This document shows, piece by piece, positions 1 through 64,000 of a stretch of DNA of 64,000 nt. Both the position numbers and the translations under genes were made by a program. Below the pieces are notes generated by a model. It made no database searches, had not been told where the DNA came from, and saw only the letters and a list, made by a program, of their open reading frames with translations. Positions within the stretch are counted from its first letter, which is position 1, and each line of letters opens with the position of its first letter. Source of the stretch: Candidatus Acidulodesulfobacterium ferriphilum (lineage in GTDB: Bacteria > SZUA-79 > Acidulodesulfobacterales > Acidulodesulfobacteraceae); the NCBI GenBank assembly GCA_004195035.1, contig SGBD01000003.1, positions 1 to 64,000 of the forward strand, read 5' to 3'.

Positions 1-1066
1 TACCTTTCATAATACAAACTCTACTATTTAAATATATTTTAGCTAAAGGTGTCGCATACATAAGTTTAGAACAGAAACTTTTTAGAAAGGTGTTTGTCCT
101 TTTGTTTATTTTTCTTAAATTAATTAAGAAAAGCGCATAAACAAAGCGTTAAGATTTTCTTGTTTGAATAAAATCGGAATGGTTTGTTGCAAAAAAGCTC
201 CGACGGGCTAAATTAGCGGCGATAAAATCTTTGAAAAGCCTAAAATAATGGGATTGTTTGAAACAGGAATGAACCGCATAACTGGGTATGCAGTTTTATT
301 ATATATTTTTTAGATAAGAAGTTTCCCGGCAATACGGGCGTTTTAGTGCCGCAAATCTTTCTCTCCGCCTTTAAGGCGGGGGTGTGTAAAATAGATTAGC
401 GTGATTTGCGTTAGGGGGCGGTAAATTGAATAAAACAAAGAAATGCTATGACCGCCAAAAAGTAAAATCCTAAAAAAATAAAAATATCCCTATACCTGAA
501 AACAGGTGTTAAATAAATTTAAAATTTTAAGGATTTTATTAATGTTTTATTATTTAAAGAATTATAGATTATCCGTAAAAGCGGATATTATAATAAAATA
601 AATAATAATTTCTAATAGGATTTAAATAATAATAAATAATTTTTAATATTATTTAAATTTAGGATTTTTGGACAAAATTGTCCGTAGAATGGATAAAATA
701 GATAATTATTAAAGGCAATTATCTAACGGCGGTGTCTACTTTAAAATAATAATTTTAAAACTCAACCGCGTGGATAAATCTTCGGGGATAAATTTTCAGT
801 GGTATCCCTTTTGTTGATTTTAAGTTTTGAATTTAAAATCTTTTCGCTTTTTGTTATAATTTCCGGTTTTAAGCTAATCAGCAAGTTGTTTAATCTAAAA
901 AGCTCTTGCTGAACACACCCCCAAAAATACTACTTGAAAAAGGTAAACAAAATGTGTGCATAACCGGCAGTGCTTTCGTTTTTCTCTTAAGAGAGATACC
1001 GTAAACGAAGCATGAAAGATATTTCTAATTAATTGATTTTATTTTCTCATATTTTTAAATTCTATG
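1..1066. other. AT-rich stretch with no recognisable gene
   Basis: No open frame longer than about 60 codons and no recognisable protein or RNA gene is visible here. The stretch contains several short inverted repeats: CCGCCTTTAAGGCGG near 366-380, CAGCAAG/CTTGCTG at 879-885 and 905-911, and TGCTTTCGTTT/AAACGAAGCA at 971-981 and 1003-1012. The last lies about 55 bases beyond the stop of the minus-strand gene at 1067-1888 and could be its terminator, although no clear T-run follows on that strand. Confidence 0.5.
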
Positions 1067-1888
1067 TCAAGACTTTTTATTAATTTGCCTAAAAAAACTT
1101 TCCGCTTCGGATAAGGCTATCACGCGCGATAAATTATCTCCTTTCACAAATTCTTTTCTATAAAGCGTTTCCGTATGCTGTATGGGTTTATGATTCGTTT
1201 CGTAAACCCATACAAAACTATCCGTAACCAATACAGTTATTTTATGACTTACGACTTTTCCCGTCTTGCCGTCTTTAAATATTTCCGTCAACTTCTTGCC
1301 GGAACGTTCCTGTTTCGCTTTTATTTTAGGCTTAGATAAAAATATACGGACAAAACCTTTGTCGAAATGACGGACAACGCTTTTAACGAAAAATGGATAT
1401 TTTTTAAAAGTTTCGTAATAACCTTCCGATAACGGCAAATATGCGATTTTACCCACCCCTATATCAACAATGTAGAACTCGTCCGTTTTAGATACTATCA
1501 TACCCCTAATGTGTTTAGAAATTAAATAATTATATTTAACCCAATCCTTTGAAGTGCTTAATTTATTGGCTTCTTTGTTAATCTCCAAAACTATCTCTTT
1601 AAGAGAAATGCTGTCTCTCAAATTGCTTATATACTCATTTTTCAGGTTAATAACTTTTAAAAATATCTTATGCCTGATATTTCTCACGTCCTTAAGCGAC
1701 GATATAAGTATCTTTTCATCATCGTTTTCGGCGTATAAATCATAGGAATCATCAAATACAACCCTGTATTTGCCGTAAAAAACGTTTTCCATCGCTTTTT
1801 CTATAATAAATATAGCCTCTGGCATACTTAATCCATTCGTTGACGATATTGTCCGAATTATGTTTTTAATATCCTGAAACCGTTCCAT
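1067..1888 (-). CDS. Remote NusA-like protein (N-terminal plus S1-like domains)
   Basis: This 273-residue protein is not an obvious member of a named family. The first ~90 residues resemble the RNA-polymerase-binding domain of NusA: a helix with EAIFIIEKAMENVFYGKY, then a strand-rich part. Residues ~125-185 (HIRGMIVSKTDEFYIVDIGV, KIAYLPLSEGY, FVRIFLSKP) look like an S1 domain entering the conserved LSR/LSK step. The KH domains that follow in true NusA are absent; the last ~80 residues are basic and unassigned. It could modulate transcription elongation or bind RNA, but that is inference. It stands alone beside a toxin-antitoxin array, and a plasmid- or phage-type NusA homologue is one reading. 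Alternative: an unrelated S1/OB-fold protein. Confidence 0.4.
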   Translation of the reverse strand: MERFQDIKNIIRTISSTNGLSMPEAIFIIEKAMENVFYGKYRVVFDDSYDLYAENDDEKILISSLKDVRNIRHKIFLKVINLKNEYISNLRDSISLKEIVLEINKEANKLSTSKDWVKYNYLISKHIRGMIVSKTDEFYIVDIGVGKIAYLPLSEGYYETFKKYPFFVKSVVRHFDKGFVRIFLSKPKIKAKQERSGKKLTEIFKDGKTGKVVSHKITVLVTDSFVWVYETNHKPIQHTETLYRKEFVKGDNLSRVIALSEAESFFRQINKKS

Positions 1889-2050
1889 AAAAATTATTCA
1901 TTAAATAAGTTAATTTATTCATGATATATGTTTTAGCATATATTATTGAACGTTGCAAACTTATAGCCAAGTTAAAAATAATCCGGCAACTTTTTTCCTG
2001 TCGGCGCAAATCCTTCTTTAACTTTTTATTTAAAACAGGTTTTGTCGTTA

Positions 2051-2100
2051 GCTCTCTGTTTGTATTTTTTCGCTAAAGCTCAAAAATACAAACAGAGAGC
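2051..2100. repeat. Perfect 19-bp inverted repeat with 12-base loop
   Basis: The arms GCTCTCTGTTTGTATTTTT (2051-2069) and their exact complement (2082-2100) enclose a 12-base loop. This is far longer than a typical terminator stem, has no matching gene directly upstream on either strand, and lies 150 bases from a second inverted repeat. It may be the end of a small mobile element or a structured RNA. Confidence 0.8.
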
Positions 2101-2168
2101 GGGTTTGCGGATATATTGCAGAATTAATTAATTTTGTAATCCGCAACAATTTAAACAACGATGTTGAG

Positions 2169-2262
2169 GTTTGTTTCTTGCTTCGTTTTATTTTGGTTTC
2201 CAAACCGGCAAGCGGTTTGAAAACCAAGCCTTGCGGCAAAATTAAACTACGGCGAAACAAAC
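2169..2262. repeat. Nested inverted repeats (structured region)
   Basis: TTGGTTTCCAAACCG (2193-2207) pairs with CGGTTTGAAAACCAA (2213-2227) with one mismatch over a 5-base loop. Outside it, GTTTGTTTC (2169-2177) pairs with GAAACAAAC (2254-2262). The nested layout suggests a folded RNA or single-stranded DNA structure. The overlapping minus-strand frame at 2048-2260 is low-complexity and is not taken as a gene. Confidence 0.5.
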
Positions 2263-2402
2263 ATTTAAAAGCATTGTATCGGGCTTCCGCCCGAACCTGA
2301 CAAGCGTATGCACGCTTGACCGCAGGGGGTTATAGAGGCGTTAACCGAACGTTAATGGTTATTTCCGGCAGTGTTCACACTTCATACATTATTTTATTAA
2401 AC

Positions 2403-2445
2403 AAAAACATCCCGACCAAGTCAAACGCAGTCGAGAGTGCGAATA
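2403..2445 (-). repeat. Degenerate copy of the terminator repeat
   Basis: This reads on the minus strand as a decayed hairpin of the 62-bp repeat family: the core GACTGCGTTTGACTTG is kept but the flanking stem has changed. A matching left end (AATTAAAGTCAGATTT on the minus strand) lies at about 2500-2515, so the copy may be split by roughly 50 bases of other DNA. Confidence 0.5.
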
Positions 2446-2570
2446 TGGAGGCGGGCGCTTATAAAAGTGAAGCTTTTATGTCCGCCAGAGTGATTAAATC
2501 TGACTTTAATTTTAGTTTTGGGAAATCCAGTTTATTTATAAAAATTTATAAATAATGATATAATTAATCT

Positions 2571-2906
2571 ATGGAAAATAAAAATTATATATTAAATACC
2601 GCAAAACTAATAATTACTGAAGAAGTCGAAAAAGCTGGATATAAAACCGAAGCAATTTATCTTTTCGGTTCCCGTGCAAGAGGTGACTATAAAGAGGATA
2701 GCGATTGGGACTTTTATGTCGTCGTAGATAAAAATATGGAAAGAGATACAAAAATAAGAGTATCCGGAGATATTAGAAGGGGACTGAGAAATAAATTAAG
2801 AATATCGAGCGATATACTTATTCAGCCTCTTAATATCGTAAACGAAAGAAAAAAACAATCCGGTTATGTAGCATATTTTGCATTAAAAGAAGGCTTAGCC
2901 GTATGA
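2571..2906 (+). CDS. MNT-domain nucleotidyltransferase, antitoxin of a MNT/HEPN pair
   Basis: This 111-residue minimal nucleotidyltransferase carries the family signature at residues ~32-50: GSRARGDYKEDSDWDFYVVV, the GS-x(10)-DxD metal-binding motif. In MntA/HepT-type systems such enzymes neutralise the HEPN ribonuclease partner, in studied cases by adenylylating it. The stop overlaps the start of the HEPN gene (ATGA at 2903-2906), the usual translational coupling of these pairs. Length and motif are intact, so the antitoxin half appears functional even though its partner is frameshifted. Assignment to the MNT fold is firm; antitoxin activity is inferred from context. Confidence 0.88.
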   Translation: MENKNYILNTAKLIITEEVEKAGYKTEAIYLFGSRARGDYKEDSDWDFYVVVDKNMERDTKIRVSGDIRRGLRNKLRISSDILIQPLNIVNERKKQSGYVAYFALKEGLAV

Positions 2907-3300
2907 ATGACGAATTAGTAAATCTCTGGATAATTAAAGCAGACCATGATCTGAAAACGGCTAAAGATGAAATAACCGCAAACGATCCCGCTACCGACAC
3001 CGTCTGTTTTCACGCCCAGCAGTGCGTTGAAAATATTTAAAAGCATATCTTGTTTTCAACGGTATAGAAATAATAAAATCTTTAAAAACTCACGATATTA
3101 GCGAATTAATCGATTACTGCAAGGATATAGATAAAGATTTTGAACAACTAATATCGGATAACGATGCCGATAGATTAACAAATTATTCTATCGAAGCGAG
3201 ATATCCGGACGACTTTTATCTACCGTCCGTTGAAGAAAGCAATCAAGCGATATATATTGCAGAGAATGTAAAAGAATTTGTTAAAGTTAAAATTAAATAA
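2903..3300 (+). pseudogene. HEPN toxin gene with a single-base frameshift
   Basis: The frame opens at 2903 with MNDELVNLWIIKADHDLKTA and reaches FHAQQCVENI, then stops at about 3037. Inserting one A in the run at ~3031-3034 restores EKYLKAYLVFNGIEIIKSLK and then HDISELIDYC and YSIEARYPDD, ending at the stop 3298-3300. The restored 132-residue product is a standard COG2250-type HEPN protein, the RNase partner of the MNT protein it overlaps. The lost base lies in an A-run, so the break could be a real decay event, a phase-variable tract or an assembly error. The reading frame downstream is otherwise perfectly preserved, which argues for a recent event. Confidence 0.8.
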
Positions 3301-3392
3301 TGCGTTACCGCACCCGCTAATTGATTAGAATAAAAATAAGACGTAACAATTTACCCGGTTATTTTTTCATAAATCGTTTCAGAAGTAAAATT

Positions 3393-3440
3393 ACCGCAAA
3401 CTCAGGCGAGAGTGAGAGAATAAATAAATCTGGCACCTTT
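3393..3440 (-). repeat. Degenerate copy of the terminator repeat
   Basis: On the minus strand the leader (AAAGGTGCCAGATTTATTTA) is nearly intact but the hairpin has decayed. It abuts the 5' end of the gene fragment at 3446-3592, which it appears to have truncated. Confidence 0.7.
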
Positions 3441-3445
3441 AATTC

Positions 3446-3592
3446 AAAATACATGATGCTATTGAAACGGAACAGGTCTTAAAAACTCTTTTTGATAAAA
3501 CAAAAAAAGTGCTCCCCGAAACAAAACAAGACTGGTTAAATTTTGTAAAAAATATGAGAGGCAGATACCTGAATATATTGAAAGAATTATAA
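3446..3592 (+). pseudogene. 5'-truncated gene fragment of unknown family
   Basis: A 48-residue open stretch begins inside the repeat edge without a start codon and reads IHDAIETEQVLKTLFDKTKK, then VLPETKQDWLNFVKNMRGRY, ending with a stop at 3590-3592. Its amphipathic, charged composition looks like a genuine C-terminal helical domain rather than chance. I do not recognise the family. The 5' side is replaced by a terminator-repeat copy in the opposite orientation, so this is the surviving tail of a gene. Confidence 0.45.
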
Positions 3593-3622
3593 ATAATAAT
3601 TATATAACCTACAAACACAATT

Positions 3623-4210
3623 ATGAACCAAGGAACCATTTTAATTGACATTAAAAATACGATAACCAGCACAATAAACGAAATCCTAAAGGATTTTGGT
3701 TGCTTTCCGGGTAAATATTTAACCGAAAGCGATGCCAGATGCCTTTTATTTAACCTGCTTATGCAAAATGACATTTTCAGCGAACTAAAACCAACCGCAG
3801 ATAAAGATTTATCGCAATCTATCCCGCTTCACACAGAAGTGCGCTGGTATGGCGATTCAGGGAAATTAAAATACAGGTCGGATATCGTAATTATTGAAGT
3901 TTCCTCTTTAAGAGTTAAAGAAAAAATGAAACTACCCAGTAAAGGATTTAGCTTTAATAAATTCAGCGCGATCATCGAAATTAAACTGCGCAGAATAAAC
4001 GGCGACCCGGATAAAAAGTTTATTGAAAAAATAAAAGCGGATATAAAAAAATTAAAAAATATCAAAAAGAAAATCGATGGCGTATGGGATTTTATACCCT
4101 TTTTATTAATTTTAGATAAAAAGAATAATATACAACACTCGATCAACAGCTTAAGTAATAAAGCAGATAGCTCAAATAATTTGCAAATTTTTTATAAATC
4201 ATCCAAATAA
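3623..4210 (+). CDS. PD-(D/E)XK nuclease-like protein
   Basis: This 195-residue soluble protein has a plausible nuclease core. Residues ~70-95 contain LHTEVRWYGDSGKLKYRSDI with VIIEVSS following, and residues ~115-125 contain AIIEIKLRR, matching the D...E-x-K arrangement of the PD-(D/E)XK fold (D in RSDIVI, E and K in IEIKLR). The C-terminal part is lysine-rich and helical (KIKADIKKLKNIKKK). Such proteins are found as restriction-like or DNA-repair nucleases in defence islands. The neighbours are toxin-antitoxin and truncated nuclease-like genes, which fits. The exact family and substrate are unknown. Confidence 0.6.
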   Translation: MNQGTILIDIKNTITSTINEILKDFGCFPGKYLTESDARCLLFNLLMQNDIFSELKPTADKDLSQSIPLHTEVRWYGDSGKLKYRSDIVIIEVSSLRVKEKMKLPSKGFSFNKFSAIIEIKLRRINGDPDKKFIEKIKADIKKLKNIKKKIDGVWDFIPFLLILDKKNNIQHSINSLSNKADSSNNLQIFYKSSK

Positions 4211-4310
4211 TAATAAAGATATGTTATGCCGCCGATACACAAATTACTTAGTCGCCGCATTTCAATTTTCATTATCAATGCCCGGAAAGATAACACCCTT
4301 GGGTTTTAGG

Positions 4311-4781
4311 TCAACGCAACAATGTCATTGGGAATAAATAAATCTTTTTTAAAAATTTAAGGCAGCCAAGAAAAAAGACCTTTTTCTTTTTTTTATAACA
4401 GTAAAAACAAAAACTCCCTGCCACGGCAAACGCAGTCGGGAGTATGAGAATAAATAAATCTGACACCTTTAATCTTAATTTTTTGGTGACATTGGCTTTT
4501 TTCTTTGCCTCAATAACTATGAGATTAGATTTATTACTGCCTCTTTTATGAATTATAATATCGGGATAAACCGTCGTTCCTTTATCGTCATTTGAGCGTG
4601 TTTTGGATACGCTTAAATTTAATTCTTTAGGAATAAACTTTGCCTCTGCTTCGCCATTATTATTTCTTTTGTTCGGCATCCTGTTATACTCGCAATCCAC
4701 ATTATAATCGGAAAAATATTTCTGTATATATTCGGCAAGCTTATGAGTAATACTTCGCTCATTAAGATTATTCTTTAACAA
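4311..4781 (-). pseudogene. PD-(D/E)XK-like protein truncated by, and fused in frame to, the repeat
   Basis: The first ~100 codons (TTG start at 4781) encode a nuclease-like domain with EYIQKYFSDYNVDCEYNR, then VYPDIIIHKRG and NLIVIEAKKK, the D...E-x-K core of a PD-(D/E)XK fold. After TKK the frame enters the terminator repeat at 4470 and continues as KVSDLFILILPTAFAVAGSF, then a random tail to a stop at 4311. The natural C-terminus is therefore missing. The gene starts just after the 36-codon gene at 4788-4898. Three other ORFs or remnants in this region also end in repeat-encoded sequence. Confidence 0.65.
4409..4470 (-). repeat. Terminator repeat copy (sense to the truncated nuclease gene)
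   Basis: Leader GGTGTCAGATTTATTTATTC, then the hairpin CTCCCGACTGCGTTTG / CCGTGGCAGGGAG with T-run, all on the minus strand. It lies inside the reading frame of the upstream gene and would also end its transcript. Confidence 0.9.
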
Positions 4782-4787
4782 AAAACA

Positions 4788-4898
4788 TTATTTTAATAAA
4801 AACTCGCTTATTGCTTTGACCAAATCATCCCCGCGCTCGAAGTCTTCAGGGATTCTTCCGATTATTGTTTCTTTAAATTTAACTTCGGATTTGCTCAT
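4788..4898 (-). CDS. Small protein with the KFKETIIGRIPED motif
   Basis: This 36-codon gene reads MSKSEVKFKETIIGRIPEDF then ERGDDLVKAISEFLLK. An AAAGGGCAACCGTT leader sits ahead of the ATG. Its stop lies seven bases before the TTG start of the nuclease-like gene, so the two look co-transcribed. The motif recurs at 5314-5424 and 10463-10528, so it is a repeatedly copied small gene rather than chance. The family is unknown; an antitoxin- or immunity-like role is possible only from context. Confidence 0.6.
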   Translation of the reverse strand: MSKSEVKFKETIIGRIPEDFERGDDLVKAISEFLLK

Positions 4899-4931
4899 AA
4901 CGGTTGCCCTTTATTTTAAATATCCATAAAT

Positions 4932-4993
4932 AAAAACTCCCGGCCGCGTCAAACGCAGTCGGGAGTAAGAGAATAAATAAATCTGACACCTTT
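4932..4993 (-). repeat. Terminator repeat copy (sense to 5002-5211)
   Basis: A full-length consensus copy on the minus strand: GGTGTCAG leader, CTCCCGACTGCGTTTG / ACGCGGCCGGGAG hairpin and T-run. It starts within ten bases of the upstream gene's stop. Confidence 0.92.
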
Positions 4994-5001
4994 AATTGTT
5001 T

Positions 5002-5211
5002 TTAATTTTTAAATAATTCGCTTGTCTTTTTGTTCTTAATCATTTCAAATTCAGTCATTTTTTCTTTATCATTGGATTCTTCAAGTTTGGCAATATATTT
5101 TAAATATTCAATTGAAAAAAAGAAAGATATAAAATCTTTTTGCGTTTTTAAAAGTTCTATTTTTTTTATAATTTCTTTATGTTCATTTGTAAAATTATGA
5201 TAATTATCCAT
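5002..5211 (-). CDS. Small hypothetical protein (69 aa)
   Basis: The protein MDNYHNFTNEHKEIIKKIEL continues with an aromatic helical segment (DFISFFFSIEYLKYIAKLEE) and a lysine-rich tail. AGGAG is well placed before the ATG, so it is probably translated. No known domain is recognised. Its first dozen residues (MDNYHNFTNEHK) are nearly repeated at the start of the chimeric small gene at 5314-5424 (MNKYNNFANEHK), which shows that the 5' end of this gene has been reused. It is followed immediately by a repeat copy, like the other units of the array. Confidence 0.6.
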   Translation of the reverse strand: MDNYHNFTNEHKEIIKKIELLKTQKDFISFFFSIEYLKYIAKLEESNDKEKMTEFEMIKNKKTSELFKN

Positions 5212-5254
5212 AACGTTTCTCCTATTTTAATTTAAATTTAAATTAAGTCTAAAT

Positions 5255-5315
5255 AAAACCCCCGGCCGCGTCAAACGCAGTCGGGAGTAAAGGAATAAAT
5301 AAATCTGACACCTTT
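5255..5315 (-). repeat. Terminator repeat copy (sense to 5314-5424)
   Basis: A full copy on the minus strand, with one stem change (CGGGGG). Its ATTAAAGG left edge supplies the stop codon (TAA) of the small upstream gene. Confidence 0.9.
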
Positions 5316-5424
5316 AATTTTTGACAAAATCATCCCCGCGCTCGAGGTCTTCAGGGATTCTTCCGATTATTGTTTCTTTAAATTTAACTTTATGTTCGTT
5401 TGCAAAATTATTATATTTATTCAT
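5314..5424 (-). CDS. Chimeric 36-residue small protein
   Basis: The product reads MNKYNNFANEHK then VKFKETIIGRIPEDLERGDD and FVKN. The first 12 residues match the start of the 5002-5211 protein; the rest matches the 4788-4898 protein. It is thus a fusion of the 5' end of one neighbouring gene with the body of another. GGGGAG before the ATG gives a good ribosome binding site. The stop TAA lies in the left edge of the repeat. This indicates recombination between units of the array. Function unknown. Confidence 0.6.
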   Translation of the reverse strand: MNKYNNFANEHKVKFKETIIGRIPEDLERGDDFVKN

Positions 5425-5461
5425 AACGGTTACTCCCCTTTATTTTACAATATCCATAAAT

Positions 5462-5523
5462 AAAAACTCCCGGCCGCGTCAAACGCAGTCGGGAGTAAGA
5501 GAATAAATAAATCTGACACCTTT
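5462..5523 (-). repeat. Terminator repeat copy downstream of the pilin gene
   Basis: A full consensus copy on the minus strand, 33 bases after the pilin stop, in sense orientation. The divergent silent pilin copy has the same repeat 25 bases after its own stop (7448-7509), so both pilin bodies share a common 3' flank. Confidence 0.92.
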
Positions 5524-5556
5524 AATCTTAAATATCAGCCGTAAAGTAGATTAAGA

Positions 5557-6303
5557 TTAGTAAGCTGTTCCGGAAACTAAATTCGCCGAACTGCTGAAAT
5601 CGTCAACGGCATATATCTGCCAGTTAGAGCCAGTAAAATTGGTTTCAGCAAAAGCGGCATATCCGCCTCCGCAATAGCCGTTTGCTCCTGCTGCCCCTGT
5701 TTGTGTGGCGCCTGATGCGAGCGAGGTGACTGTCGGGGGCCACGCTGCAGCTACTCCTGCTGCTTGAGCGGCAACGGTGGGGCCGGAAAGTGATGCCACC
5801 CCATAGGAGAAATACAGGGTTCCTTTGGGATAAAAACCGATATCGGCAAAGCCGCCTTGAGCTTGAACAGATAAGGTTGTTGACGTAGCGGCGGTTGGGG
5901 CTATTGCACCGGTCGTTGTATTGATTGTATTAAGTCCGCCCATAGTGTCTAATGTCCCTCCATTGCAAGCAAACGGAGGTATATCGGAAATATATAATCC
6001 TGCTCCCTTTGTTAATGTTGCATCGTAAAAAGCGTGGGTGGGCGAAGCTGCCTTAGCAGTAAGAGCCGTTGCCGGTGCAGAAGAAGTTCCCGCGCTGATA
6101 TAAGTCGAATTTGTCGCGTTAAACGCTGTTTCGTCCGTAAAGATTGCGCCGAGGTTCGTGGACGCCTCCGAATCCTTTGCGCGGTTTACATAGCTCAAAT
6201 AAGTGGGAATCGCTATCGCCGCCAAGATGCCGATAATGGCGATGACGATTAAAAGCTCTATCAATGTAAAGCCTTTTTTCCCTTTTAATCTGTTAATGTT
6301 CAT
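5557..6303 (-). CDS. Type IV major pilin (prepilin), expressed locus
   Basis: This 248-residue prepilin has an 11-residue basic leader ending in KGKKG, cleavage before F12, Glu at mature position 5 ([20 protein letters not shown]) and the hydrophobic N-terminal helix that anchors and assembles the pilus. The body is rich in Ala, Gly, Thr and Ser. Two cysteines (C113 in PPFAC and C211 in GYCGGGY) probably form the D-loop disulfide. Conserved blocks ([23 protein letters not shown]) alternate with low-complexity segments. The transcript would end at the repeat 5462-5523. The divergent gene at 6787-7422 is a second body with the same layout but no N-terminus. No pilus assembly genes are nearby, so it uses machinery encoded elsewhere. 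Confidence 0.93.
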
Positions 6304-6528
6304 TTGTGTTGCCTCCTTAAAAAGTTAGATATGTTAATTTGGTTAATTTAATCCGCAAATAATTATTTTATTTTTTTGTTTGTTTTTTTACTTTATATTA
6401 TAAAGTATAGATAAGCATATTTTATGCCAGAGCGTAAAAAAAGCATTAAAACCTGTGCAATAGGTCTATTTTACTGCCATTTTTATAAAATCTAAATAAA
6501 TTAATATTCTTTCTTAAAATATGTTATT

Positions 6529-6664
6529 TGACAAAAATTGTCAACTTAAAATTAATAAATCCTTTGAAATGTATAATTTTATTTATATTTACGGGGTATG
6601 ACAAAAATTGTCACCGATTGACAAAAATTGTCGTTTGAATTTTTAAAACTGTGACAAAATTGTG
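6529..6664. promoter_or_regulatory. Four palindromic TGACAAAAATTGTCA-type sites upstream of the pilin
   Basis: TGACAAAAATTGTCA occurs at 6529-6543 and 6599-6613. TGACAAAAATTGTC lies at 6619-6632, and a weaker TGACAAAATTGTG at 6652-6664. Each is a near-perfect palindrome, so the cluster looks like an operator array for a dimeric regulator. It lies between the divergent pilin gene and the truncated pilin copy, 230-360 bases upstream of the pilin start. The remaining intergenic DNA (6304-6528 and 6665-6786) is AT-rich with no gene. Confidence 0.55.
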
Positions 6665-6786
6665 CCAGAATTGAAATCAAAATACGGAAAATACAGAAAA
6701 TCCGGTAAAATATAGAATGTCTGCAAATGCTTAATACTGTTAGAAAGCAAGGCGGAGTGCCGGTTTAATTAAGTTAATTCGTCAAT

Positions 6787-7422
6787 TTAAGCTACGTCAA
6801 TAGGGCAAAGGATTCGGAAGCGTCCACGAACTTAGGAGCCATATTTACGGACGAAACGGCGTTTAACGCGACAAACTCAATGTATATTAGTGCGGGGTCA
6901 AGTTCTGGTCCCACTGCAACAGCATTGGCCGCAGGCGCTGTTTCACCTGTTCACGCTATGTATGATGCCACAAACACAGCAGGCGCAGGAACATACTATG
7001 CAGATGTTGCGCCTTTTGCGTGTACTGGTGGTGTTCTTACTAATAACGGCAGTTATACGACATATGCTCCCGGTGCGGCGCCTAAACCTACCGTGGGTAA
7101 TACACCCGGAACTAAAGCAATTGGAGGCTTCGCTGATATTGGTTTTTACCCTAAAGGAAGCCTATATTTCTATTATGGCGTAGGAATAAGCTCTACTGCT
7201 ACCGATGCTACCCCGACGGTTATAGGCACAGCTGCTTGGCCGGTAACTGTTGCACCGCTTGGTGTAGGTGGAGCAGCCGTTGGAACAACTGGTACGAACA
7301 GCTCTTGCGGAGGCGGTTATGAAGCCGTTGCCGGAACCAACTTTGCTGGTTCAAATTTCCAAATATACGCTGTTAATGATTATAGCAGTTCGCCTATTCT
7401 AATTGCAGGAACAGCATATTAA
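6787..7422 (+). pseudogene. Silent pilin cassette: pilin body lacking leader and N-terminal helix
   Basis: The reading frame is homologous to the expressed pilin from its residue 36 onward ([13 protein letters not shown]...). It has no start codon at that point and an in-frame stop a few codons upstream; the first Met is at 6880. Over the first 30 shared codons all 12 differences are synonymous. Further on, constant blocks ([28 protein letters not shown]) alternate with diverged segments, and both cysteines are kept. Without a signal and N-terminal helix the product cannot be assembled, so it is either a donor for recombination into the expressed pilin or a 5'-deleted pilin gene. It shares the downstream terminator repeat with the intact gene. 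Confidence 0.85.
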
Positions 7423-7447
7423 TAAATTAAAGGTGTTATGATTTATT

Positions 7448-7509
7448 AAAGGTGTCAGATTTATTTATTCTCTTACTCCCGACTGCGTTTGACGCGGCCG
7501 GGAGTTTTT
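7448..7509 (+). repeat. Terminator repeat copy downstream of the silent pilin
   Basis: A full consensus copy on the plus strand, sense to the truncated pilin. A shorter piece of related sequence (AAAGTCAGATTTATCC) follows at about 7549-7564. Confidence 0.92.
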
Positions 7510-7742
7510 AAGTAAAATGCTATCCGATTTATTTTAATAAAGTCAGATTTATCCCCCCTGCCCCTAACCGTATTTGCTAAGCGTGATAAAGTAATCTAAT
7601 ATCCGCATTTCAACCCTCCAAATATTATAATTTTGTAAAAAATTATTTTTTCTATTTTTTTATATGGTATAATATATAAAAAAAGTTTATAAAATATAGG
7701 AAATAAAACGAAGTAACTCTTAATCAACAAAATTAGAACAAT
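7510..7742. other. AT-rich intergenic spacer before the UPF0175/PIN pair
   Basis: No gene is visible. The sequence around 7667-7675 (GGTATAATAT) contains a perfect TATAAT that could be the -10 box for the toxin-antitoxin pair starting at 7743; no good -35 box is seen. Confidence 0.35.
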
Positions 7743-8006
7743 ATGAAAATAACATTGGAACTTCCCGAAGACATAACGGCATTATTAAACGAAGATGCGC
7801 AAAACCTTGCCGACGATATAAAGCTTATGGCCATAATAAAAATGTATGAACTCGGCAAAATATCTCTCGGCAAAGTCGCCGAATTTCTAAAAATAAATGA
7901 AATGAATTTTATGGAATTATTAGGCAAATATCAAATACCCGCAATAAATTATTCTCCCCGCGAATTAGACGAAGAATTAAAAACATTAAACAAGTTTATA
8001 AATTAA
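7743..8006 (+). CDS. UPF0175-family antitoxin
   Basis: This 87-residue protein matches the UPF0175 pattern: an N-terminal strand MKITLELPEDI, then AIIKMYELGKISLGKVAEFL, a helix-turn-helix segment, and the tail of the form GKYQIPAINYSPRELDEELK. UPF0175 proteins are the usual antitoxin partners of DUF3368 PIN-domain proteins and probably bind both the toxin and its promoter. The next gene is exactly such a PIN protein and starts directly after this stop (TAA then ATG at 8007). The gene is intact, while its partner carries an internal stop. Confidence 0.85.
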   Translation: MKITLELPEDITALLNEDAQNLADDIKLMAIIKMYELGKISLGKVAEFLKINEMNFMELLGKYQIPAINYSPRELDEELKTLNKFIN

Positions 8007-8516
8007 ATGATTGCCGTTGCCGATAGTTCATCACTGATAGCATTGTCTATATGCAACCGCCTTGATTTATTAGATATGTTTTTTGATAAAATAATCGTTC
8101 CCGAAGCCGTTTATAATGAAATAACGTTAAATGACAAACCTGAATCCGAAAAATTAAGAAATTATTTATAGAATAAAGTATCAAAAGAAAACATAGGCGA
8201 ATACTTATTAAACGATATTTGTTTGGGGCAGGGAGAATTAGAAGCCATAGCTCTTTGTAAAGCCATAAATGCCGATTTTCTAATAATAGACGATAGGCTT
8301 GCAAGAAAAGCCGCATCGGCAAATAATATAAAAATAACGGGAAGTTTGGGAATATTATTGTCCGCAAAAAAGAAAGGATATATAAATACTATAAAACCCT
8401 GCATAGAAAGCAGATTAATAAAAAAAAAGGTGTCAGATTTATTTATTCTCTTACTCCCGACTGCGTTTGACGCGATCGGGAGTTTTTGTTTTTACTTCTT
8501 GTCCTACAATTTATAA
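8007..8516 (+). pseudogene. DUF3368 PIN-domain toxin with in-frame TAG and repeat-derived tail
   Basis: Translation from 8007 gives MIAVADSSSLIALSICNRLD and IIVPEAVYNEI, the acidic N-terminal PIN core. A TAG codon at 8169-8171 (after KLRNYL) interrupts it, and the frame continues with LGQGELEAIALCKAINADFL and IIDDRLARKAA, the rest of the PIN active site. Near the C-terminus the frame enters the terminator repeat at 8425 and reads KVSDLFILLLPTAFDAIGSF. So the toxin has a nonsense mutation and has lost its natural last residues. The antitoxin just upstream is intact. Confidence 0.85.
8425..8487 (+). repeat. Terminator repeat copy inside the 3' end of the PIN gene
   Basis: A plus-strand copy with the hairpin CTCCCGACTGCGTTTG / ACGCGATCGGGAG and T-run. 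It forms the last codons of the PIN reading frame. Confidence 0.92.
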
Positions 8517-8601
8517 TTATGTTAATTATTTCAATTATCAAATTGTATTGATTTTATTTTTTATTTTATTTTGATATAATAATATAAAAAAATAATTTAA
8601 T

Positions 8602-8846
8602 ATGGATTTTAAATTATCAAAATATTTTACGGATAAGGTTTTAATTAAAAGACCTTATATTAAATTGGAATGGTTATCAGAAATTAAAACAAGTTATGTT
8701 AAAAAAGAAATTCAAGGCGATGGAAGAATAAGATACTGGGATATATAGATGAGGTTAAGAAATATTTACGCGTAGTTTTCTTAGAAGACGGCGAAACTAT
8801 TCATAATGCTTTTTTTGATAGGAATTTTAAAGAAGGTAAACAATAA
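8602..8846 (+). pseudogene. Small toxin-like gene with a one-base frameshift
   Basis: The frame starts MDFKLSKYFTDKVLIKRPYI, continues through KKEIQGDGRIRYWDI and stops at about 8746. Adding one G in the GGG run at ~8739-8741 restores YWGYIDEVKKYLRVVFLEDG then ETIHNAFFDRNFKEG, ending at 8844-8846. The restored ~80-residue protein is the type commonly paired with DUF2283 proteins, with the characteristic YWGYI and LRVV.LEDGET..NA..DR.F pattern. Its stop overlaps the start of the DUF2283 gene by one base. Either a recent loss of the toxin-like partner or a homopolymer error explains it. Confidence 0.7.
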
Positions 8847-9061
8847 TGAAAATAGATTATTATAATGATACAGACACGCTATACATAACTTTATCCGACA
8901 ATCCAAGCGTTGAATCAGAAGAAATAAGCCAAGATGTAGTTATTGATTTAGATGAAAATTCGCAACCTGTTGGTTTTGAAATTGAGCATGCTAGACAAAA
9001 AGTTAATCTGAATTCAATTATTTTTAATTTAGGAAATATTCAATTAGAAAAAACCGCTTAA
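8846..9061 (+). CDS. DUF2283 protein (probable antitoxin)
   Basis: This 71-residue protein shows the DUF2283 pattern: MKIDYYNDTDTLYITLSDNP, then a conserved strand VVIDLDENSQPVGFEIEHAR and a hydrophobic tail. DUF2283 proteins occur as the second gene of pairs with DUF4258 or YWGY-type small proteins and are presumed antitoxins. The start codon overlaps the preceding frameshifted gene. A repeat copy follows within a few bases of its stop. Two more DUF2283 genes lie within 1.5 kb (9247 and 10139), diverged enough not to be recent tandem duplicates. Confidence 0.85.
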   Translation: MKIDYYNDTDTLYITLSDNPSVESEEISQDVVIDLDENSQPVGFEIEHARQKVNLNSIIFNLGNIQLEKTA

Positions 9062-9064
9062 AAA

Positions 9065-9125
9065 AAAGTGTCAGATTTATTTATTTTCTTACTCCCGACT
9101 GCGTTTGACGCGGCCTGGAGTTTTT
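9065..9125 (+). repeat. Terminator repeat copy (sense to DUF2283)
   Basis: A plus-strand copy with one stem mismatch (CCTGGAG), directly after the DUF2283 stop. Confidence 0.9.
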
Positions 9126-9166
9126 ATTTCCTTTCACAGTTTTTCATTCAGTTATATAATTTTTAA

Positions 9167-9250
9167 TTATGTAAAATTATTTTTACTGTTGAGAACGGAA
9201 AAATTGTAGTAATAAGTGTATTTCCATTTAAGAGAGGTAATAAAAAATGA
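9167..9250 (+). pseudogene. C-terminal remnant of a DUF4258-type toxin
   Basis: An open stretch without a start codon reads IIFTVENGKIVVISVFPFKR then GNKK, and its stop TGA overlaps the ATG of the next gene (ATGA at 9247-9250). The wording resembles the last strand of DUF4258 proteins (compare IENNKIITVTVYVFYGKWE in the intact gene at 9873-10142). The 5' portion is missing, just downstream of a repeat copy, so the toxin half was lost while the DUF2283 partner stayed. Confidence 0.6.
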
Positions 9251-9471
9251 AGATATTCTACGATAAAGAAGTTGATGCGGCATATATAAAATTATCCGAC
9301 GTTAAACCTACAGGGGTTATCGAAGTTGAAGGCGGTATAAATATTGATACGACAAATAAAAATGAAATCGTGGGCATAGAGATTCTTGATGCTTCGCAAA
9401 AGTTTTCTTTAGAATCTTTATTTTCTTGCGATTTTCATGAAAATTATTTATTGGATAAAGCTAATTTATAA
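9247..9471 (+). CDS. DUF2283 protein, orphaned antitoxin
   Basis: This 74-residue DUF2283 member reads MKIFYDKEVDAAYIKLSDVK, then VEGGINIDTTNKNEIVGIEI and LDASQKFSLESL. The family's IVGIEILDAS core is intact. Its normal partner is reduced to the last ~25 codons directly upstream, with which it shares a four-base overlap. It is therefore an antitoxin-like gene left without a toxin. RBS GAGAGG lies ahead of the start. Confidence 0.85.
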   Translation: MKIFYDKEVDAAYIKLSDVKPTGVIEVEGGINIDTTNKNEIVGIEILDASQKFSLESLFSCDFHENYLLDKANL

Positions 9472-9498
9472 TAAATAATAAAATTAAAGTTAATCAAA

Positions 9499-9562
9499 AA
9501 TTAAAGTCAACTATGTTATTTAATTTCTGAAACCCTTGCCAATTCTGCGTTTCAGGAAAAAA
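9499..9562 (+). repeat. Second short repeat, copy 1
   Basis: AATTAAAGTCAACTATGTTA and the following ~40 bases (CTGAAACCCTTGCCAATTCTG, then GCGTTTCAGGA) recur with a few changes at 10523-10582. It begins with the same AATTAAAG edge as the terminator repeats. The rest of 9472-9872 outside this and the next repeat holds no gene. Confidence 0.6.
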
Positions 9563-9621
9563 AGGTGTCAGTAACTGTGTTATTTGTCAAGTATTGAAAA
9601 AATGAAATAATTAAAATAATT

Positions 9622-9683
9622 AAAGGTGTCAGATTTATTTATTCTCCTACTCCCGACTGCGTTTGCCGTGGTCGGGAGTTTTT
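9622..9683 (+). repeat. Terminator repeat copy
   Basis: A plus-strand copy with the hairpin CTCCCGACTGCGTTTG / CCGTGGTCGGGAG and T-run, 150 bases after the orphan DUF2283 gene. Confidence 0.92.
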
Positions 9684-9872
9684 GTTTTTTCCTTCCTTTC
9701 TTCCTTGCCTCATAATTTTCCGCTATGTAAACCGCATTATTCATAATTTATTATTTTTTATTATTGATTTTATTTTCGTGATATAATGTAAGTAAATTTT
9801 TTTTATAATAAAAACTGTTTTATTTAAATGAAAAAATACAGGAAATTAAATATATTTTATTTTTTGCTTTAA

Positions 9873-10142
9873 ATGGATATTCAAATTGATACACACACAT
9901 TATTGAGGGCTAAAGAAAGAGGAACTAATGAAACTGAAATTAAAGAAGTTATTAACAATGGTTTTATAATTGGGTCAAAATATGGTCGCATTGGAAAGGC
10001 TAAAATTTACGAATTTAAGCAAAATAGACTTAATAATTATTATGAACAGAAAAGGGTTGAAGTATTTTTTATTATTGAAAACAATAAAATAATTACTGTA
10101 ACCGTATATGTTTTTTATGGAAAATGGGAGGTTGAAATATGA
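9873..10142 (+). CDS. DUF4258 protein (probable toxin)
   Basis: This 89-residue protein matches DUF4258: IDTHTLLRAKERGTNETEIK near the N-terminus (the conserved H...R..ER pattern), a central YEFKQN strand, and VEVFFIIENNKIITVTVYVF at the end. DUF4258 proteins are considered RelE-like toxins paired with DUF2283. The stop overlaps the DUF2283 start by four bases (ATGA at 10139-10142). It is one of the few intact toxin genes in the array. Activity is inferred. Confidence 0.82.
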   Translation: MDIQIDTHTLLRAKERGTNETEIKEVINNGFIIGSKYGRIGKAKIYEFKQNRLNNYYEQKRVEVFFIIENNKIITVTVYVFYGKWEVEI

Positions 10143-10354
10143 ATATTGCCTACAATGATAAAACAGATCTATTATATATCAGGTTAGATGATAGGGCTCA
10201 AGATTTAATTAATAAAAGAGTTTCCGAAGATGTCGTTTTAGATATAGGAAAAGACGATAAAATCGTTGGTATAGAGATAACTGATGCATCTAAACGCATT
10301 TCTTTAGATAAGATTTTTCCTTTGAGTTATGAATTCAATAAAATCGCCTCTTAA
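10139..10354 (+). CDS. DUF2283 protein (antitoxin of the DUF4258 pair)
   Basis: This 71-residue DUF2283 protein reads MNIAYNDKTDLLYIRLDDRA then VSEDVVLDIGKDDKIVGIEI and TDASKRISL. It is the third DUF2283 member in 1.6 kb and the only one with a complete DUF4258 partner. It overlaps that partner by four bases and is followed 16 bases after its stop by a repeat copy. Confidence 0.87.
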   Translation: MNIAYNDKTDLLYIRLDDRAQDLINKRVSEDVVLDIGKDDKIVGIEITDASKRISLDKIFPLSYEFNKIAS

Positions 10355-10370
10355 TTATTAATTTTTAATT

Positions 10371-10429
10371 AAAGTCAGATTTATTTATTCTCTCACTCCC
10401 GACTGCGTTTGCCGTGGTCGGGAGTTTTT
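10371..10429 (+). repeat. Terminator repeat copy (sense to DUF4258/DUF2283)
   Basis: A plus-strand copy lacking the GGTG of the leader (AAAGTCAG) but with an intact hairpin CTCCCGACTGCGTTTG / CCGTGGTCGGGAG and T-run. Confidence 0.9.
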
Positions 10430-10462
10430 ATTTATGGATATTTAAAATAAGGGGCAACCGTT

Positions 10463-10528
10463 ATGAGCAAATCCGAAGTTAAATTTAAAGAAACAATAAT
10501 CGGAAGAATCCCTGAAGACTTGAATTAA
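10463..10528 (+). CDS. Truncated copy of the KFKETIIGRIPED small gene
   Basis: The 21-codon frame reads MSKSEVKFKETIIGRIPEDL then N and a stop. The first ~20 codons and the upstream leader (ATTTATGGATATTTAAAATA) match the minus-strand gene at 4788-4898 almost exactly. The C-terminal half has been replaced at an AATTAAAG junction, the same edge sequence that starts the repeats. It lies directly after a repeat copy. Probably a non-functional remnant. Confidence 0.5.
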   Translation: MSKSEVKFKETIIGRIPEDLN

Positions 10529-10582
10529 AGTCAACTATATTATTTAATCTCTTAAACCCTTGTCAAATCTGCATTTCAGGAC
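10523..10582 (+). repeat. Second short repeat, copy 2
   Basis: Matches 9499-9562 with several base changes, starting at AATTAAAGTCAACTAT. Here it leads straight into a strong terminator hairpin. Confidence 0.6.
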
Positions 10583-10613
10583 TTATTGGCATTTATGCAA
10601 TAAGTCCTTTTTT
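10579..10613 (+). terminator. Intrinsic terminator
   Basis: GGACTTATTG and CAATAAGTCC form a 10-bp stem around a 9-base loop, followed by a T7 run. It would end transcription from the DUF4258/DUF2283 side on the plus strand. Confidence 0.8.
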
Positions 10614-10660
10614 TCCCTGACTTTGACACCCCACCCCATTTAAACAAATATCTTTCGTAA

Positions 10661-10789
10661 AAATATTCGGACAGACAGTACCGTTTCAGGCTTGAGGACT
10701 TGGATAAATTTATCGTTGACGACAGGACTCCAAGCTTGACCAAGCATAAATCAAAAATTGCCTTTCATCGCCGGGAGGCTTTAGGTTAG
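10661..10789 (+). pseudogene. Remnant of an excisionase-type helix-turn-helix gene
   Basis: A start-less frame reads KYSDRQYRFRLEDLDKFIVD then DRTPSLTKHKSKIAFHRREA and stops at 10787-10789. The RQYRFRLEDLDKFI segment is typical of the second half of excisionase or MerR-like winged helix-turn-helix domains. An in-frame stop lies directly upstream, so the recognition helix is lost. It suggests that a mobile element once sat here. The rest of 10614-10994 holds no other gene; the overlapping minus-strand frame is a shadow. Confidence 0.45.
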
Positions 10790-10994
10790 GCAAAAGGCTA
10801 AAATTATAGCCGGAATGTAACACAAAACTAAATCTCCTGCTTCTTTTTAGGTAGGGCGGGATACGGTTATATCTAAATATTAGCTTATCTATTGATTTTT
10901 GATTAAATAAGGGCATGGGGAAATTGACTTTACTTTAATTGTTATATGTAATAATATATTTAATATATAAATTAATAATTTTAGAGGCATTAAT

Positions 10995-11207
10995 ATGAAA
11001 CTAAAAGACCAAACCATAAAGGAATTAGAATATCTGGAACCGTCCGAAATTATAAAAGTTTACGATATGGTAATTGCATTAAAATCGTCGCAGATAAAAC
11101 CGGTTAAAAAGAGCGGCTTGTCTTATATGAAAACGCGAAAGGCTCTTGAAAACATAAAGGGCTCTCTCGGAAAGGATATCGTATTACTCAGAGAAGAAAG
11201 GATATGA
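10995..11207 (+). CDS. Small antitoxin paired with a PIN toxin
   Basis: This 70-residue protein (MKLKDQTIKELEYLEPSEII then KVYDMVIALKSS) is typical of short antitoxins found directly ahead of PIN-domain toxins. Its C-terminal half is basic (KTRKALENIKGS) and would wrap the toxin. Its stop overlaps the toxin start by four bases (ATGA at 11204). The gene is intact. The exact antitoxin family is not recognised. Confidence 0.7.
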   Translation: MKLKDQTIKELEYLEPSEIIKVYDMVIALKSSQIKPVKKSGLSYMKTRKALENIKGSLGKDIVLLREERI

Positions 11208-11653
11208 TTCTATTCTTTGACACATCCGCACTTGTAAAATTTTTTCACGAAGAAGACGGTTCGGAAAAAGTTACAAAACTTATAGCCTCCCAAAACAATA
11301 AAATTTTCGTATTGGATCTTTGTAAATTGGAGTTTTTAAGCGCTTTATACAGAAGATTCAGGAATAATGAGATAGACGAATATTCTTTAAATTTGGCAAT
11401 TGAAGGTTTTGAAGAAGAAGTTGCCCTGTTCAATGTTGAGAATATGAGCTATCCCGTTTTATAAGAATCCGAAAATTTATTAAAAAAATACGGCAAAAAA
11501 CACGGCCTTAGAACTTTAGACGCATTGCATCTCGGATGTTTCAGCTTAATTTCCGAAAATGATTGGTATTTTGTTTCTGCCGATGACAATCTCTGTAATA
11601 TAGTTAAAATTATTGGCTTTAAAACAATTAACCCATTAACTAATGCGGATTAA
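11204..11653 (+). pseudogene. VapC-type PIN toxin with in-frame TAA
   Basis: The frame starts MILFFDTSALVKFFHEEDGS (first PIN aspartate in FFDTSALVK) and CKLEFLSALYRRF (conserved glutamate region), then stops at TAA 11462-11464. The same frame continues ESENLLKKYGKKHGLRTLDA then LHLGCFSLI and FVSADDNL, supplying the remaining acidic residues and ending at 11651-11653. The full 149-codon frame is a standard VapC; only one nonsense codon breaks it. The N-terminal fragment alone lacks half of the active site. The upstream antitoxin is intact. Confidence 0.87.
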
Positions 11654-11693
11654 AAAAGGGAATGGCGGTTTCATTTCTTTTTGAAGAGAATAA

Positions 11694-11710
11694 ATAAATC
11701 CGACACCTTT
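11694..11710 (-). repeat. Partial terminator repeat (leader only)
   Basis: On the minus strand GGTGTCGGATTTATTTATTC, extending a few bases further, remains of the repeat; the hairpin is absent. It lies 25 bases after the stop of the RelE gene, in sense orientation. Confidence 0.7.
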
Positions 11711-11734
11711 TTTGTTTTTTGATTTGATTTTATT

Positions 11735-11995
11735 TTATTTATATATATTTTTCCTATGGCCGACTTCTAAAATCGTAATGGTTTTCTCTGTTTCATTAAC
11801 AATATATATAATTCTATAATCACCATAACGATATCTAAACATTCCGGAAAAATTTTGTTTCAGAGGTTTACCAAGTCCAATTGGATCTTGTGATAAGTAT
11901 TTTTCAACTTTTTCAAATATTTTTCGAGAAAGAGAAATGTCTAAACTTTTTAAATCATCTAATGCGGATTTATGCCAGATTAATTTATAATCCAA
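11735..11995 (-). CDS. RelE/ParE-family toxin
   Basis: This 86-residue protein carries the RelE-fold pattern: MDYKLIWHKSALDDLKSLDI, GKPLKQNFSGMFRYRYGDYR and IIYIVNETEKTITILEVGHR, with the conserved R-x-R-x-G-D-Y-R-I-I-Y core and the terminal GHR.NIYK. RelE enzymes cut mRNA on the ribosome and ParE relatives poison gyrase; the GHR.xVY ending favours the RelE side. It overlaps the upstream antitoxin gene by 11 bases. It is intact, unlike most toxins in this array. Confidence 0.9.
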   Translation of the reverse strand: MDYKLIWHKSALDDLKSLDISLSRKIFEKVEKYLSQDPIGLGKPLKQNFSGMFRYRYGDYRIIYIVNETEKTITILEVGHRKNIYK

Positions 11996-12194
11996 GATAT
12001 TTCTTTGCTTCCTCGTGGTTTAAGTACTCGGCATTTTTATCATTCAAACGCTCTAATGCAACAGAAGCATCATCATTTTCTTCAAGATACAACTTTAAAG
12101 CTTCTCTTATATAAAAACTCTTTGATTTTCGCGTTTTAATCGACAAATCTTCAAGCCTATTTTCTAACTCTTCAGGCAATTTTAAATTTAACAT
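11985..12194 (-). CDS. Ribbon-helix-helix antitoxin (RelB-like)
   Basis: This 69-residue protein starts with an RHH strand and helices (MLNLKLPEELENRLEDLSIK then TRKSKSFYIREALKLYLEEN) and ends in an acidic toxin-binding tail (EYLNHEEAKKYLGL). RHH antitoxins bind as dimers to their own promoter and inhibit the partner. It is first in the minus-strand operon with the RelE gene and overlaps it by 11 bases. GGAGA lies ahead of its start. Function is well supported by context. Confidence 0.88.
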   Translation of the reverse strand: MLNLKLPEELENRLEDLSIKTRKSKSFYIREALKLYLEENDDASVALERLNDKNAEYLNHEEAKKYLGL

Positions 12195-12329
12195 AATAAA
12201 ATATCTCCATAAATTTAATTTATAATTATATTATTACATTTATTACTGAAAATATCAAATAATTTTAATATTTTTTGGTCTGCTTTTAACAAACCGGTTT
12301 ACATAATTAGAAATTATGACATGAAATTA

Positions 12330-12391
12330 AAAGGTGTCAGATTTATTTATCCTCTTACTCCCGACTGCGTTTGACGCGGACGGGAGTTTTT
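12330..12391 (+). repeat. Terminator repeat copy without an upstream sense gene
   Basis: A full plus-strand copy with the hairpin CTCCCGACTGCGTTTG / ACGCGGACGGGAG. It is the exception in the array: no plus-strand gene lies between it and the divergent RelE pair, so it may mark a deleted unit. It sits 46 bases ahead of the SIR2 gene. Confidence 0.9.
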
Positions 12392-12437
12392 GTTTTTACT
12401 GTTATTTTAAATTTTTAAATGAAGTAGGAGGTATTAA

Positions 12438-12884
12438 GTGGAAGAAAAAGAAGAAAAGCCTCAAATTGTTTTTTTATTAGGCGCGGGTGCTTCGAAAGAA
12501 GCGGGTGTTCCCGATACTGTAGAATTTGTTGAGGATTTTAAAAAACATATAGAAAATGGAAATAATTCAAATGATATTCAAACGGTAAATAAGATAATAG
12601 AAATTTTGGAAAAATGGAAAAAGGCTGAAACAAGCAATTCTGAACAAAAAATAGATGTAGAACTCCTTTTGGAATCACTTACAAAACTTAATAAAAAGAA
12701 AGATGAGCCATTATTACGATTTTATAAAAATATCGAACAAAATTTTATATTAAGAGATTATGCTGAAAAGAAGCCGCTAATTGATGAATTAAGGGATTTT
12801 ATAAAAAAGGAAGCTATAATATCCGACAGCAGAAAGATTGAATACCTTGAACCGCTTTTAGATTTTATCGAAAGGAATAAATAA
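12438..12884 (+). pseudogene. SIR2-domain defence protein, N-terminal fragment
   Basis: The 148-residue frame begins with IVFLLGAGASKEAGVPDTVE, the NAD-binding GAGAS-x-x-AGVP motif of SIR2-like proteins found in antiphage systems. The remaining helices fit the first ~140 residues of such a domain, ending at YLEPLLDFIERNK. In relatives the next segment carries the conserved NYD and catalytic histidine, which are missing. The stop is created by a partial terminator repeat in reverse orientation (12873-12897). The start is GTG at 12438 after GTAGGAGGT, a strong RBS. It is truncated and almost certainly inactive. Confidence 0.75.
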
Positions 12885-12897
12885 ATCTGACACCTTT
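12873..12897 (-). repeat. Partial terminator repeat truncating the SIR2 gene
   Basis: Reading on the minus strand, AAAGGTGTCAGATTTATTTA continues a few bases and ends without the hairpin. On the plus strand it supplies the last codons and stop of the SIR2 fragment. Confidence 0.8.
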
Positions 12898-13020
12898 TTT
12901 GCTTATTAATTCAAGGAACACCTTTTTTGCACCTTTTTTTGAAATTTGATTATTTCCTTAAACAGTGATATAAATGTAATATTAAAAGTTTAATAATGTA
13001 TTAAGTAAAAGAGGTATTCA

Positions 13021-13287
13021 ATGCTTACTATAACGAAAGAAGATATAAAAAATATATTTTATGCCAATTTATTTTACGAGATTCATAAAACAGAAGAAAT
13101 CATTTCTCTTTTCAAAAAAAAATACGGGAAAAATTTTGAAGAATTTGAGAAGGACGCAAAAAACGGCAAAGAAAATTTTGAAATATGGGATGACTATATA
13201 GAATGGAAGGCATATAAAAAAACATTGGAAAAACTTAAAAAAGATGAAAAGGATTTAGCGAGTGGAAATATTAGATTGCCTCAATAA
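13021..13287 (+). CDS. TumA-like antitoxin
   Basis: This 88-residue, highly charged helical protein (MLTITKEDIKNIFYANLFYE then IHKTEEIISLFKKKYG and ENFEIWDDYIEWKAYKKTLE) is followed, with a 26-base overlap, by a gene with the TumE (DUF6516) start. The arrangement matches TumA/TumE pairs, in which the first small helical protein is the antitoxin. The gene is complete; AGAGG lies before the start. The family call rests mainly on the partner. Confidence 0.6.
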   Translation: MLTITKEDIKNIFYANLFYEIHKTEEIISLFKKKYGKNFEEFEKDAKNGKENFEIWDDYIEWKAYKKTLEKLKKDEKDLASGNIRLPQ

Positions 13288-13498
13288 ATCAAAATCGATA
13301 AAAAGTTATGAAATTTTAGATTTCAAATCATTTGAAAACGGTTTTTATATAAAAATTAAAGCTATTATCATCAATAATACCGAACTATTTATAAAATTAA
13401 AGGTGTCAGATTTATTTATTCTCATGCTCCCGACTGCGTTTGACGCGGCCGGTGCCGTTAAGGGTTGTATCGGCCGGGGAAATTTTTACGGGAGTTAG
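13262..13498 (+). pseudogene. TumE-like (DUF6516) toxin truncated by the repeat
   Basis: From GTG at 13262 the frame reads EILDCLNKSKSIKSYEILDF then KSFENGFYIKIKAIIINNTE and LFIK, the first half of DUF6516/TumE proteins. The family normally continues with an REY...YSYHW-type segment, but here the frame enters the terminator repeat at 13399 and reads KVSDLFILMLPTAFDA and a random tail. The RNase active-site half is thus lost. The antitoxin gene ahead is whole. This is the third frame in the array that ends in the same repeat-encoded peptide on this strand sense. Confidence 0.7.
13399..13452 (+). repeat. Terminator repeat copy, 3' side replaced
   Basis: A plus-strand copy intact through CTCCCGACTGCGTTTG and GCGGCCGG, then interrupted: the closing stem and T-run are missing and AbrB-gene sequence follows. 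Confidence 0.85.
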
Positions 13499-13606
13499 AA
13501 TGATTTTATTATCGTCTTTTTTAATATCAAAATAATCCACGCCTTGAAATTTTAAAGCTATTTCTTTAGGCAAGGTAATCTGATTTTTAGATGTTTTTTT
13601 TGCAAG
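13412..13606 (-). pseudogene. AbrB/MazE-type antitoxin remnant bracketed by two repeats
   Basis: On the minus strand a start-less frame reads LAKKTSKNQITLPKEIALKF then QGVDYFDIKKDDNKIILTPV, a typical SpoVT/AbrB DNA-binding domain. The 5' end (start codon included) is replaced by the REP-like repeat at 13618-13726. The 3' end runs into the reverse strand of the terminator repeat (RVKRSREHENK, then stop at 13412-13414). So one small antitoxin gene has been cut by two different repeat families. Confidence 0.65.
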
Positions 13607-13617
13607 ACAAATAATAC

Positions 13618-13726
13618 ACCCAAATCCCGATTTAGAAATTTATCTTCTGGATTACCGCGTAGGCGGGAATCCAGTATTGATAATACTTTGAAGCAGTTTT
13701 AAGAGTTTCTATCGGCAATTTTGGGT
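13618..13726. repeat. REP-like composite with mismatched outer arms
   Basis: The left arm is CCCAAATCCCGATTTAGAAA; an inner GGATTACCGCGTAGGCGGGAATCC hairpin region follows; the right arm reads TTTCTATCGGCAATTTTGGG. The two outer arms belong to different types seen elsewhere in the window, so this copy is a hybrid and lacks the second inner hairpin. Confidence 0.75.
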
Positions 13727-13764
13727 TATAAGGGGTCGGATTTATCCCACTTCCGCCCGCCCCT

Positions 13765-14481
13765 CTACCTCACTACATCGTAATGCTCCGGCGGTTTAAA
13801 GAAATAACCCCCCATCCATTCCAGCGCAGTCCTGATATAGCCGTTTGTCTCGAACCGCCTCATAGATGTTACAGCGCTTATATCTCCCAAATATTTAAAC
13901 TTTGCCCCGCTTTTTAACGCAATGCTTATAAACTTAAGGTCTTCTCCCGCAGTCATACTCTCATCGAACCCGCCCGCTTCTTTATAAACATCCCTGTGGC
14001 AAAATATCAAAGCCATAGATGTTTTTGAAATTATATGGGCAATATTGTTGCCAAACATAAAAATCCTTGCCTTTAAAGTATTAATATCGGGCAAAAGCCT
14101 TGATGTTCCGATAAAATTATTTTTCTCCTTAAAGCCGTCAAGCCGTTTAATAAAACCGTCGTTTAAAAGCGTATCGGCATCTAAAAACAGGAAAACATCG
14201 CCCCTCGAAACATTAGCCCCGATATTTCTTGCCTCGGACACCCCGCTGAAATTATCCGAAATAAGATTTACCTTCGGGTATTTGGCAACCGCCCCTTCGG
14301 TATTGTCTTCGCCGCATGTAACGACAACCGTAAGTTCGCAGACGGTTTTGCCTTTGCCTTGAAAATCTGCGGGGTTTTCATCTTTTCCTATAAAAATAAC
14401 GCCGCTCTGACTTAACAGTTTTTCGATAGATATTCCTATGTATTTTTCTTCTTCACGGGCAGGTATAATTATCGAAACCAT
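13765..14481 (-). CDS. Family 2 glycosyltransferase
   Basis: A GT-A fold glycosyltransferase of 238 residues from the ATG at 14481. That start is chosen because GGAGG lies seven bases ahead of it and the protein then begins directly with MVSIIIPAREEEKYIG; an upstream ATG at 14520 has no such site. SEARNIGANVSRGDVFLFLD then ADT supplies the DxD metal/nucleotide-sugar site at roughly residues 95-102, and GGFDESMTAGEDLKF is the acceptor-side ED motif. Last gene of a minus-strand run with another glycosyltransferase and a flippase-like protein, suggesting a lipid-linked or membrane glycolipid substrate. Sugar unknown. Confidence 0.87.
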   Translation of the reverse strand: MVSIIIPAREEEKYIGISIEKLLSQSGVIFIGKDENPADFQGKGKTVCELTVVVTCGEDNTEGAVAKYPKVNLISDNFSGVSEARNIGANVSRGDVFLFLDADTLLNDGFIKRLDGFKEKNNFIGTSRLLPDINTLKARIFMFGNNIAHIISKTSMALIFCHRDVYKEAGGFDESMTAGEDLKFISIALKSGAKFKYLGDISAVTSMRRFETNGYIRTALEWMGGYFFKPPEHYDVVR

Positions 14482-14531
14482 TAAACCTCCAAATATAAAT
14501 TTACTTTTTGTAATTCCCACATTATATATTA

Positions 14532-15605
14532 TCAGTCCTTAATCCTTACCACTTTAAGAAACCTCTCGACACTTTCGCCGGTTTTCCAAGGCGGAACGAA
14601 CCCTTTGAATTTTAACGCTTCTTTTGCGTCTATGTCAAGTTTAAGTTTCCCCTGTTTTACCGAATGAAAGAACCCGACCTTTTCTAAATGGTTTGCCAGA
14701 TAAACCTGCTCCGTCTGTCCCGGGGTAGGTATAAAAAGGGCATTCCTGTTAATCTCGGCAACATCCATTATGGTTGTATAACCCGACCTTGAAACGACTA
14801 TCTTTGCCCTGTTCATAAGCTCATCGCGCCTTGCTTTTTCAAGGTATGAATATATAACCGTATTGCCCACGACCTCTTTCGTAAACTTACCCGGCTTTCC
14901 AAGCGCAACGGCAATTTTAGAGCCGTTTAAAAGAGGAAGCTGCGAAAACAGCTTTTCTTCAAGTATCGTCCTTGTAGGTTCAGGACCGGAAATGGAAAAC
15001 AGGTAATCTAAATCCTGTTTGACATCAAGACTCTCAAAATCGGAAAGAATCCCTATATATTCTACTTTTTCCGGTTTAAAATATCTTAAATTATGCGACA
15101 AATCCCCCGAAAGCGAGTTTTCGGCATAATCAGGAACGATAATTTTTTCAAACTTGTTTTGCAGATTATGATTATAAAACTCGGTTACCATTTCTGCCGG
15201 CGCCAGCCTTAAAGGCGCTATAAACCGCAATTGATGAAAAATAAGATAAGACGGAACCACCCTGGAATACGAGCCAAACCTTGAGTCAGAAATTATCAGA
15301 TCAACTTTGTTTTCCTTAATCATCCTGTCAACCTCAAGGTTTTCTTCCTTAATAACTTTCATTATCTTTGGGGCTGTTTTCAAAAATCTGAAGGCAAACC
15401 CGATTTTATCGGAATATGGGGACGGATAAGGCACCGAAGCGACAAACCTTGCGCCGTCTTTAAGCTCGGACTGTAATAGCGCCAGACTTCTTCCAGAGGT
15501 GTAAACTATTACCTCATGGGAATCTTTTACAAGCCGCCTCAAGATGGGAAGAGACCTTGTGGCATGCCCCAAACCCCAGCTGCATAACGAAAATAATATT
15601 TTCAT
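14532..15605 (-). CDS. GT-B glycosyltransferase of the MJ1255/MurG-like type
   Basis: This 357-residue protein starts MKILFSLCSWGLGHATRSLP, the GxGHxxRS loop of GT-B enzymes related to UDP-glucuronosyl/MurG transferases. Residues ~265-300 contain VVSRSGYTTIMDVAEINRNA and the FIPTPGQTEQ.YLA donor-binding segment. It lacks a signal or membrane helices and would act at the cytoplasmic face. It sits four bases before the flippase-like gene's stop region and 50 bases ahead of the GT2 gene, so the three are probably one unit for a glycolipid. Donor and acceptor are unknown. Confidence 0.8.
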   Translation of the reverse strand: MKILFSLCSWGLGHATRSLPILRRLVKDSHEVIVYTSGRSLALLQSELKDGARFVASVPYPSPYSDKIGFAFRFLKTAPKIMKVIKEENLEVDRMIKENKVDLIISDSRFGSYSRVVPSYLIFHQLRFIAPLRLAPAEMVTEFYNHNLQNKFEKIIVPDYAENSLSGDLSHNLRYFKPEKVEYIGILSDFESLDVKQDLDYLFSISGPEPTRTILEEKLFSQLPLLNGSKIAVALGKPGKFTKEVVGNTVIYSYLEKARRDELMNRAKIVVSRSGYTTIMDVAEINRNALFIPTPGQTEQVYLANHLEKVGFFHSVKQGKLKLDIDAKEALKFKGFVPPWKTGESVERFLKVVRIKD

Positions 15606-15608
15606 ATA

Positions 15609-16622
15609 TTATGAATCCTCTTCGCTTTTTTTAAAAAAATGTATGCCGTAATGAGGAACAAGAAAAAAAGAAATGGCGACCATAAGCAAATTTACCGCTC
15701 TCATTATAAGGCTGAAGGTAAGACCCAAATCCGACCCCAATCCCAGAATATCAAAAAGACCGACCTGCGACAGCTCATAGGTTCCAGCGGAACCGGGCGC
15801 GAGCGGCAGGGCGAATACAAGCATCGAAACCGAAAACACGAGGAGAGTCTTGGAAAAACCCATATTAATGCCAAGAAAGTGAACAAGAAGCCATATTTGA
15901 AAAACAAGAATTACAGTCTCCGTAATGCTTAAAAAGAGGCTTAAAAATAGATATTTTGCGCCTTTTACATAAAACAGGTGAAGCTCTTTTTCAAAATCGT
16001 TTATATGCTTTAAAATCTTGGATATTAAATTGTTAAGAATTTTAAATCTTGTTAAATATTGCAATATTTTAGTGAAAAACCTGTTGTCTATAATCGGATT
16101 AATTAAAAAAACAAGGGTTACTACGCCGACAAATATGCCTGCGATAAATAAAAAAAACCAGATTTCCGGCGGAAGATAGAAATACCTGAAACCGAGTATA
16201 AGACCGAGGTAAATGAACAGCAAAAATACCGCAAATTCTATCACCTTAGCCGCGAGGCCCGCCGAAAAGCCCCGTTTAAATTCAAGCCCGCTTCTTTTTT
16301 TCAGTATTAACGCCATAATGGCATCGCCGCCGATAAAACCCGCAAATATTCCAGACGGGGCGATGTAATTTGCGCTATAGCCTATAAGTTTTATGTTCGT
16401 AAGATTTTTTAAATCAATTTTGGCATCATATACATTTAAGGCGTTATTAAATGAAAGCGCCGAAAAAAATAGCGCGAGATAAGACAGGCAAAATAAAAGT
16501 ATAAAGTCTATAATACTTAAGTGGCTTATCATCTGCAATATGCTTTTCGGTCCTACGATAAAAATCAAAGCTATAACAAACAATAAGCCAATGGATGTTG
16601 AAAGTACGAAAGTTTTAGTCAA
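15609..16622 (-). CDS. Flippase-like/lysylphosphatidylglycerol synthase TM-region protein
   Basis: A polytopic membrane protein of 337 residues with about eight hydrophobic segments, of the UPF0104 (LPG_synthase_TM) superfamily: NIKLIGYSANYIAPSGIFAG, GDAIMALILKKRSGLEFKRG and MLVFALPLAPGSAGTYELSQ match its conserved loops (GG.GD/A..R, P.APGG.G..E). Members transfer or flip lipid-linked groups; without the C-terminal soluble synthase domain it is not MprF itself. It is followed after three bases by two glycosyltransferases, which suggests glycolipid synthesis. It is preceded by the polyamine genes with an 80-base gap. Confidence 0.78.
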   Translation of the reverse strand: MTKTFVLSTSIGLLFVIALIFIVGPKSILQMISHLSIIDFILLFCLSYLALFFSALSFNNALNVYDAKIDLKNLTNIKLIGYSANYIAPSGIFAGFIGGDAIMALILKKRSGLEFKRGFSAGLAAKVIEFAVFLLFIYLGLILGFRYFYLPPEIWFFLFIAGIFVGVVTLVFLINPIIDNRFFTKILQYLTRFKILNNLISKILKHINDFEKELHLFYVKGAKYLFLSLFLSITETVILVFQIWLLVHFLGINMGFSKTLLVFSVSMLVFALPLAPGSAGTYELSQVGLFDILGLGSDLGLTFSLIMRAVNLLMVAISFFLVPHYGIHFFKKSEEDS

Positions 16623-16704
16623 TAAAAATTAACTCCTTATTTATCCCCGCCTATCCCTCCACCATAAAAGGGGAGGGGAGTTATGAGCGGGCATTGTTTA
16701 AAAT

Positions 16705-17190
16705 TTATTTATTAGTTAAGAGTTTCGAATACCACATAGGAACGCCTGCAAAGGCACAGCCCCAGCTAACCGTAACGGTATGTTCTACGGCAATCGATTT
16801 TATCTCCTTAATCCCGATATTTCTGTAATTCATGGCATCCTCCGCCATTTTTCTGACCGTCTCTTCGGCATTTTTTGCAGATGCAACGCCCGAATATTCC
16901 ATTATAACACCAAATCCGTCTTCTTTGGATATGGCAATCGCAACTGATGCCGAAATCGTTTCGCCCTGCTTATCGCTTACGGCATAGCCGTAAGCGATGG
17001 GAACTAAAACTCCCTTCGGATATGTTATTTTATTTGTAAAAGTTGAATTTGGAGGCAATATGGAACTCAATTTAATTAAATTCGTATTGCCGATGCCCGC
17101 TTTTAGAATTGCAATGTCAAATGCCCCCAATTTTGAAGTTCCATTGGACTCCCCACTCACTAATGTGTATGTATCAGGCGTCTCAAACAC
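16705..17190 (-). CDS. pdaD: Pyruvoyl-dependent arginine decarboxylase
   Basis: This 161-residue enzyme converts arginine to agmatine. The family core is clear: GAFDIAILKAGIGNTNLIKL then SSILPP, where the proenzyme self-cleaves between the two serines (S42/S43) to create the pyruvoyl group, followed by VPIAYGYAVSDKQGETISAS and the Glu-rich ending region. GTG start at 17190 with GGGAGGAG nine bases ahead. It lies downstream of agmatinase and spermidine synthase, so the three form a polyamine operon. Pyruvoyl ADC in place of the PLP-dependent SpeA is typical of archaea, Chlamydia and some delta-proteobacteria. Confidence 0.92.
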   Translation of the reverse strand: MFETPDTYTLVSGESNGTSKLGAFDIAILKAGIGNTNLIKLSSILPPNSTFTNKITYPKGVLVPIAYGYAVSDKQGETISASVAIAISKEDGFGVIMEYSGVASAKNAEETVRKMAEDAMNYRNIGIKEIKSIAVEHTVTVSWGCAFAGVPMWYSKLLTNK

Positions 17191-17271
17191 TGTTTTCGCT
17201 CCTCCCGTATTTCTATTTTTTAAATTTTTTAATTTGGTTTATTGCTTTTAGATTATTTTTTGAAATAAATA

Positions 17272-18150
17272 TTATGATTTCTTGCTTAAGCCGATAATAA
17301 TTTCTCTGATAAGTTTTGCCGCGATAGCCGATGTTCTATCGGAATTATCCGTCGGCGGACAAACCTCGACCACATCGACACCCACAACATTAAGTTCCGA
17401 TATAATTAACGATACGGCGTCAAAAAGCTCTTTAGACGATATCCCTCCCGCTTCGAGATAGCCTGTGCCGGGAGCAAAAGCAGGGTCAAGCACATCGATA
17501 TCTATCGTTAAATAAATATCCCTGCCTATTAACTGTCCGATAACCCTTTTAAGTGGTTCGCAAACATCATATTTATAAAGACGGGTAAATTTATCCGCAA
17601 ATTCGAACTCTTCCTTCGAACCCGAACGAATGCCGAACTGGTAAAGGCTGCCCTCTTTTAGAACCTCATAAACACGCCTTAAAACAGTGGCATGGGAAAA
17701 CTTTTCGTTGCTCCATTGATCTCTTAAGTCGGTATGGGCATCGAGGTGCACCACGGTTAAATCTTTAAATACAGATATATATTGCTTTATAATGGGGTAG
17801 GTTATTAAATGGTCTCCGCCTATGCCGACAATTTTTTTGCCGTCCCCCAATAAATCCTTTGCGATTTTGTCGATAAATTTGATGCTTTTGTCGATATTGC
17901 CCCACGGCATAACAATGTCGCCGATATCGTAAAATTTATCGTCTATCGTTTCATCGAAAACGGGGCTATAACTTTCAAGCGTGCCCGATAATTCCCTTAT
18001 CCTTTTAGGAGCAAACCTGGAGCCGGGAATATTGCTTGCGGTATAATCCATTGGAATTCCGAGAAGAACTATTTTAGAATTTTCATAAGAATCGGAGGAG
18101 TTAAGAAAAGATGCGGTTTTTGATATTAAATTTTCTTCTTTCATTTTCAT
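17272..18150 (-). CDS. speB: Agmatinase/ureohydrolase family protein
   Basis: A 292-residue ureohydrolase with all manganese ligands visible: GGDH at residues 111-114, DAHTD at 137-141 and DIDVLDPAFAPGTG near 217-230. SpeB releases urea from agmatine to give putrescine; the same fold also accepts N1-aminopropylagmatine in some organisms. The gene begins four bases after the spermidine synthase stop and is followed by pyruvoyl arginine decarboxylase, so substrate and product genes adjoin. GGISSKELFDAVSLI and ERTSAIAAKL-like segments at the C-terminus are as expected. Distinguishing agmatine from aminopropylagmatine use is not possible from sequence alone. Confidence 0.93.
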   Translation of the reverse strand: MKMKEENLISKTASFLNSSDSYENSKIVLLGIPMDYTASNIPGSRFAPKRIRELSGTLESYSPVFDETIDDKFYDIGDIVMPWGNIDKSIKFIDKIAKDLLGDGKKIVGIGGDHLITYPIIKQYISVFKDLTVVHLDAHTDLRDQWSNEKFSHATVLRRVYEVLKEGSLYQFGIRSGSKEEFEFADKFTRLYKYDVCEPLKRVIGQLIGRDIYLTIDIDVLDPAFAPGTGYLEAGGISSKELFDAVSLIISELNVVGVDVVEVCPPTDNSDRTSAIAAKLIREIIIGLSKKS

Positions 18151-18154
18151 AAAT

Positions 18155-19000
18155 CTATTTACATATCTCCTTTACAAAATTAGGTAAAATAAATGACGAG
18201 GCATGAATTTCGGGCGAGTAATATTTGAGACTGAGAGAGGTAAAATCAAACCCTTTATAGCTTTCATTGATATTTTGAGGCTGATATTTTTTGGAACCTA
18301 TCGTAAAACTCCATAAGCCGCTGGGATAAACGGGAATCATAGCATAATAAATGGACGGTTTTTCGTAAATATCTTTAATAATTTTATTAATATCCCTTAT
18401 CAAATTTTTATTAAAAAACGGGGATTCCGTCTGTGCCGCAAAGATGCCGTCATCTTTCAGCGCTCTTTCGGCCGACTCATAAAAATCTCTTTTAAATAAG
18501 CCCTCGGCAGGACCGACAGGGTCGGTTGAATCTATCAAAATAGCATCGTATCTGCCGCTGCTTTCCACCCTTTTTAAAAATTCTATCCCATCGTCTGCAA
18601 TCACCTCAACCCTGCGGTCTTTAAGCCCGCAGGCAATCTCGGGGAAAAACTCCTTGGACACATCCACAACCCTTTTATCTATTTCGACAAGGTCGATATG
18701 CTCAACAAAGGGATTTTTAAGGCATTCCCTGATAACCCCGCCGTCGCCCCCCCCTATAATGAGAATCCTTTCGGGGTTTTTATGCGAAAAAAGAGGGACA
18801 AGTCCGAGCATTTCATGGTAGATAAACTCGTTTTTATCGGTAAACATAATCGCCTGATCCAGAACAAGCATCCTGCCAAATTCAAATGTATCGTAAACCG
18901 TGATTTCTTGAAAGTTGGAATATTCGTGATGCAATATCTTTTCTATGCGAATTTTTATGCCAAAATTGCCGGTTTGGTTTTCGAAAAACCAGGCTTCCAT
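18155..19000 (-). CDS. speE: Spermidine synthase (polyamine aminopropyltransferase)
   Basis: This 281-residue aminopropyltransferase shows EFIYHEML at ~58-65, the nucleotide-binding loop GGGDGGVIRE at 83-92, DSTDPVGPAEGLF near 156-168 and QTESPFF, all of the SpeE family. It transfers aminopropyl from decarboxylated AdoMet to putrescine (or agmatine). The protein is close to the 280-290 residues normal for bacteria. It precedes speB and pdaD on the same strand; no AdoMet decarboxylase gene is in the window. The start has ATAAAGGAGAATACACATTA ahead of the ATG. Confidence 0.94.
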   Translation of the reverse strand: MEAWFFENQTGNFGIKIRIEKILHHEYSNFQEITVYDTFEFGRMLVLDQAIMFTDKNEFIYHEMLGLVPLFSHKNPERILIIGGGDGGVIRECLKNPFVEHIDLVEIDKRVVDVSKEFFPEIACGLKDRRVEVIADDGIEFLKRVESSGRYDAILIDSTDPVGPAEGLFKRDFYESAERALKDDGIFAAQTESPFFNKNLIRDINKIIKDIYEKPSIYYAMIPVYPSGLWSFTIGSKKYQPQNINESYKGFDFTSLSLKYYSPEIHASSFILPNFVKEICK

Positions 19001-19034
19001 TAATGTGTATTCTCCTTTATTATTTTTTTAATTT

Positions 19035-19385
19035 TTAACCCGGGGGCCAGCCAAAACCGCGTCCCGCCATAAAATGTATGTGCATATGATTCACTGTTTG
19101 ACCGCCGTTTTCTTTAGTGTTTATGACAATTCTAAAACCCCTTTCTTCGACCTTAAAATCGTTTGCCAGGTCGTTAATTAAGGCAAATACTTCATTTCCG
19201 TTAAATTTGTTATTTATATCGAGAATGCTGTCGTAGTGTTCTTTCGATATTAACAAAAGATGAACCGGCGAAACCGGATTTATATCCTTTATAACAATAA
19301 AATTATCGGTTTCTTTAACTACACCCGCATTTATTTTTTTATTAACAATATTGCAAAAAATGCAATCCTTCATTTCCTTTTCCAA
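19035..19385 (-). CDS. HIT-family nucleotide-binding hydrolase
   Basis: This 116-residue histidine-triad protein has CIFCNIVNKK at the start (zinc-type CxxC), FIVIKDINPVSPVHLLLISK in the middle and the triad NHMHIHFMAGRGFGWPPG at the end, of the Hint/HinT type. Such proteins hydrolyse nucleoside phosphoramidates and aminoacyl adenylates. Length is standard. It is the first gene of the minus-strand run that continues with speE 34 bases later. A REP-like composite lies upstream. Confidence 0.93.
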   Translation of the reverse strand: MEKEMKDCIFCNIVNKKINAGVVKETDNFIVIKDINPVSPVHLLLISKEHYDSILDINNKFNGNEVFALINDLANDFKVEERGFRIVINTKENGGQTVNHMHIHFMAGRGFGWPPG

Positions 19386-19449
19386 TTTTATAAATGTTTA
19401 GTTTTTTATTATAATTAATTTATAAAATATAAACAATACAATTTTGAAT

Positions 19450-19613
19450 CCCAAATCCCGATTTAGAAATTTATTTTCTGGATTCCCGCCTACGCGGGAA
19501 TGACTATGTAAAGATTTAACTTTTAACCCAAAATGTGTCATTCCTGCGAAAGCAGGAATCCAGTGTTATTTAGCATTAAAACTTATAAATATTGTTCTAA
19601 ATCGGGATTTGGG
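19450..19613. repeat. REP-like composite element, outer type CCCAAATCCCGATTTAGAAA
   Basis: Outer inverted repeats CCCAAATCCCGATTTAGAAA and its near complement (CTAAATCGGGATTTGGG) enclose two inner hairpins, GGATTCCCGCCTACGCGGGAATGAC and GTCATTCCTGCGAAAGCAGGAATCC in mirror order. It fills the gap between the HIT and DUF1015 genes. No gene is present. Confidence 0.9.
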
Positions 19614-19670
19614 TGAATACCGAACCGAGAATTAAAAATTAAAGAAAGCAGGCGGCGGATAGCAGTTTTC

Positions 19671-20996
19671 CTAACTCATCAATGGATTTATGGTTAAGCC
19701 TGTAATGAGTTTAGGATAAAAGAAGGTGGATTTTTGCGGCATTCGTAAGTTTTGCGAGGCTATCTTAATTACATCCTCTATTTTAGTGGGGTTCATAAAA
19801 AATACGGCGTTCACAACCCCGTCGTTAAGCTTTTCTAAAGCCCTGTTTGCATCCTTTTCGTAAATTAAATATCTTTGATTGTCAATGTCGTCCTGAGAAA
19901 TTTTCAGGGCTTTTTTCAGTGCATAATTTTCCAAAATAGAAACATCGAGGGATTCCAGGGGACTTTTTTCGGCGTCCGCATCTTTTCCCGTTTTATTATT
20001 TTTAAAAGACAATATAAAATTCCTTCCCGAACTATGCGCAAATCCAAACGAAGTGCCGCTTTTTCCGGCTTTTTTCGTCTCTTTCAGCAAAACCTCTGAA
20101 TCAACCTCCCGTATGTTAAAATCGGCTTTTATTTCGTCAAGAAATGCTTCGAGCTCGATTTTTTTATTGACGATACAGCGGTGCGTAGGCAATATAATAA
20201 GACCTTTTTGGTTTGCCGGAGCAAAGTACATCATGCAGGCATCGGCATTAACTCCGTTTATTCCGTTTTGTCTGACATAGTTTCTAAAATTAACGCATGT
20301 TTCGAATCTATGATGACCGTCCGCTATGTAAAAGGATTTTCCGTCTATTTCATTTTGAATGGATTTTATTATGCTTTCGTCGGAAATTCCGTATAGTATA
20401 TGTTCCGTATTGCTATCATCTTTAAAATCGAAAATTTTCCTTGCCGCGGCACTTTTTATCGAACCGGTCAATATGTTTAAAACATTTAAATCCTTATCTT
20501 CGAATATCGAAAAAATAGGGCTGAAATTGGCTTTTGCAGCCTCCATGAGCTTAAATCTATCCTCTTTCGGCTTTGAAAGCGTCATTTCGTGTCCGTAAAT
20601 ACTGTTGTTATTGCCGCCGCCTTCTTCATCCGCCTTATTTAACGAAAAAAGCGATATAAATCCGATTCTTTCATAAAGGGCGCCGCCTGCGTAGAATTTT
20701 TGAACATAAATATATATAGAATTTTCGGTTTCTAATTTTAAAATCCCTCTCTTAATCCAGTCCTTAAAAAACCCGCCTGCTCTGGAATATCTGTTATTGC
20801 CGCCACCGTTATCGCCGCTAAACTCTTTTCCGAGTTCCAATCTTATAATGTTAAAATCCGATTTTTTATACAGGTTGTCTTGAAGTTTCTCATCTATCAC
20901 ATCGTAAGGCGGGGAAACGACATCTTTAATATCGACAAATTCACTGTTATAAATATACGGTTTAAAGGGTAAAATTTTTTTGCCCGCCTCTTTCAA
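19671..20996 (-). CDS. DUF1015 family protein
   Basis: A 441-residue member of DUF1015 (COG4198): ILPFKPYIYNSEFVDIKDVV then SPPYDVIDEKLQ at the N-terminus, DFNIIRLELGKE following, and the hallmark FYIADGHHRFETCVNFRNYV at residues ~225-244. The family is widespread and its biochemical role is not settled; a kinase-like phosphotransfer fold has been suggested for relatives. It is followed by a repeat element and preceded by the ccsA gene 46 bases upstream, but shares no obvious function with it. Confidence 0.87.
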   Translation of the reverse strand: MKEAGKKILPFKPYIYNSEFVDIKDVVSPPYDVIDEKLQDNLYKKSDFNIIRLELGKEFSGDNGGGNNRYSRAGGFFKDWIKRGILKLETENSIYIYVQKFYAGGALYERIGFISLFSLNKADEEGGGNNNSIYGHEMTLSKPKEDRFKLMEAAKANFSPIFSIFEDKDLNVLNILTGSIKSAAARKIFDFKDDSNTEHILYGISDESIIKSIQNEIDGKSFYIADGHHRFETCVNFRNYVRQNGINGVNADACMMYFAPANQKGLIILPTHRCIVNKKIELEAFLDEIKADFNIREVDSEVLLKETKKAGKSGTSFGFAHSSGRNFILSFKNNKTGKDADAEKSPLESLDVSILENYALKKALKISQDDIDNQRYLIYEKDANRALEKLNDGVVNAVFFMNPTKIEDVIKIASQNLRMPQKSTFFYPKLITGLTINPLMS

Positions 20997-21042
20997 GTTT
21001 TTTCGGAGCCTCGACTAGATTATTTTTTATAAATATTTATTT

Positions 21043-21939
21043 TTATAATACAGGGGTTGACCCGGGGGTTGCGTAAGAATGAAGACCCGGAATTATTAAA
21101 TCTACGCCCAGATAGCAGAATATTACGACGACAAATCCGATAACCGCAATCCATGCCATTTTCTTTCCCGCCCAACCCTTCGCAATTCTGGCATGTATAA
21201 ACAGGATATAAGTAAGCCATGTTATGAGCGACCATGTTTCTTTCGGGTCCCAGCTCCAGAATCCTCCCCATGCGCTGTCCGCCCACGCGGCGCCGATAAC
21301 GATACCCGCCGTTAAAAACACAAGTCCGAATACTATAACCTTATAAATGGCCTCATCGATGATGGTTGAATCTGGCAGCAGGCTTAAAAACCTTCCCTGT
21401 TTTTTGACCAGGTTGTTTTCTTTTTTGTATTTAAGCAGATAAAGAATACCGAGACCAAAGGATACCCCGAACGCCCCGTACGCCATAAAAAGCGCTATAA
21501 TGTGATAAAGCAGCCAATAGCTTTGAAGCGCGGGAATAGTAGGTTCTATTGCGCTTGGGGCAAGCGGGGAAAACGATGCAAAAGCCAGAGCCGCAGCCGC
21601 GACGAATGTTACGATAAATCCCAGAGCGTCAAAATCGTAGAAAAGCCGAATAAGAATAAAGCCGAATATGACGACATAGGCAAAGAACGCCAGCGAATCG
21701 TATAAATCAACCAACGGGGGCGTATTTATTCCAATCTTATACGCATAAATCCATCTTTCCGCAAAAGCGAATGTCTGTATCGTAAAGGCCGTAATCAAAG
21801 CGGCAAAAGACAGCTTGGAAACCAGCTTATTGCCCGAAAATAAAAACGAAAAATAGCCTAAAAACGATAACAGCGCGAATACCAGCGATATAGTAAAAAA
21901 CAAAGAACCGTCTAATATCGATATATTTGGAGAAATCAT
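21043..21939 (-). CDS. ccsA: System II cytochrome c biogenesis protein CcsA (ResC)
   Basis: This 298-residue polytopic membrane protein has the heme-binding WWD motif, GGFWSWDPKETWSLITWLTY, with AWADSAWG just before it, and flanking hydrophobic segments carrying the external histidines (LLYHIIAL and FIHARIAKGW). Together with ResB it moves heme to the periplasmic side and joins it to apocytochromes c. It is 76 bases downstream of resB on the same strand. A small CxxCH cytochrome is encoded at 33335. It is of normal length for bacterial CcsA. Confidence 0.93.
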   Translation of the reverse strand: MISPNISILDGSLFFTISLVFALLSFLGYFSFLFSGNKLVSKLSFAALITAFTIQTFAFAERWIYAYKIGINTPPLVDLYDSLAFFAYVVIFGFILIRLFYDFDALGFIVTFVAAAALAFASFSPLAPSAIEPTIPALQSYWLLYHIIALFMAYGAFGVSFGLGILYLLKYKKENNLVKKQGRFLSLLPDSTIIDEAIYKVIVFGLVFLTAGIVIGAAWADSAWGGFWSWDPKETWSLITWLTYILFIHARIAKGWAGKKMAWIAVIGFVVVIFCYLGVDLIIPGLHSYATPGSTPVL

Positions 21940-22014
21940 AATATATGCTCCCTTTATCTACCCTGTTTCAAAAAACATTTAAATTAAATAAAATTTTCGG
22001 GATATGTTCAATAT

Positions 22015-23403
22015 TTATTTAAGTTTATTTTTTATATTTGCCGCTTTCTTGTCAAAATTTTTGTAAAACGACGGAAATTTCTTGCGGGGAATCGATAATA
22101 TTTCTATACCTATACCTGCGCCTGCACCTTCCTTTTTAGGCATTAATCTCACCCATGTTTCCTGCTGATTAAAGAAAAACGAAAAAAACAAAGCGATGAT
22201 AAGTATGATGGAACCTATCCATACAACCGAGGTGTAGGAATTTTTAGTTATCTCGACTCCGCTGTAATAATAGGTTTTTATGCCGTTGTACAAAAAAACT
22301 ATATTTTTATATTTTGCAAAGACTAACGGGACTTTTTGGTCATGATTTTTGTATGGTAAAATATTAAATTTCAGTTCCTGAAAATTATTTTTATTTTTAT
22401 TGTTATAAATATGAATTAAAAAAGGTATCTCAAATTTTTTAGGATGCAGCACCGGGATAAACTTAAATCTTATGTTATTATTTTTTAGATTATAAAAGGT
22501 ATCCGGTTGGGCATAGATGACTTTTTTATAGCCGCGGTTTTTTAAATTAAGGACAAGAAGCCTCACGGCCGTCGGTTTGTAATGGCCGTAACTTGCCTGA
22601 TATATAGTTATTCCGTTATATGTCAAAGGATGATTTACCTTAATTTCTTTGTTGGTGAGCACGGCTATATGTTTTTTATTAATTATGCTAATTGTGCTGA
22701 TATAAGATTTCGGTATGCCGTCGGGGTAATATTTGGTTTCGTATTTATCGAGCCTTACGGTAAAAGGGAGTTTTATCGGTTTGTTGTTTTTTAGCAGGTA
22801 TGAAATATTAGTCTTCTCCCCCACTTTTATATTGGTATAAGACCTGAAACCGTATTTTACGGTTAATAATACTCCTATAATAATGATTATAATGCTGAGG
22901 TGGGCGATATAGGGAGAAAACCTGAATATCGAATTTTTCGAATAGTATAATTCTTTGCCTTTTCCGTCTGTTTCGGAGGGGACGGATTCTTTAAGCGGGC
23001 GTCCGAATGCGCCGTTTAAAACTGCGGTAATGCCCGCAATGTCCTTTTTTGATTCAAAACTTTCATAGACGGCTTTAGGATTTTTTTTCTCAGCCGTTTC
23101 TTTAAAAGACGGATACGGTCCAAAAACAGCCCTCAGAGTTCGGGGCAGTATATTGGCCGATGCCGCCAAAAGATTTATAACCAATAAGGCTGCAAGCCCG
23201 ATAAAATACCATGAATCATATATATTTAAAAATCCGAGCCAATATAAGATTGCAAAAACTTTCGCGCCGTATATAATTTTGTATTGCGCCATAGTATTGC
23301 CCTGGTTTATGAATGTCCCTATCATCGAAACCGCGGCAATAGCGATAAATAAAAATATGGCTAACTTAACGGAGGAAAAAAATTTGTTTAATTTCGAAAA
23401 CAT
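22015..23403 (-). CDS. resB: System II cytochrome c biogenesis protein ResB (Ccs1)
   Basis: This 462-residue protein begins with KFFSSVKLAIFLFIAIAAVS then MIGTFINQGN, the conserved first helix and loop of ResB, has further membrane segments around 55-80 and 165-190 (FRFSPYIAHLSIIIIIIGVL), a large periplasmic domain, and a last helix (SVVWIGSIILIIALFFSFFF) before the HQ-like segment. ResB forms the heme channel and synthetase with CcsA, encoded directly downstream. The gene pair is typical of delta/epsilon-proteobacteria, Gram-positives and chloroplasts. No heme exporters of system I are present in the window. Confidence 0.93.
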   Translation of the reverse strand: MFSKLNKFFSSVKLAIFLFIAIAAVSMIGTFINQGNTMAQYKIIYGAKVFAILYWLGFLNIYDSWYFIGLAALLVINLLAASANILPRTLRAVFGPYPSFKETAEKKNPKAVYESFESKKDIAGITAVLNGAFGRPLKESVPSETDGKGKELYYSKNSIFRFSPYIAHLSIIIIIIGVLLTVKYGFRSYTNIKVGEKTNISYLLKNNKPIKLPFTVRLDKYETKYYPDGIPKSYISTISIINKKHIAVLTNKEIKVNHPLTYNGITIYQASYGHYKPTAVRLLVLNLKNRGYKKVIYAQPDTFYNLKNNNIRFKFIPVLHPKKFEIPFLIHIYNNKNKNNFQELKFNILPYKNHDQKVPLVFAKYKNIVFLYNGIKTYYYSGVEITKNSYTSVVWIGSIILIIALFFSFFFNQQETWVRLMPKKEGAGAGIGIEILSIPRKKFPSFYKNFDKKAANIKNKLK

Positions 23404-23451
23404 TTTTTTATTGTATTGAATTATCTAAAAATTGTAAAGAAAAAAATATCA

Positions 23452-23616
23452 CCCAAATCCCGATTTAGAAAATATTTAAGATATTCTAATATTAAGTAAT
23501 TCTGGATTCCCGCTTTCGCGGGAATGACACCCGCCGGGTGAAAAGGCTAAATTCCATAATTGTCATTCCTGCGAAAGCAGGAATCCAGAAAATAAATTTC
23601 TAAATCGGGATTAGGG
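23452..23616. repeat. REP-like composite element, outer type CCCAAATCCCGATTTAGAAA
   Basis: Outer arms CCCAAATCCCGATTTAGAAA / TTTCTAAATCGGGATTAGGG enclose two inner hairpins (GGATTCCCGCTTTCGCGGGAATGAC-type, mirror order). It occupies most of the gap between resB and the hrcA promoter; the rest of that gap carries the promoter and CIRCE. Confidence 0.9.
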
Positions 23617-23630
23617 AAACTAATAAAATC

Positions 23631-23691
23631 TTGACAAATTATAAAAATATTGGTTAAATGGTATTTAGCACTCATAATGGTTAAGTGCTAA
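23631..23691 (+). promoter_or_regulatory. hrcA promoter with CIRCE operator
   Basis: TTGACA at 23631-23636 and TTAAAT at 23654-23659 (17-base spacer) form a sigma70-like promoter. TTAGCACTC-N9-AAGTGCTAA at 23665-23691 is a CIRCE element with one mismatch in the right arm (consensus GAGTGCTAA). It overlaps the expected transcription start, so HrcA would block its own operon until heat stress. Confidence 0.93.
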
Positions 23692-23736
23692 ATTAAAATC
23701 TTATTAATCTTATAAGATTGCAAAATAAATTGCGAT

Positions 23737-24780
23737 ATGGAAGATGCGGATATAGCCGTAAATGAAAGATACAGAGATGTTTTACTGGCAGTAATCGAGG
23801 GGTATTTCGCAACGGCAAACCCCGTAGGCTCAAAGTTTGTTTCCGAAAATTATTATCTAAACCTGAGTCCCGCAACAATCAGGAACATAATGGCGATTCT
23901 GGAAGAAGGCGGGTATATTTACCAGCCCCATTTTTCCGCGGGCAGGGTTCCAACAGCCAAGGGGTATAAGCTTTATATAGAAAGTTTAATGAAAACCGAA
24001 AAAATATCAAAAAAACAAAGGGAACAGGTAAAAAAAGCATTTAATTTGGAAAACAGAAACATAAGCGGCATATTGCATCAAACATCGAGGGCATTATCGG
24101 ACTTATCGCATTACACGGGAATAGTTCTTGCCCCCGAAACATCGCGAATCACTCTTTTACATATAGAATTCGTGAGGGTTAAACCCAATAACATCCTCGT
24201 AATTATGGTATTTAAAAATGCCATAGTAGAAAATAGGCTTATATATGTTTATAAAGATATTAAACAAAACGAACTTAACAGGTATTCCGGAAAATTAAAC
24301 GAGATTATAGAAAAAAAGGATTGCGGCATAGACGACCTTAGAGATATTATCGATGGCGAAATACACGATGACAGGGAAAATTTTTATTCCATATTGAACG
24401 ATATGATATTTGATTTTACAAATAACGCCGACCAGAATACGGACACCCGTCTTTATATCGGACCTGAAACCGCTTTGCTCGACGAACCTGAATTTTCCGA
24501 CAATGAACAGATAAAATTGCTTATCAAGACTATTAACGATAAAAAAATAATAATAAAACTGCTCGGGCTTGCCAAAAATTGCAAAACTAAACGAATATTT
24601 ATCGGGTCAGAAGCGGAATGGTCGGAAATCAGCGGATTATCTTTAATAACCGCGCCTTATTTAAGCGAAAATAAAGTATTGAGGGGATCGATCGGCATAA
24701 TCGGACCTTCAAGAATGAATTATTCCCAAGTTATTCCGATAATAGATTTTATGGCTGAATTTCTTGGCGAAATTATATAA
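23737..24780 (+). CDS. hrcA: Heat-inducible transcription repressor HrcA
   Basis: This 347-residue repressor has the N-terminal winged helix (RYRDVLLAVIEGYFATANPV then GSKFVSENYYLNLSPATIRN and IMAILEEGGYIYQPHFSAGR), which binds CIRCE, followed by the GAF-like regulatory domain (SHYTGIVLAPETSRITLLHI) and the C-terminal GPSRMNYSQVIPIIDF. It represses the hrcA-grpE-dnaK-dnaJ run when GroEL is free. A CIRCE element lies 46 bases ahead of its start. Length and domain order are standard. Confidence 0.95.
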   Translation: MEDADIAVNERYRDVLLAVIEGYFATANPVGSKFVSENYYLNLSPATIRNIMAILEEGGYIYQPHFSAGRVPTAKGYKLYIESLMKTEKISKKQREQVKKAFNLENRNISGILHQTSRALSDLSHYTGIVLAPETSRITLLHIEFVRVKPNNILVIMVFKNAIVENRLIYVYKDIKQNELNRYSGKLNEIIEKKDCGIDDLRDIIDGEIHDDRENFYSILNDMIFDFTNNADQNTDTRLYIGPETALLDEPEFSDNEQIKLLIKTINDKKIIIKLLGLAKNCKTKRIFIGSEAEWSEISGLSLITAPYLSENKVLRGSIGIIGPSRMNYSQVIPIIDFMAEFLGEII

Positions 24781-24869
24781 GATTTATAAATTTATAATTT
24801 ATTAAGAGATTTAAGAAATTTAAAAAAAGAGATTTAAAAAATAGAATTTTTAACCGGGAGATTGGACCG

Positions 24870-25532
24870 ATGAATGAAAAGGAAAAAGATTTTAACGATG
24901 CGGACGACATTGAAAAGGAGTTAGGTAAGAAATTGCAAAATCCAGCCGAAGAGGCTATAGCCAACACGGCCGATTTAGATATAAGCGAGCTTCCAAACCC
25001 TTCCAGTCTCGCCGAAGCGGGAGATGAGCTAAAATATCTGGCAAATGCCTTTAAAAATATAAAGAAAGAGTATGACGACCTTAACCAAAACTACCTTAAA
25101 AGTTTAGCCGACGCTGAAAATTTTAGAAAAAGAATGAACAGGGAAAAAGAGGAATCGTTAAAATATTCTAACGAAAAACTTATAAAGGATTTGCTTCCCG
25201 TGCTGGATTTCTTAGATCTCGCGATAGGGCATTCGGAAACTTACTTAGAACAGGATAAAACGGGAAATTTAAAATCGTTTGTAGAAGGGGTAAAATTATC
25301 GTATGACGAGTTTGTTAAGACATTAAAAAACCACGGCGTAGAGATTATCGAAACAGCCGGAAAAACCTTCGACCCTAATTTTCATCAGGTAGTCGAAATG
25401 GTGGAAGATGCGAATCAACCGGAGGGAAAAATTTTAGAGGAAAAAAGAAGGGGTTATATTTACAAAGAAAGGCTGTTAAGACCTTCTTTAATATCTATTT
25501 CTAAATCAAAGAACGATAACGGCGGCAATTAA
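24870..25532 (+). CDS. grpE: Nucleotide exchange factor GrpE
   Basis: This 220-residue protein has an acidic, disordered N-terminus, a long coiled coil (residues ~65-120, with NYLKSLADAENFRKRMNREK typical of GrpE), and the C-terminal beta-domain (GVEIIETAGKTFDPNFHQVV then EMVEDANQPEGKI and RGYIYKERLLRPSLI). It releases ADP from DnaK. It lies 90 bases after hrcA and before dnaK, in the usual order. GGGAG ahead of the ATG is the ribosome binding site. Confidence 0.95.
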   Translation: MNEKEKDFNDADDIEKELGKKLQNPAEEAIANTADLDISELPNPSSLAEAGDELKYLANAFKNIKKEYDDLNQNYLKSLADAENFRKRMNREKEESLKYSNEKLIKDLLPVLDFLDLAIGHSETYLEQDKTGNLKSFVEGVKLSYDEFVKTLKNHGVEIIETAGKTFDPNFHQVVEMVEDANQPEGKILEEKRRGYIYKERLLRPSLISISKSKNDNGGN

Positions 25533-25685
25533 ATAAAATATTACATATTACATAAATAACATATTTAAGATATAATTTATTTTATAATTACAAATAATTA
25601 AATAATTTTAAATTATATCGCATTTATAGCGTATTTATAACAAGTTTAAAAAATAAATTTACATATTTTTAAGGAGAAACTGATC

Positions 25686-27614
25686 ATGGGAAAAGTAATT
25701 GGAATCGATTTGGGAACTACAAACTCTTGCGTTGCGGTTATGGAAGGGGGGGAGCCCGTCGTAATCGCAAACTCGGAGGGAGCAAGAACAACCCCGTCCG
25801 TCGTATCCATAACAGATAGCGGAGAAAGACTTGTCGGACAGGCCGCAAAAAGGCAGGCCGTCACTAATCCCGAAAATACGATTTACGCAGTTAAAAGATT
25901 AATAGGCAGAAAATATAACTCGCCGGAGGTTCAGTCTTTTAAGAAGGTATGCCCGTATAAAATCGTGGAAAGCGACAACGGGGATGCATGGGTTGAAATA
26001 AAAGGAAGAAAATATTCTCCCGCCGAAATTTCATCGATGATTTTAACTAAAATGAAAAAAACCGCCGAGGATTATCTCGGCGAACCCGTAACGGAGGCTG
26101 TTATAACCGTACCTGCTTATTTCAACGATTCGCAAAGGCAGGCAACGAAGGATGCGGGTAAAATTGCGGGGCTGAATGTTTTAAGAATTATCAACGAACC
26201 GACGGCATCCTCTCTTTCTTACGGACTCGACAAAAAAAAGGAAGAAAAAATTGCCGTATATGACCTCGGCGGCGGAACATTCGATATATCGATACTGGAA
26301 CTGGGCGAGGGGGTTTTCGAGGTTAAATCCACTAACGGCGATACATTCCTTGGAGGCGAAGACTTCGACCAAAAAACGATAGATTATATTGCTTCCGAAT
26401 TTAAAAAGGACTACGGAATCGACTTAAGAACCGATAAAATGGCGCTTCAAAGACTAAAAGAAGCTGCGGAAAAGGCAAAGATAGAACTCTCGTCGTCATT
26501 GGAAACGGATATAAATCTTCCGTTTATCACGGCGGACGCAAGCGGACCTAAACATCTCAATATGAAACTTACAAGGGCTAAGTTTGAACAGCTCACAAAC
26601 GATTTAATCGAAAAATCTATCGGTCCTGTAGGAACTGCATTAAAAGACGCAAACTTAACGCCTTCTCAAGTCGATGAGGTTGTGCTGGTCGGAGGACAGA
26701 CAAGAATGCCGAAAGTCCAGCAAAGGGTTAAAGAATTTTTCGGAAAAGAACCCCATAAGGGGGTTAACCCCGATGAGGTCGTGGCGGTAGGCGCGGCAAT
26801 ACAGGGCGCCGTTTTAAAAGGCGAGGTTAAAGATGTGCTTCTGCTCGATGTTACGCCTTTATCGCTCGGCATAGAGACTCTTGGCGGCGTTACTACAAAA
26901 CTTATCGAAAAAAATACCACTATCCCGACAAGAAAAAGTCAAATATTTTCTACCGCGGCCGATAATCAGCCTGCCGTTACCATTAATGTTCTTCAGGGCG
27001 AAAGGGAAATGGCCGAAGGCAACAAAAGCCTTGGAAGATTTGAATTGACGGGGATTCCGTCTGCTCCGAGGGGCGTTCCCCAAATCGAAGTTACATTCGA
27101 CATTGATGCCAACGGAATAGTTCATGTCTCCGCGAAAGACCTTGGGACGGGAAAAGAACAGTCCATTAGAATCACTGCTTCCAGCGGACTTTCTAAGGAA
27201 GAGATAGATAAAATGGTTAAAGAGGCTGAACTCCATAAGGAAGAGGACTCGAAAAGGAAGGAATTAATCGAGGTGAGAAACCACTTAGACGGTTTGGTTT
27301 ACTCCGTCGAAAAAACCCTGAAAGACTCCGCGGATAAGATTGAATCTTCCGATAAAATGACCGCCGAAGAAAAAATTGCGGATGCAAAAAAAGCAATAGA
27401 ATCCGATGACATAGACAAAATAAAGTCAATAACGGAGGAATTGGAAAAATTGTCCCATTCTATCGCAGAAACGATTTATAAAAAGACGGCTCAAGCTTCC
27501 GGCGCCGGTCCTTCCGAAGCTGAACAGGGGCAAGCCGCAGGGCAGGCATCGCAGGATGAAAATGTCGTGGAAGCGGAATATGAAGAAGTAAAGGATAAAA
27601 ATAAAAATCAATAA
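25686..27614 (+). CDS. dnaK: Molecular chaperone DnaK (Hsp70)
   Basis: The 642-residue chaperone shows [20 protein letters not shown] at the start, [40 protein letters not shown] and [20 protein letters not shown] in the ATPase domain, the [14 protein letters not shown] linker region, and the [20 protein letters not shown] substrate-binding segment, with a lid and an acidic tail ([13 protein letters not shown]). AAGGAG lies ahead of the ATG. It is preceded by grpE and followed 183 bases later by dnaJ, the gap holding an inverted repeat. Confidence 0.98.
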
Positions 27615-27672
27615 TTGATTTAACTTAACAATATATATTAGAATAGTGTAAAGAACAATATATTAAACTTGC

Positions 27673-27752
27673 TCAAAATTGCCGATAGAAATTATTAAAA
27701 ATATTACAATGCGTTAATCCAAAAAAAGAAATTTCTACCTGCAATTTTGGGT
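27673..27752. repeat. Inverted repeat between dnaK and dnaJ (REP outer arms only)
   Basis: CAAAATTGCCGATAGAAATT and its imperfect complement (GAAATTTCTACCTGCAATTTTGGG region) face each other without inner hairpins. The arms are the same as the type-2 outer arms of the REP-like composites, so a solo outer element sits inside the heat-shock operon and could form an mRNA hairpin. Confidence 0.75.
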
Positions 27753-27797
27753 ATATTTATATAAATAATAACGATTATATTATTAAACACAGGTGAT

Positions 27798-28895
27798 ATG
27801 GCAGCTAAAAGAGACTATTACGATGTTCTGGGGGTTGACAGAGATGCAACCGCCGATGAAATAAAAAAGGCCTATAGAAAATTGGCCTTGAAGCATCATC
27901 CGGATAAAAATCAAGGCGACGGGGAATCCGAAGAAAGATTTAAGGAAATAAACGAGGCTTACGAGATTTTATGCGATGAGGAAAAAAGGGCGGCTTACGA
28001 TAGATTTGGGCATGAAGGAGTCGGCGCTCAAGGCGGAGGCTATGGTTTTGGGTTTAGCGATATATTTAACGACTTTTTCGGAGATATCTTTTCTCATTCA
28101 AACAGGAAAGCTAAGCAAAGAAGGGGTGAAGACCTCAGGTATGCCGTTAAAATTAAATTTGAAGAGGCGCTCCTCGGCGTATCGAAAGAGATAAAATTTA
28201 ACAGGTATGAGAAATGCGCAAGTTGTGACGGAACAGGGGCAAAAAAGGGGTCGAAGCCCGTTGTGTGCCCCATATGCAAAGGAACAGGTGAAATCAGGCA
28301 GCAGCAGGGGTTTTTTACGGTCTCCAGAACCTGTTATAAATGCAAGGGCGAGGGTGAATTTATAGAAAACCCGTGTCCCGTTTGCAAAGGCGACGGCAGG
28401 GTGATAAAGGAGCGCAAATTAGACATAAAAATACCCGCCGGTATCGACGACGGCAACAGGCTTAAGGTTTCAGGAGAGGGAGCGTCCGGAATTTACGGGG
28501 GACCCGCCGGGGATTTGTATGTGGATGTTGTTGTGGAACCGCATCATATATTTAAACGGAGCGACAGCGACATTTTTGTCAGCATACCGATAAGTTTTGC
28601 TCAGGCTGCGCTGGGCTGCGAGGTGGAAGCCCCCACCGTTGACGGAAAAGCAACTATAAAAATCCCGTCAGGAACTCAAAGCGGAACCCAATTCACATTG
28701 AAAGGCAAGGGAGCTCCAGGGCTTAATAGCGGCGTAAAGGGGAATGAGTATGTCAACATTATCGTGGAAACGCCGACGAACTTAACCTTAAAGCAAAAAA
28801 GATTGCTTGAGGAGTTTGCTTTAGAAAGCGGTGAAAAAACGCATCCGTTAAAAAAATCATTCATAGACAAGATTCTTTCCATCAATAATAATTAA
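27798..28895 (+). CDS. dnaJ: Co-chaperone DnaJ (Hsp40)
   Basis: The 365-residue type I J-protein has the J-domain ([20 protein letters not shown], with [13 protein letters not shown] containing HPD), a Gly/Phe-rich linker, four CxxCxGxG zinc motifs between residues ~135 and 200 ([36 protein letters not shown]) and the C-terminal client-binding domain ([20 protein letters not shown]). It stimulates the DnaK ATPase. AGGTGA precedes the ATG. It ends the CIRCE-controlled run. Confidence 0.97.
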
Positions 28896-28959
28896 TACGC
28901 AGGGTCATGTACATTATCGCTGTTCCTGATTTATTTGATTTTGGAATTTTTTAAATAGT

Positions 28960-28978
28960 TTCTAAATCGGGATTAGGG
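28960..28978. repeat. Solo REP outer arm
   Basis: TTTCTAAATCGGGATTAGGG at the boundary of dnaJ and rmuC matches the right outer arm of the composites at 23452-23616 and 40432-40647. No left partner is near. Confidence 0.6.
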
Positions 28979-28980
28979 TA

Positions 28981-30399
28981 TTATATATCGTATTTATCGT
29001 ACTCGATTTTTTCGGGAAGGGATTTTGCGGATTTTGCCCCCAATTTTTTTATTCCCTCGAGCTTACCGATTAAATTACCTCTTCCTGTCCGTAATTGTTT
29101 AAAGGCTTCCTCGTAAGCGTTACCTGCTTTCTTAATTCCCATTTCTATTTCCTGCATGCTTTCGATAAAATTAATAAACTTTTCGTGCAATTTTCCCGCT
29201 TCATTCATTATTAATACGGCATTGCGTTCGAGATTTGCCTGATACCAGAGATTTTCCACCATTCTCAGCATTAAAAGAAGGATGGACGGGGTGGCGATTA
29301 TTATATTTTGATTTAAAGCCTTTTTAAGTATATCTTTATCTTCGTTCAGCGCAACGGTATAAGCAAAATCTATCGGTATAAACATGATAACAAAGTCAAG
29401 GGATTTGCCGCCCAGAGCCGTGTTGTACCGTTTCCCGCTTAATTCGTCGATATGCTTTTTAATAGAGTCGATGTGTCCTTTTAAATAAACCTTTCTGCCT
29501 TCATCGTTTTCGTCGGCGCTTATATACCTTTCATAATCTGTCAGCGAGACCTTTGAGTCTAAAATTAGCTCTCTTTTCTCAGGCAAATAGATGATAACAT
29601 CCGGCCTTAAATTTTGAGCATGTTCATTTTCACCCGTTACGCTAAGGTTTTTTTGCGTTTCATAATTTTCGCCTTTTATCAGACCGGAGTTTTCAAGAAG
29701 CATCTCTAAAACCATCTCCCCCCAATTTCCCTGAACCTTTGCGTTTCCCTTTAAGGCTTTGGTGAGATTTTCGGTTGTCAGCTTCATATTGTTTTCCGTC
29801 TCTATAAGCTTAGTTATTTCGTTTTTTAGCGAATAGCGCTCTTTTGTTTCGGAGATATGGGTATCCTCGACCTTTTTTTCAAATTCCTTAATCTTTTCGG
29901 ACAAAGGCTTTAATATATTATCCATGTTTTCTTTATTAGTCTCGGTGAATTTTTTGCTTTTATCCTCCAATATCTCTGTGGAAAGGTTTTTGAATGCCTC
30001 TGTAAACCTGTTTTCAAGCTCCAGAAACTCCGATTTTTGATTATTTAATCTTAAATCAAAATCCGCCTTTTGGGCGGCTATTCTTTCCTCAAGATTTTTA
30101 TTATTGGTGGCCGCCTCGGAAAGGCCTACCCTGAGACCGGTATTTTCTTTTCTCAGGTTGAAGATTTCGGTTTCCGCGCCGCTTAACCTTTCGGCTGTCT
30201 GGTTATGCCGGCTTTTTTCGTTCTTAAGCTCGCTCTCAAGCACGATGTTGTTTTTGATATTTTGGTCGTTTTGAAGGGAGTTTTTTGTTATGATGTCGGA
30301 ATAGTATGTTTTAAGCTTAGCTGTACGAACAAGCGAAACAATTACGGAAGCGGTAAATAAGACGAAAAATACCGCGGCTATAATTATAATAATTATCAT
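28981..30399 (-). CDS. rmuC: DNA recombination protein RmuC
   Basis: A 472-residue RmuC protein: N-terminal membrane anchor (IIIIAAVFFVLFTASVIVSL), a long coiled-coil region (residues ~30-220), and the nuclease-like domain with VQGNWGEMVLEMLLENSGLI, RPDVIIYLPEKRELILDSKV (D...E-x-K-like) and FVIMFIPIDFAYTVALNEDK. RmuC limits inversions at short inverted repeats in E. coli, which is notable next to this genome's many palindromic repeats, though no link is shown. Length is normal. Confidence 0.92.
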   Translation of the reverse strand: MIIIIIIAAVFFVLFTASVIVSLVRTAKLKTYYSDIITKNSLQNDQNIKNNIVLESELKNEKSRHNQTAERLSGAETEIFNLRKENTGLRVGLSEAATNNKNLEERIAAQKADFDLRLNNQKSEFLELENRFTEAFKNLSTEILEDKSKKFTETNKENMDNILKPLSEKIKEFEKKVEDTHISETKERYSLKNEITKLIETENNMKLTTENLTKALKGNAKVQGNWGEMVLEMLLENSGLIKGENYETQKNLSVTGENEHAQNLRPDVIIYLPEKRELILDSKVSLTDYERYISADENDEGRKVYLKGHIDSIKKHIDELSGKRYNTALGGKSLDFVIMFIPIDFAYTVALNEDKDILKKALNQNIIIATPSILLLMLRMVENLWYQANLERNAVLIMNEAGKLHEKFINFIESMQEIEMGIKKAGNAYEEAFKQLRTGRGNLIGKLEGIKKLGAKSAKSLPEKIEYDKYDI

Positions 30400-30542
30400 C
30401 TGGACTGAGTCTTAACCTTAATATTTAAATATTAATAAAAGTTGAATCGTTAATAAAAAAATAATAAATATATAGATTTATATATAAATTTAATATTGCA
30501 TTTTTATTCCGTTTTGTCAAATGCCGGGGGAAGAAATAATTG

Positions 30543-30571
30543 TTGACTTATGACTTTAAAGTCATTATAAT
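30543..30571 (+). promoter_or_regulatory. Promoter with a perfect palindrome in the spacer
   Basis: TTGACT (30543-30548) and TATAAT (30566-30571) are 17 bases apart. The 16-base perfect palindrome ATGACTTTAAAGTCAT (30550-30565) fills the spacer, an ideal operator position for a MarR- or TetR-type repressor. It drives the efflux genes starting 70 bases downstream. Confidence 0.8.
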
Positions 30572-30641
30572 AAAATTTACGCTTCAAAAAAAAATAGATA
30601 TAGATAAATATAATTATAATTAAGGGTAACAAGGATTAATT

Positions 30642-32063
30642 ATGGAAGATAAGTCTAAAAAGAAAAAATATCGCATTGCCCTTTCCTTCGTTTTAATTAT
30701 AGTATTATGTTCGGTTTATTTAATTATTCCGGTTAGCAAAGCCTTTGCCTTTAAGGCGAGGCACGGAATCGGGATTAGAAATCGGCAAAGCTCAAACTCA
30801 AGAGTGCTCACTTTAAAAGAAGCCTACATCTTGGCTGCCCGCCGCAACGGCGCCATCAGGGCCAACAAAGAAAGCTATTACCAGTCCACGCTTTTAAAAT
30901 GGTCTGCTATCAGTATGCTTTTGCCGAATATAAATCTCACATACAAAGACCAGAGGTTTCATTTGCATGAGCCGGCACCCGTGCCTTCTACCTCCGGTTC
31001 AAGTAATAATTTTAGTTTCTTTTTTCCCAATTATGAATACAGTTTTACCTTAGACCAGCCGATACTGAAGCTGGGCGCTCTTCCTGCTTACGGGGCTGCC
31101 GAGAATACGGTTTCGCAGGCAAAAATGAACCTTAATAATGTTTCGGCAACAACCCTTTATAATGTCGCCGCATCTTATTATACCGTTCTGAACGACATCA
31201 GTTTAATTAATGCCGACACGAAGACCTATAACGAAGCAAAGTCGCATCTTGAGCTTACCGAAGCAAAACTTCAAGCTGGGCTTGCCATAATTACCGATGT
31301 TCTTCAGGCAAAATCACAGTTCTATGCCGCAAAACAGGAACTTATCGGCGCTAAAAATTCGCTTAAATCGGCGAAGGCCGAACTTGCCTCTATTCTTGGC
31401 ATCAGCCGCCGTTTCAAAGTTATTAAACCGCCGGAGCCGGTTATTAAAAAGGCTTTGTTAAAAAAATATATTTTTTTGGCTTATAAAAATAATCCGGGGT
31501 TAAGGTCGTTAAAATATGCAAAAAAGGCTGCAAACAATGAAACGCAGTATTACGAGACCCAATATATTCCTCAGATTAATTTTCAGGCTTCTTATAACGC
31601 CCTTTCCGATAATCATTTTATACCCGGGGGTTCTTTGAATTACTGGACGGCGGGGGCAATATTAACTATGCCTATATTTCAGGGCGGCACAAGAATTATA
31701 TCCATCGAGAAAGCCCGTTCCGCCGCTAATGCGGCAATGTACAATATGATACAGTCTAAAAGAAATTTAAAGGCGCAGGTTATTTCGGATTTTTACAACA
31801 TACAGAACCTTAAATATGAAGTTGCGGCTCTTGAGCACGAGGAAAAGTTCGCGTCAAAAAACTATATGCTCGTCGAAGAAGAGTATAAGGCGGGGGTTGC
31901 TACAAGCGTCGATGTCGTAACCGCTTTAGCCCAGCTCACTACCGCAAGGCATAACCTTTTGACCGCCAATCTAAGCTATTACAAATCCGTTTTAAACCTC
32001 AAAAGGCTTACCGGCTCTTTTAAAAGGAAACTTATAAGTTTAACCGTGGATAAGTTTAATTAA
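30642..32063 (+). CDS. TolC-family outer membrane efflux protein
   Basis: This 473-residue TolC-family protein has a signal-anchor-like N-terminus (IALSFVLIIVLCSVYLIIPV), then two outer-membrane-efflux repeats with long coiled-coil helices (LELTEAKLQAGLAIITDVLQ; VEEEYKAGVATSVDVVTALA). It forms the exit duct of type I or RND/MFS tripartite pumps. The next gene is an EmrA-like adaptor 55 bases downstream. A palindromic promoter controls both. No inner-membrane pump gene follows, so the partner must be elsewhere. Confidence 0.9.
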   Translation: MEDKSKKKKYRIALSFVLIIVLCSVYLIIPVSKAFAFKARHGIGIRNRQSSNSRVLTLKEAYILAARRNGAIRANKESYYQSTLLKWSAISMLLPNINLTYKDQRFHLHEPAPVPSTSGSSNNFSFFFPNYEYSFTLDQPILKLGALPAYGAAENTVSQAKMNLNNVSATTLYNVAASYYTVLNDISLINADTKTYNEAKSHLELTEAKLQAGLAIITDVLQAKSQFYAAKQELIGAKNSLKSAKAELASILGISRRFKVIKPPEPVIKKALLKKYIFLAYKNNPGLRSLKYAKKAANNETQYYETQYIPQINFQASYNALSDNHFIPGGSLNYWTAGAILTMPIFQGGTRIISIEKARSAANAAMYNMIQSKRNLKAQVISDFYNIQNLKYEVAALEHEEKFASKNYMLVEEEYKAGVATSVDVVTALAQLTTARHNLLTANLSYYKSVLNLKRLTGSFKRKLISLTVDKFN

Positions 32064-32117
32064 ATAAACTTTATTTGAATATTATTATAATAATAAGAAT
32101 AAAATGGTGATGCCTAA

Positions 32118-33284
32118 ATGAACGGTGATAATGAAAAAATCGGCGGTAACGAAGACGGCGGCGCGTTCGCCAATAATAGTAAATTTACTAAAAAAAATAT
32201 TATAACCGCATCTATTATACTTTTATTAGCCATAATAGGCGGTGTTTTTGTTTTAAGATGGTATCTTTTCGGTCTCACCCATGTTTATACCGAAGACGCC
32301 GAGATAGACGGGCATATCGTTTCCGTCAGCACGCAGGTTCCGGGCAATATCACGGCAATCTATGTGTATAAGAACGAGCATGTTAAAAAAGGGGAGCTGA
32401 TTGCGCGCATTAGCGATTCCACATATTACCCTGCAATGCTTCAGGCAAGGGCAAATTATAAGCTGGCAAAGGCCAAACTCTTTAGCGCGGGCGGCAGTGT
32501 AGCGCAGTTTATAGGAAACTCTTATAATTCGTATTATTTGAATAAATTGGCTTACAGGACCGCTTTAGCAAATCTTCATAAGGCTAAGCTTACTTATAAA
32601 TTAGACAAAAAAAATTACTTAAGAGGGCTTAAACTTTTTAAAAAAGAGTTTATAACAAAACAGCAGTTCGATACATTAAAAACGCAGTATTTAGTTTCTA
32701 AACAGGCGCTTATTTCCGCCGTGTCGTCCTTAGGTTCCGCAAAAAGGAATTATTTTGAGTCAAGCTATGTGAAAAGCGTCAGTTTTGCAAATAAGATGAC
32801 CACATTAATACCGTTAAAAAAAGCTATTAAGATTGCGAAAGCGGCATATAAAACCGCCCTCGCAAACTATAAAAACACCTATATATATTCTCCTATAAAC
32901 GGCGTTGTTACCGAAAAAATGTCCTACATCGGAGAGTATATTACGCCGGGGACGCCGATAGTTATGGAAAATAACCCTCAAAGGGTATGGGTTACCGCAA
33001 ATGCTAAAGAAACCGTCATTGGAAATGTAAAGAGGGGAGATCCTGTTAAAATTACCGTAGATTCTTTCCCCGGAAAGACTTTTAAAGGCACGGTAGAATT
33101 CGTCGGTTCGGTGAGCACTTCTAAGTTTGCGTTGATTCCGACAAATAACCCCTCGGGAACATTTACGAAGGTTACGCACCGGCTTCCCGTAAGGATTAAA
33201 ATATTGAACGATAAAAATCATATCTTGAAACCGGGAATGATGGTTGAGGTGACGATAAATACGGCGGCAGATGCGAATAAATGA
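32118..33284 (+). CDS. EmrA/HlyD-type membrane fusion protein
   Basis: A 388-residue periplasmic adaptor: cytoplasmic tail, one membrane helix (IITASIILLLAIIGGVFVLR at ~29-48), VYTEDAEIDGHIVSVSTQVP then GNITAIYVYKNEHVKKGELI as the lipoyl-like strand, a coiled-coil hairpin (residues ~105-215), and the closing half (YSPINGVVTEKMSYIGEYIT) with the beta-barrel. It bridges an MFS-type (EmrB) or ABC exporter to the TolC-like protein encoded just upstream. EmrB itself is absent here. Start at 32118 follows GGTGAT. Confidence 0.9.
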   Translation: MNGDNEKIGGNEDGGAFANNSKFTKKNIITASIILLLAIIGGVFVLRWYLFGLTHVYTEDAEIDGHIVSVSTQVPGNITAIYVYKNEHVKKGELIARISDSTYYPAMLQARANYKLAKAKLFSAGGSVAQFIGNSYNSYYLNKLAYRTALANLHKAKLTYKLDKKNYLRGLKLFKKEFITKQQFDTLKTQYLVSKQALISAVSSLGSAKRNYFESSYVKSVSFANKMTTLIPLKKAIKIAKAAYKTALANYKNTYIYSPINGVVTEKMSYIGEYITPGTPIVMENNPQRVWVTANAKETVIGNVKRGDPVKITVDSFPGKTFKGTVEFVGSVSTSKFALIPTNNPSGTFTKVTHRLPVRIKILNDKNHILKPGMMVEVTINTAADANK

Positions 33285-33334
33285 ATAATGAAGCGGTAAA
33301 ATGGCAAAAAGTATGAAAATAGGGGGATAAATTT

Positions 33335-33730
33335 ATGAAAAGCAGCCTTAAAGTTATAGCTATAACATCGATATTTGTGCTTGCCTTCTTCTTTTTAGGT
33401 TTTATAAAGCCCAAGCCTGCATCCGCAAGATTTTTTAATACATATAAAAGCGGCGGTAAATACCTATTTCATTATTATAATTGCGACGATTGTCATTCAA
33501 TTAACGGAGTCGGCGGCAGTTTAGGTCCCTCGTTATCTAACTATGGCAATATTATTCCGGATTTTAACTGGACGGTAGAGCAGATTAAAAATCCTGATTC
33601 TCATTTTAAAAGAGGAGATAAGATAAGCATGAACGGTAAAACCTATTATGTCATTATGCCCTCTTACGATTACATACCGCTTAAAAACATTAAAAAGATA
33701 GCCTCGTATCTTGAATCCTTAAAAAAATAA
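33335..33730 (+). CDS. Secreted monoheme cytochrome c
   Basis: A 131-residue protein with an N-terminal hydrophobic export segment (VIAITSIFVLAFFFLGFI), then YYNCDDCHSINGVGGSLGPS: heme attachment at C50-x-x-C53-H54. The segment YVIMPSYDYIPLKNIKKIAS near the end supplies the likely axial methionine (IMPSY) and final helix of class I cytochromes c. It probably carries electrons in the periplasm. It lies 50 bases after the adaptor gene on the same strand and could be co-transcribed, though a role in efflux is not expected. Its heme would be attached by ResB/CcsA. Confidence 0.9.
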   Translation: MKSSLKVIAITSIFVLAFFFLGFIKPKPASARFFNTYKSGGKYLFHYYNCDDCHSINGVGGSLGPSLSNYGNIIPDFNWTVEQIKNPDSHFKRGDKISMNGKTYYVIMPSYDYIPLKNIKKIASYLESLKK

Positions 33731-33793
33731 CCCTATATTTATTTATTGTATGTTTTACTTTTAAACAAATATTAATAAAGGGCGCTTTAACCG

Positions 33794-34699
33794 TCAATCA
33801 CTGCTGTCTTGCTTAAGGATGCCACCGTCTTGCCTGAGGATGCCGCCTGTTGCATCAGTATTTTGTATCCTTAAATCGTTTTTAAACACTAAGTTTGTCC
33901 ACGGATATGTCAAGTCGATGTCATATTCCGCGAATTTCTTGGCTATCTCAAAATTTATATCGCTTATAACAAAGTGCCTTCTAATCGGGGTTGCTATCCA
34001 TAGAATCAGCTCGAGATTGAAAGATGAGCTTCCAAACCCGATAAACCAGACCGTCGGTTTTGGCTTTTTTAAAACCTCCGGATTATTCTCGGCTATTTCA
34101 AGTAAAACCTTCCTTGCAGGTTCTAATTTAGAGGCGGTTTCCTCAATGCCGAGAGGTATATGCAGCCTTATTTTCGGGTCCCTATGAGACCAGTTTATAA
34201 CATTTGAGGTTATAAAATTAGAATTTGGAACGATGATAGAGATGTTATCCCTTGTGGTAATCGTTGTGCTTCTCGCTCTTATATCGCTGACAATTCCGTC
34301 GTAACCCGACACCTCGACATATTCCCCTTCCTTTATCGGCTTTTCGAACAGTATAATAATGCCGGAAATAAAATTGCTTATAATGTTTTGCATGCCGAAC
34401 CCTATGCCAAGCCCTATAACGCCTGCTAAAAAGGCAAGCGAGCTTAAGTTTACTCCCAGAACCTGAAAAGATATAAAAAAACCGATTATTATTATAAGGT
34501 ATTTGATAAATCTTGTTACGGTTTTTATAAACAGTCTGTTTAGCGTGGCATTCTTCTTGAATTCCTTTTTAATTAGAAATGAAAATAAATAGGCGGCAAG
34601 GTACGCGATTATGATAATAGAAATAGACAGGACTATTGAATAAAGGCTTATTTTATCGCTGCCGATATTATATGTTTTGTTTTTAAGAAATTCGAACAT
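33794..34699 (-). CDS. MscS-family mechanosensitive channel
   Basis: This 301-residue protein has N-terminal membrane helices (ISLYSIVLSISIIIIAYLAA), the pore-lining third helix and hinge (GLGIGFGMQNIISNFISGII), then the beta domain (GEYVEVSGYDGIVSDIRARS then TTITTRDNISIIVPNSNFIT) and a C-terminal alpha/beta domain. It acts as an osmotic safety valve in the inner membrane. The C-terminus ends in a short imperfect repeat (GGILRQDGGILKQDSSD). Length matches small-conductance MscS members. Confidence 0.93.
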   Translation of the reverse strand: MFEFLKNKTYNIGSDKISLYSIVLSISIIIIAYLAAYLFSFLIKKEFKKNATLNRLFIKTVTRFIKYLIIIIGFFISFQVLGVNLSSLAFLAGVIGLGIGFGMQNIISNFISGIIILFEKPIKEGEYVEVSGYDGIVSDIRARSTTITTRDNISIIVPNSNFITSNVINWSHRDPKIRLHIPLGIEETASKLEPARKVLLEIAENNPEVLKKPKPTVWFIGFGSSSFNLELILWIATPIRRHFVISDINFEIAKKFAEYDIDLTYPWTNLVFKNDLRIQNTDATGGILRQDGGILKQDSSD

Positions 34700-34720
34700 A
34701 GTTAAAATTATTAATTAATG

Positions 34721-34864
34721 CTGGATTCCCGCTTTCGCGGGAATGACATAGCGATGATATGCATTCACTTTCCGAATGATACAGCGATACATGCATTCAC
34801 TTTCCGAATGTCATTCCCGCGAAAGCGGGAATCCAGCATATAAAATTCTAAATCTGGATTTAGG
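34721..34864. repeat. REP-like composite with a duplicated loop
   Basis: Two inner hairpins (CTGGATTCCCGCTTTCGCGG side and its mirror GCGAAAGCGGGAATCCAG) enclose a loop holding a direct duplication of about 28 bases (GATAYGCATTCACTTTCCGAATG-like, at about 34756-34783 and 34784-34810). Only the right outer arm (CTAAATCTGGATTTAGG) is recognisable. Confidence 0.85.
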
Positions 34865-34981
34865 TTGCAATTTTCATTTGTTTTATAATTTATAATTATA
34901 ATATAATAATTATATAAAATAAAATTAAATAACAATAAAAACAGCAGGGAATAAAATAAACAAAAAAATATAAAATATAAA

Positions 34982-36052
34982 ATGATAAAAAGAAGACCCA
35001 CCCGAACCGTTAAAGTCGGCAGTGTTTTGGTTGGCGGGGATGCGTCCATAAGCGTTCAGTCTATGACAAATACGGCCACGGAAGATACGCTTTCCACTGT
35101 CCGCCAAATAAAAGAACTGGAAAGTTATAGCTGTGAAATAGTCAGAGTTGCGGTGAATACGATTGAATCCGCAAAATCCTTAAAAGATATAATAAAGCAG
35201 GTTAGTATTCCGGTAATTGCCGACATTCATTTTGACCACAGGCTCGCGCTGGCAGGGGTGGAGGCGGGAGTGAGCGGTTTAAGGATTAATCCTGGAAACA
35301 TCGGGGATAAGAAAAAAGTAAAAGAAGTCGCGGCCGCCTGCAAAGATAAAGCTATACCTATAAGAATAGGGGTAAATTCCGGGTCTTTGGAAAAGGGAAT
35401 TTTAGACAAAAACGAAGGCGATTTTGCCGCGGCAATGGTCGAAAGCGCCCTTAAACATATTAAACTGCTCGAAGATGAATCGTTTTACGATATAAAAATT
35501 TCATTAAAATCAACCGATGTTTTAACGACCGTTCGCGGGTACGAGCTTTTAGCCGCGCATGTCGATTATCCCTTTCATATCGGCATAACCGAGGCTGGAA
35601 CCGTTTTTTCGGGAGCGATAAAATCTGGAGTCGGGCTTGGGCTTTTGCTTTATAAGGGGTTTGGTGATACCGTCAGGGTTTCTTTAAGCGACGACCCCGT
35701 CATGGAGGTTATAGCGGGTTATCATATTTTAAGGGATTTGGGCTTGCGGGAGGGGGGCGTCAGGTTAATATCCTGTCCGACTTGCGGAAGGGCTGAAATA
35801 GACATAGTCAATATCGCAAAGGAGTTCGAAAGAATCTCTTTTAAAATAAAGTCTAACATAAAGGTTGCAATAATGGGGTGCGTCGTAAACGGACCTGGAG
35901 AATCGGCTCACGCGGACGTCGGTATCGCGGGCGGCAAAGGAAAATCGGTTTTATTTGCAAAGGGCAAAATAATCGGAAAATTTGACAACGAAGAAATATT
36001 GAGCGTATTAATTAAGGAAATCGAAAACATTACAGGAGAGAAAATTTTATGA
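34982..36052 (+). CDS. ispG: 4-hydroxy-3-methylbut-2-enyl diphosphate synthase (IspG/GcpE)
   Basis: A 356-residue iron-sulfur enzyme of the MEP isoprenoid pathway. The TIM-barrel part reads ISVQSMTNTATEDTLSTVRQ and IPVIADIHFDHRLALAGVEA; the cluster cysteines are in LISCPTCGRAEIDIV (two) and IMGCVVNGPGESAHADVGIA (one), as in bacterial IspG. It converts MEcPP to HMBPP. Length is that of the short, two-domain bacterial form. It is 19 bases ahead of proS on the same strand. Confidence 0.96.
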   Translation: MIKRRPTRTVKVGSVLVGGDASISVQSMTNTATEDTLSTVRQIKELESYSCEIVRVAVNTIESAKSLKDIIKQVSIPVIADIHFDHRLALAGVEAGVSGLRINPGNIGDKKKVKEVAAACKDKAIPIRIGVNSGSLEKGILDKNEGDFAAAMVESALKHIKLLEDESFYDIKISLKSTDVLTTVRGYELLAAHVDYPFHIGITEAGTVFSGAIKSGVGLGLLLYKGFGDTVRVSLSDDPVMEVIAGYHILRDLGLREGGVRLISCPTCGRAEIDIVNIAKEFERISFKIKSNIKVAIMGCVVNGPGESAHADVGIAGGKGKSVLFAKGKIIGKFDNEEILSVLIKEIENITGEKIL

Positions 36053-36071
36053 GGCAAAGGGGTAAATAAAC

Positions 36072-37811
36072 ATGAGATATTCTAAATTTTTTATACCGTC
36101 GTTAAAAGAAGACCCGAAGGAGGCCGTTCTTAAAAGCCATAAACTGCTTTTGAGGGCGGGATATGTCAGACAGCTTTCGGGGGGCATTTACACCTATCTG
36201 CCGCTCGGCTTAAGAAGCTTGAGGAAACTGGAATATATAATAAGGCAGGAAATGAATTCAGCGGGGGCGGTCGAACTTTCTATGCCTTTTGTTCAGCCTT
36301 TGGATATTTGGAGGCAGTCCGGCAGGGATGAAGACTACGGAAAGGAATTGTTAAGGTTCAAAGACAGGCAGGACAGGGATTTTTGTCTTGCGCCGACTTA
36401 TGAAGAGGTTATAACCGACCTTGCAAAAAGAAACATTAAATCTTACAAGGAATTGCCGTTAACCTTATATCAGATACATCTTAAATTTAGAGATGAAATG
36501 CGCCCAAGATTCGGCCTTATGCGCGCAAAAGAATTTATTATGAAGGATGCTTATAGCTTTGACGCAGACGACGCAGGTTTAGACAAAAGTTACAAAGCGA
36601 TGAGGAAAGCGTACGAAAGCATATTTAAAAGGCTCGGGTTTGCCTTTAAATTTATTAAAGCCGAAGCGGGGGAGATAGGCGGCTCATACTCCGAAGAGCT
36701 GATGGTTTTTTCGGAATACGGCGAAGACAGGATAGTCCTGTGCGGTAATTGCGGATATTCAGCCTCTATAGATGACGCCGATTCCGTCGGCGATTATCAC
36801 GGTCCTCTCGAATCGTGCAGACAGCCCAGAATGACAAAGCTGTTTACCCCCGGCAAAAAATCGGTCGAAGATGTCAGCGCGTATCTTAAGGTGGATAGAA
36901 CCTGTTTTGCGAAAACAATTATATATGAAACGGAGTCCGGTTTTGTAGTCGGAGTCGTAAGGGGGGACAGAGAGATAAACGAGCATAAATTAAAAAAGGC
37001 GGCAGGCGTTAAAAACTTGTTTCTTGCCAAGGAATCGGATGTGGAAAGAATAACAGGCGCTCCTTGCGGCTTTGCCGGTCCGTTCGGTCTTAACGGGGTC
37101 CGCCTCATAGTTATAGACGAGGAGATAAATAATTCGGAATACTGGATTACCGGGGCAAACGAACAGGATGCCCACATGGCAAATGTAAAGCCCGAACGCG
37201 ATTTTACGCCCGATGTCGTCGCCAACATAAGAAGCGTTCAAAACGGGGATAAATGCCCCAGATGTTCGGGCGGCTTAAGCGTTAAAAATGCAATCGAGCT
37301 TGGGCATATTTTTAAGCTCGGCGATAAATATTCAAGCATTTTAGACGCAAAATTCTTAGATGAAAAAGGAGAATTTAAATTTTTCGTTATGGGATGTTAC
37401 GGGATTGGAGTAGGAAGAACCCTTCAAACGCTTATAGAGGTTTTTTCCGACGAATCTGGAATAAATCTTCCCACGTCTATAAGTCCGTTTACCGTTGCGG
37501 TTGTTTCGCTGAATACCGGAGATGAGGAGATAGTCGGCCTTTCCGAAAAGATTTACGGCGACCTTAAATCTTCGGGAATAGATGTTCTTTACGACGACAG
37601 AAAATTATCGGCGGGGGTTAAACTTAAAGATATAGATTTAATCGGAATACCGTTTAAAATAGTTATCGGAAATAGAACGATTAAGGATAAAAAATATGAA
37701 CTGATTATAAAAACCGGCAACATAAAAGAGTCTTACGAAGACCTCGAAAGTCTTTATAAAAGGGTGTCAGAATTATCGAAGATAGACGGCTTTTTCGGGA
37801 ATGACGCATAG
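36072..37811 (+). CDS. proS: Prolyl-tRNA synthetase, bacterial type
   Basis: This 579-residue class II synthetase has motif 1/2 segments (AGYVRQLSGGIYTYLPLGLR; QIHLKFRDEMRPRFGLMRAK then EFIMKDAYSFD), the editing insertion (around residues 235-395), motif 3 (FFVMGCYGIGVGRTLQTLIE) and the C-terminal anticodon-binding domain. It is the long bacterial ProS with the INS editing domain. It follows ispG closely, a common order. Confidence 0.97.
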   Translation: MRYSKFFIPSLKEDPKEAVLKSHKLLLRAGYVRQLSGGIYTYLPLGLRSLRKLEYIIRQEMNSAGAVELSMPFVQPLDIWRQSGRDEDYGKELLRFKDRQDRDFCLAPTYEEVITDLAKRNIKSYKELPLTLYQIHLKFRDEMRPRFGLMRAKEFIMKDAYSFDADDAGLDKSYKAMRKAYESIFKRLGFAFKFIKAEAGEIGGSYSEELMVFSEYGEDRIVLCGNCGYSASIDDADSVGDYHGPLESCRQPRMTKLFTPGKKSVEDVSAYLKVDRTCFAKTIIYETESGFVVGVVRGDREINEHKLKKAAGVKNLFLAKESDVERITGAPCGFAGPFGLNGVRLIVIDEEINNSEYWITGANEQDAHMANVKPERDFTPDVVANIRSVQNGDKCPRCSGGLSVKNAIELGHIFKLGDKYSSILDAKFLDEKGEFKFFVMGCYGIGVGRTLQTLIEVFSDESGINLPTSISPFTVAVVSLNTGDEEIVGLSEKIYGDLKSSGIDVLYDDRKLSAGVKLKDIDLIGIPFKIVIGNRTIKDKKYELIIKTGNIKESYEDLESLYKRVSELSKIDGFFGNDA

Positions 37812-37895
37812 ACGCATGGATATTACAATAGTTTCTAACGGTGAGTTAAGAGTATATTATTAATTTATTAATTAGCTGAGCTGAAGGGGTACGCC

Positions 37896-38366
37896 ATGAT
37901 AGAACTAAATATACCGGGCATTACAAATGTTAAAATAGAAAATGTGGTATTCGATATGAACGGAACGCTTTCGGAAAACGGGTTAATAAAAGAGTCCGTA
38001 AAAGGGCTTTTAAACGAGCTTTCTAAGCATGCGTCCATATATATAATTACCTCCGATACTTTTGGAAGCGCCAATGAATCAGTTAAAGGGATAAATGCCA
38101 AACTTTACATAATAAAAGGAGACGATTCAGCCCAGAAGAAAAAGGAGATGGTTTATAAATTAGGGTATTCAAAAACTGTGGTTATAGGCAACGGCTATAA
38201 TGATTATGCAATGTTTAAGCAGGGTGTTATAGGTATCGGAATAATGGAAAGCGAAGGGCTTGCCGTTAAAGCCGCCCTTCACTGTGATATTATTGTGACA
38301 AAAATAGAAAATGCTATAAATCTTTTGTTGAATCCTAAAAAATTAGCTGCCACATTAAGAAATTAA
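37896..38366 (+). CDS. HAD-superfamily phosphatase-like protein (soluble P-type ATPase type)
   Basis: A 156-residue HAD-fold protein: VVFDMNGTLSENGLIKESVK gives motif I as DxNGT (second Asp replaced by Asn), YIITSDTFGSA is motif II, KKKEMVYKLGYSKTVVIGNG then YNDYAMFK supplies motif III lysine and the acidic motif IV. It matches COG4087-like stand-alone P-domain proteins. The Asp-to-Asn change in motif I resembles P-type ATPase domains (DKTGT) more than phosphatases, so catalytic activity is uncertain. It stands alone between proS and fmdB. Confidence 0.8.
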   Translation: MIELNIPGITNVKIENVVFDMNGTLSENGLIKESVKGLLNELSKHASIYIITSDTFGSANESVKGINAKLYIIKGDDSAQKKKEMVYKLGYSKTVVIGNGYNDYAMFKQGVIGIGIMESEGLAVKAALHCDIIVTKIENAINLLLNPKKLAATLRN

Positions 38367-38438
38367 TTTAATTTCGCAAGAATAACAAGCGAGAATGACA
38401 ACTTGCCGGAAACGGGCAGACCGCCCGCTAAATTAAGC

Positions 38439-38657
38439 TCAGCCAAAACCGCTGCTGTGTCCGCCGCCGCAAGAGCCGGATGAATTATAACTTACAGGAG
38501 ACCCGGAATTTCCATAGCTGCTAAAAGAGCTAACCCTTTTAACCGGTTTTTCTGCTCCGCAAACAGGACATTTAATATCTTCACCCTTTTCGCTGAGCCT
38601 CTGATAAATTTCAAATACTTTTCCGCATTTTTGGCACTGATATTCATATATCGGCAT
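38439..38657 (-). CDS. FmdB-family zinc-ribbon protein
   Basis: A 72-residue protein beginning MPIYEYQCQKCGKVFEIYQR then LSEKGEDIKCPVCGAEKPVK: two CxxC knuckles of the FmdB/CxxC_CxxC_SSSS zinc ribbon, followed by the usual serine/glycine-rich tail. Its role is unclear; FmdB was linked to regulation of formamidase/amidase genes. GGAGGATATT precedes the ATG. Confidence 0.93.
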   Translation of the reverse strand: MPIYEYQCQKCGKVFEIYQRLSEKGEDIKCPVCGAEKPVKRVSSFSSYGNSGSPVSYNSSGSCGGGHSSGFG

Positions 38658-38744
38658 ATTTTACAATATCCTCCTTTATAATTTAGATTTATTATTTTGG
38701 TTATTATAACATAAAACCCGCCGAAAATCTATGGCGGTGCGTCA

Positions 38745-38960
38745 ACCCAAAATTGCCGATAGAAACTCTTAAAACTGCTTCAAAGTTTTATAAGCACTGG
38801 ATTAACGCTTCGCTCTCGACCTTTGGTCTCATGAAGTTTATTCTAAACTTTCCCGCCTACGCGGGAATGACACCAGTTGGGTGAAGGTCTAAAAACCTGC
38901 AAAGTCATTCCTGCGTAAGCAGGAATCCAGAATTAAAATTTTCTATCGGCAATTTTGGGG
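38745..38960. repeat. REP-like composite, outer type CCCAAAATTGCCGATAGAAA
   Basis: Outer arms of the second type (CCCAAAATTGCCGATAGAAA / TTTTCTATCGGCAATTTTGGG) enclose inner hairpins, with an extra ~45-base stretch in the left inner hairpin (CGCTTCGCTCTCGACCTTTG region). A similar extra stretch in mirror position occurs in the copy at 40432-40647. Confidence 0.88.
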
Positions 38961-40379
38961 TCAAGATTTAGATTCGGGAACCATCGTTAATCTTCCCGTA
39001 ACAAGTTTTATGTAATATTTATTTAAAGTTAATTCGTATAACGCGTTTAAATAGCTTACTCTGGCTGTTTTATACTGATCCAGCGTTTTATATAGATTTA
39101 TTAAGGTTGTCATGCCCGCCTTATATCTATTGGCCGTAATTCTTAATGTCTCTTTGGCATTTAAAACGGCTAATTTTGCAACATTTGTATTTATAAAATT
39201 TGTCTTATATTGCAAATAAGCCTTTCTAACCTGCATTTCAATCTTATTTCTAAGCAGTCCCTGATATTCAATCATTGTGTTATAACGGCTTTTTGATTTT
39301 TGCAGATTATTATAATCGCGTAATCCCGAGAAAATATTGAAGTGGAGCATTACGGTAAAGGCGTAACTGTAAGAATCATCCGGATGTATGGCAGGCCCGT
39401 TGCTAAAATAGTCATATCCGGCAACAAGCGTGGGTAAAAACTTTCCGTACGCCTCTTTAATTCCAATGCCCATATTCTTTTTATTAAAAAGAAGCGCTTT
39501 ATAATCGGGTCTATAGGCAAACGCTTCTTTTTGCAAAGAATTAATCGACAGAGATTTATTGTAAGAAGGCGTCAATTTAGATGTCAATTTATATTTTGCG
39601 TCAACATTCAGTCCTATCGTGATATTTAAAAAATATTTGGACAGTTTATAATTCTTTTTTGCCGTAGCAAGCTTTTCTTCCGCCGTAGCAAGCTCGACTT
39701 TCGCCCGTAAAACATCCGAAGAAACAACCTGTCCGGCTCTATAAAGGTTTTCCGACAAATTTTTATAAGCCTTAGCGGTTTTCACAATGCTTTTCATTAA
39801 CTTAACATATTTATGCGCCAGAATGACGGAGTAATAAGCCTTTGCTACGCTGTAAAGCACCTTTTGCTTTGTCTCGCTTAACCCATTTTTTAAGGATAAC
39901 TTATGAAGGCGCGCCCTTTGATAACCAAGGTAAATTTTTCCGCCCATAAACAACGGCTGTTCTATTTGGAATTCGGATTGATAGTTGTGAATCATTCCCG
40001 GGTTATTTAAGAAATTGGGGCTGAAATAACTCTGGACATTTTGATTTGTAAGGATTTTTTGGTTCAGAACGCTCCCAAATGCGTATAGCGGATTATCCGT
40101 GTTTAAATATGTTTCGTTAAAATTAATCTTCGGGAAAAAACCGCTTAAAGCCTCATTTTCTTCATAGCCGGCTATATTAAGATTTGCCTTTCCCAATCTC
40201 AGTATTTTATTGTACTTTAACGAGTATAAAAAGGCTTTGTTTATAGACATACCCTCTATTCCGGCTGCGCACGCGCCTTTTGGAACAGTTATCGCCGTTA
40301 TAAGAATTGCGATTGGAATTAAATAAAAAATACTGCTAAAAGGATTATCGGTAATTTTAGTTGTTTTACTTTTATTCAT
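38961..40379 (-). CDS. TolC-family outer membrane efflux protein
   Basis: A 472-residue TolC-type protein with an N-terminal export signal (FYLIPIAILITAITVPKGAC then AAG). Coiled-coil repeats carry the family wording (LSENLYRAGQVVSSDVLRAK and ITANRYKAGMTTLINLYKTL). It differs in sequence from the one at 30642-32063. No adaptor or pump is adjacent; an ArsR regulator lies 340 bases upstream on the same strand, separated by a REP-like element. The substrate cannot be told. Confidence 0.9.
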   Translation of the reverse strand: MNKSKTTKITDNPFSSIFYLIPIAILITAITVPKGACAAGIEGMSINKAFLYSLKYNKILRLGKANLNIAGYEENEALSGFFPKINFNETYLNTDNPLYAFGSVLNQKILTNQNVQSYFSPNFLNNPGMIHNYQSEFQIEQPLFMGGKIYLGYQRARLHKLSLKNGLSETKQKVLYSVAKAYYSVILAHKYVKLMKSIVKTAKAYKNLSENLYRAGQVVSSDVLRAKVELATAEEKLATAKKNYKLSKYFLNITIGLNVDAKYKLTSKLTPSYNKSLSINSLQKEAFAYRPDYKALLFNKKNMGIGIKEAYGKFLPTLVAGYDYFSNGPAIHPDDSYSYAFTVMLHFNIFSGLRDYNNLQKSKSRYNTMIEYQGLLRNKIEMQVRKAYLQYKTNFINTNVAKLAVLNAKETLRITANRYKAGMTTLINLYKTLDQYKTARVSYLNALYELTLNKYYIKLVTGRLTMVPESKS

Positions 40380-40431
40380 ATATATTAATAATTATATATT
40401 TAAATTTAGAACATTGCAATTAAAATAAATG

Positions 40432-40647
40432 ACCCAAATCCCGATTTAGAAAATATTTAAGATATTCCAATATTAAGTAATTCTGGATTCCCGCTTTTGC
40501 GGGAATGACACCCAAAGGGTGAATATTTAAATCGCAGTTCAGTCATTCCTGCGTAAGCAGGAAAGTTTCTTTGAAACTTCACGAGTGCCGTAAGGCACGA
40601 GAGCGAAGCGGTAATCCAGAATATAAAACCCTAAATAGGGATTAGGG
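40432..40647. repeat. REP-like composite, outer type CCCAAATCCCGATTTAGAAA
   Basis: Outer arms CCCAAATCCCGATTTAGAAA and CTAAATAGGGATTAGGG enclose the two inner hairpins; the right inner hairpin carries an extra ~55-base stretch (AAACTTCACGAGTGCCGTAA region). No gene is present in 40380-40721. Confidence 0.88.
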
Positions 40648-40721
40648 AATGAATTGAAAATCAGCGGAGCTCATTTATTACAGATATAGGGTAAAGGTTT
40701 TTTTACGATAAAATTTAAGAT

Positions 40722-41084
40722 TTATTTTGGTAAATTCAAAGAAATAGAATTATCGGCTTTTGCGCCATGATTGTTATTGGAAGAATTACTGTAATCTTTT
40801 AACTCGTTGAATATCCTTTCGATCCTCTTATCGCTAAGCTGATAGCACATCATCACGCCATCGCGCTTGCAGCTGACTATGCCTTTATTTTTAAGAGAAA
40901 CAAGGTGCTGTGATACGGTTGCCTGAGGAAGCCCAAGGGTTTCCCATATATTCTTTACGCACGATTTATTGCTGATTAAAACTTCTATTATTTTGAGCCT
41001 TATGGGATGACCAAGCGTTTTAAGAATCTCAGCCTCGGCAACAAATGAGCTTCGCTGATTTTCAATTTCATTTTTTTTATCCAT
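40722..41084 (-). CDS. ArsR-family winged-helix regulator
   Basis: This 120-residue repressor-like protein has the ArsR core AEAEILKTLGHPIRLKIIEV and ETLGLPQATVSQHLVSLKNK (recognition helix). Cysteines lie at C42, C72 and C80. There is no CVC metal motif, but the spacing of isolated cysteines leaves room for a thiol-persulfide sensor of the SqrR/BigR kind. The DsrE2 sulfur-handling gene lies 175 bases upstream on the same strand, which supports a link to sulfur metabolism. That link is inference. Confidence 0.87.
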   Translation of the reverse strand: MDKKNEIENQRSSFVAEAEILKTLGHPIRLKIIEVLISNKSCVKNIWETLGLPQATVSQHLVSLKNKGIVSCKRDGVMMCYQLSDKRIERIFNELKDYSNSSNNNHGAKADNSISLNLPK

Positions 41085-41199
41085 TATTTATTTATTCCGT
41101 GGAAATTTAATAAATTAAAAAAAATTATCAACTATAAAATATAAATATATACATATATCATGATTATATTTAATTTTAAAAATTGTGTCAATAAAAAAT

Positions 41200-41227
41200 A
41201 AAACCCCTGTCTGATGCCAGGGGTTTT
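41200..41227 (-). terminator. Intrinsic terminator after dsrE2
   Basis: AAAACCCCTG and CAGGGGTTTT form a 10-bp stem with an 8-base loop; on the minus strand it is followed by ATTTTTTATT. It lies 30 bases after the dsrE2 stop and separates it from the ArsR gene. Confidence 0.85.
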
Positions 41228-41258
41228 ATTTTAGCAGTATCGTTTTTGCCGTTTATTT

Positions 41259-41729
41259 TTAGAACGCTAAATGTATGTCGGCGCCGGCGGCATAATCCAA
41301 AAATGAAGCCGCTCCCGCGAATTCAAGCCCGTCGATCAAATCCTCTTTTTTAAAGCCGAATAAATCCATTGTCATCTGGCAGGCTATCATCCTGACGCCC
41401 GTTTCCTGACATAAGGCAATAAGTTCGGGAACGGTAGCAACGCCATTTTTTTTAATCATGGATTTCATCATAGTGGTAGCCATGGCGGTCATACCCGGCA
41501 GCGCGCCGATAATATTTGGAACGGGCATCGGCATTGCCGGATTGCCAAGGGGGGCAACTTTGAGGCTGTCTCCCGCATCCTTTCTTAGAATTGCCAGTCC
41601 GTAAAATGTAAAAAATATGGCGCTCTCGATATCGAGCGTTGCGGCGGTTGAAGCAAGAATAAGCGGAGGATATGCCATGTCAAGCGTGCCGTGAATGGAA
41701 ATTATAGCCATTTTTTTTTGATCAGCCAT
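41259..41729 (-). CDS. DsrE2-like (DsrE/DsrF/DrsH) sulfur-carrier family protein
   Basis: This 156-residue protein matches the DsrE2A/DUF1641-associated DsrE type: SIHGTLDMAYPPLILASTAA, FFTFYGLAILRKDAGDSLKV, then PNIIGALPGMTAMATTMMKS and GVRMIACQMTMDLFGFKKED, with the conserved Cys in ACQMTMDLFG that binds persulfide in DsrE-type carriers. Such proteins move sulfane sulfur in the cytoplasm of sulfur-oxidising and sulfate-reducing organisms. It has its own terminator. GGAGAAAG precedes the start. Confidence 0.9.
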   Translation of the reverse strand: MADQKKMAIISIHGTLDMAYPPLILASTAATLDIESAIFFTFYGLAILRKDAGDSLKVAPLGNPAMPMPVPNIIGALPGMTAMATTMMKSMIKKNGVATVPELIALCQETGVRMIACQMTMDLFGFKKEDLIDGLEFAGAASFLDYAAGADIHLAF

Positions 41730-42150
41730 TTTCTTTCTCCTTCTTTAAGGTTTAATTAAATTTTTTAATAAAATAAACGAAGTCAGTTAAATTTATATGG
41801 ATTAGGCCGATGCTCTAAACCTGTTCAAATTTAAATTAAAAATAAAATGATTTATTAATTTAATAAAATAAATCAAAAATTGTCAATAGTTAAATTATAA
41901 TCCCTTATAAATTCATGAGAAATAACTTATATTAAATTTTAAATTAATTTTTTATTAAAATAATATAAAAAAATATAATTTATACCCTGTTTTTCGTTTT
42001 AAAAGCATTGTTTTAGCTAAAATTATGCCCCAAATTTGACAAATCATAAAAAGTGTGGTACATTTTATATCAAAAATATAAAAAAAGTTTATTTATTTTG
42101 CAAAAATAATATTCGTTAATATTTATTTTAGATAATTTTGAGGAAAAATA
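41730..42150. other. AT-rich gap with a promoter for the transglycosylase gene
   Basis: No gene is visible. TTGACA (42036-42041) and TACATT (42059-42064), 17 bases apart, form a plausible sigma70 promoter for the plus-strand gene at 42151. The remainder is featureless AT-rich DNA. Confidence 0.55.
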
Positions 42151-43119
42151 TTGAAGATAGTTAAAAAATTCTTTGGAAATTTGAAACCTGCTCCGCTGGG
42201 CGCGCCGTTTGCAGGCGAAGCGGGCCGCGCCGGTTTCGCATCCCGTTTCCGCATATCTATAAGAAGTTTTGTTAAGAAAATTAAATTTAAGTATTTTCTG
42301 CCTATTTTTATGTTAATTTTCATACTGGCTTCGATAGCCCTATTTTCTTATTATTATGCACTCCCTATGTATTACAGCCTGTTAAAAGAGCATCGCGAAA
42401 TAAAAATTCTTAAAAACAAAATTCGCGTAGATCATGAAAAAACCCAGATTTTAAAAATTATAACTTCGTTCCATTCGGGACTTCCTCCGGCGGAAGAAAA
42501 AAATATTTCCGACCTTATTTTTAATATCGGGAAAAAATATACGATAAGCCCCGCCTTAATTTTAGCGGTTATCAGGGTTGAAAGCTCGTTTAACAATTTT
42601 TCATATTCCAATATGGGCGCCGTAGGCCTTATGCAGGTTAGGCCGGTCACCGGACTTTATTTAATCAAAAAATATAAGATTAAGTCGAAGGAATTTAATT
42701 ATAATACGAACCGTATAGAATATCTGCCTGTCAGTTATTTATATAATCCTTCCCTGAATATCAGGATTGGGGCAAGATATTTATTAAGTTTATTGTACGA
42801 ATTTAAAAATTTAAAGCTGGCACTGTTTGCCTATAACGCCGGTCCGACTATTATTTTTAAAACCATAAATTCAAATCAATTAAATTTAAAAGAAGAAGGG
42901 AGCATTTTAAACAAACTGGAAAGCACGAACCAATTATTCTCGGATTTTTATTACGGATATTATAAAAGAATTAAGAAATATTTTAAGGAGTATAATAAAA
43001 AGATATTTAAAAATGATGATAATTTAAGGGTTAGCTGGAAACATAAAACTTTAGGCGGAAAGCCTTCCCAAGTCCGCATCGCGCCCGTTAATTATAATCC
43101 TGTGCTGGCCATAAAATAG
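42151..43119 (+). CDS. Membrane-anchored lytic transglycosylase (Slt-type)
   Basis: A 322-residue protein: short basic tail, one membrane helix (YFLPIFMLIFILASIALFSY at ~48-67) and a periplasmic SLT domain with ALILAVIRVESSFNNFSYSN (catalytic Glu), MGAVGLMQVRPVTG and ALFAYNAGP. It cleaves peptidoglycan glycosidic bonds. TTG start at 42151 follows GAGGAAAA. Codons 10-35 are unusually GC-rich and palindromic (GAAACC...GGTTTC around GGCGCG/CGCGCC), unlike the AT-rich rest, hinting at an inserted repeat. The C-terminal ~50 residues are basic and unassigned. Confidence 0.88.
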   Translation: MKIVKKFFGNLKPAPLGAPFAGEAGRAGFASRFRISIRSFVKKIKFKYFLPIFMLIFILASIALFSYYYALPMYYSLLKEHREIKILKNKIRVDHEKTQILKIITSFHSGLPPAEEKNISDLIFNIGKKYTISPALILAVIRVESSFNNFSYSNMGAVGLMQVRPVTGLYLIKKYKIKSKEFNYNTNRIEYLPVSYLYNPSLNIRIGARYLLSLLYEFKNLKLALFAYNAGPTIIFKTINSNQLNLKEEGSILNKLESTNQLFSDFYYGYYKRIKKYFKEYNKKIFKNDDNLRVSWKHKTLGGKPSQVRIAPVNYNPVLAIK

Positions 43120-43141
43120 CGGATAGCGGGGAAATCGATAT

Positions 43142-44107
43142 TCACATAAAATCAGAGTTATGGCTTTTTACATATCCCAATGATTTTATAAAGGATATTA
43201 CCATTATAAAAGAAATAATAAAGACGACCAAGAAAAATCCTACCCCGAGACTGTGAAGATTATGAACCTTAATAGGGGTTATAATTCCTATCTGAATTAA
43301 TTTAGGAAAGGCAAATTCCAGTATCGCGACAAATACAAAAGTCAGTCCGCCCCAGAAAAGGGTAAGTCCCGATGTTCTTTTGGCAATATATTCTATGCCC
43401 TTTTTTGGAATATTCAAAACTTCCATAAACCTTCCTATAAGCATGCCGACAATTATTTGCGTTACCATAGTTCCAAATCCAAACAGAAGCCCGGGTAAAA
43501 ATCCAAAATAAGCGTTCGGCATTTTAGGGGCAAGGACGGTATATACGATAATGGCAAACGCCCCCGTGCCCCATCCTGCGATGAAACCGTGTATCAATAC
43601 CATATATATAGGAACAGGCTTATGTTCTTTATTAGCCGTCAATTGATTTCCGTGTTTAATATTATTAAAACTATTTCTGTTTTTAAGATGCGGTTTCTCA
43701 TTCGAGTTTTTTAGAATCAAAAAATTTAATAAATTCATTACGGCGTGTTCTATTCCTTCGAATAATTCGAAATTTTTTCCAATGCCGATTATGTAAGCCC
43801 CGGCGTATGACATAACAATTCCGACGAATATATATACGACAGGGATAACATCCGGTTTTGTCAATATCTTTCCAAGGGCAAAATATGACAGCTCGGATGC
43901 GAAGGCTCTTTGAAGCGTAAACGCAAGCGAAAAAAGAAGTCCGGTTTTAAACCCTCCCTTCGTGCTATAACTGCCTATAGAATAACTGAAAGTAATCGGC
44001 CAGGTATGTTCATCGGGGGTAAATCCGTGAATAATTCCCAGAAGAAATGCGGTAAGCAGTATCGAAAATATGGATGAAAAACTTTGAGGATTCCAGAGAT
44101 TTATCAT
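43142..44107 (-). CDS. Polytopic membrane protein, NicO/UreH-like permease type
   Basis: This 321-residue protein has about seven to eight hydrophobic segments. An N-terminal motif in the first helix, LLGIIHGFTPDEHTWPITFS, recalls the histidine/acid-rich HGxxPDH signature of nickel-cobalt (NicO) and UreH-type permeases. A second histidine helix (YMVLIHGFIAGWGTGAFAII) follows a hydrophilic, histidine- and asparagine-containing loop (residues ~140-170). Transition-metal transport is therefore the best guess. It stands alone and no metal regulator adjoins. Alternative: a TauE/SafE-like exporter. Confidence 0.6.
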   Translation of the reverse strand: MINLWNPQSFSSIFSILLTAFLLGIIHGFTPDEHTWPITFSYSIGSYSTKGGFKTGLLFSLAFTLQRAFASELSYFALGKILTKPDVIPVVYIFVGIVMSYAGAYIIGIGKNFELFEGIEHAVMNLLNFLILKNSNEKPHLKNRNSFNNIKHGNQLTANKEHKPVPIYMVLIHGFIAGWGTGAFAIIVYTVLAPKMPNAYFGFLPGLLFGFGTMVTQIIVGMLIGRFMEVLNIPKKGIEYIAKRTSGLTLFWGGLTFVFVAILEFAFPKLIQIGIITPIKVHNLHSLGVGFFLVVFIISFIMVISFIKSLGYVKSHNSDFM

Positions 44108-44222
44108 ATGGGGATGTTAAATTTGGAGCCGTAAAACTCCCTTGTTTTTATATAAATTATGACATTATTTTATGCTATAATATTATAATATAAAGTCGAT
44201 GCAAAACAAAGCGTATTTATGT

Positions 44223-44388
44223 TCCTTAATCCTGCAATAGAAAATATTGCAATGTTTCTTTTATATGTAAATACTGGATTCCCGCTTTCGCGGGAATGAC
44301 TATACGGGGATTAAGGTTTTAACCAAAAGGGTGTCATTCCCGCGAAAGCGGGAATCCAGAAAATAAATTTCTATTGCAGGATTAAGGA
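44223..44388. repeat. REP-like composite, outer type CCTTAATCCTGCAATAGAAA
   Basis: Outer arms of a third type (CCTTAATCCTGCAATAGAAA / TTTCTATTGCAGGATTAAGG, perfect complement) enclose the two inner GGATTCCCGCTTTCGCGGGA-type hairpins. The gap 44108-44552 otherwise holds only the nitroreductase promoter. Confidence 0.9.
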
Positions 44389-44442
44389 TGTTCAAAAATA
44401 TTAATTATAAAAGCATTGACCATTGACGCAATTCGGCAAAAC

Positions 44443-44486
44443 TTGACAAAAACGGCTTGCCGGTGATAAAATACAAACCAGTCGGT
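44443..44486 (+). promoter_or_regulatory. Nitroreductase promoter with ACCAGTCGGT operator-like site
   Basis: TTGACA (44443-44448) and TAAAAT (44467-44472) have an 18-base spacer. ACCAGTCGGT at 44477-44486, just after the -10 box, is a near palindrome of the type bound by TetR-family repressors, so the downstream gene may be inducible. Confidence 0.65.
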
Positions 44487-44552
44487 ATGAGAGGAATTTA
44501 ATAAATTTATTAAATTTAATTTGCAAATTAATAAAACAGGCAAGAGGTTTTT

Positions 44553-45215
44553 ATGGAACTGCTCGATTGTATTTTAACACGGTCGTCGAAAAGGGATTTT
44601 AAGGATATTCCCGTTCCGAGGGATGTTCTTGATAAATTATTGGAGGTTTCTTTAAATGCCCCGTCCTGGGCTAATTCCCAGCCGTGGGAGATTGCCGTTT
44701 CGATCGGCAGGACAAGCGAATTTATTAAAGAAAAGATTTATAAGCCGGCATCGGAGGATAATCCCGGAAATCCCGATTATCCGTTTCCGGAGTTCTGGCC
44801 CGAAAGGCAGGCTAATAACATGTTTGAAACGGGCAGGCACAGGTATGAAGCTCTCGGCATTGCAAGGGACGATAAAGCGGGGCGCAGGGAGATAACCCTT
44901 TCAAACTATCTGTTTTTCGGATCCCAAACGGCAATATTTATTTATATGGATCAAAAATTGGGACACTGGTCAACGCTCGATTGCGGAATGTTGATTCAAA
45001 ATATTCTTCTGGCCGCGCACGATTTAGGTCTTGGAGCCTGTCCGCAGGCTTATTTAGTCAGGTATCCCGATATATTAAGAGAGGCTTTTAAGCTGCCCGG
45101 CAGTAAAAAATTTGTGCTGGGAATTTCCATAGGCTATTATAAAAAGGATAGTGCTATTAATAATATTAAGACTTCGAGAACAAGTTTGAAAGACGCCGTA
45201 AGGTATTACGAATAA
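44553..45215 (+). CDS. Nitroreductase family protein
   Basis: A 220-residue FMN-dependent nitroreductase-fold protein: ILTRSSKRDFKDIPVPRDVL (RxSxRxF motif), LNAPSWANSQPWEIAVSIG, LDCGMLIQNILLAAHDLGLG and ACPQAYLVRYPDILREAF. Such enzymes reduce nitroaromatics, quinones or other electrophiles. The promoter ahead carries a TetR-type site, consistent with induction by a toxic compound. A second family member lies convergently at 45331-45924. Substrate unknown. Confidence 0.92.
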   Translation: MELLDCILTRSSKRDFKDIPVPRDVLDKLLEVSLNAPSWANSQPWEIAVSIGRTSEFIKEKIYKPASEDNPGNPDYPFPEFWPERQANNMFETGRHRYEALGIARDDKAGRREITLSNYLFFGSQTAIFIYMDQKLGHWSTLDCGMLIQNILLAAHDLGLGACPQAYLVRYPDILREAFKLPGSKKFVLGISIGYYKKDSAINNIKTSRTSLKDAVRYYE

Positions 45216-45246
45216 TTTGCGAAATAAACTTATAATCTTAATGTTA

Positions 45247-45292
45247 AGCGGTGAGCAGCGCGGGGGTCGAACCCACGCGGCCGCCTGAGTGA
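45247..45292 (-). other. tRNA-like T-arm sequence (possible tRNA 3' fragment)
   Basis: On the minus strand GTGGG-TTCGACC-CCCGC (45260-45276) has the stem, loop length and TTCRA signature of a tRNA T-arm, followed by GCTGCTC A CC, which could be an acceptor strand ending near a CC. The 5' acceptor partner, D-arm and anticodon arm are not found upstream, so it is not a complete tRNA. It could be an attachment-site remnant or simply a terminator hairpin between the convergent nitroreductase genes. Confidence 0.35.
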
Positions 45293-45330
45293 AACAGTTT
45301 TGAACGAAACATATTTATGCGCTGTTTACT

Positions 45331-45924
45331 TTATATTACTTCGATTATTTCCGAAACATTTTTTCTTTCGGTTTTAGAATGTCTTTCTACCGGCTTTCCT
45401 ACAGGGATAAGTGCAACGAGATTGTCGGGGCTTTTTACGCTGATAATGTCTTCCAATTCCTGCTTTGCGATTAACGGGCCGGTCATCCAACAGGCTCCCA
45501 AACCCTCGTTATGGCAGAGAAGCAATATGTGGGTAATAAAACTTGAAACGCTTTGAAGCCCCGGGTTTACGATAAATTTTCTGGCGAAGTTTCTGTCTTT
45601 GTCCGTTTTTTCAAGAATATTATCGATATTTCCGATGTACGGTTTTTCAACAATTGCCAGTACGATAGGCGCCTCATTAAAGAATGTATAAACACCGGGA
45701 GTATCTTTTTCTGTAATGGTTTTATATACCTTTTCGACCCCGTTTCTCATCCTGCCCAGAACATCTTTATTTTTAATTATATAAGTAAACCAGTTTTGCG
45801 AATTGCCCCCGCTCGGGGCGTTCGACGAAATTTCGATAATCTTTATAATTTGGCTTATATCTATATCTTCTTTCTCGAACCTTCTAATGCTTTTTCTTGT
45901 TTTAATCGCAAGGGTCAGATCCAT
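45331..45924 (-). CDS. Nitroreductase family protein
   Basis: This 197-residue nitroreductase-fold protein begins MDLTLAIKTRKSIRRFEKED (RKSxRxF) and has SSNAPSGGNSQNWFTYIIKN (FMN-binding) and LLCHNEGLGACWMTGPLIAK. It is shorter and clearly different from the neighbour at 44553-45215, so it is not a tandem duplicate. The two genes converge across a GC-rich hairpin. Substrate unknown; probably an FMN-dependent NAD(P)H reductase. Confidence 0.92.
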   Translation of the reverse strand: MDLTLAIKTRKSIRRFEKEDIDISQIIKIIEISSNAPSGGNSQNWFTYIIKNKDVLGRMRNGVEKVYKTITEKDTPGVYTFFNEAPIVLAIVEKPYIGNIDNILEKTDKDRNFARKFIVNPGLQSVSSFITHILLLCHNEGLGACWMTGPLIAKQELEDIISVKSPDNLVALIPVGKPVERHSKTERKNVSEIIEVI

Positions 45925-45978
45925 AGTATAATAACATCCTCCATGATAGGTGAAATAATCAAGATTTTAAGATTTCAA

Positions 45979-46018
45979 AATATTCGGGCGGCAGCACTTA
46001 AGCCGCGGCCCGAATATT
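45979..46018 (-). terminator. Long GC-rich hairpin after the lysine-rich microprotein
   Basis: AATATTCGGGC-GGC and GCC-GCG-GCCCGAATATT form a 14-bp stem with a small bulge and a ~9-base loop. It lies 19 bases after the stop of the 46037-46093 gene on the minus strand and would end its short transcript, although the following T-run is weak. Confidence 0.65.
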
Positions 46019-46036
46019 ATCGCCGGAATCTCAGTT

Positions 46037-46093
46037 TTATTTCTTCTTTGTTGACGGTTTTTTTGTTTCTTTCTTTACAGGCTTGTTTGCCAT
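46037..46093 (-). CDS. 18-residue lysine-rich microprotein
   Basis: The frame encodes MANKPVKKETKKPSTKKK and stops. It is supported by a strong, well-spaced ribosome binding site (GGGAGGTGATATAAA then ATG), an AT-rich promoter-like region upstream, and a hairpin just after the stop, giving a compact transcription unit. Ten of 18 residues are lysine counting both clusters closely, with Pro and Thr and no hydrophobic core, so it would be disordered and could bind nucleic acid or ribosomes. I do not recognise the family. It is too short for a homology claim. Confidence 0.6.
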   Translation of the reverse strand: MANKPVKKETKKPSTKKK

Positions 46094-46307
46094 TTTATAT
46101 CACCTCCCGTTGGTTATTATGATTATTATATATTATATATATCAAATATTAATATTAGGCAAATAAAATCGTTCATCTAAAATCATTTAGATAAGATTAT
46201 TTATCGCGCCGTTAAATATTATATCGTCAACTTTTAATTTGTCTTGAATCTGCCCAAATTCATTTTTCTATAATTTTTCTATAACTGACATTGTAAAAAT
46301 TAATTTT

Positions 46308-46457
46308 ATGGATGAAGAAGAAAAGGAAATTATCAAATCCTTAAAAGACATAGATGTAGATTCCATTAAAAACGATAAAAAGAATATTGAACTGCTCCAA
46401 AAATCTGCAAAGGATTATATTGCCAAACCCCCAAACCCCTGCAAATTAAGCGACTAG
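46308..46457 (+). pseudogene. Truncated antitoxin-like small gene
   Basis: A 49-codon frame reads MDEEEKEIIKSLKDIDVDSI then KNDKKNIELLQKSAKDYIAK and PPNPCKLSD. The first part resembles CopG/BrnA-type antitoxins, which start with xxEEKEIxxSxE, then a charged helix leading to the RIxIRIS strand. That DNA-binding strand is missing and the last ten codons look foreign, so it is probably a truncated antitoxin. No toxin partner adjoins. Confidence 0.45.
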
Positions 46458-46506
46458 AAGGAAGACGGCAGACACCTTTTTTCAACCATATGGCGTTTTA
46501 CGGCCA

Positions 46507-46908
46507 TCAATCGTAAAATTCTGTTATAATTAGCGGGATATTAAGATAGTGCTTGTCGGTCGTAATAACTTTAAGCCCGTATTCCATAGCCGAAGCGGCT
46601 ATCCATATATCGTTGGATGGTATCGGCGTACCGTTTTTGCGCAGGTAATTTATTATAGCCGCATATCTTTCGGAGGTTTCTTCGCCGATAGCGGCAACAT
46701 TTACCCTTGAAGATTTTAAGAATTTCCTGAGAATTTCCCTGTTCCGCTCCTCGTTTTTCCCCATAACGAATCCGGATAATAATTCACCTATCACAATCGG
46801 ATTTATAAATATCTCATCTGAAATTTGTATTGCAAATTTTATCTTATCGTGTCCTCTCAAGAAAGAAGAGTAAGCGGAAGTATCAAGTATTATTTTTCTG
46901 CTGTCCAT
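46507..46908 (-). CDS. vapC: VapC-type PIN-domain toxin
   Basis: This 133-residue PIN ribonuclease has all acidic positions: ILDTSAYSSFLRGHD (first Asp), INPIVIGELLSGFVMG (Glu), PIPSNDIWIAASAMEYGLKV then ITTDKHYLNIP (final Asp pair region). It would cut RNA, in studied VapC cases tRNA or rRNA. It overlaps the upstream vapB by 19 bases. Unlike the PIN genes in the first array, it is intact. Confidence 0.9.
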   Translation of the reverse strand: MDSRKIILDTSAYSSFLRGHDKIKFAIQISDEIFINPIVIGELLSGFVMGKNEERNREILRKFLKSSRVNVAAIGEETSERYAAIINYLRKNGTPIPSNDIWIAASAMEYGLKVITTDKHYLNIPLIITEFYD

Positions 46909-47162
46909 AACTCTTTATCAATTTTTCTTATATCTGAAAGATTTTTTTTAAACGCTTCGGCTTCGCTTTCCGACCATAAACCGGAAAAACAGTCTAAGTC
47001 ATGATACAGCTTTTCTTTTTTGCTTTTATTTTTATTAATGCCTATAGATTTTACCGCCAGCGAAACAAGCGCCCTGTTAAGACTGATCCCCTTTTCCGCA
47101 GCCTCTTTTCTAATAATATTTTCGAGTTCGTCCGGTATTCCTCTTATAGTAAGTTGTTTCAT
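46890..47162 (-). CDS. vapB: VapB/FitA-type antitoxin
   Basis: The ATG at 47162 is chosen: GGAGG lies eight bases ahead, inside the codons of an upstream ATG at 47177 that lacks its own site. The product (90 residues) begins MKQLTIRGIPDELENIIRKE then AAEKGISLNRALVSLAVKSI, an RHH FitA-like DNA-binding domain, and ends with a toxin-binding segment containing the FSGLWSESEAEAF stretch. It overlaps vapC and probably autoregulates the pair. Confidence 0.9.
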   Translation of the reverse strand: MKQLTIRGIPDELENIIRKEAAEKGISLNRALVSLAVKSIGINKNKSKKEKLYHDLDCFSGLWSESEAEAFKKNLSDIRKIDKELWTAEK

Positions 47163-47320
47163 CGATATTGCCTCCATTTATGATTCACAATAGAGTCATT
47201 TTATATTATAAATAAATCTATTATCGCATCATACGAAAATATTATCAACTATTTTTTCCCGCCCAAAGGTATATTTTTGTATTTAATGAAAAAGGTATCT
47301 GAAAAAGGTATCTGTAATGA

Positions 47321-47369
47321 AAAAGGTATCTGATTTATTTTATCTCTTACCCCCGCCTGTATTTGCCTA
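47321..47369 (+). repeat. Diverged terminator repeat copy with tandem leaders
   Basis: AAAAAGGTATCTGATTTATT, then CTCTTACCCCCGCCTGTATT, aligns with the 62-bp repeat of the first array with many changes. The AAAAAGGTATCTG leader is repeated three times between 47290 and 47333. Confidence 0.55.
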
Positions 47370-47414
47370 AAAAGGCATCAAAGACATCAAGCCGCAGCGA
47401 AATTATTAAGTCGC

Positions 47415-47468
47415 CGGCAGTATATTTCGTTTCTCTTATCTATAAAAGGGAAACGAAATATACTGCCG
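47415..47468. repeat. Perfect 19-bp inverted repeat with 16-base loop
   Basis: CGGCAGTATATTTCGTTTC (47415-47433) and its exact complement (47450-47468) flank a 16-base loop. It lies at the 5' edge of an ATPase remnant and has no role as its terminator. It resembles the 19-bp perfect inverted repeat at 2051-2100 in geometry but not in sequence. Confidence 0.8.
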
Positions 47469-47640
47469 AAGCAAAATCTTCCGAACTTAAAAAAACCAGT
47501 TATTACAAGGTCGTTCAGGAGCTTTATCGAAAAATACAATCCTAAGGAAGCAGGGATAATAAATCTTTCGCTTAATTTTAAGACGGTTTATAAAGGCACG
47601 GAAATAAAATTTATACCAGCGGTTGATTTAGCAGTTTAAG
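47463..47640 (+). pseudogene. C-terminal remnant of an AAA/DUF4143-type ATPase
   Basis: A start-less frame reads NLPNLKKPVITRSFRSFIEK then YNPKEAGIINLSLNFKTVYK and GTEIKFIPAVDLAV, then stops. The PVxTRSFRSFIEKY-P segment is typical of the last part of AAA-type ATPases whose C-terminal domain is related to PD-(D/E)XK nucleases. It lies just after a perfect inverted repeat and ahead of the intact ATPase at 47864. That neighbour ends differently (KSTQKVNYADGRGIESFLKE), so the remnant is from a separate homologue. Confidence 0.55.
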
Positions 47641-47645
47641 AAAAA

Positions 47646-47817
47646 TCCCAAAATTGCCGATAGAAATCTCTAAAATGGTTTTTATCTTTGCACGCCAAAG
47701 ATGACGAAGTTTTTTTTGGGATTTAATTTTACTTCGGCTATCAATATTGTTTTATCCATATTACTTACCGCCCGCCAGACATGGAAAACCGCCCCTTGCA
47801 AAATCTGGATTTGGGTT
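47646..47817. repeat. REP-like outer arms, hybrid type, without inner hairpins
   Basis: TCCCAAAATTGCCGATAGAA on the left is the second outer type; AAATCTGGATTTGGGTTGCA on the right resembles the first type. The inner REP hairpins are absent. The remaining gap to 47864 shows no gene. Confidence 0.55.
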
Positions 47818-47863
47818 GCAAAAATACCTTGTAATTTTGCAATATGATTGATATAATCTTTTT

Positions 47864-49129
47864 ATGGATTATATTGAAAGATCGATTACCGATAAAATTA
47901 TATCAAGGTTTCAACAAAGGCGCGTTATCGCGATAACCGGAGCAAGACAGACCGGCAAAACCACGCTTTGCAAAAATATTATTCCGGCGGCGATAGATAA
48001 ACCTTTTAAGTATTACACGTTTGACGACCCCGATGAAAGAATAAGATTTAAAAATTCTGCAATAAGGATTCTTGAAAATATAAAAGAACCAGTAATAATT
48101 CTTGATGAAATTCAAAAAATACCTGAAATTTTCGATCCCCTAAAATATTTAATAGACAAAGAAGGGCAGAATAAAAAATTTATTATTACCGGTTCATCGC
48201 AGATACTGCTTATAAAGGGAATAAAAGAAACGCTTTCCGGCAGAGTATTCCTTTTTAATCTTTATCCCCTTTCTTTTTCGGAAGTAAATCAAAGACGGGG
48301 TAAATTAATTTTTTTAAATAAGATAATAGAGCAAAAAGGAATTTTTAAAAAAGATATCGAAGAAATAAGTCTTATCCCTTCGGATAAACTTAGATATTTA
48401 TTGAATACAAGGGATAAACTTTTGGAATGGGGCGGCTATCCTGCAATATGGCGGATGGACAATGACGATAAGGGCATAGAAAAGATTGGTTGGTTAAAAG
48501 ACTACAGGAAGACATATCTTGAAAGGGATGTACCCGATGTTGGAAGTTTTACTAATCCCGAGGCGTTTATTTTAACGCAAAAACTATTGGCGTTAAGAAC
48601 AGGGCAGATTCTATCGATTTCCGAAATAGCAAAAGAAGCCGGTGTAGCTGTTAATACCGTTAAAAGATATATTTACATTTTAGGTGCAACATTCCTATGT
48701 TTTTTGCTCAATCCGTATTTTAATAATACATCTAAAAGGTTAGTAAAGAGTCCTAAGATATATTTTCCGGATAATGGATTAAACAGGGTGATAGCAGGGG
48801 AAGACGGAATTTCCAGAGGAGCCGAATATGAGACATGGATATTTTCGGAACTTTTAAAATGGAAAGAACTCCAGGACATAGAACCAGAGATTTATTTTTA
48901 TAAAAGCGCTTCGGGGCTTGAAGTCGATTTTATTATAAAAGCTAAAGGTTTTATCCTGCCTATCGAAGTAAAATCCACTCAAAAAGTAAATTACGCCGAC
49001 GGAAGAGGCATCGAGTCGTTTCTTAAAGAATATAAAATTCCTTTAGGAATAATCGTTTATCAGGGTAAAGAAATAACGGAAATAAGAAAAAATGTTTTTG
49101 CCGTCCCCGATTGGCTTTTGTTTACCTGA
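47864..49129 (+). CDS. AAA ATPase with DUF4143 nuclease-like C-terminus
   Basis: A 421-residue protein: Walker A GARQTGKTTLC at ~26-36, Walker B PVIILDEIQKIPEIFDPLKY, sensor segment KKFIITGSSQILLIKGIKET then LSGR, a winged-helix segment (ISEIAKEAGVAVNTVKRYIY) and a C-terminal domain with GLEVDFIIKAKGFILPIEVK (D...E-x-K of the restriction-endonuclease fold). This family is frequent and mobile in bacteria and archaea, yet of unknown biological role. It stands alone in the second accessory patch. Confidence 0.92.
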   Translation: MDYIERSITDKIISRFQQRRVIAITGARQTGKTTLCKNIIPAAIDKPFKYYTFDDPDERIRFKNSAIRILENIKEPVIILDEIQKIPEIFDPLKYLIDKEGQNKKFIITGSSQILLIKGIKETLSGRVFLFNLYPLSFSEVNQRRGKLIFLNKIIEQKGIFKKDIEEISLIPSDKLRYLLNTRDKLLEWGGYPAIWRMDNDDKGIEKIGWLKDYRKTYLERDVPDVGSFTNPEAFILTQKLLALRTGQILSISEIAKEAGVAVNTVKRYIYILGATFLCFLLNPYFNNTSKRLVKSPKIYFPDNGLNRVIAGEDGISRGAEYETWIFSELLKWKELQDIEPEIYFYKSASGLEVDFIIKAKGFILPIEVKSTQKVNYADGRGIESFLKEYKIPLGIIVYQGKEITEIRKNVFAVPDWLLFT

Positions 49130-49196
49130 TCATGCAAACGGGTAATTGGTACTATTACAATTTTACAATAAATAATAAACAAGATTACGAAAATCT

Positions 49197-49326
49197 ATGA
49201 AAATCCTTCACATTATTTCTTCGAGGGGATGAGGCGGGGGCAGAAAACAGCGCCGTTTATCTTGCAAAAAAACAGATAGAAAAAGGAAACGAAGGGTGCA
49301 TTATGCTTTCAAAATTTTCCCAATAA
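49197..49326 (+). pseudogene. Decayed N-terminus of a GT4 glycosyltransferase
   Basis: ATG at 49197 gives MKILHIISSRG then a TGA; with TGA read as TGG and one G removed from the following G-run the frame becomes RGWGGAENSAVYLAKKQIEK then GNEGCIMLSKFSQ and a stop. This is the classic start of GT-B family 4 enzymes (G-G-A-E). The remaining ~300 residues are gone. It lies upstream of the surface-glycan locus and is probably an old glycosyltransferase of it. The following 49327-49456 holds no gene. Confidence 0.6.
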
Positions 49327-49456
49327 GTTCTTCCATAATATGAAACATCGACTTCATAGATTCTTAATTCTGTGTCAGAAATAAAGAACCTTCCGGGCGG
49401 ATTCACCTAATTTTTGCTATCCCATGCATTTTAAGATGTTTATTTCCTTTAAACAT

Positions 49457-50584
49457 TTACGTTTTCGCTTTTTCCTTTAGTCCTATATCTTCAATTACCC
49501 TATCTATATCTATTTCTTCCATACATTTTAGATTAACCGGATTATTGCAACTGCTTATTTTATAAAACGAGCAAGGGGAGCAATCCAAATTTGACCAAAA
49601 ATACCCGATGTTATTAAAGGGAAGCGAGTTTTTTGGGTTGGAGTATCCGAACAGGCAGTAAGTATTTTGATTTACCAAAGACGAGATATGCATTAGTCCT
49701 GAATCAATGCAAATATTTAAAAAGCTGCCTTGAAGGAGTAAAAAAGCCTCTTTTATATTTTTGGTTTTTTTGATGAACACTTTTTCCTTAAGATTATCGT
49801 TAATAAGTTCTAAATATTTATAGTCATCCGGTCCGCCCAGAAGATTTATTTCGCAATTTATAAATCCGTTTCTTAGCAAGTTGATTAACTTAAGCGAATT
49901 TGCCAAGGGGAGCATTCTGTGCATAAGCCCCCCGCTATTGCTTGATAGTATTAAGTTTACATATCCGGCTTTTCTATGTTCTTTGCTTTCTTTTTCCAAA
50001 TCGGGTAATTTCAAAGTGAATTGTTTATCTAATTTTTTAATATCAAAAAGCGGGGTGAAAAGATTTAAATAATTCTCGAAGATATGGGTGTCTGCCTCTA
50101 AATTAACGAGGAGATCGTATAGCGCCGTTTTAACCGGAGCACTGTTAAATCCTATTTTATAAGAATTTACGAAAAATAGCATCAGCGGAATGTTTACCGG
50201 CATACCGGTCATATCGAAGACGGCATCGTATTTGCTTTTTTTGATATGACCGGTAATTTTAAAATAGTCAATTAAGTTTAATGGATTAAATGAGATAATG
50301 TCGAATTCATTGTTGGTTTTTTGAAAGATTGAAAAAATAGGATTTTGTTTTGTTGTCAGGACATCAATTTTTAAGCAGGGATATTCCGCCTTTAACCTGT
50401 GGATTATTTCGGTGATGTAGATAGAGTCGCCCAGCCCTTCAAGTTTGATAATCAGTATTTTTTTAATTGAAACAGGAGGGTTTTTTTTGCTCCCCCCAAA
50501 GATTTTAAAGGTTTTGAGAATTTTAACCGAAATAGGGCTGTTAATAAAGCCCGAGATAAATTCGTTAATTTTTTTGTTATTCAA
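49457..50584 (-). CDS. Family 9 glycosyltransferase (heptosyltransferase-like)
   Basis: This 375-residue GT-B protein has KKILIIKLEGLGDSIYITEI (N-terminal GDxxxxxP-like region of GT9), a central IILSSNSGGLMHRMLPLANS-type donor region and LNICIDSGLMHISSLVNQNT then YCLFGYSNPKNSLPF, followed by the cysteine cluster C-SPC...C...LKCM common in ADP-heptose transferases. It would add a heptose or related sugar to lipid A core or a surface glycan. It diverges from the plus-strand locus that begins at 50784. Confidence 0.85.
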   Translation of the reverse strand: MNNKKINEFISGFINSPISVKILKTFKIFGGSKKNPPVSIKKILIIKLEGLGDSIYITEIIHRLKAEYPCLKIDVLTTKQNPIFSIFQKTNNEFDIISFNPLNLIDYFKITGHIKKSKYDAVFDMTGMPVNIPLMLFFVNSYKIGFNSAPVKTALYDLLVNLEADTHIFENYLNLFTPLFDIKKLDKQFTLKLPDLEKESKEHRKAGYVNLILSSNSGGLMHRMLPLANSLKLINLLRNGFINCEINLLGGPDDYKYLELINDNLKEKVFIKKTKNIKEAFLLLQGSFLNICIDSGLMHISSLVNQNTYCLFGYSNPKNSLPFNNIGYFWSNLDCSPCSFYKISSCNNPVNLKCMEEIDIDRVIEDIGLKEKAKT

Positions 50585-50783
50585 AATATTAGCTATAAAA
50601 TAGCTTAAAATAAATTAATGTAATTGTATAATTACCTCTTTTATTAATTATAGTTCATTATAGCAAATTTATTTTCTTTACAAAATATAGAAAATAATGT
50701 GAAAGATAGTGTATAATCATAATGTCCTTGAATGTAAACAAATTTAATTTAAATAAGTCGTATAATTTCTTTAAAATATAAGA

Positions 50784-51527
50784 GTGAAACTATATAAAGG
50801 GAAAATATCTATATTAATGCCCGCTTATAACGAGGGCGACAGGATTTTCGGCAACCTTTTAAAGGCGTGGCAAACATTTAAAAAGTTCAGATTTCCGTTT
50901 GAAATCTTGGTTATAGACGATGGAAGCAAGGATAATACCAAAGACGAAATAAAAAGAGCAGGTTCTATCCATTCAGAGATAAAACTTGTGGAAAATAAAA
51001 CGAATATAGGCAAGGGTTCTGCTTTAAAAAACGGATTTTTAAATGCGTCCGGAGATATAATCGTATTCCTGGACAGCGACCTTGAAATCGCCCCGTTTCA
51101 GGTCGGAAATTTATTGAAGGCGATGAGGGATAACGATTCGGAGATTGCTATAGGTTCTAAACGGCATAAGGAGTCCAATTTGGTCTATCCTTTTTCGAGG
51201 AAGATATTAAGTACCGGCTATTACGTTATCATAAAGTTATTATTTAATCTGCCCGTTAAAGACACGCAGTCCGGCATTAAAGCATTCAGGCGCGATGTTC
51301 TCGATAAAATATTTCCAAAGATATTGTGCAAAAAATATGCCTTTGATGTGGAAATACTTGCAAATGCGGTTCGCAGAGGATACAAAATAACAGAAGTTCC
51401 AATAAAAATTGTTTTTTCAAGAAAAAATAATATTGGACGTATTAAAATAAAGGATATACTGGATATCTGGACAGACACCATGGCTATATGGTACAGAATG
51501 AAGTTAATAAAATATTATGATAAATAA
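50784..51527 (+). CDS. Family 2 glycosyltransferase, DPM1/polyprenyl-phosphate type
   Basis: A 247-residue GT-A enzyme: ISILMPAYNEGDRIFGNLLK, FEILVIDDGSKDNTKDEIKR, GKGSALKNGFLNASGDIIVF and LDSDLEI (DxD-like), then DTQSGIKAFRRDVLDKIFPK, the QSGFKxFR signature of dolichol/undecaprenyl-phosphate sugar transferases. It would load a sugar on a polyprenyl phosphate. GTG start at 50784. It overlaps the flippase gene by 11 bases, so the two are translationally coupled and open the plus-strand glycan operon. Confidence 0.9.
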   Translation: MKLYKGKISILMPAYNEGDRIFGNLLKAWQTFKKFRFPFEILVIDDGSKDNTKDEIKRAGSIHSEIKLVENKTNIGKGSALKNGFLNASGDIIVFLDSDLEIAPFQVGNLLKAMRDNDSEIAIGSKRHKESNLVYPFSRKILSTGYYVIIKLLFNLPVKDTQSGIKAFRRDVLDKIFPKILCKKYAFDVEILANAVRRGYKITEVPIKIVFSRKNNIGRIKIKDILDIWTDTMAIWYRMKLIKYYDK

Positions 51528-52872
51528 AATGCAAAGCCTGGTTAAAAGGCTGACTTCCGACAAACTTTTTTTTAATAGCGCGCTGGTTTTCTTTTTTATA
51601 ATGGCCGGGAATTTTTTTAACTATCTTTTTCAGATTGCCATGAGCAGGAGCCTCAGCGTTTCCGATTACGGCACGCTAAACTCCCTCCTGTCTTTGCTTG
51701 TTATAACCTCTATACCGTCGGGAGCCTTAACAGCCTTTTCCGCAAAAAATATTTCACACAATCTTGCCGGCGGGGATATTCGGGGTGTAAGAAAATTTAT
51801 TAAATACGCTCTTGTTAGAACTTTCTTATATGATTGCCTGTTTCTGGCAGTTTTTGTTATCGGTATTCCTTTCTTAATGAAATTTATGAAAATAGATTCT
51901 TATTTTTATTATGCCATAACGGGACTGGCTATTTTTCTGATATTCCCTTTTTCATTACTGCTGGGCAGTCTTCAGGGTTCCAGAATGTATTTATCTCTAG
52001 GGCTGTTCTCAAGCCTGTCTTCAATCATTAAATTTATTTTAGCCGTTGCGTTAGTATATGCCGGTTTAAACGTCGTCGGGGCTTTATTTTCGGTTGCGGT
52101 TTCACCTTTGCTTATTATGGTGGTTGCCGCCATTGTTTTATTTTCATATTTAAAACATAAACAAGGTGAGGCAGAGGAGAAACATATAATCATCGATAAA
52201 ACAGGAGAAAACGGCCTAAAAACTGGAAAGTTTTATTTTTTATCTCTATTTTTTATGTTATTCTTTTTTACATTTTTTACGAACATTGACCTTGTAACGG
52301 TGAAACATTTCTTTCCGGCATATAAAACGGGGATTTACTCCGTTGCCGACATTCTCGGCAAGATAATACTTTATTTTCCTTCCGCCGTTGTACTTGTTAT
52401 GTTCCCCGAAGTTTCCCACGCCCATGCTATCAACAACAAAACAAAGCATATATTGCTTAAAACTCTTTTTATCACATTTCTTATGTGTTCGTTTCTTGAA
52501 ATATTTTATATATTATTCCCGGATAAAATAATTTCGTTTCTTATGGGAGCAAAATATATAAGCTCAGCCCCATTGCTTACCTTATACGGTTTAAGCATGT
52601 TCCCTTTTGCCTTCATAAATATTTTTATTAATTACTTTATGGCCGTAAATAATTCAAAGATATTAATTTCCATGTTTTTATTTTCACTGCTGGAGATATT
52701 ACTATTTTATCTGTTTCATTATTCTTTAAGGGGAATAATTTTAATCATTATGATAACCGGCTGGGCAGCGATGCTTTCCTTGTCCATCCATGCCTTTTAT
52801 AAAGAGTTATCCCTGTTGTTGAAAAGATTTTTGCGTATCGTTCAAAACATAATACCCATAAATAATAATTAA
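51517..52872 (+). CDS. Wzx-type polysaccharide flippase (MATE/MOP family)
   Basis: This 451-residue membrane protein has about twelve hydrophobic segments; the start region SALVFFFIMAGNFFNYLFQI then AMSRSLSVSDYGTLNSLLSL is the typical first helix and loop of the MOP exporter superfamily. It would flip lipid-linked repeat units to the periplasm. It overlaps the DPM1-like gene and is followed seven bases later by a GT2 gene. A PST (Wzx-like) subgroup is likely; sequence alone does not tell the glycan. Confidence 0.87.
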   Translation: MINKMQSLVKRLTSDKLFFNSALVFFFIMAGNFFNYLFQIAMSRSLSVSDYGTLNSLLSLLVITSIPSGALTAFSAKNISHNLAGGDIRGVRKFIKYALVRTFLYDCLFLAVFVIGIPFLMKFMKIDSYFYYAITGLAIFLIFPFSLLLGSLQGSRMYLSLGLFSSLSSIIKFILAVALVYAGLNVVGALFSVAVSPLLIMVVAAIVLFSYLKHKQGEAEEKHIIIDKTGENGLKTGKFYFLSLFFMLFFFTFFTNIDLVTVKHFFPAYKTGIYSVADILGKIILYFPSAVVLVMFPEVSHAHAINNKTKHILLKTLFITFLMCSFLEIFYILFPDKIISFLMGAKYISSAPLLTLYGLSMFPFAFINIFINYFMAVNNSKILISMFLFSLLEILLFYLFHYSLRGIILIIMITGWAAMLSLSIHAFYKELSLLLKRFLRIVQNIIPINNN

Positions 52873-52879
52873 AAATAAA

Positions 52880-53863
52880 ATGAAAAACAATGCGTTTGTT
52901 TCAATCATAATTCCGCTTGTCGGCATAAATGACTATTTTTTGGAATCTTACCCGCATTTGCTTGCTCTCGATTACAAAGACTATGAAATAATTGTTTTGC
53001 CGGACGAGCCTGTTCCAGAGGATTTTCAAGGTATAAAAATAATTTCCACCGGCAGAGTTTCTCCCGCGATAAAAAGGGATATAGGCGCCGAAAATGCTAA
53101 TGGAGAACTTTTATTTTTCCTTGACGACGATTCTTATCCAGAAAAAGACTGGATAAGCAAAGCCCTGCCTTATTTTAACGACCCATCCGTTGCGGCTGTG
53201 GGCGGTCCTGCAATAACGCCTCCCGACGACAACTTTCTTCAAAAAGTGTCAGGAGCGGTTTTCTTAACAAAGGTGGGCGGGGGTATTCCCGAAAGATATT
53301 ATCCTAAAGGTGGAATTAAAGAAATTGACGACTGGCCGTCCGTTAACCTCATCGTCAGAAAGGAAATGTTTATGAAAGTAGGCGGATTTAAATCGGAATA
53401 CTGGCCGGGCGAAGATACAAAGATCTGTCTAGAGATAATAAAGGAAGGCGGCACGATATTATATGCTCCGGATGTTGCGGTATGGCATCACAGGAGGCCC
53501 GGTTTATTGCGCCATTTGAAGCAGATCGGCAATTACGGACTTCACAGGGGTTTTTTTGCAAAAAGATACCCCGAAACATCCTTTAAACTCTTATATTTCA
53601 TTCCGGTATTTTTTGTGCTATACTTATGTTTGTTTATTGTTTCCCTGTTTTTCTTTAGCGGATTAGCATATTATTTGGCTTTCGGCTTTGTTTTATATGC
53701 AGGGGCATTAATATACGCTTTCTTTGATATTAACGGAAAAGTGAAGGATTTTAAAATATCGCTGGTATCACTTTATTATATTGTTTTGACGCATATCTGG
53801 TACGGCCTAAGATTTTTTTACGGCTTTGTATTTGTGAAAGAACTTAAAAGCAAGCTAAGGTAA
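52880..53863 (+). CDS. Membrane-associated family 2 glycosyltransferase
   Basis: A 327-residue GT2 protein: VSIIIPLVGINDYFLESYPH, LFFLDDDSYPEKDWISKALP (DDD metal site), NLIVRKEMFMKVGGFKSEYW then PGEDTKICLE (ED acceptor motif), and a C-terminal pair of membrane helices (FIPVFFVLYLCLFIVSLFFF; LAYYLAFGFVLYAGALIYAF). It acts at the cytoplasmic membrane on a lipid-linked acceptor. It is tightly packed between the flippase and a radical SAM gene. Confidence 0.9.
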   Translation: MKNNAFVSIIIPLVGINDYFLESYPHLLALDYKDYEIIVLPDEPVPEDFQGIKIISTGRVSPAIKRDIGAENANGELLFFLDDDSYPEKDWISKALPYFNDPSVAAVGGPAITPPDDNFLQKVSGAVFLTKVGGGIPERYYPKGGIKEIDDWPSVNLIVRKEMFMKVGGFKSEYWPGEDTKICLEIIKEGGTILYAPDVAVWHHRRPGLLRHLKQIGNYGLHRGFFAKRYPETSFKLLYFIPVFFVLYLCLFIVSLFFFSGLAYYLAFGFVLYAGALIYAFFDINGKVKDFKISLVSLYYIVLTHIWYGLRFFYGFVFVKELKSKLR

Positions 53864-53878
53864 ATAAATTTAATAACA

Positions 53879-55363
53879 ATGAAAATTTCGATATCGTTTC
53901 CGCCGTTAGAATCAGAAAAGGGTGTTCCTCTTTTAACTCAAAACCGGCAATTTCAGTGGTTTAAAGACCCTACATTTATTTATCCTGTTATCCCGGCTTA
54001 TGCAGCTACATTATTAAATAAAAACGGTTTCGATGTCATATGGGACGACGGCATAGCCGAAGGGCTTTCGTATAATGAATGGCTTTTAAGGCTGAAAAAT
54101 GAAAAACCCGATGTAGTTGCTATAGAAACAAAGACACCTGTCGTCAAAAGACACTGGAAAATAATATCCGATATAAAACGACTTTACGAAAGTAATTCTC
54201 CTAAAGTCGTTTTAATGGGGGACCATGTTACCGCTCTTCCTGAAGAATCCCTTTTAAATTCGGAAGCCGATTTCATAATTACGGGAGGAGACTACGATTT
54301 TTCGCTTTACGGTTTATGTTCTTATTTAAATTTATCAAAACATTCAGCTTTAGAATCATTAAAAACTTCAGGCATATATTACAAAGACAACGGAAAAATA
54401 CTTAATACCGGCAGGTTTGAGCTTAATAACGACCTTAACGACCTGCCTTACATAGATAGAAAGTTAACCAAATGGCATTTGTACGCTTATAAGAACGGAA
54501 ATTTCAAATATACCCCCGGCACATATGTAATGGCTGGAAGGGACTGCTGGTACGGAAGATGTAGTTTTTGTTCATGGACGACCTTATTTCCCGGTGCAAA
54601 ATTCAGGTCCGTATATCCCGAAAGACACCTTGATGAAATAGGAAAACTCATAGAGGAGTTAAAAGTTAAAGAGATATTCGACGACAGCGGCTGTTTTCCG
54701 GCGGGAGACTGGCTTAAAGAATTTTGCAACGGAATGATAGAAAGAGGATATAATAAAAAAGTCGTAATGGGCTGTAATATGAGGGTAGGGGCTTTAAAGC
54801 AGGAAGATTGGAACCTGTTAAAAAGGGCCGGTTTCAGGTTTATCCTTATCGGTCTTGAGTCTATGACGCAAACTACACTCGATAAGCTCAACAAGGGCAT
54901 AAAAGTATCCGATATAGAAGAAACTGTTAAGACGGCTAAAAAGGCGGGATTGGAACCACATATTACTACAATGGTCGGTTATCCGTGGGAAACCAAAGAA
55001 GAAGCTTTAAAAACTATTGATTTTGCAAAATATTTGTTTAAAAAAGGTTATCTCGACTCGCTTCAGGCTACTATCGTTATTCCGTATCCAGGCACCCCTT
55101 TGTTTGTTGAAGCAAGGAAAGAAGGTTGGCTATTAACGGAAGATTGGGATAGGTACGATATGAAAGAGTCCGTCTGGAAAAGTCCCGTGGATAATAATGA
55201 TGTCTTAAAATTCACGCAGGGTTTGTATTCGGCAGCGTTAAATCCGGCATTTATAGCCCGAAAAGTAATTTCCATAAGAAATGCGGAAGACCTGAAGTTC
55301 ATGTTGAGGGCAGGCAAGAAAGTTGCGGCGCATTTTATGGATTTCGGTAAGAGCAGAAAGTGA
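53879..55363 (+). CDS. Radical SAM protein with B12-binding-like N-terminus (CX4CX2C)
   Basis: This 494-residue protein has an N-terminal Rossmann-type domain like cobalamin-binding domains (VIPAYAATLLNKNGFDVIWD; PKVVLMGDHVTALPEESLLN), then a radical SAM core. The cluster motif AGRDCWYGRCSFCSW has four residues between the first two cysteines (CX4CX2C) rather than the usual three. Later: FRFILIGLESMTQTTLDKLN and VGYPWETKEEALKTIDFAKY. Members methylate or rearrange unreactive carbons. The setting among glycosyltransferases suggests action on a sugar, lipid carrier or repeat unit. Specific reaction unknown. Confidence 0.85.
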   Translation: MKISISFPPLESEKGVPLLTQNRQFQWFKDPTFIYPVIPAYAATLLNKNGFDVIWDDGIAEGLSYNEWLLRLKNEKPDVVAIETKTPVVKRHWKIISDIKRLYESNSPKVVLMGDHVTALPEESLLNSEADFIITGGDYDFSLYGLCSYLNLSKHSALESLKTSGIYYKDNGKILNTGRFELNNDLNDLPYIDRKLTKWHLYAYKNGNFKYTPGTYVMAGRDCWYGRCSFCSWTTLFPGAKFRSVYPERHLDEIGKLIEELKVKEIFDDSGCFPAGDWLKEFCNGMIERGYNKKVVMGCNMRVGALKQEDWNLLKRAGFRFILIGLESMTQTTLDKLNKGIKVSDIEETVKTAKKAGLEPHITTMVGYPWETKEEALKTIDFAKYLFKKGYLDSLQATIVIPYPGTPLFVEARKEGWLLTEDWDRYDMKESVWKSPVDNNDVLKFTQGLYSAALNPAFIARKVISIRNAEDLKFMLRAGKKVAAHFMDFGKSRK

Positions 55364-55413
55364 AAAAACATATGAAACGTAAGGTAAGCTAAAATTAATG
55401 TTTTAAAATTTTT

Positions 55414-56694
55414 ATGGTTAAAAATAAAAAACTTCTTTTAATATCCTTAAGAGACCCATTTCTTGATTCAGACAGGGTAATGCCGCCTATCGGAGTAATG
55501 TCTTTGCAATCTTATATGCTATCCTTAGGATTTGATTCTAAAATAGAAAATGATTTCGATTTGTATAATATAGACAAATATCATGAGTATACCCATTTTG
55601 CAATATCATGCATGACTCCTCAGAAAAAACAGGCATATAGCATTCTAAATATAATCAAGTTAAGATTTAACGATAAGAGTGTGATAATTGGTGGGCCTCA
55701 TACGCAGTATTATTTAGAAGATTGCGTAAAAGAACCGTTTGATTATATAATAGTCGGGGATGGCGAATATTCTCTTAGAGCGGTAATAGAAGGTAAAGCA
55801 AGTCAAAGAATACTTAATATACCTATAACATCGGCTGAAATGAATAAACTGCCTGTTCCATACAGAGAACCTGAATTTTTAAAACAGTATAACTTTAATA
55901 TTCAGGGAATCAATGCCTCTACTATTCTGACCGCGAAAGGTTGCCCAATGTCATGTGCTTTCTGTGAAGATGCCGGGACCAAGGTAAGGCTTTATAATCC
56001 AGAAAACATAGATATCCAAATAAAGGATGTACTAAATGCAGGGTTTAAGGGGATTATGTTTTTTGACGATATATTTGCGATTTCAAAAAAAAGGATTAAA
56101 GATTTAGTATATGTAATTGGAAGATATAATATTTCCTTTAGATGTTTCGGACACGCGAAAAGCATGACCGATGAAATGGCCAAATTACTTTCTGATAGCG
56201 GTTGTATTGAGGTAGGATTCGGAGCAGAATCCGGTTCTCAACGCATTTTAAGTGCAATAAATAAAAGAACCACAGTTGAGGAAAACATTAAGTTTATTGA
56301 AATCTGCAACAAATACGGGATTAGGGTAAAGGCTTTTATAATTATAGGACTCCCTGGAGAGGATTTTACTACCATAGAAGAAACAAAAAAATTTCTTGAC
56401 ATACTCTTGTCTAATAAATTTACGAATAAATTCGGAAAAGAGGTTACGAACGATTTCGATATAACGGTATATTTTCCCTACAAAGGGACAAAAATCAGAA
56501 GCGCTATGGATAAAAATTCTGGAGAATATGATATTTATTTTTCTCAGAATCCCGACGATTTGCAGGGTTTTTATAAAGGAAGAGGGGGAAGTACCGAGAT
56601 TTCTGTGAGGACTTCTTTGTTAGACTCTGGTCTTATCCAAAAAACGCAGAAAGAATTGTTAACAGAGTATAAGCGTAAGGTCATTAACCATTAA
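55414..56694 (+). CDS. Radical SAM protein with B12-binding-like N-terminus
   Basis: A 426-residue class B-like radical SAM enzyme: N-terminal nucleotide-like domain (PPIGVMSLQSYMLSLGFDSK; KSVIIGGPHTQYYLEDCVKE), cluster motif TAKGCPMSCAFCEDAG (CX3CX2C), then IEVGFGAESGSQRILSAINK and VKAFIIIGLPGEDFTTIEET. It probably uses methylcobalamin or acts as a carbon-skeleton enzyme. It lies between another radical SAM gene and two GT2 genes. The order of reactions in the pathway cannot be read from sequence. Confidence 0.87.
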   Translation: MVKNKKLLLISLRDPFLDSDRVMPPIGVMSLQSYMLSLGFDSKIENDFDLYNIDKYHEYTHFAISCMTPQKKQAYSILNIIKLRFNDKSVIIGGPHTQYYLEDCVKEPFDYIIVGDGEYSLRAVIEGKASQRILNIPITSAEMNKLPVPYREPEFLKQYNFNIQGINASTILTAKGCPMSCAFCEDAGTKVRLYNPENIDIQIKDVLNAGFKGIMFFDDIFAISKKRIKDLVYVIGRYNISFRCFGHAKSMTDEMAKLLSDSGCIEVGFGAESGSQRILSAINKRTTVEENIKFIEICNKYGIRVKAFIIIGLPGEDFTTIEETKKFLDILLSNKFTNKFGKEVTNDFDITVYFPYKGTKIRSAMDKNSGEYDIYFSQNPDDLQGFYKGRGGSTEISVRTSLLDSGLIQKTQKELLTEYKRKVINH

Positions 56695-56727
56695 TATTTA
56701 ATGTAATTTATTTATTAATTTAATCCT

Positions 56728-57681
56728 ATGGAAAAGAGTCTTGTTTCTGTCATAATAGCGACAAAAAATGAAGGGAATAATATTGAGAATTGTCTTAAGT
56801 CGATAGTATTTCAAACATACAAAAATATCGAAATAATTGTGGTTGACAACAACTCAACCGACGACACAAAGGAGATAGCAAGAAAATATACAGATATTGT
56901 ATTAAATAGGGAACCCAAAAGATCAATTCAAAGTAATTATGCCGTCGATATTTCAAGCGGCAAATATATTTTTCATGCGGACGCAGATATGGTTCTCGCC
57001 CCGAAGCTTATTAATTCTTGCATTCAAAACGCCCTTAAGTATCAAGATGTTATAGGTTTCTATGTTTCTGAAATAGTGCTTGGAAAATCGTATTGGAGCA
57101 AGGTAAGACGGTTTGAAAGAGGGTTTTATGATGGAACGGCCATAGACGCCGTTAGATTTTTTCACAAAGATGCATTTGTAAAAATAAATGGATATGACGA
57201 AGAAATGTTATGGGGGCCTGACGACTGGGATCTGAATAGAAGATTGTCCGAGGTCGGTAAATTAAAAATAATATCAGATTCCGAATCTCTTGCGAAAACG
57301 GATAACGCATATAATAATATTGAAAATTTAACGAAATGGCATAATGCTTTCGATCGCTTTTTGGAAGAAAGAGGAGTAACGAATGCTGCTCTATCTGAGG
57401 GGAGCATTTTATTTCATAACGAAAGCGAGTTTAATCTTAAAAAATATATGACAAAAAAAAGGGTCTATTCTAAAAGTTTCAGCCAATACATAAGTAAATG
57501 GGGAATTAACGATCCTATCATTAAAAAACAGTTTGGGATATTGTATAGGTATTTTAGCGTGTTTATCGAGAACGGCAAGTGGAAGAAGTTGATTAAACAT
57601 CCTCTCTTAACATCGGGGATGTATTTTTTAAGGATTAATGTAGGATTATTGTATTTAAAAACCAAGTGGCCGCTAAATTAA
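56728..57681 (+). CDS. Family 2 glycosyltransferase
   Basis: This 317-residue GT2 enzyme reads SVIIATKNEGNNIENCLKSI then VFQTYKNIEIIVVDNNSTDD, GKYIFHADADMVLAPKLINS (DxD) and GYDEEMLWGPDDWDLNRRLS. No membrane helix is seen. It follows the second B12-type radical SAM gene by 33 bases. Sugar and linkage unknown. Confidence 0.9.
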   Translation: MEKSLVSVIIATKNEGNNIENCLKSIVFQTYKNIEIIVVDNNSTDDTKEIARKYTDIVLNREPKRSIQSNYAVDISSGKYIFHADADMVLAPKLINSCIQNALKYQDVIGFYVSEIVLGKSYWSKVRRFERGFYDGTAIDAVRFFHKDAFVKINGYDEEMLWGPDDWDLNRRLSEVGKLKIISDSESLAKTDNAYNNIENLTKWHNAFDRFLEERGVTNAALSEGSILFHNESEFNLKKYMTKKRVYSKSFSQYISKWGINDPIIKKQFGILYRYFSVFIENGKWKKLIKHPLLTSGMYFLRINVGLLYLKTKWPLN

Positions 57682-57736
57682 AATGAGCAAATAAATTTTA
57701 GATAACAGTAAATTTAAAATAATAAAAAATTTTAAT

Positions 57737-58798
57737 ATGAAAATTTATCCTAAAATCAATATCTTAATACCAACTTATAACCGGGCTAATTATCTGATAA
57801 ATGCTATTGAAGGCGCCTTATCTCAGGATTATGAAAATCTTGAGGTAATCGTTTTAGACGATGCCTCTTCGGATAACACTCAAGAAGTGGCTCAAAATTA
57901 TTTAAAAGACAAAAGATTCAAATTATATAAGAATACGGAAAATCTGGGCGGGTTCAGGAGTTTTAAAAAACTTGTGTATGAGTATAATAATTCTGATTGG
58001 TTTTTGTTTCAATCCGATGATGATTATTTAACGGATAATAAATATATTTCTAAATGCGTCTCTCTTTTAAATAAATATAAAGAGAAAAATGTGGTATTAA
58101 TCGGTTCTAATCAGGATCATGTTTTTGAAGATAATAGAAATATTAAAATTAATACATGTAGATTTTTTTATGAAATTAATGATGGGAGGTCAATCTTTTT
58201 AGATTTTTATAAAGCAAGCTTTCCGGGAGCTTTTTCTTTGCAGAAAACAGATGTTATTAAAAAACTAAAATGCTGGACATTTGAAGGTTTTTCTTCCGAT
58301 TCTGAAGCAATATTGATGCTATGCTTGAATGGATATGTAGGATTTTTGAATGAAACATCGGGATGTTTCAGATTTTATAATACTTCTAAAGCCTCATATA
58401 TGTCATATTTAAATTTGCCTTGCCATGAAGCTTTGAAAATTGCTATGAACAACATTCAATTTATTAAAAATCTATATAATTATGCAAAAACTGAGCAAAT
58501 TTTTCCTAATAAAATTTTAGAGAATTGGCGCGAAAAAATGATAATATGGTATTCGAGGTCCACTTTTTTTAACTTTTTGCATAATAGTAATAGCGAATCA
58601 GCAATGCTTTTCAAGAAAGAGATTATTAAAAAATATCCTTTTGTTTCTCTTCATAAAGTATCAATTATATCAATAAGCTATTATTTAACCACAAAAAACT
58701 TTTTTATCAGGAAGATAGGTTACTTGTATAAATATAAAATGCTAAATATTATGAGACTTATATTTAAAAAGGGTTATTCAGGAGATATGATTAAATAA
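57737..58798 (+). CDS. Family 2 glycosyltransferase
   Basis: A 353-residue GT2 enzyme: INILIPTYNRANYLINAIEG then ALSQDYENLEVIVLDDASSD, and FLFQSDDDYLTDNKYISKCV carrying the acidic metal site. The C-terminal half is AT-rich in codon use and less typical, with ENWREKMIIWYSRSTFFNFL before a basic tail. It lies between a GT2 gene and a SPASM-like radical SAM gene. It might come from a recent transfer within glycan loci, but this is a weak inference. Confidence 0.88.
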   Translation: MKIYPKINILIPTYNRANYLINAIEGALSQDYENLEVIVLDDASSDNTQEVAQNYLKDKRFKLYKNTENLGGFRSFKKLVYEYNNSDWFLFQSDDDYLTDNKYISKCVSLLNKYKEKNVVLIGSNQDHVFEDNRNIKINTCRFFYEINDGRSIFLDFYKASFPGAFSLQKTDVIKKLKCWTFEGFSSDSEAILMLCLNGYVGFLNETSGCFRFYNTSKASYMSYLNLPCHEALKIAMNNIQFIKNLYNYAKTEQIFPNKILENWREKMIIWYSRSTFFNFLHNSNSESAMLFKKEIIKKYPFVSLHKVSIISISYYLTTKNFFIRKIGYLYKYKMLNIMRLIFKKGYSGDMIK

Positions 58799-58871
58799 AG
58801 ATAAGAGGTGGGCATCTATCTACTAGTATCTGAAACAATCGGACAAATAATTAATACTAAAAATTTTTAAA

Positions 58872-59783
58872 ATGTCAAAAATTAAAATTCCTGATAATTA
58901 CAACTATTTAGCCTGCTTTCTGACGCATGCATGTAATTTGTCATGTCCTTATTGCATAAATCTGAATGAGAATGGTTTAACCAGAAGAATGGTTTCTAAA
59001 AGCATGCATATTTCAGGAGAAGAATGGATAAATTTTATAAACAAGCTAGAAATAAGACCTGACGGACTTCCCGTTACTCTCCAAGGCGGAGAGCCTACTC
59101 TTCATAAGGATTTTTATAAAATAGTAAACGGGATCAGAACTGACATAAAGCTTGATCTTCTTACAAATCTTATGTTCAATGTTGATGAGTTTATTGCCAA
59201 TGTGGATCCAAAAATATTTAATAGAAAAGCCAAATATGCGGCTATAAGGGCAAGTTATCATCCCAGTCAAAACAACATAGATGATTTAGTTCAAAAAATA
59301 CTTAAAATGGCAGATGCGGGATTTTATATAGGGCTTTATTCCGTCATGGTTCCTGAAAACGAGGCCCATATAAAAGAAATTCAGGAACGTTGTTTAATCC
59401 TCGGGATAGATTTCCGAGTAAAAGAATATTTAGGCTATTCTAATGGCACATGGTATGGAACTTACAGGTTCCCTGAGGCTATAACACAGCGCCATGAAAA
59501 ATACTGCGAGTGCAAAACAACTGAACTTATAATTGGACCGGATGGAAGTGTATATAGATGTCATGCCGATCTATACTCAAAAAGGAGTCCGATAGGTTCG
59601 ATTTTGAATATAAATTTTACAATAGAAAATATTTACAGGCCTTGTTATGTATTTGGGCATTGCAATCCATGCGATATTAAAGTTAAAACAAACCGCTTTC
59701 AAGAATTTGGACATTCTTCCGTTGATATTATAAATATTAAAGAACTTAATGGACAGACTCTACCAAATACCAATATGATCTAA
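58872..59783 (+). CDS. Radical SAM protein with SPASM-like C-terminus
   Basis: A 303-residue radical SAM enzyme: YLACFLTHACNLSCPYCINL (CX3CX2C), GLPVTLQGGEPTLHKDFYKI (GGEP), then LTNLMFNVDEFIANVDPKIF. The C-terminal part has further cysteines, KYCECKTTELIIGPDGSVYR then CHADLY and CYVFGHCNPCDIKV, probably ligands of an auxiliary iron-sulfur cluster. SPASM-type proteins often dehydrogenate alcohol carbons of sugars or peptides; no precursor peptide gene is seen nearby, so a sugar substrate is more likely here. Confidence 0.86.
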   Translation: MSKIKIPDNYNYLACFLTHACNLSCPYCINLNENGLTRRMVSKSMHISGEEWINFINKLEIRPDGLPVTLQGGEPTLHKDFYKIVNGIRTDIKLDLLTNLMFNVDEFIANVDPKIFNRKAKYAAIRASYHPSQNNIDDLVQKILKMADAGFYIGLYSVMVPENEAHIKEIQERCLILGIDFRVKEYLGYSNGTWYGTYRFPEAITQRHEKYCECKTTELIIGPDGSVYRCHADLYSKRSPIGSILNINFTIENIYRPCYVFGHCNPCDIKVKTNRFQEFGHSSVDIINIKELNGQTLPNTNMI

Positions 59784-59819
59784 TATTTAACCATATTTCT
59801 ATATTTTATACGTAATAAC

Positions 59820-60881
59820 ATGAATTATAATTTCGATGGTCATAAGCTTTTTTATAATTTTAAAACAACTTGCGATATTTTATTAGATAAAATCGTAAAT
59901 CCTGTTTACATAGAGTATTCTCCTGTAGGTAACTGCAACCATAGATGCATTTTCTGTGCTTATGATTACATAGGCTATAAGCATAGACAACTAAATAGAG
60001 AAACGACCGTAGCATCTATAAGGGATTTTGCAAAGATAGGTGTTAAGGCAATGCTTTTTGCCGGAGAAGGAGAACCATTGCTTCATCCGGATATTTCGGC
60101 TTTTATAACAACTGCCTTTGGGTCTGGTGTTGACACCGGAATTTATACTAATGGGGTGCTTTTTGACCAGAAAAGAATTAAAGAAATTTTTGATAAGCTT
60201 ACATTTGTGAGAATATCATTTAATGCCGGTTCGAGGGAAGTGTATAGAAAAGTGCATAAAAAAGACGATTTTGACAAAGTAATAAAAAATATTAAATTTG
60301 CGGTTGATTTTAAGCGTAAAAAGAACGTAAAGGCTGATATAGGGCTTCAATTTGTGGTTATTCCGGAAAATTTAGATTCTTTATTGAAACTTTCCGAACT
60401 TGGCAGAGAACTTGGAATTGATTACCTCGCTGTAAAGCCGTTTGTCCAACACAACAGTCAAAGAGGTTACGAATTCAGGCACAACTATTCTCTGTCTGAT
60501 ATAGAATTAGTTCTTAACGAAGCAGAAAGTTTTTCAACGGAATCTTATAAGGTTATAGCTAGAAAAGAATCTTTTAGGAAATATCATGAAAGGACATACG
60601 ATCACTGTCTTGCCCTTCCGTTATTTGGGGTTGTTTTAAGCGACGGCAATGTTTATGCCTGCGGTCCGTATCTTGGAGACGAAAGATTTCATTACGGCAA
60701 TATTGATGAAAAAAGCATAATACAAATATATCGGGGCAAGAAAAGAAATGATATAATTAAGTTTGCAAAAACAGATTTGAATTGCAGGAAGAATTGTATG
60801 CCTAACTGTCGTTTGGATGCCATTAATCGTTCGCTCTGGGAATTGAAGCATCCTACTGTAAAACATATTAACTTTATTTAA
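59820..60881 (+). CDS. Radical SAM protein with SPASM-like C-terminus
   Basis: This 353-residue enzyme reads PVYIEYSPVGNCNHRCIFCA (CX3CX2C), VKAMLFAGEGEPLLHPDISA (GEGEP), FVRISFNAGSREVYRKVHKK, LGRELGIDYLAVKPFVQHNS and, at the end, YACGPYLGDERFHYGNID then NCRKNCMPNCRLDAINRSLW with auxiliary-cluster cysteines. It is a paralogue of the partial gene at 63211, sharing the GHKL start, GEGEP, VRF/ISxxA and LGxELGxDYL blocks. It ends one base before the transketolase gene, so the two are probably coupled. Substrate unknown. Confidence 0.87.
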   Translation: MNYNFDGHKLFYNFKTTCDILLDKIVNPVYIEYSPVGNCNHRCIFCAYDYIGYKHRQLNRETTVASIRDFAKIGVKAMLFAGEGEPLLHPDISAFITTAFGSGVDTGIYTNGVLFDQKRIKEIFDKLTFVRISFNAGSREVYRKVHKKDDFDKVIKNIKFAVDFKRKKNVKADIGLQFVVIPENLDSLLKLSELGRELGIDYLAVKPFVQHNSQRGYEFRHNYSLSDIELVLNEAESFSTESYKVIARKESFRKYHERTYDHCLALPLFGVVLSDGNVYACGPYLGDERFHYGNIDEKSIIQIYRGKKRNDIIKFAKTDLNCRKNCMPNCRLDAINRSLWELKHPTVKHINFI

Positions 60882-60882
60882 A

Positions 60883-61701
60883 ATGGATAGAAGATTACTT
60901 AGTTCGGAAGATATAAGAAAAAAAACAATCCGCCTTTCCTGTGAAAGCGGAGCGGGACATCTTGCCCCTTCTCTATCCAGCATTGAGATTTTAACGGTTT
61001 TATTTAGGGATTTTATGAAATTTAAGGACTATGATCCTTTTTGGGAAGGAAGAGACAGGTTGGTTTTCAGCAAAGGTCACGGTGCTTATGCGTATTACAT
61101 AATTTTAAACGAAATTGGATTTTTACCAGATTTTGAACTTAAGGAATTTTATAAAACCTCAAGTATAAAAGGTTGCTTAGTTTCTAATCCAAATTATATG
61201 ATAGAAGCATCTACCGGTTCTTTAGGTCATGGTCTTCCGATTGCTGTCGGTATGGCCAAATCGCTTAAAATGCAGAACCTCTCAAATAAGGTTATCGCTA
61301 TAGTTGGAGATGGCGAGATGCAGGAAGGAAGTAATTTTGAAGCCTTACAGCTTGCTTACCGTTTTAAACTTGACAACTTATTGCTTATAATAGATGCAAA
61401 TGATCTTCAGGCAATGGACAGGGTTGAAAATGTCGGTCTTCCTAATGATAAGCTAAGCAAAATTCTTTCATTATTTACTGTAAAAAATTGTTTTTACGAT
61501 ATTGACGGTCATAACGAAGAACTTCTAGGAAATTGTTTTTCTAATGTTTTCTTAGGAAAAGGAAGGAAAGGATTTATAAACATTGCTTTCTGCAGAACAG
61601 TTAAAGGAAAGGGACTTGATTTTATGGAAAATGTTGCAAAATATCATTTTAGATGTCCAACTGAGGACGGGTACAAGTTAAATAATGACGCTAATAAATA
61701 A
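60883..61701 (+). CDS. Transketolase N-terminal (ThDP-binding) subunit
   Basis: A 272-residue protein corresponding to the first domain of transketolase: SCESGAGHLAPSLSSIEILT (conserved GHxxxxLS), RDRLVFSKGHGAYAYYIILN, STGSLGHGLPIAVGMAKSLK and the ThDP motif VGDGEMQEGSNFEALQLAYR then LLLIIDANDLQAMD. Split transketolases are encoded as adjacent N and C subunits, as here (17-base overlap). In a glycan locus it may move a two-carbon unit onto a sugar nucleotide, or make a ketose, rather than serve the pentose pathway. This is inference. Confidence 0.9.
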   Translation: MDRRLLSSEDIRKKTIRLSCESGAGHLAPSLSSIEILTVLFRDFMKFKDYDPFWEGRDRLVFSKGHGAYAYYIILNEIGFLPDFELKEFYKTSSIKGCLVSNPNYMIEASTGSLGHGLPIAVGMAKSLKMQNLSNKVIAIVGDGEMQEGSNFEALQLAYRFKLDNLLLIIDANDLQAMDRVENVGLPNDKLSKILSLFTVKNCFYDIDGHNEELLGNCFSNVFLGKGRKGFINIAFCRTVKGKGLDFMENVAKYHFRCPTEDGYKLNNDANK

Positions 61702-62170
61702 AACCGAATTAATGAAAAGATTTTATAATTATTTCTCTAAAGAAGAAAAAGCGGTTCTTCTGGTCGGGGATATGGGTTTTTCTGCTTTGGACGATTATTT
61801 TAAAAATCATCCTGACAGAGTATTTAATACAGGTATAACCGAACAGGCTACCATAAGTTTAGCCGCGGGCATGAGTATGACAGGTTTAAAACCTTTCATA
61901 TACTCGCAGGCACATTTTATAACTATGAGGTGTTTTGAGCAGCTAAGGTATGATTTGGACGAACATAATATGCCCGTTAAAATAATAGGGGTTGGTGCCA
62001 ATAATTATTTTGAAAAGCTTGGAAGATCGCACTGTGTGGATGAAGATGATAAGCTTGTGGTATCTGTTTTAAAAAACTTTATTATCATGGAGCCAACCGT
62101 CTATACCGTTGATAAAGATATTAAAAAATTTATTTCTTATAATAAGCCTGTTTATTTAAGATGTATTTAG
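61685..62170 (+). CDS. Transketolase pyrimidine-binding subunit, short form
   Basis: A 161-residue partner: AVLLVGDMGFSALDDYFKNH then RVFNTGITEQATISLAAGMS (catalytic Glu of the EQ motif), GLKPFIYSQAHFITMRCFEQ and KIIGVGANNYFEKLGRSHCV. It ends at KPVYLRCI, the last strand of the Pyr domain, so the third (C-terminal, regulatory) domain of ~120-150 residues that ordinary split transketolases keep is absent. The stop is clean and the next gene follows after 65 bases, so this looks like a real short form, not a frameshift. It overlaps the N subunit. Confidence 0.87.
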   Translation: MTLINKTELMKRFYNYFSKEEKAVLLVGDMGFSALDDYFKNHPDRVFNTGITEQATISLAAGMSMTGLKPFIYSQAHFITMRCFEQLRYDLDEHNMPVKIIGVGANNYFEKLGRSHCVDEDDKLVVSVLKNFIIMEPTVYTVDKDIKKFISYNKPVYLRCI

Positions 62171-62235
62171 TAATGGTTCAAATGCAATTTATTCTCTGCG
62201 GCATTAATTTATACAGAAGGATTTAAAGGACTTAT

Positions 62236-63171
62236 ATGAATAAGATACTTGTCGTAAAAATGGGTTTATCGGAAACTCTTGATAACGAAAGAGGAAAAAC
62301 AGTAAGCCTTGGAGATGTGTTAAGATGCACGGTTATTTTAGAACCTTTAAAAAAGACCTACCCAAGTTCTTCTATAGCATGGCTTGTTTCAAACGAAGCA
62401 TTTCCATTGCTTAAAGATAATTCCGATATTGATAGAATTATGGTCTGGGACGAATTTATGCCTTTTGCATTAATGCGTGAAAGGTTTGATATGGTAATAA
62501 ATCTCGAAAAAATTAACGGTGTAAGTGCTCTCGCCGATATGATGGATGCCCCAGAAAAGCTGGGTTTTAGATTTAATCCTTCAACAGGGGAATTTGATAC
62601 ATACCTGAGGTCGTTTAGAGCTAAAGAGTACATTGTGGAAAAAAATAATAATGGGAAAAGAACTATCTGGCAAGAGGTTATATTGTCTATGGTTGGCTTT
62701 GAATGGAAAAACCAAGAGTATTCTTTGGGATATAAACCAAAAACTGAAGAAAAATATACCGTAGGCTTAAATTGGAAAGTTGGAACAAAGTGGCCAACTA
62801 AAGGTGCCAGTGAATCTTGGTGGAAGAAACTCGGGTCCGCTTTAGAAAGTAAAAACATAGATTATTCCTGGCAACAGGGCATGAGTAACCTTTATGAATA
62901 TATGGATTGGATAAACAGCTGTCAGGTTCTTATCACCAACGACAGTTTAGGGTTACATCTGGCTTTGGCATTAAAAAAGAAAATCGTTGCTTTGTTCGGC
63001 GCAACAGATCCTTCCGAAGTTTTCATGTATGGAAGAGGAAAAATCGTTATTCCTAAAGCAGAATATAATTGTTTTTCTTGTTATAGCCCTGTTTGCGACC
63101 AAAAAATGAATTGCATGGAACTCATGGATATTAAAGATGTCATAAATAATGTTATCTTATTTCTCGATTAA
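62236..63171 (+). CDS. Family 9 glycosyltransferase
   Basis: This 311-residue GT9 enzyme begins MNKILVVKMGLSETLDNERG then GKTVSLGDVLRCTVILEPLK and ends with CQVLITNDSLGLHLALALKK, VALFGATDPSEVFMYGRGKI and the Cys cluster YNCFSCYSPVCDQKMNCMEL, typical of the heptosyltransferase family. It differs strongly from the GT9 at 49457-50584. It lies between the split transketolase and the last radical SAM gene, so a special sugar made by them could be its donor. Confidence 0.86.
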   Translation: MNKILVVKMGLSETLDNERGKTVSLGDVLRCTVILEPLKKTYPSSSIAWLVSNEAFPLLKDNSDIDRIMVWDEFMPFALMRERFDMVINLEKINGVSALADMMDAPEKLGFRFNPSTGEFDTYLRSFRAKEYIVEKNNNGKRTIWQEVILSMVGFEWKNQEYSLGYKPKTEEKYTVGLNWKVGTKWPTKGASESWWKKLGSALESKNIDYSWQQGMSNLYEYMDWINSCQVLITNDSLGLHLALALKKKIVALFGATDPSEVFMYGRGKIVIPKAEYNCFSCYSPVCDQKMNCMELMDIKDVINNVILFLD

Positions 63172-63210
63172 AATTGATTTTATTAAATTATATTATTGAA
63201 GGGTGATACG

Positions 63211-64000
63211 ATGTCCGATAAATACATGATGTCCGGCCATAAGCTATATTGGCACCTTGATAAAGTCCTTGGTTGGCTTAACGGGGAAAAGCAAGTTCCT
63301 TTGCATATGGATATAGGTATAGCAAAAGGTTGTGATATATCATGCGTATATTGCTATGGTGTAACGCAGGGCAGGGCTGGTAAGAATATTTATATACCAA
63401 AAGAACCGCTTGTAAACTTTATGAAAGATGCCGCAGAGGTTGGGATAAAATCAATAGCAATAACGGGGGAAGGAGAACCCACTTTAAATCCGCACTTAAC
63501 GGAAGCGCTTATAATCGGTAAAAGGGCTGGGTTAGATATAGGGTTGGCAACATGGGGTGGCAATATAAAAGAAAATGAATTGGAAGAAATCGCTTCCAGT
63601 CTAACATGGGTAAGATTTAATATAAGTGCGGCAGATAGCGTTAGTTATAAAAGAATACACAGGACAGCGGAAGAGAATTTCGATAGGGTTATCGGCAATA
63701 TTAGAAAAATGGTCAACATCAAGCATGCTAAGAATAAAAATATAACCATAGGACTTCAGATGGTTACAATGCCGCATTATGCTAATGAAGCCTTAAAACT
63801 TGCCCAACTAGGGAAAGAACTTGGCGTTGATTATCTGGAGATAAAACATTGCAGTGATACCCATGACGGCAAGTTAAATGTTCAGTTTGACGAATATGAT
63901 AAAGTATTAGATATACTTAAAAAGACTGAAGAAATAGGGGATGATGAATACAGCATAATTGTTAAATGGGATAAAATCGTTAAGAAAAAAGAAAAAAGAT
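63211..64000 (+). CDS. Radical SAM protein (partial, runs off the window)
   Basis: The ATG at 63211 follows GAAGGGTGATACG. The first ~263 residues are seen: MSDKYMMSGHKLYWHLDKVL, cluster motif AKGCDISCVYCYG with C41, C45, C48, then KSIAITGEGEPTLNPHLTEA, WVRFNISAADSVSYKRIHRT and LGKELGVDYLEIKHCSDTHD. It is a paralogue of the 59820-60881 protein. The 3' end, where SPASM-type cysteines would lie, is beyond the window. Same operon direction as all genes from 50784 on. Confidence 0.88.
   Translation, partial: MSDKYMMSGHKLYWHLDKVLGWLNGEKQVPLHMDIGIAKGCDISCVYCYGVTQGRAGKNIYIPKEPLVNFMKDAAEVGIKSIAITGEGEPTLNPHLTEALIIGKRAGLDIGLATWGGNIKENELEEIASSLTWVRFNISAADSVSYKRIHRTAEENFDRVIGNIRKMVNIKHAKNKNITIGLQMVTMPHYANEALKLAQLGKELGVDYLEIKHCSDTHDGKLNVQFDEYDKVLDILKKTEEIGDDEYSIIVKWDKIVKKKEKR

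Follow-up and report, generated by a model that had tools for sequence, protein, structure and literature searches.

The first 64,000 nucleotides of a 227-kb contig (C3) of Candidatus Acidulodesulfobacterium ferriphilum (G000, 1.87 Mb in seven contigs), referred to here as the window, raise the question of why a complete type IV pilin gene faces a second pilin body that has no leader, and which of the two pilins is made. The intact gene (5557-6303, minus strand, 248 aa) matched PF07963, and the facing body (6787-7422, plus strand) is open throughout and aligned with the intact pilin from residue 36 to the end, with neither the leader nor the hydrophobic helix; its longest ATG-initiated reading frame begins internally, at 6880. 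As the initial annotation of this DNA had described, the two sequences differ 12 times in codons 36-65, always synonymously, the pair of cysteines is conserved and a repeat is common to both 3' sides. The cysteines stand at 113/211 and 114/209 in the two pilins, and the repeat begins 34 and 26 bases past the two stop codons.

A pilin search of the whole genome returned, besides the intact gene and the body, one strong match, to residues 1-43 at C1:2166-2294 on an 878-kb contig (C1), and two weak pilin-like N-termini. The piece on C1 reads as 43 residues ending in SYVNRAA, followed by a stop. The longest exact stretch common to this C1 half and the body region of the window was 23 bp, ATTTAAGCTACGTCAATAGGGCA, located at C1:2169-2191 and, on the plus strand of the window, at 6785-6807 (pilin codons 36-42), and when the two halves were joined at this core (through C1:2169-2294) a complete in-frame pilin of 246 aa was obtained. 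Because a 5' half is present on C1, with an exact core and in-frame joining, the body represents the 3' half (codons 36-246 and stop) of the host's own pilin gene rather than an independent silent copy, and codons 1-42 of that gene lie at C1:2166-2294. This largely agrees with the alternative that the initial annotation had itself named, a normal full-length pilin in some strain, in that the body proved to be part of one normal gene.

Comparison of the rejoined host pilin with the intact pilin showed 168 of 245 aligned residues to be identical, 84 of these through synonymous codons, and that half of the identical residues are specified in this way suggests that both pilins have been functional for a long time. 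A class III signal with the N-methylation motif (10 residues) is present in both genes, and secretion/pilus ATPases are encoded in the genome; a search of the genome with the PF00114 profile gave no match. The predicted structure was too poor to be informative (mean pLDDT 42).

Directly adjoining the C1 pilin piece is a tyrosine integrase of 353 aa (C1:1068-2129; PF00589, E 1.9e-36; PHROG 1, E 6.7e-73), and beside the same junction, attL, lies a 75-aa excisionase-like protein (HTH_17; TIGR01764 above cut-off; PHROG 66, excisionase) whose activity is predicted. The 23-bp core stands in direct orientation at both ends of an integrated element, as attL on C1 and as attR in the window, and among the 30 genomes of the family that were compared a homologous empty site (G016:C36) could be set against an occupied one (G022:C42), the latter being collinear with the uninterrupted pilin of G016:C36 through the final base of the core. 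G003, of the same genus as G000, was rejected as an empty site, the host leader there being a 14-codon remnant before an element-type pilin, and G016:C36 was taken instead. In attL of G016 and G008 host-specific letters precede AGCTA, and in attR of G010:C28 they follow it; from this placement the crossover would lie at AGCTA or immediately beside it, in codons 36-38.

The start of C1 is 2.2 kb and the start of C3 6.8 kb from the core, and the two contig starts are linked by a 5.7-kb contig from a different genus (G008:C57), in which window 1-3429 corresponds to positions 3549-120 at 99.56% identity and C1:1-1633 to positions 4095-5727 at 99.3%; the two matches are correctly ordered, with 545 bp between them. 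This bridge indicates that C1 and C3 start on either side of a single gap within an element of ~9.5 kb, of which ~545 bp, deduced from the G008 copy, is absent from the G000 assembly; the side with the cargo pilin and attR occupies window 1-6784 and the integrase end C1:1-2191. In G010 a single contig of 17,694 bp (G010:C54) holds both ends of the element, the integrase on one side and the cargo pilin with attR on the other.

Besides the integrase, the excisionase-like protein and the complete pilin on its attR side, the G000 element codes for a protein of 146 aa, an MNT-type nucleotidyltransferase (2571-2906, plus strand, 111 aa; PF18765/PF01909; 100% identical in G008:C57), part of a PD-Lambda-3_A-like defence protein (4311-4781, minus strand; PADLOC PDLC03986, E 3.9e-19, profile positions 35-120 of 159), proteins without assigned family, and a 273-aa product (1067-1888, minus strand) with no Pfam or PHROG match and a 100% identical G008 homologue. 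DUF3987 and primase-like genes adjoin the integrase in the G010 and G016 versions. The element also encodes a second, divergent tyrosine-recombinase-like protein of 323 aa with weak XerC/integron-integrase similarity, whose full length is present in the G008 copy alone, at L112 (G008:C57) 3489-4457; it is paired with the 146-aa protein, and a related pair occurs in G015:C72. Among the part of the element's reading frames that was scanned (545 bp being missing), there were no relaxase or conjugation genes and, with PHROGs, no capsid, tail or packaging genes. A viral origin found no support, as integrase relatives in IMG/VR were at most 37% identical, the att arms were absent from IMG/VR and no phage pilin matched; plasmid integrases were distant among the matches listed. 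Excised forms (an attP circle or a restored attB) were not found in the assemblies, the only data read.

The complete pilin on the element side lies head-to-head with attR, in the same spot and orientation, in G000, G008, G010, G023 and G027, its start being 476-686 bp from the core, a range that covers the five attR junctions having an intact core and a readable flank. Descent of these cargo pilins as a single lineage was rejected, since they interleave with other pilins in the tree, and from this the element appears to exchange its pilin. At L050 (G023:C33) 2992-4849 the cargo pilin and the silent host body are mutual closest relatives (100/100), unlike those of the other genomes, and homologous exchange or inversion may have taken place between them.

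Our search for regulatory sites further revealed that the palindrome TGACA-N5-TGTCA occurs without mismatch at four places genome-wide (a reversed control gave 0): two, at window 6529-6543 and 6599-6613, are upstream of the cargo pilin as candidate activator sites, and two, at C1:3019 and C1:3117, are upstream of the host pilin unit. The palindrome is conserved upstream of most family pilins. Between operator and gene there is in each case a candidate sigma-54-type -24/-12 promoter, TGGCATAAAATATGCT at window 6429-6414 (minus strand, 126 bp ahead of the start codon of the cargo pilin) and TGGCACAATTATTGCT at C1:2897-2882, and sites of this type were found in the upstream kilobase of 17 of the 19 pilin or pilin-5' loci, against a background of 3 per 385 kb of strand. 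With palindromes and promoter type in common, the cargo pilin is very likely to be under the host's own pilin activator, as judged from these predicted sites. In this genus the host pilin unit has an extra 154-aa gene of no assigned family between the sigma-54 promoter and palindromes and the pilin (L006 2390-2851, 2882-3131), which among the 30 genomes was seen in G000 and G003 alone. One or two genes for large membrane proteins (~632 and ~571 aa; L111 12639-16249, L053 1281-3648) follow the pilins of many relatives and the cargo pilins of several, and in G010 a family 2 glycosyltransferase stands beside them; the large proteins had no Pfam or NCBIfam match, and it is possible that they are pilin-modifying enzymes.

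The conserved arm that flanks the attR core, AAGGCGGAGTGCCGGTTTAATTAA (6749-6772, plus strand), was detected at 10 sites in 9 of the 30 family genomes, and eight of these sites run into core and pilin body; in G000, G023, G027 and G010 (twice) the readable part of the body is intact, and in G008, G017 and G019 the body is decayed or deleted. At the other end of the element, the integrase-side arm on C1 begins GCCTAATTTCC, and the junction sequence GTCAAYAGGGCAGCCTAATTTCC was present in four genomes, following pilin codons 1-42 in G000, G016 and G022 and non-pilin sequence in G008. In three genomes attL ends at residue 42 and in four the attR bodies start at residue 36, and in related genomes integrases of this one clade cut pilin genes at identical codons. 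The target is not absolute, as the G008 integrase end shows by adjoining non-pilin sequence: at L113 (G008:C14) 1-900 the integrase end of a near-identical element is found near a large membrane-protein gene, with just AAGCTA and the following core left, and this junction represents either a secondary integration site or a deletion.

Phylogenetic analysis placed the integrases at pilin sites in one clade (100/100 support), and the next most similar integrases of the family (~46-63% identical) sit at genes or gene fragments for tRNA-Arg, -Val, -Lys, -Thr or -Gly, so that a single shift of target from tRNA to pilin is the parsimonious account. The element is >99% identical between two genera in which the chromosomal stretch compared is 70-75% identical, which means that the transfer was recent. 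At L060 (G003:C8) 1519-1699 the host pilin is reduced to its first ~14 codons, followed by a full same-orientation pilin with an element-type ribosome-binding region, which looks like a later stage of replacement. An exact 127-bp overlap inside the integrase gene, between L112 (G008:C57) 5601-5727 and L113 (G008:C14) 1-127, bears the mark of an assembly-graph fork, and the contigs of many relatives end close to att sites, together hinting at mixed junctions in the populations.

We consider it highly probable that an integrative element of ~9.5 kb recombined its attP with the host pilin site at codons 36-42 and acts as a pilin-replacement element; the insertion site, the split of the gene, the ends of the element, the replacement pilin with the same control sites, the recurrence and the recent spread can all be read from the assembled DNA. 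In the mechanism proposed, the element's tyrosine integrase would recombine attP with codons 36-42, giving attL on C1 and attR with the 3' body in the window; in the integrated state the host pilin would not be made and the cargo pilin would be made instead, under host pilin regulation, and precise excision would re-create the host gene, gain and loss of the element thereby swapping the major pilin. The likely benefit would be that pili are retained while their surface is altered, with effects on the phage receptor, on adhesion and on the exclusion of related elements.

Another account, in which a passenger element broke a dispensable pilin in a one-way accident, the cargo pilin being unlinked to the event and the halves decaying as pseudogenes, fits the decay that is seen at occupied sites, namely the stop in the G016 5' half, the degraded bodies of G017 and G019 and the deleted body of G008. 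We regard it as unlikely, however, since in each of the five attR junctions where the core is intact and the flank readable the cargo pilin keeps one place and orientation, its sigma-54 promoter and operator are conserved, and the host bodies are open over their full length in G000, G010:C28, G023 and G027.

The DNA between the two facing pilins could also be an invertible switch, possibly as a second use of the integrase, in which promoter and leader between a core in the cargo pilin (codons 36-42, minus strand) and the attR core (plus strand) invert to serve either body, as a counterpart of the Moraxella pilin switch in which the promoter is what inverts. Core-like inverted repeats do flank ~600 bp with the promoter and leader, the G027 cores differ at two positions alone, and the 14-codon host remnant followed by a full same-orientation pilin in G003 is what inversion plus deletion might give; yet six of the 23 positions differ between cargo core and attR core in the window, including one that adjoins the deduced site of crossover, and integration fully explains the series of attL, attR and empty sites. 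Inversion between cargo core and attR may occur, more probably in G027 than in G000, but as the explanation of the locus it is very improbable.

The initial annotation had suggested for the pair a possible Neisseria-like pilE/pilS system, in which the body would be a donor cassette whose segments pass into the expressed pilin through homologous gene conversion. That a complete pilin is opposed to a silent body, with the question of which pilin gets made, was a sound observation, and the N-terminal deletion, the alternation of conserved and variable blocks, the kept cysteines and the common 3' repeat are all as such a system would have them; the close sister relationship of cargo pilin and silent body in G023 also indicates that homologous exchange may happen there. 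The interpretation as a conversion store is nevertheless not supported, the body being half of a gene interrupted by an integrase element, its 5' half lying beside the integrase with an identical core. Further silent copies, for which the initial annotation had proposed a search near other copies of the repeat, do not exist in the genome, where the pilin search yielded just the intact gene, the two halves and the two weak N-termini. The intact pilin and the rejoined host pilin share no exact DNA longer than 26 bp, and the stretches longer than 20 bp lie in the leader and helix part that is absent from the body, so there is no trace of recent conversion; no four-run G-quadruplex (runs of three) occurs on either strand of 4500-8500, and the 3' repeat, which had been likened to the shared 3' repeats of pilE/pilS systems, is a general terminator-like one. 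Antigenic variation of this type therefore retains hardly any credence. That the halves stem from different strains or chimeric contigs, as might be suspected from both G000 contigs ending inside the element and many related contigs ending near att sites, has a practically negligible probability, given that the same junctions, arms and core recur independently across several genomes, that C1 and C3 are 878 and 227 kb long and that G008:C14 has sequence characteristic of the genus to which G008 belongs.

Gene-interrupting elements with regulated excision are known in the nifD element, the skin element in sigK and the comK prophage ('active lysogeny'). As in those, a site-specific element here splits a functional gene that excision would rebuild, but the pilin element adds a divergent substitute for that gene, with the same regulatory sites in front of it, and both states would be expected to make pili. 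Integrative elements with attB in tRNA genes (islands, mobilizable elements, satellites) share with it the Phage_integrase enzyme, the excisionase-family HTH protein, the attL/attR core and the carriage of cargo, and the closest integrases of the family are at tRNA genes; here, in contrast, attB lies in pilin codons 36-42 and is destroyed rather than restored, and the element carries a full replacement of the broken gene. Integrases with attB in a protein gene usually restore that gene or simply break it, and this element could afford an important target by supplying its own version of the gene. The pilin groups of Pseudomonas aeruginosa carry linked accessory genes, and their exchange is thought to proceed via homologous flanks. 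Divergent pilin alleles are exchanged in both cases, here with linked large membrane-protein genes in relatives and a plausible phage-receptor benefit, although the present exchange would proceed via a self-encoded integrase rather than flanking homology.

In Moraxella bovis and M. lacunata, Piv inverts a segment with two pilin genes by site-specific recombination (PMC4073114), so that the choice of pilin depends, as proposed here, on recombination at the pilin genes. The present system differs in having the tyrosine integrase of a transferable element, with insertion and probable excision, and the cargo pilin has its own leader; the shared leader of Piv/IS110-type switches was thus not found, and the adjacent recombinase is a tyrosine integrase. 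In Neisseria, silent pilin copies without an N-terminus stand beside a complete pilin (PMC9072670, PMC3547852), whereas here there is no store of many copies, no sign of conversion and no four-run G-quadruplex, and the one silent copy is half of an interrupted gene. Searches of the literature, mostly without subscription papers, for a pilin gene as attB, a pilin-inserted prophage or island and pilin inversion returned no precedent for this arrangement.

If the replacement reading is correct, a mobile element would swap the surface pilus, a phage receptor or adhesin, in one step, which would add a third, testable source of pilin diversity to gene conversion and inversion, and N-terminally deleted 'silent pilins' in other genomes may be attR scars instead of cassettes for antigenic variation. 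More tentatively, and as a proposal that may well prove wrong, the element family that shifted its integrase from tRNA to the pilin gene could act as a transferable pilin switch between states, some copies bringing linked large membrane-protein genes along with the regulated cargo pilin, and so change phage susceptibility and the exclusion of pilus-dependent elements. Pilin type affects the host range of phage PP7 in P. aeruginosa (PMC5820433), and by analogy an exchange of receptor would be a reasonable benefit.

The repeat shared by the two 3' sides is ~62 bp long (AAAGGTGTCAGATTTATTTATTC...CTCCCGACTGCGTTTGACGCGGCCGGGAG, then a T-run), forms a stable hairpin and resembles a terminator; 14 copies occur in the genome, 12 of them within window 3418-13452. 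The copy after the host body (7445-7510, plus strand) and that after the cargo pilin (5461-5526, minus strand) form a 66-nt inverted pair of 100% identity. A role as a recombination signal peculiar to pilins was considered and rejected, the repeat being located at many small genes and absent after several pilins. Many copies follow, in the same orientation, a small gene of toxin-antitoxin-like or DUF2283 type, and the region behaves like a cassette array with no recognisable attC sites. Units of gene plus repeat recur reordered elsewhere (8423-9131 in G010:C11 at 91%; 12767-13392 in G008:C14 at 94%), and a repeat, at 3429, is also where the element ceases to match G008.

Follow-up and report, generated by a model that had tools for sequence, protein, structure and literature searches.

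A Putative Surface-Glycan Locus of Candidatus Acidulodesulfobacterium ferriphilum with a Recurrent Radical SAM and Split Transketolase Cassette

Organization of the Locus

The window, i.e., the whole stretch of 64,000 nucleotides analysed here, ends with 13 listed genes (positions 50784 to 64000) that are intact open reading frames, all on the forward strand, with −17 to +91 bp between neighbours; the single strand and the short gaps of the preliminary description were thus confirmed. The gene inventory given there (GT2s, a flippase, a GT9, five radical SAM (rSAM) genes and a split transketolase) is present and correctly placed, with details that are corrected below. Pfam and NCBIfam searches confirmed four family 2 glycosyltransferases: GT2a (50784..51527; PF00535, 105 bits), the membrane-anchored GT2b (52880..53863; PF00535/PF13632), GT2c (56728..57681; PF00535) and GT2d (57737..58798; PF00535, 86 bits), the last of which lies upstream of rS3 here and in loci L079 and L096. 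The same searches placed a GT9 (heptosyltransferase-family) glycosyltransferase at 62236..63171 (PF01075, 47 bits) and rSAM domains in rS1 (53879..55363; PF04055, 63.7 bits), rS2 (55414..56694; PF04055, 71.7 bits), rS3 (58872..59783; PF04055, 40 bits) and rS4 (59820..60881; PF04055 above cut-off). Transketolase_N was found in TKn, the large (PP-domain) subunit of the split transketolase (60883..61701; PF00456, 84 bits), and Transket_pyr in TKpyr, the small subunit (61685..62170; PF02779). The fifth rSAM gene, rS5 (63211..64000), was recognised through its NCBIfam relatives; it is a paralogue of rS4 (31% identical) and runs on to C3:64287. The gene at 51517..52872 has no Pfam match of its own, and its designation as a Wzx-type flippase comes from synteny and from an orthologue (L160:12083-13399, 50% identical) that passes PF01943 (Polysacc_synt).

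Extension of the locus beyond 64 kb, which had been suggested earlier, completed rS5 and added another GT2, a sixth rSAM gene (rS6, B12-type) and large membrane proteins. On the other side, the locus is flanked by a GT9-family gene on the reverse strand (49457..50584; PF01075, 60.5 bits). A promoter scan of the locus gave a result at chance level.

Constant Ends and an Exchanged Centre

Comparison with related genomes showed that the ends of the region, GT2a-flippase-GT2b-rS1 on one side and rS6 with the membrane proteins on the other, are constant, while the centre is exchanged. This arrangement was seen in five family loci and matched partially in genome G040. GT2a, the opening gene of the scaffold, keeps its place in L158, L159, L160, L162, and L163 of the family, GT2b orthologues (45–92% identical) adjoin rS1 in six loci, and the semi-constant GT2c lies shortly 3′ of rS1 in most family loci. 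Orthologues of rS1 are 73–99% identical in the family genomes, most of which lack the cassette. The centre in the window consists of rS3, which opens the cassette, followed by rS4, TKn, TKpyr, GT9, and rS5. Since synteny separates a constant scaffold, to which rS1 and rS6 belong, from a swapped centre, the earlier reading of the 13 kb as a single pathway with five rSAM genes had to be abandoned in favour of a separable cassette, rS3-rS4-TK-GT9-rS5.

In two relatives the centre carries genes for UDP-glucose dehydrogenase, an epimerase, a nucleotidyltransferase, and a C-methyltransferase. The search for NDP-sugar enzymes succeeded, with genes of ordinary type, in the same slot of these relatives, but not in the cassette copy of the window, inside which no NDP-sugar-forming enzyme was found. 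The nearest candidates here, HddA/HddC-like genes that both score under the curated cut-offs, lie about 13 kb further downstream on the opposite strand.

Radical SAM Proteins

Two rSAM proteins, here rS1 and rS2, had been described as B12-type, which is marginal for rS2 (PF02310, 31.4 bits, slightly under the cut-off of 32.1) and does not apply to rS1, where no B12-domain match was found. rS1 carries the motif CX4CX2C instead of the canonical CX3CX2C, as do five family orthologues, and it is HpnJ-like at a score of 148.8 bits, far from the 577.6 bits that membership of that family model (TIGR03471) requires.

Conserved cysteines were counted for the cassette proteins. Eight are invariant among 28 sequences of the SPASM-like rS3 (AF2 model, pLDDT 87), three plus four are (near-)invariant among 49 sequences of rS4 (pLDDT 91), and seven (three core and four auxiliary) are invariant among 26 sequences of rS5. 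Both rS4 and rS5 combine the CX3CX2C core with the auxiliary cysteines of SPASM/twitch rSAM enzymes; rS4, which has one 4-Cys auxiliary site, also matches SPASM (PF13186) with 28.8 bits, above the cut-off of 21.5. In a Foldseek search, the rS4 model was nearest to DesII (E 5e-17, TM 0.69), which acts on a TDP-amino-sugar, and close to BlsE (TM 0.67), which acts on cytosylglucuronate. The likeness to DesII is structural only, as rS4 reaches 49.9 bits against a cut-off of 450 for the family model (TIGR04426), and identity to the two enzymes is just 15–18%.

A Reduced Split Transketolase

The transketolase pair shares with a canonical transketolase the ThDP-binding PP domain and the catalytic Glu in the Pyr domain, as seen from the PF00456 and PF02779 matches, the GDG...N motif and the Glu itself, which is kept in all aligned sequences that cover the position. 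What it lacks are canonical sugar-phosphate-binding residues and the C-terminal TKC domain. In human transketolase S345, H416, D424, and R474 are sugar-phosphate/donor-binding residues. Among the aligned cassette transketolases none has H416 or D424, very few still have S345, and R474 survives only rarely; the window enzyme retains S345, has G in place of H416 and L in place of D424, and lacks R474, and the members from L052–L104 are similar. Four split transketolases of distant genomes retain the His and the Asp.

TKpyr is 161 aa long and stops at the Pyr domain. Such a Pyr-only small subunit occurs in the window and seven sister loci, while the full-length subunits elsewhere comprise 286–314 aa. 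A frameshift or pseudogene behind the short TKpyr was rejected, because the seven other loci end at the same domain boundary and the TKn proteins of all these loci form one clade in the tree (support 99/99). A housekeeping role was also set aside, as the genome has a full-length transketolase (C1:528609, 655 aa frame) and DXS-like frames elsewhere.

Recurrence of the Cassette

Versions of the cassette were found in dozens of loci, in Omnitrophota, Nitrospirota, Geobacter, Campylobacterota, Clostridia and on two phage contigs, so the genes are not a chance mixture without conservation in relatives, the outcome that had been named as fatal to the initial idea. A transketolase gene lies nearby in 30 of the 60 homologous loci, which are not all independent, compared with about 1–3% expected. 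Across phyla the adjacent pairs TKn-TKc (24), GT9/rS4 (22), rS3-rS4 (14), RmlD-rS5 (9), and TKc-RmlD (7) recur. In an annotated phage collection rS4 homologues were few and weak and rS3 homologues were absent.

In many cases related cassettes have heptose-pathway-like or CDP-sugar genes linked to them; RfbH and acetolactate-synthase-like genes are linked in L061, and pse genes in Solidesulfovibrio. In some sister cassettes (L057, L070, and L097) E1 alpha/beta pairs replace or accompany the transketolase, and the acetolactate-synthase-like genes of L061 are the YerE-like counterpart; no YerE-like or E1-type ThDP enzyme was seen among the genes of the window locus that were examined. Together with the NDP-sugar-type genes in the slot of two relatives and the resemblance of rS4 to DesII and BlsE, these linkages support the surface-sugar interpretation of the preliminary description, and the sugar context of the cassette is well supported. 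The carbon-branched product suggested there would follow from the pathway proposed below.

Proposed Pathway and Alternative Readings

The region is best described as a locus for the assembly of a surface glycan: a constant scaffold (including GT2c) and a swappable sugar slot occupied by a mobile cassette, whose rSAM enzymes would act on an activated sugar by oxidation or epimerisation and whose transketolase would add a two-carbon unit, making a modified surface sugar; to this slot model and mechanism, taken jointly, we assign an even chance. The substrate may be a nucleotide-activated sugar, probably of a heptose- or phospho-ketose-derived kind. rS4 and rS5, each with one auxiliary cluster, would carry out the oxidation or epimerisation by chemistry like that of DesII, BtrN or BlsE, the two-subunit transketolase might then transfer hydroxyacetyl, a two-carbon unit, to the keto-sugar so formed, and the RmlD-like reductase encoded beside the transketolase in many relatives, but absent from the cassette copy in the window, could reduce the branch. 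GT9 would attach the sugar to a glycan that the GT2s extend and the flippase exports. The NDP-sugar substrate, the order of the steps and the two-carbon branch are what we infer from these genes. Several points weigh against this reading: the cassette copy of the window contains neither an NDP-sugar-forming enzyme nor RmlD, half of the 60 loci show no recognised transketolase (some of them on short contigs), and rS4 and the transketolase differ in their nearest relatives. The broader proposal, that the cassette, widely exchanged among many phyla and some phages, makes carbon-branched surface sugars by rSAM oxidation followed by hydroxyacetyl transfer, with a two-domain, two-subunit enzyme that has lost its phosphate site as well as its third domain and would be smaller than any other known transketolase and offer a third ThDP branching route, is tentative and the balance is somewhat against it.

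One may ask whether the transketolase instead supplies a special ketose phosphate, similar to sedoheptulose-7-phosphate, which a GmhA-like isomerase and an HldE/HddA-like kinase would convert to an activated heptose or higher sugar of an unusual kind before rSAM modification and transfer by GT9. Many loci, and two isolates, do have genes for HldE-like kinase/NTase and GmhA-like isomerase linked to the cassette, HddA and HddC adjoin a split transketolase in L047, and GT9 is the heptosyltransferase family. However, the cassette enzymes have other residues where the sugar-phosphate donor and acceptor would be bound, a full-length transketolase gene is available elsewhere in the genome, and GmhA and HldE genes are found only on other contigs, not linked to the cassette of the window, so this explanation appears unlikely, though worth weighing. 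Less probable still is that radical chemistry alone (epimerisation, dehydrogenation or deoxygenation) modifies the sugar, and that the transketolase pair belongs to a neighbouring pathway, glycan loci being places where sugar genes gather. No transketolase was recognised in half of the loci, and the nearest relatives of rS4 (Helicobacteraceae, 71%) and TKn (Desulfuromonadaceae, 67%) differ, therefore the two need not have the same target molecule. Yet many of the loci without transketolase are short or end at a contig edge, TKn and TKc stand directly beside rS4, GT9, RmlD or rS5 in many phyla, and the phage contigs keep rS3, rS5, and a ThDP pair together.

It is very improbable that the SPASM-like proteins are RiPP or metallo-cofactor maturases with peptide or cofactor substrates. 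A tungsten-enzyme maturase and MoaA are among the best NCBIfam matches of rS4 and rS5, rS3 weakly matches peptide maturases, and its model weakly resembles anSME and a sactipeptide maturase in the fold search. The NCBIfam scores lie far under the cut-offs (for rS4, 96 of 380 bits), no gap exceeds 91 bp, which leaves no space for a precursor gene, the glycan context persists in many phyla, and the rS4 fold is nearest to DesII. On the grounds of the scores and the missing precursor room, maturation was rejected.

Comparison with Known Systems

The preliminary description did not recognise the gene combination as a described pathway. A literature search returned it only for Campylobacter fetus, in passing (no paper was retrieved with "split transketolase"), where CFF8240_1582-1612, with several rSAM genes, two transketolase subunits, glycosyltransferases, and a methyltransferase, is named only as a recombination region (PMC5013579); the likeness is one of gene listing. 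The nearest proposed parallel, likened by description, is confined to Streptomyces antibiotics, for which split-gene transketolases were proposed to add hydroxyacetyl to keto-sugars of miharamycin and amipurimycin, which is unproven in vitro, with mention of 13 putative sequences (PMC12247030). The cassette enzymes differ in that they come from surface-glycan loci in numerous other phyla, together with rSAM and GT9 genes, and that one clade dispenses with the C-terminal domain. They may represent a larger putative family of branching transketolases beyond Streptomyces, which has clear signature residues, a minimal form of two domains and recurrent rSAM and reductase partners, and the cassette occurs in cultured isolates (Solidesulfovibrio carbinolicus and Geobacter sp. 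OR-1); the question of branching is therefore open to test on purified proteins and glycans. If true, the proposal would suggest substrates for several uncharacterised rSAM families.

Two-carbon branches on keto-sugars have also been proposed or shown for other ThDP enzymes, the E1-type alpha/beta pairs AviB1/AviB2 and Pau11/Pau12, of a type that also occurs in sister cassettes, and YerE; these belong to other ThDP subfamilies and use a pyruvate donor, and the sections of the reports drawn on here mention no rSAM partner (PMC4753412, PMC4425429). The closest solved relative of the TKn/TKc families is the split transketolase of Carboxydothermus (PDB 6yaj/6yak), which shares the two-gene layout and the catalytic Glu, but differs in keeping all of the phosphate-binding Ser, His, Asp, and Arg (S345, H416, D424, and R474) and the third domain.

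The Glycan Locus and Its Exchanged Centre

The gene set at 50784–64000, which the preliminary description had read as a glycan locus, is borne out: all genes are intact, closely packed and on one strand, and domain searches confirm four GT2 proteins, a GT9, five radical SAM (rSAM) proteins and a two-gene transketolase (TK), while the identity of the flippase rests on the recognition of its orthologue. In the 1.87 Mb assembly the locus runs on past the window (C3:1–64000), with further glycosyltransferase, rSAM and membrane-protein genes. The rSAM gene rS5 (63211–C3:64287) ends beyond the window edge and is followed by GT2e, the B12-type rSAM gene rS6 (C3:65544–66992) and large membrane proteins including DUF2079; further downstream, on the strand opposite to the cassette, lie a second flippase, a GT2/GT1 fusion and HddC-like and HddA-like genes. 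Elsewhere in the window a prepilin-like protein is encoded at 5557–6303 (−), and a similar ORF at 6880–7422 (+) is without the N-terminal part.

Orthologues of rS1 (53879–55363) in family genomes share 73–99% identity, and the majority of those genomes have no cassette. The order GT2a-flippase-GT2b-rS1 is common to the family loci L158, L159, L160, L162 and L163, with GT2c shortly downstream; L161 retains GT2b-rS1, and several family loci carry rS6-like and Mem876-like genes downstream. The centre includes a nucleotidyltransferase, an epimerase and UDP-glucose dehydrogenase in L158 and L159, also a C-methyltransferase in L158, and is rS3-rS4-TKn-TKpyr-GT9-rS5 in the window. Since the ends are the same and the centres differ, the locus is an invariant glycan-assembly scaffold with an exchanged sugar cassette. 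The rS1 motif is CX4CX2C (AGRDCWYGRCSFCSW), not CX3CX2C, and is conserved in orthologues L149, L150, L153, L154 and L155; the ordinary rSAM motif occurs in L157, which is less closely related.

The Cassette in Other Genomes

An rS4/rS5 alignment scan gave 79 loci, of which 60 (L052–L111) were analysed. Adjacencies include TKn-TKc (the small TK subunit; 24), GT9 beside rS4 (22), rS3-rS4 (14), RmlD-rS5 (9) and TKc-RmlD (7). A TK gene is present in 30/60 loci, against a chance expectation of ~1–3%, and a TK or E1-type gene in 37/60. These counts assume independence, which holds only in part for these loci. Hosts include Omnitrophota, Nitrospirota, Geobacter, Campylobacterota, Clostridia, rumen Bacillota and Gastranaerophilales, and in Campylobacter fetus rSAM genes, two TK subunits and glycosyltransferases have been listed together (PMC5013579). 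Cassette-linked genes include those encoding HldE-like nucleotidyltransferase-kinase fusions and GmhA-like isomerases, RfbH with an acetolactate-synthase-like enzyme (L061), pse products (Solidesulfovibrio) and, beside an E1 pair, SIS and PfkB proteins (Azospirillum).

In two phage-like IMG/VR contigs (L131:3327–6929, L132:608–5840), phage genes lie next to rS3, rS5, a two-domain ThDP pair and glycosyltransferases. The phage genes of L132 encode an HNH endonuclease and a DNA polymerase exonuclease subunit; in L131 a DNA methyltransferase and a GroEL-like gene adjoin, and a terminase is encoded elsewhere on the contig. Such an arrangement suggests that the cassette is a portable unit. The copy in the window is itself a recombinant: its rS3 and rS4 are closest to Helicobacteraceae UBA6016 (68%, 71%), whereas Desulfuromonadaceae L077 has the nearest relatives of TKn (67%) and TKpyr (54%). 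The L077 locus (12046–21012) holds both a minimal TK pair and an E1 alpha/beta pair, which suggests two distinct ThDP steps in one glycan. Another minimal ThDP enzyme, a two-domain E1-like pair of 177 and 214 aa, adjoins a SPASM-type rSAM gene in two family genomes (L050:2102–4361, G011; L051:291–2550, G007).

Radical SAM Enzymes and Transketolase

The paralogues rS4 (59820–60881) and rS5 share seven (near-)invariant Cys, CX3CX2C plus four fitting one auxiliary cluster, a GHKL-like N-terminus and an HINFI-like C-terminus. In structure comparison the rS4 model (pLDDT 91) matches DesII best (E 5e-17, TM 0.69) and also finds BlsE, MoaA, viperin and BtrN; the predicted fold thus favours a sugar substrate, the reaction not being specified by it. 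A structure search with rS3 (58872–59783), which has eight invariant Cys, found no close structural relative.

The closest solved relative of TKn (60883–61701) and of full-length TKc proteins is the Carboxydothermus split TK. Cassette TKs retain the catalytic Glu and are altered at human positions S345, H416, D424 and R474, whose established roles in transketolase are in sugar-phosphate and donor binding. H416 is Gly in every aligned member, with a gap in the phage sequence; D424 is A/Q/L; S345 is mostly Gly, Ser being retained in the window; and the Arg of R474 survives in L091, alone among full-length members, and in fragment L087, the others having Lys, Thr or no residue there. Four split TKs of distant genomes retain His and Asp at the H416 and D424 positions. 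The window TK falls within an 8-sequence clade (99/99) in which the small subunit, here TKpyr (61685–62170), ends with the Pyr domain. Such a Pyr-only subunit is common to Omnitrophota, Desulfuromonadaceae and the window genome, and the stability of the loss across them argues that the two-domain TK is functional.

Proposed Function and Comparison With Known Systems

A role of the cassette in a glycan sugar is highly probable. The slot position, the linked sugar genes, the DesII-like fold and the lost phosphate site jointly favour an activated sugar as substrate, and a ketose-phosphate role of the TK in place of branching is unlikely. A two-carbon branch on the sugar, which the preliminary description had entertained, stands at somewhat less than an even chance; hydroxyacetyl addition to keto-sugars by split TKs has been proposed and is unproven (PMC12247030). 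The window copy contains neither an RmlD-like reductase nor an NDP-sugar-forming enzyme, so both functions would have to be supplied from other sites of the genome, where SDR genes (C1, C2, C4), GmhA (C1) and HldE domain II (C2) are found.

The individual parts are of known kinds; their recurrent combination and the two-domain, phosphate-site-less TK appear undescribed in the literature searched, which included few subscription journals. A TK adjoining an RmlD-like reductase parallels known pairs of branching enzyme and ketoreductase (PMC4753412, PMC4425429). The fixed ends (window 50784–55363 and C3:65544–72144, compared with L158–L163) and variable centre resemble an O-antigen-type island.
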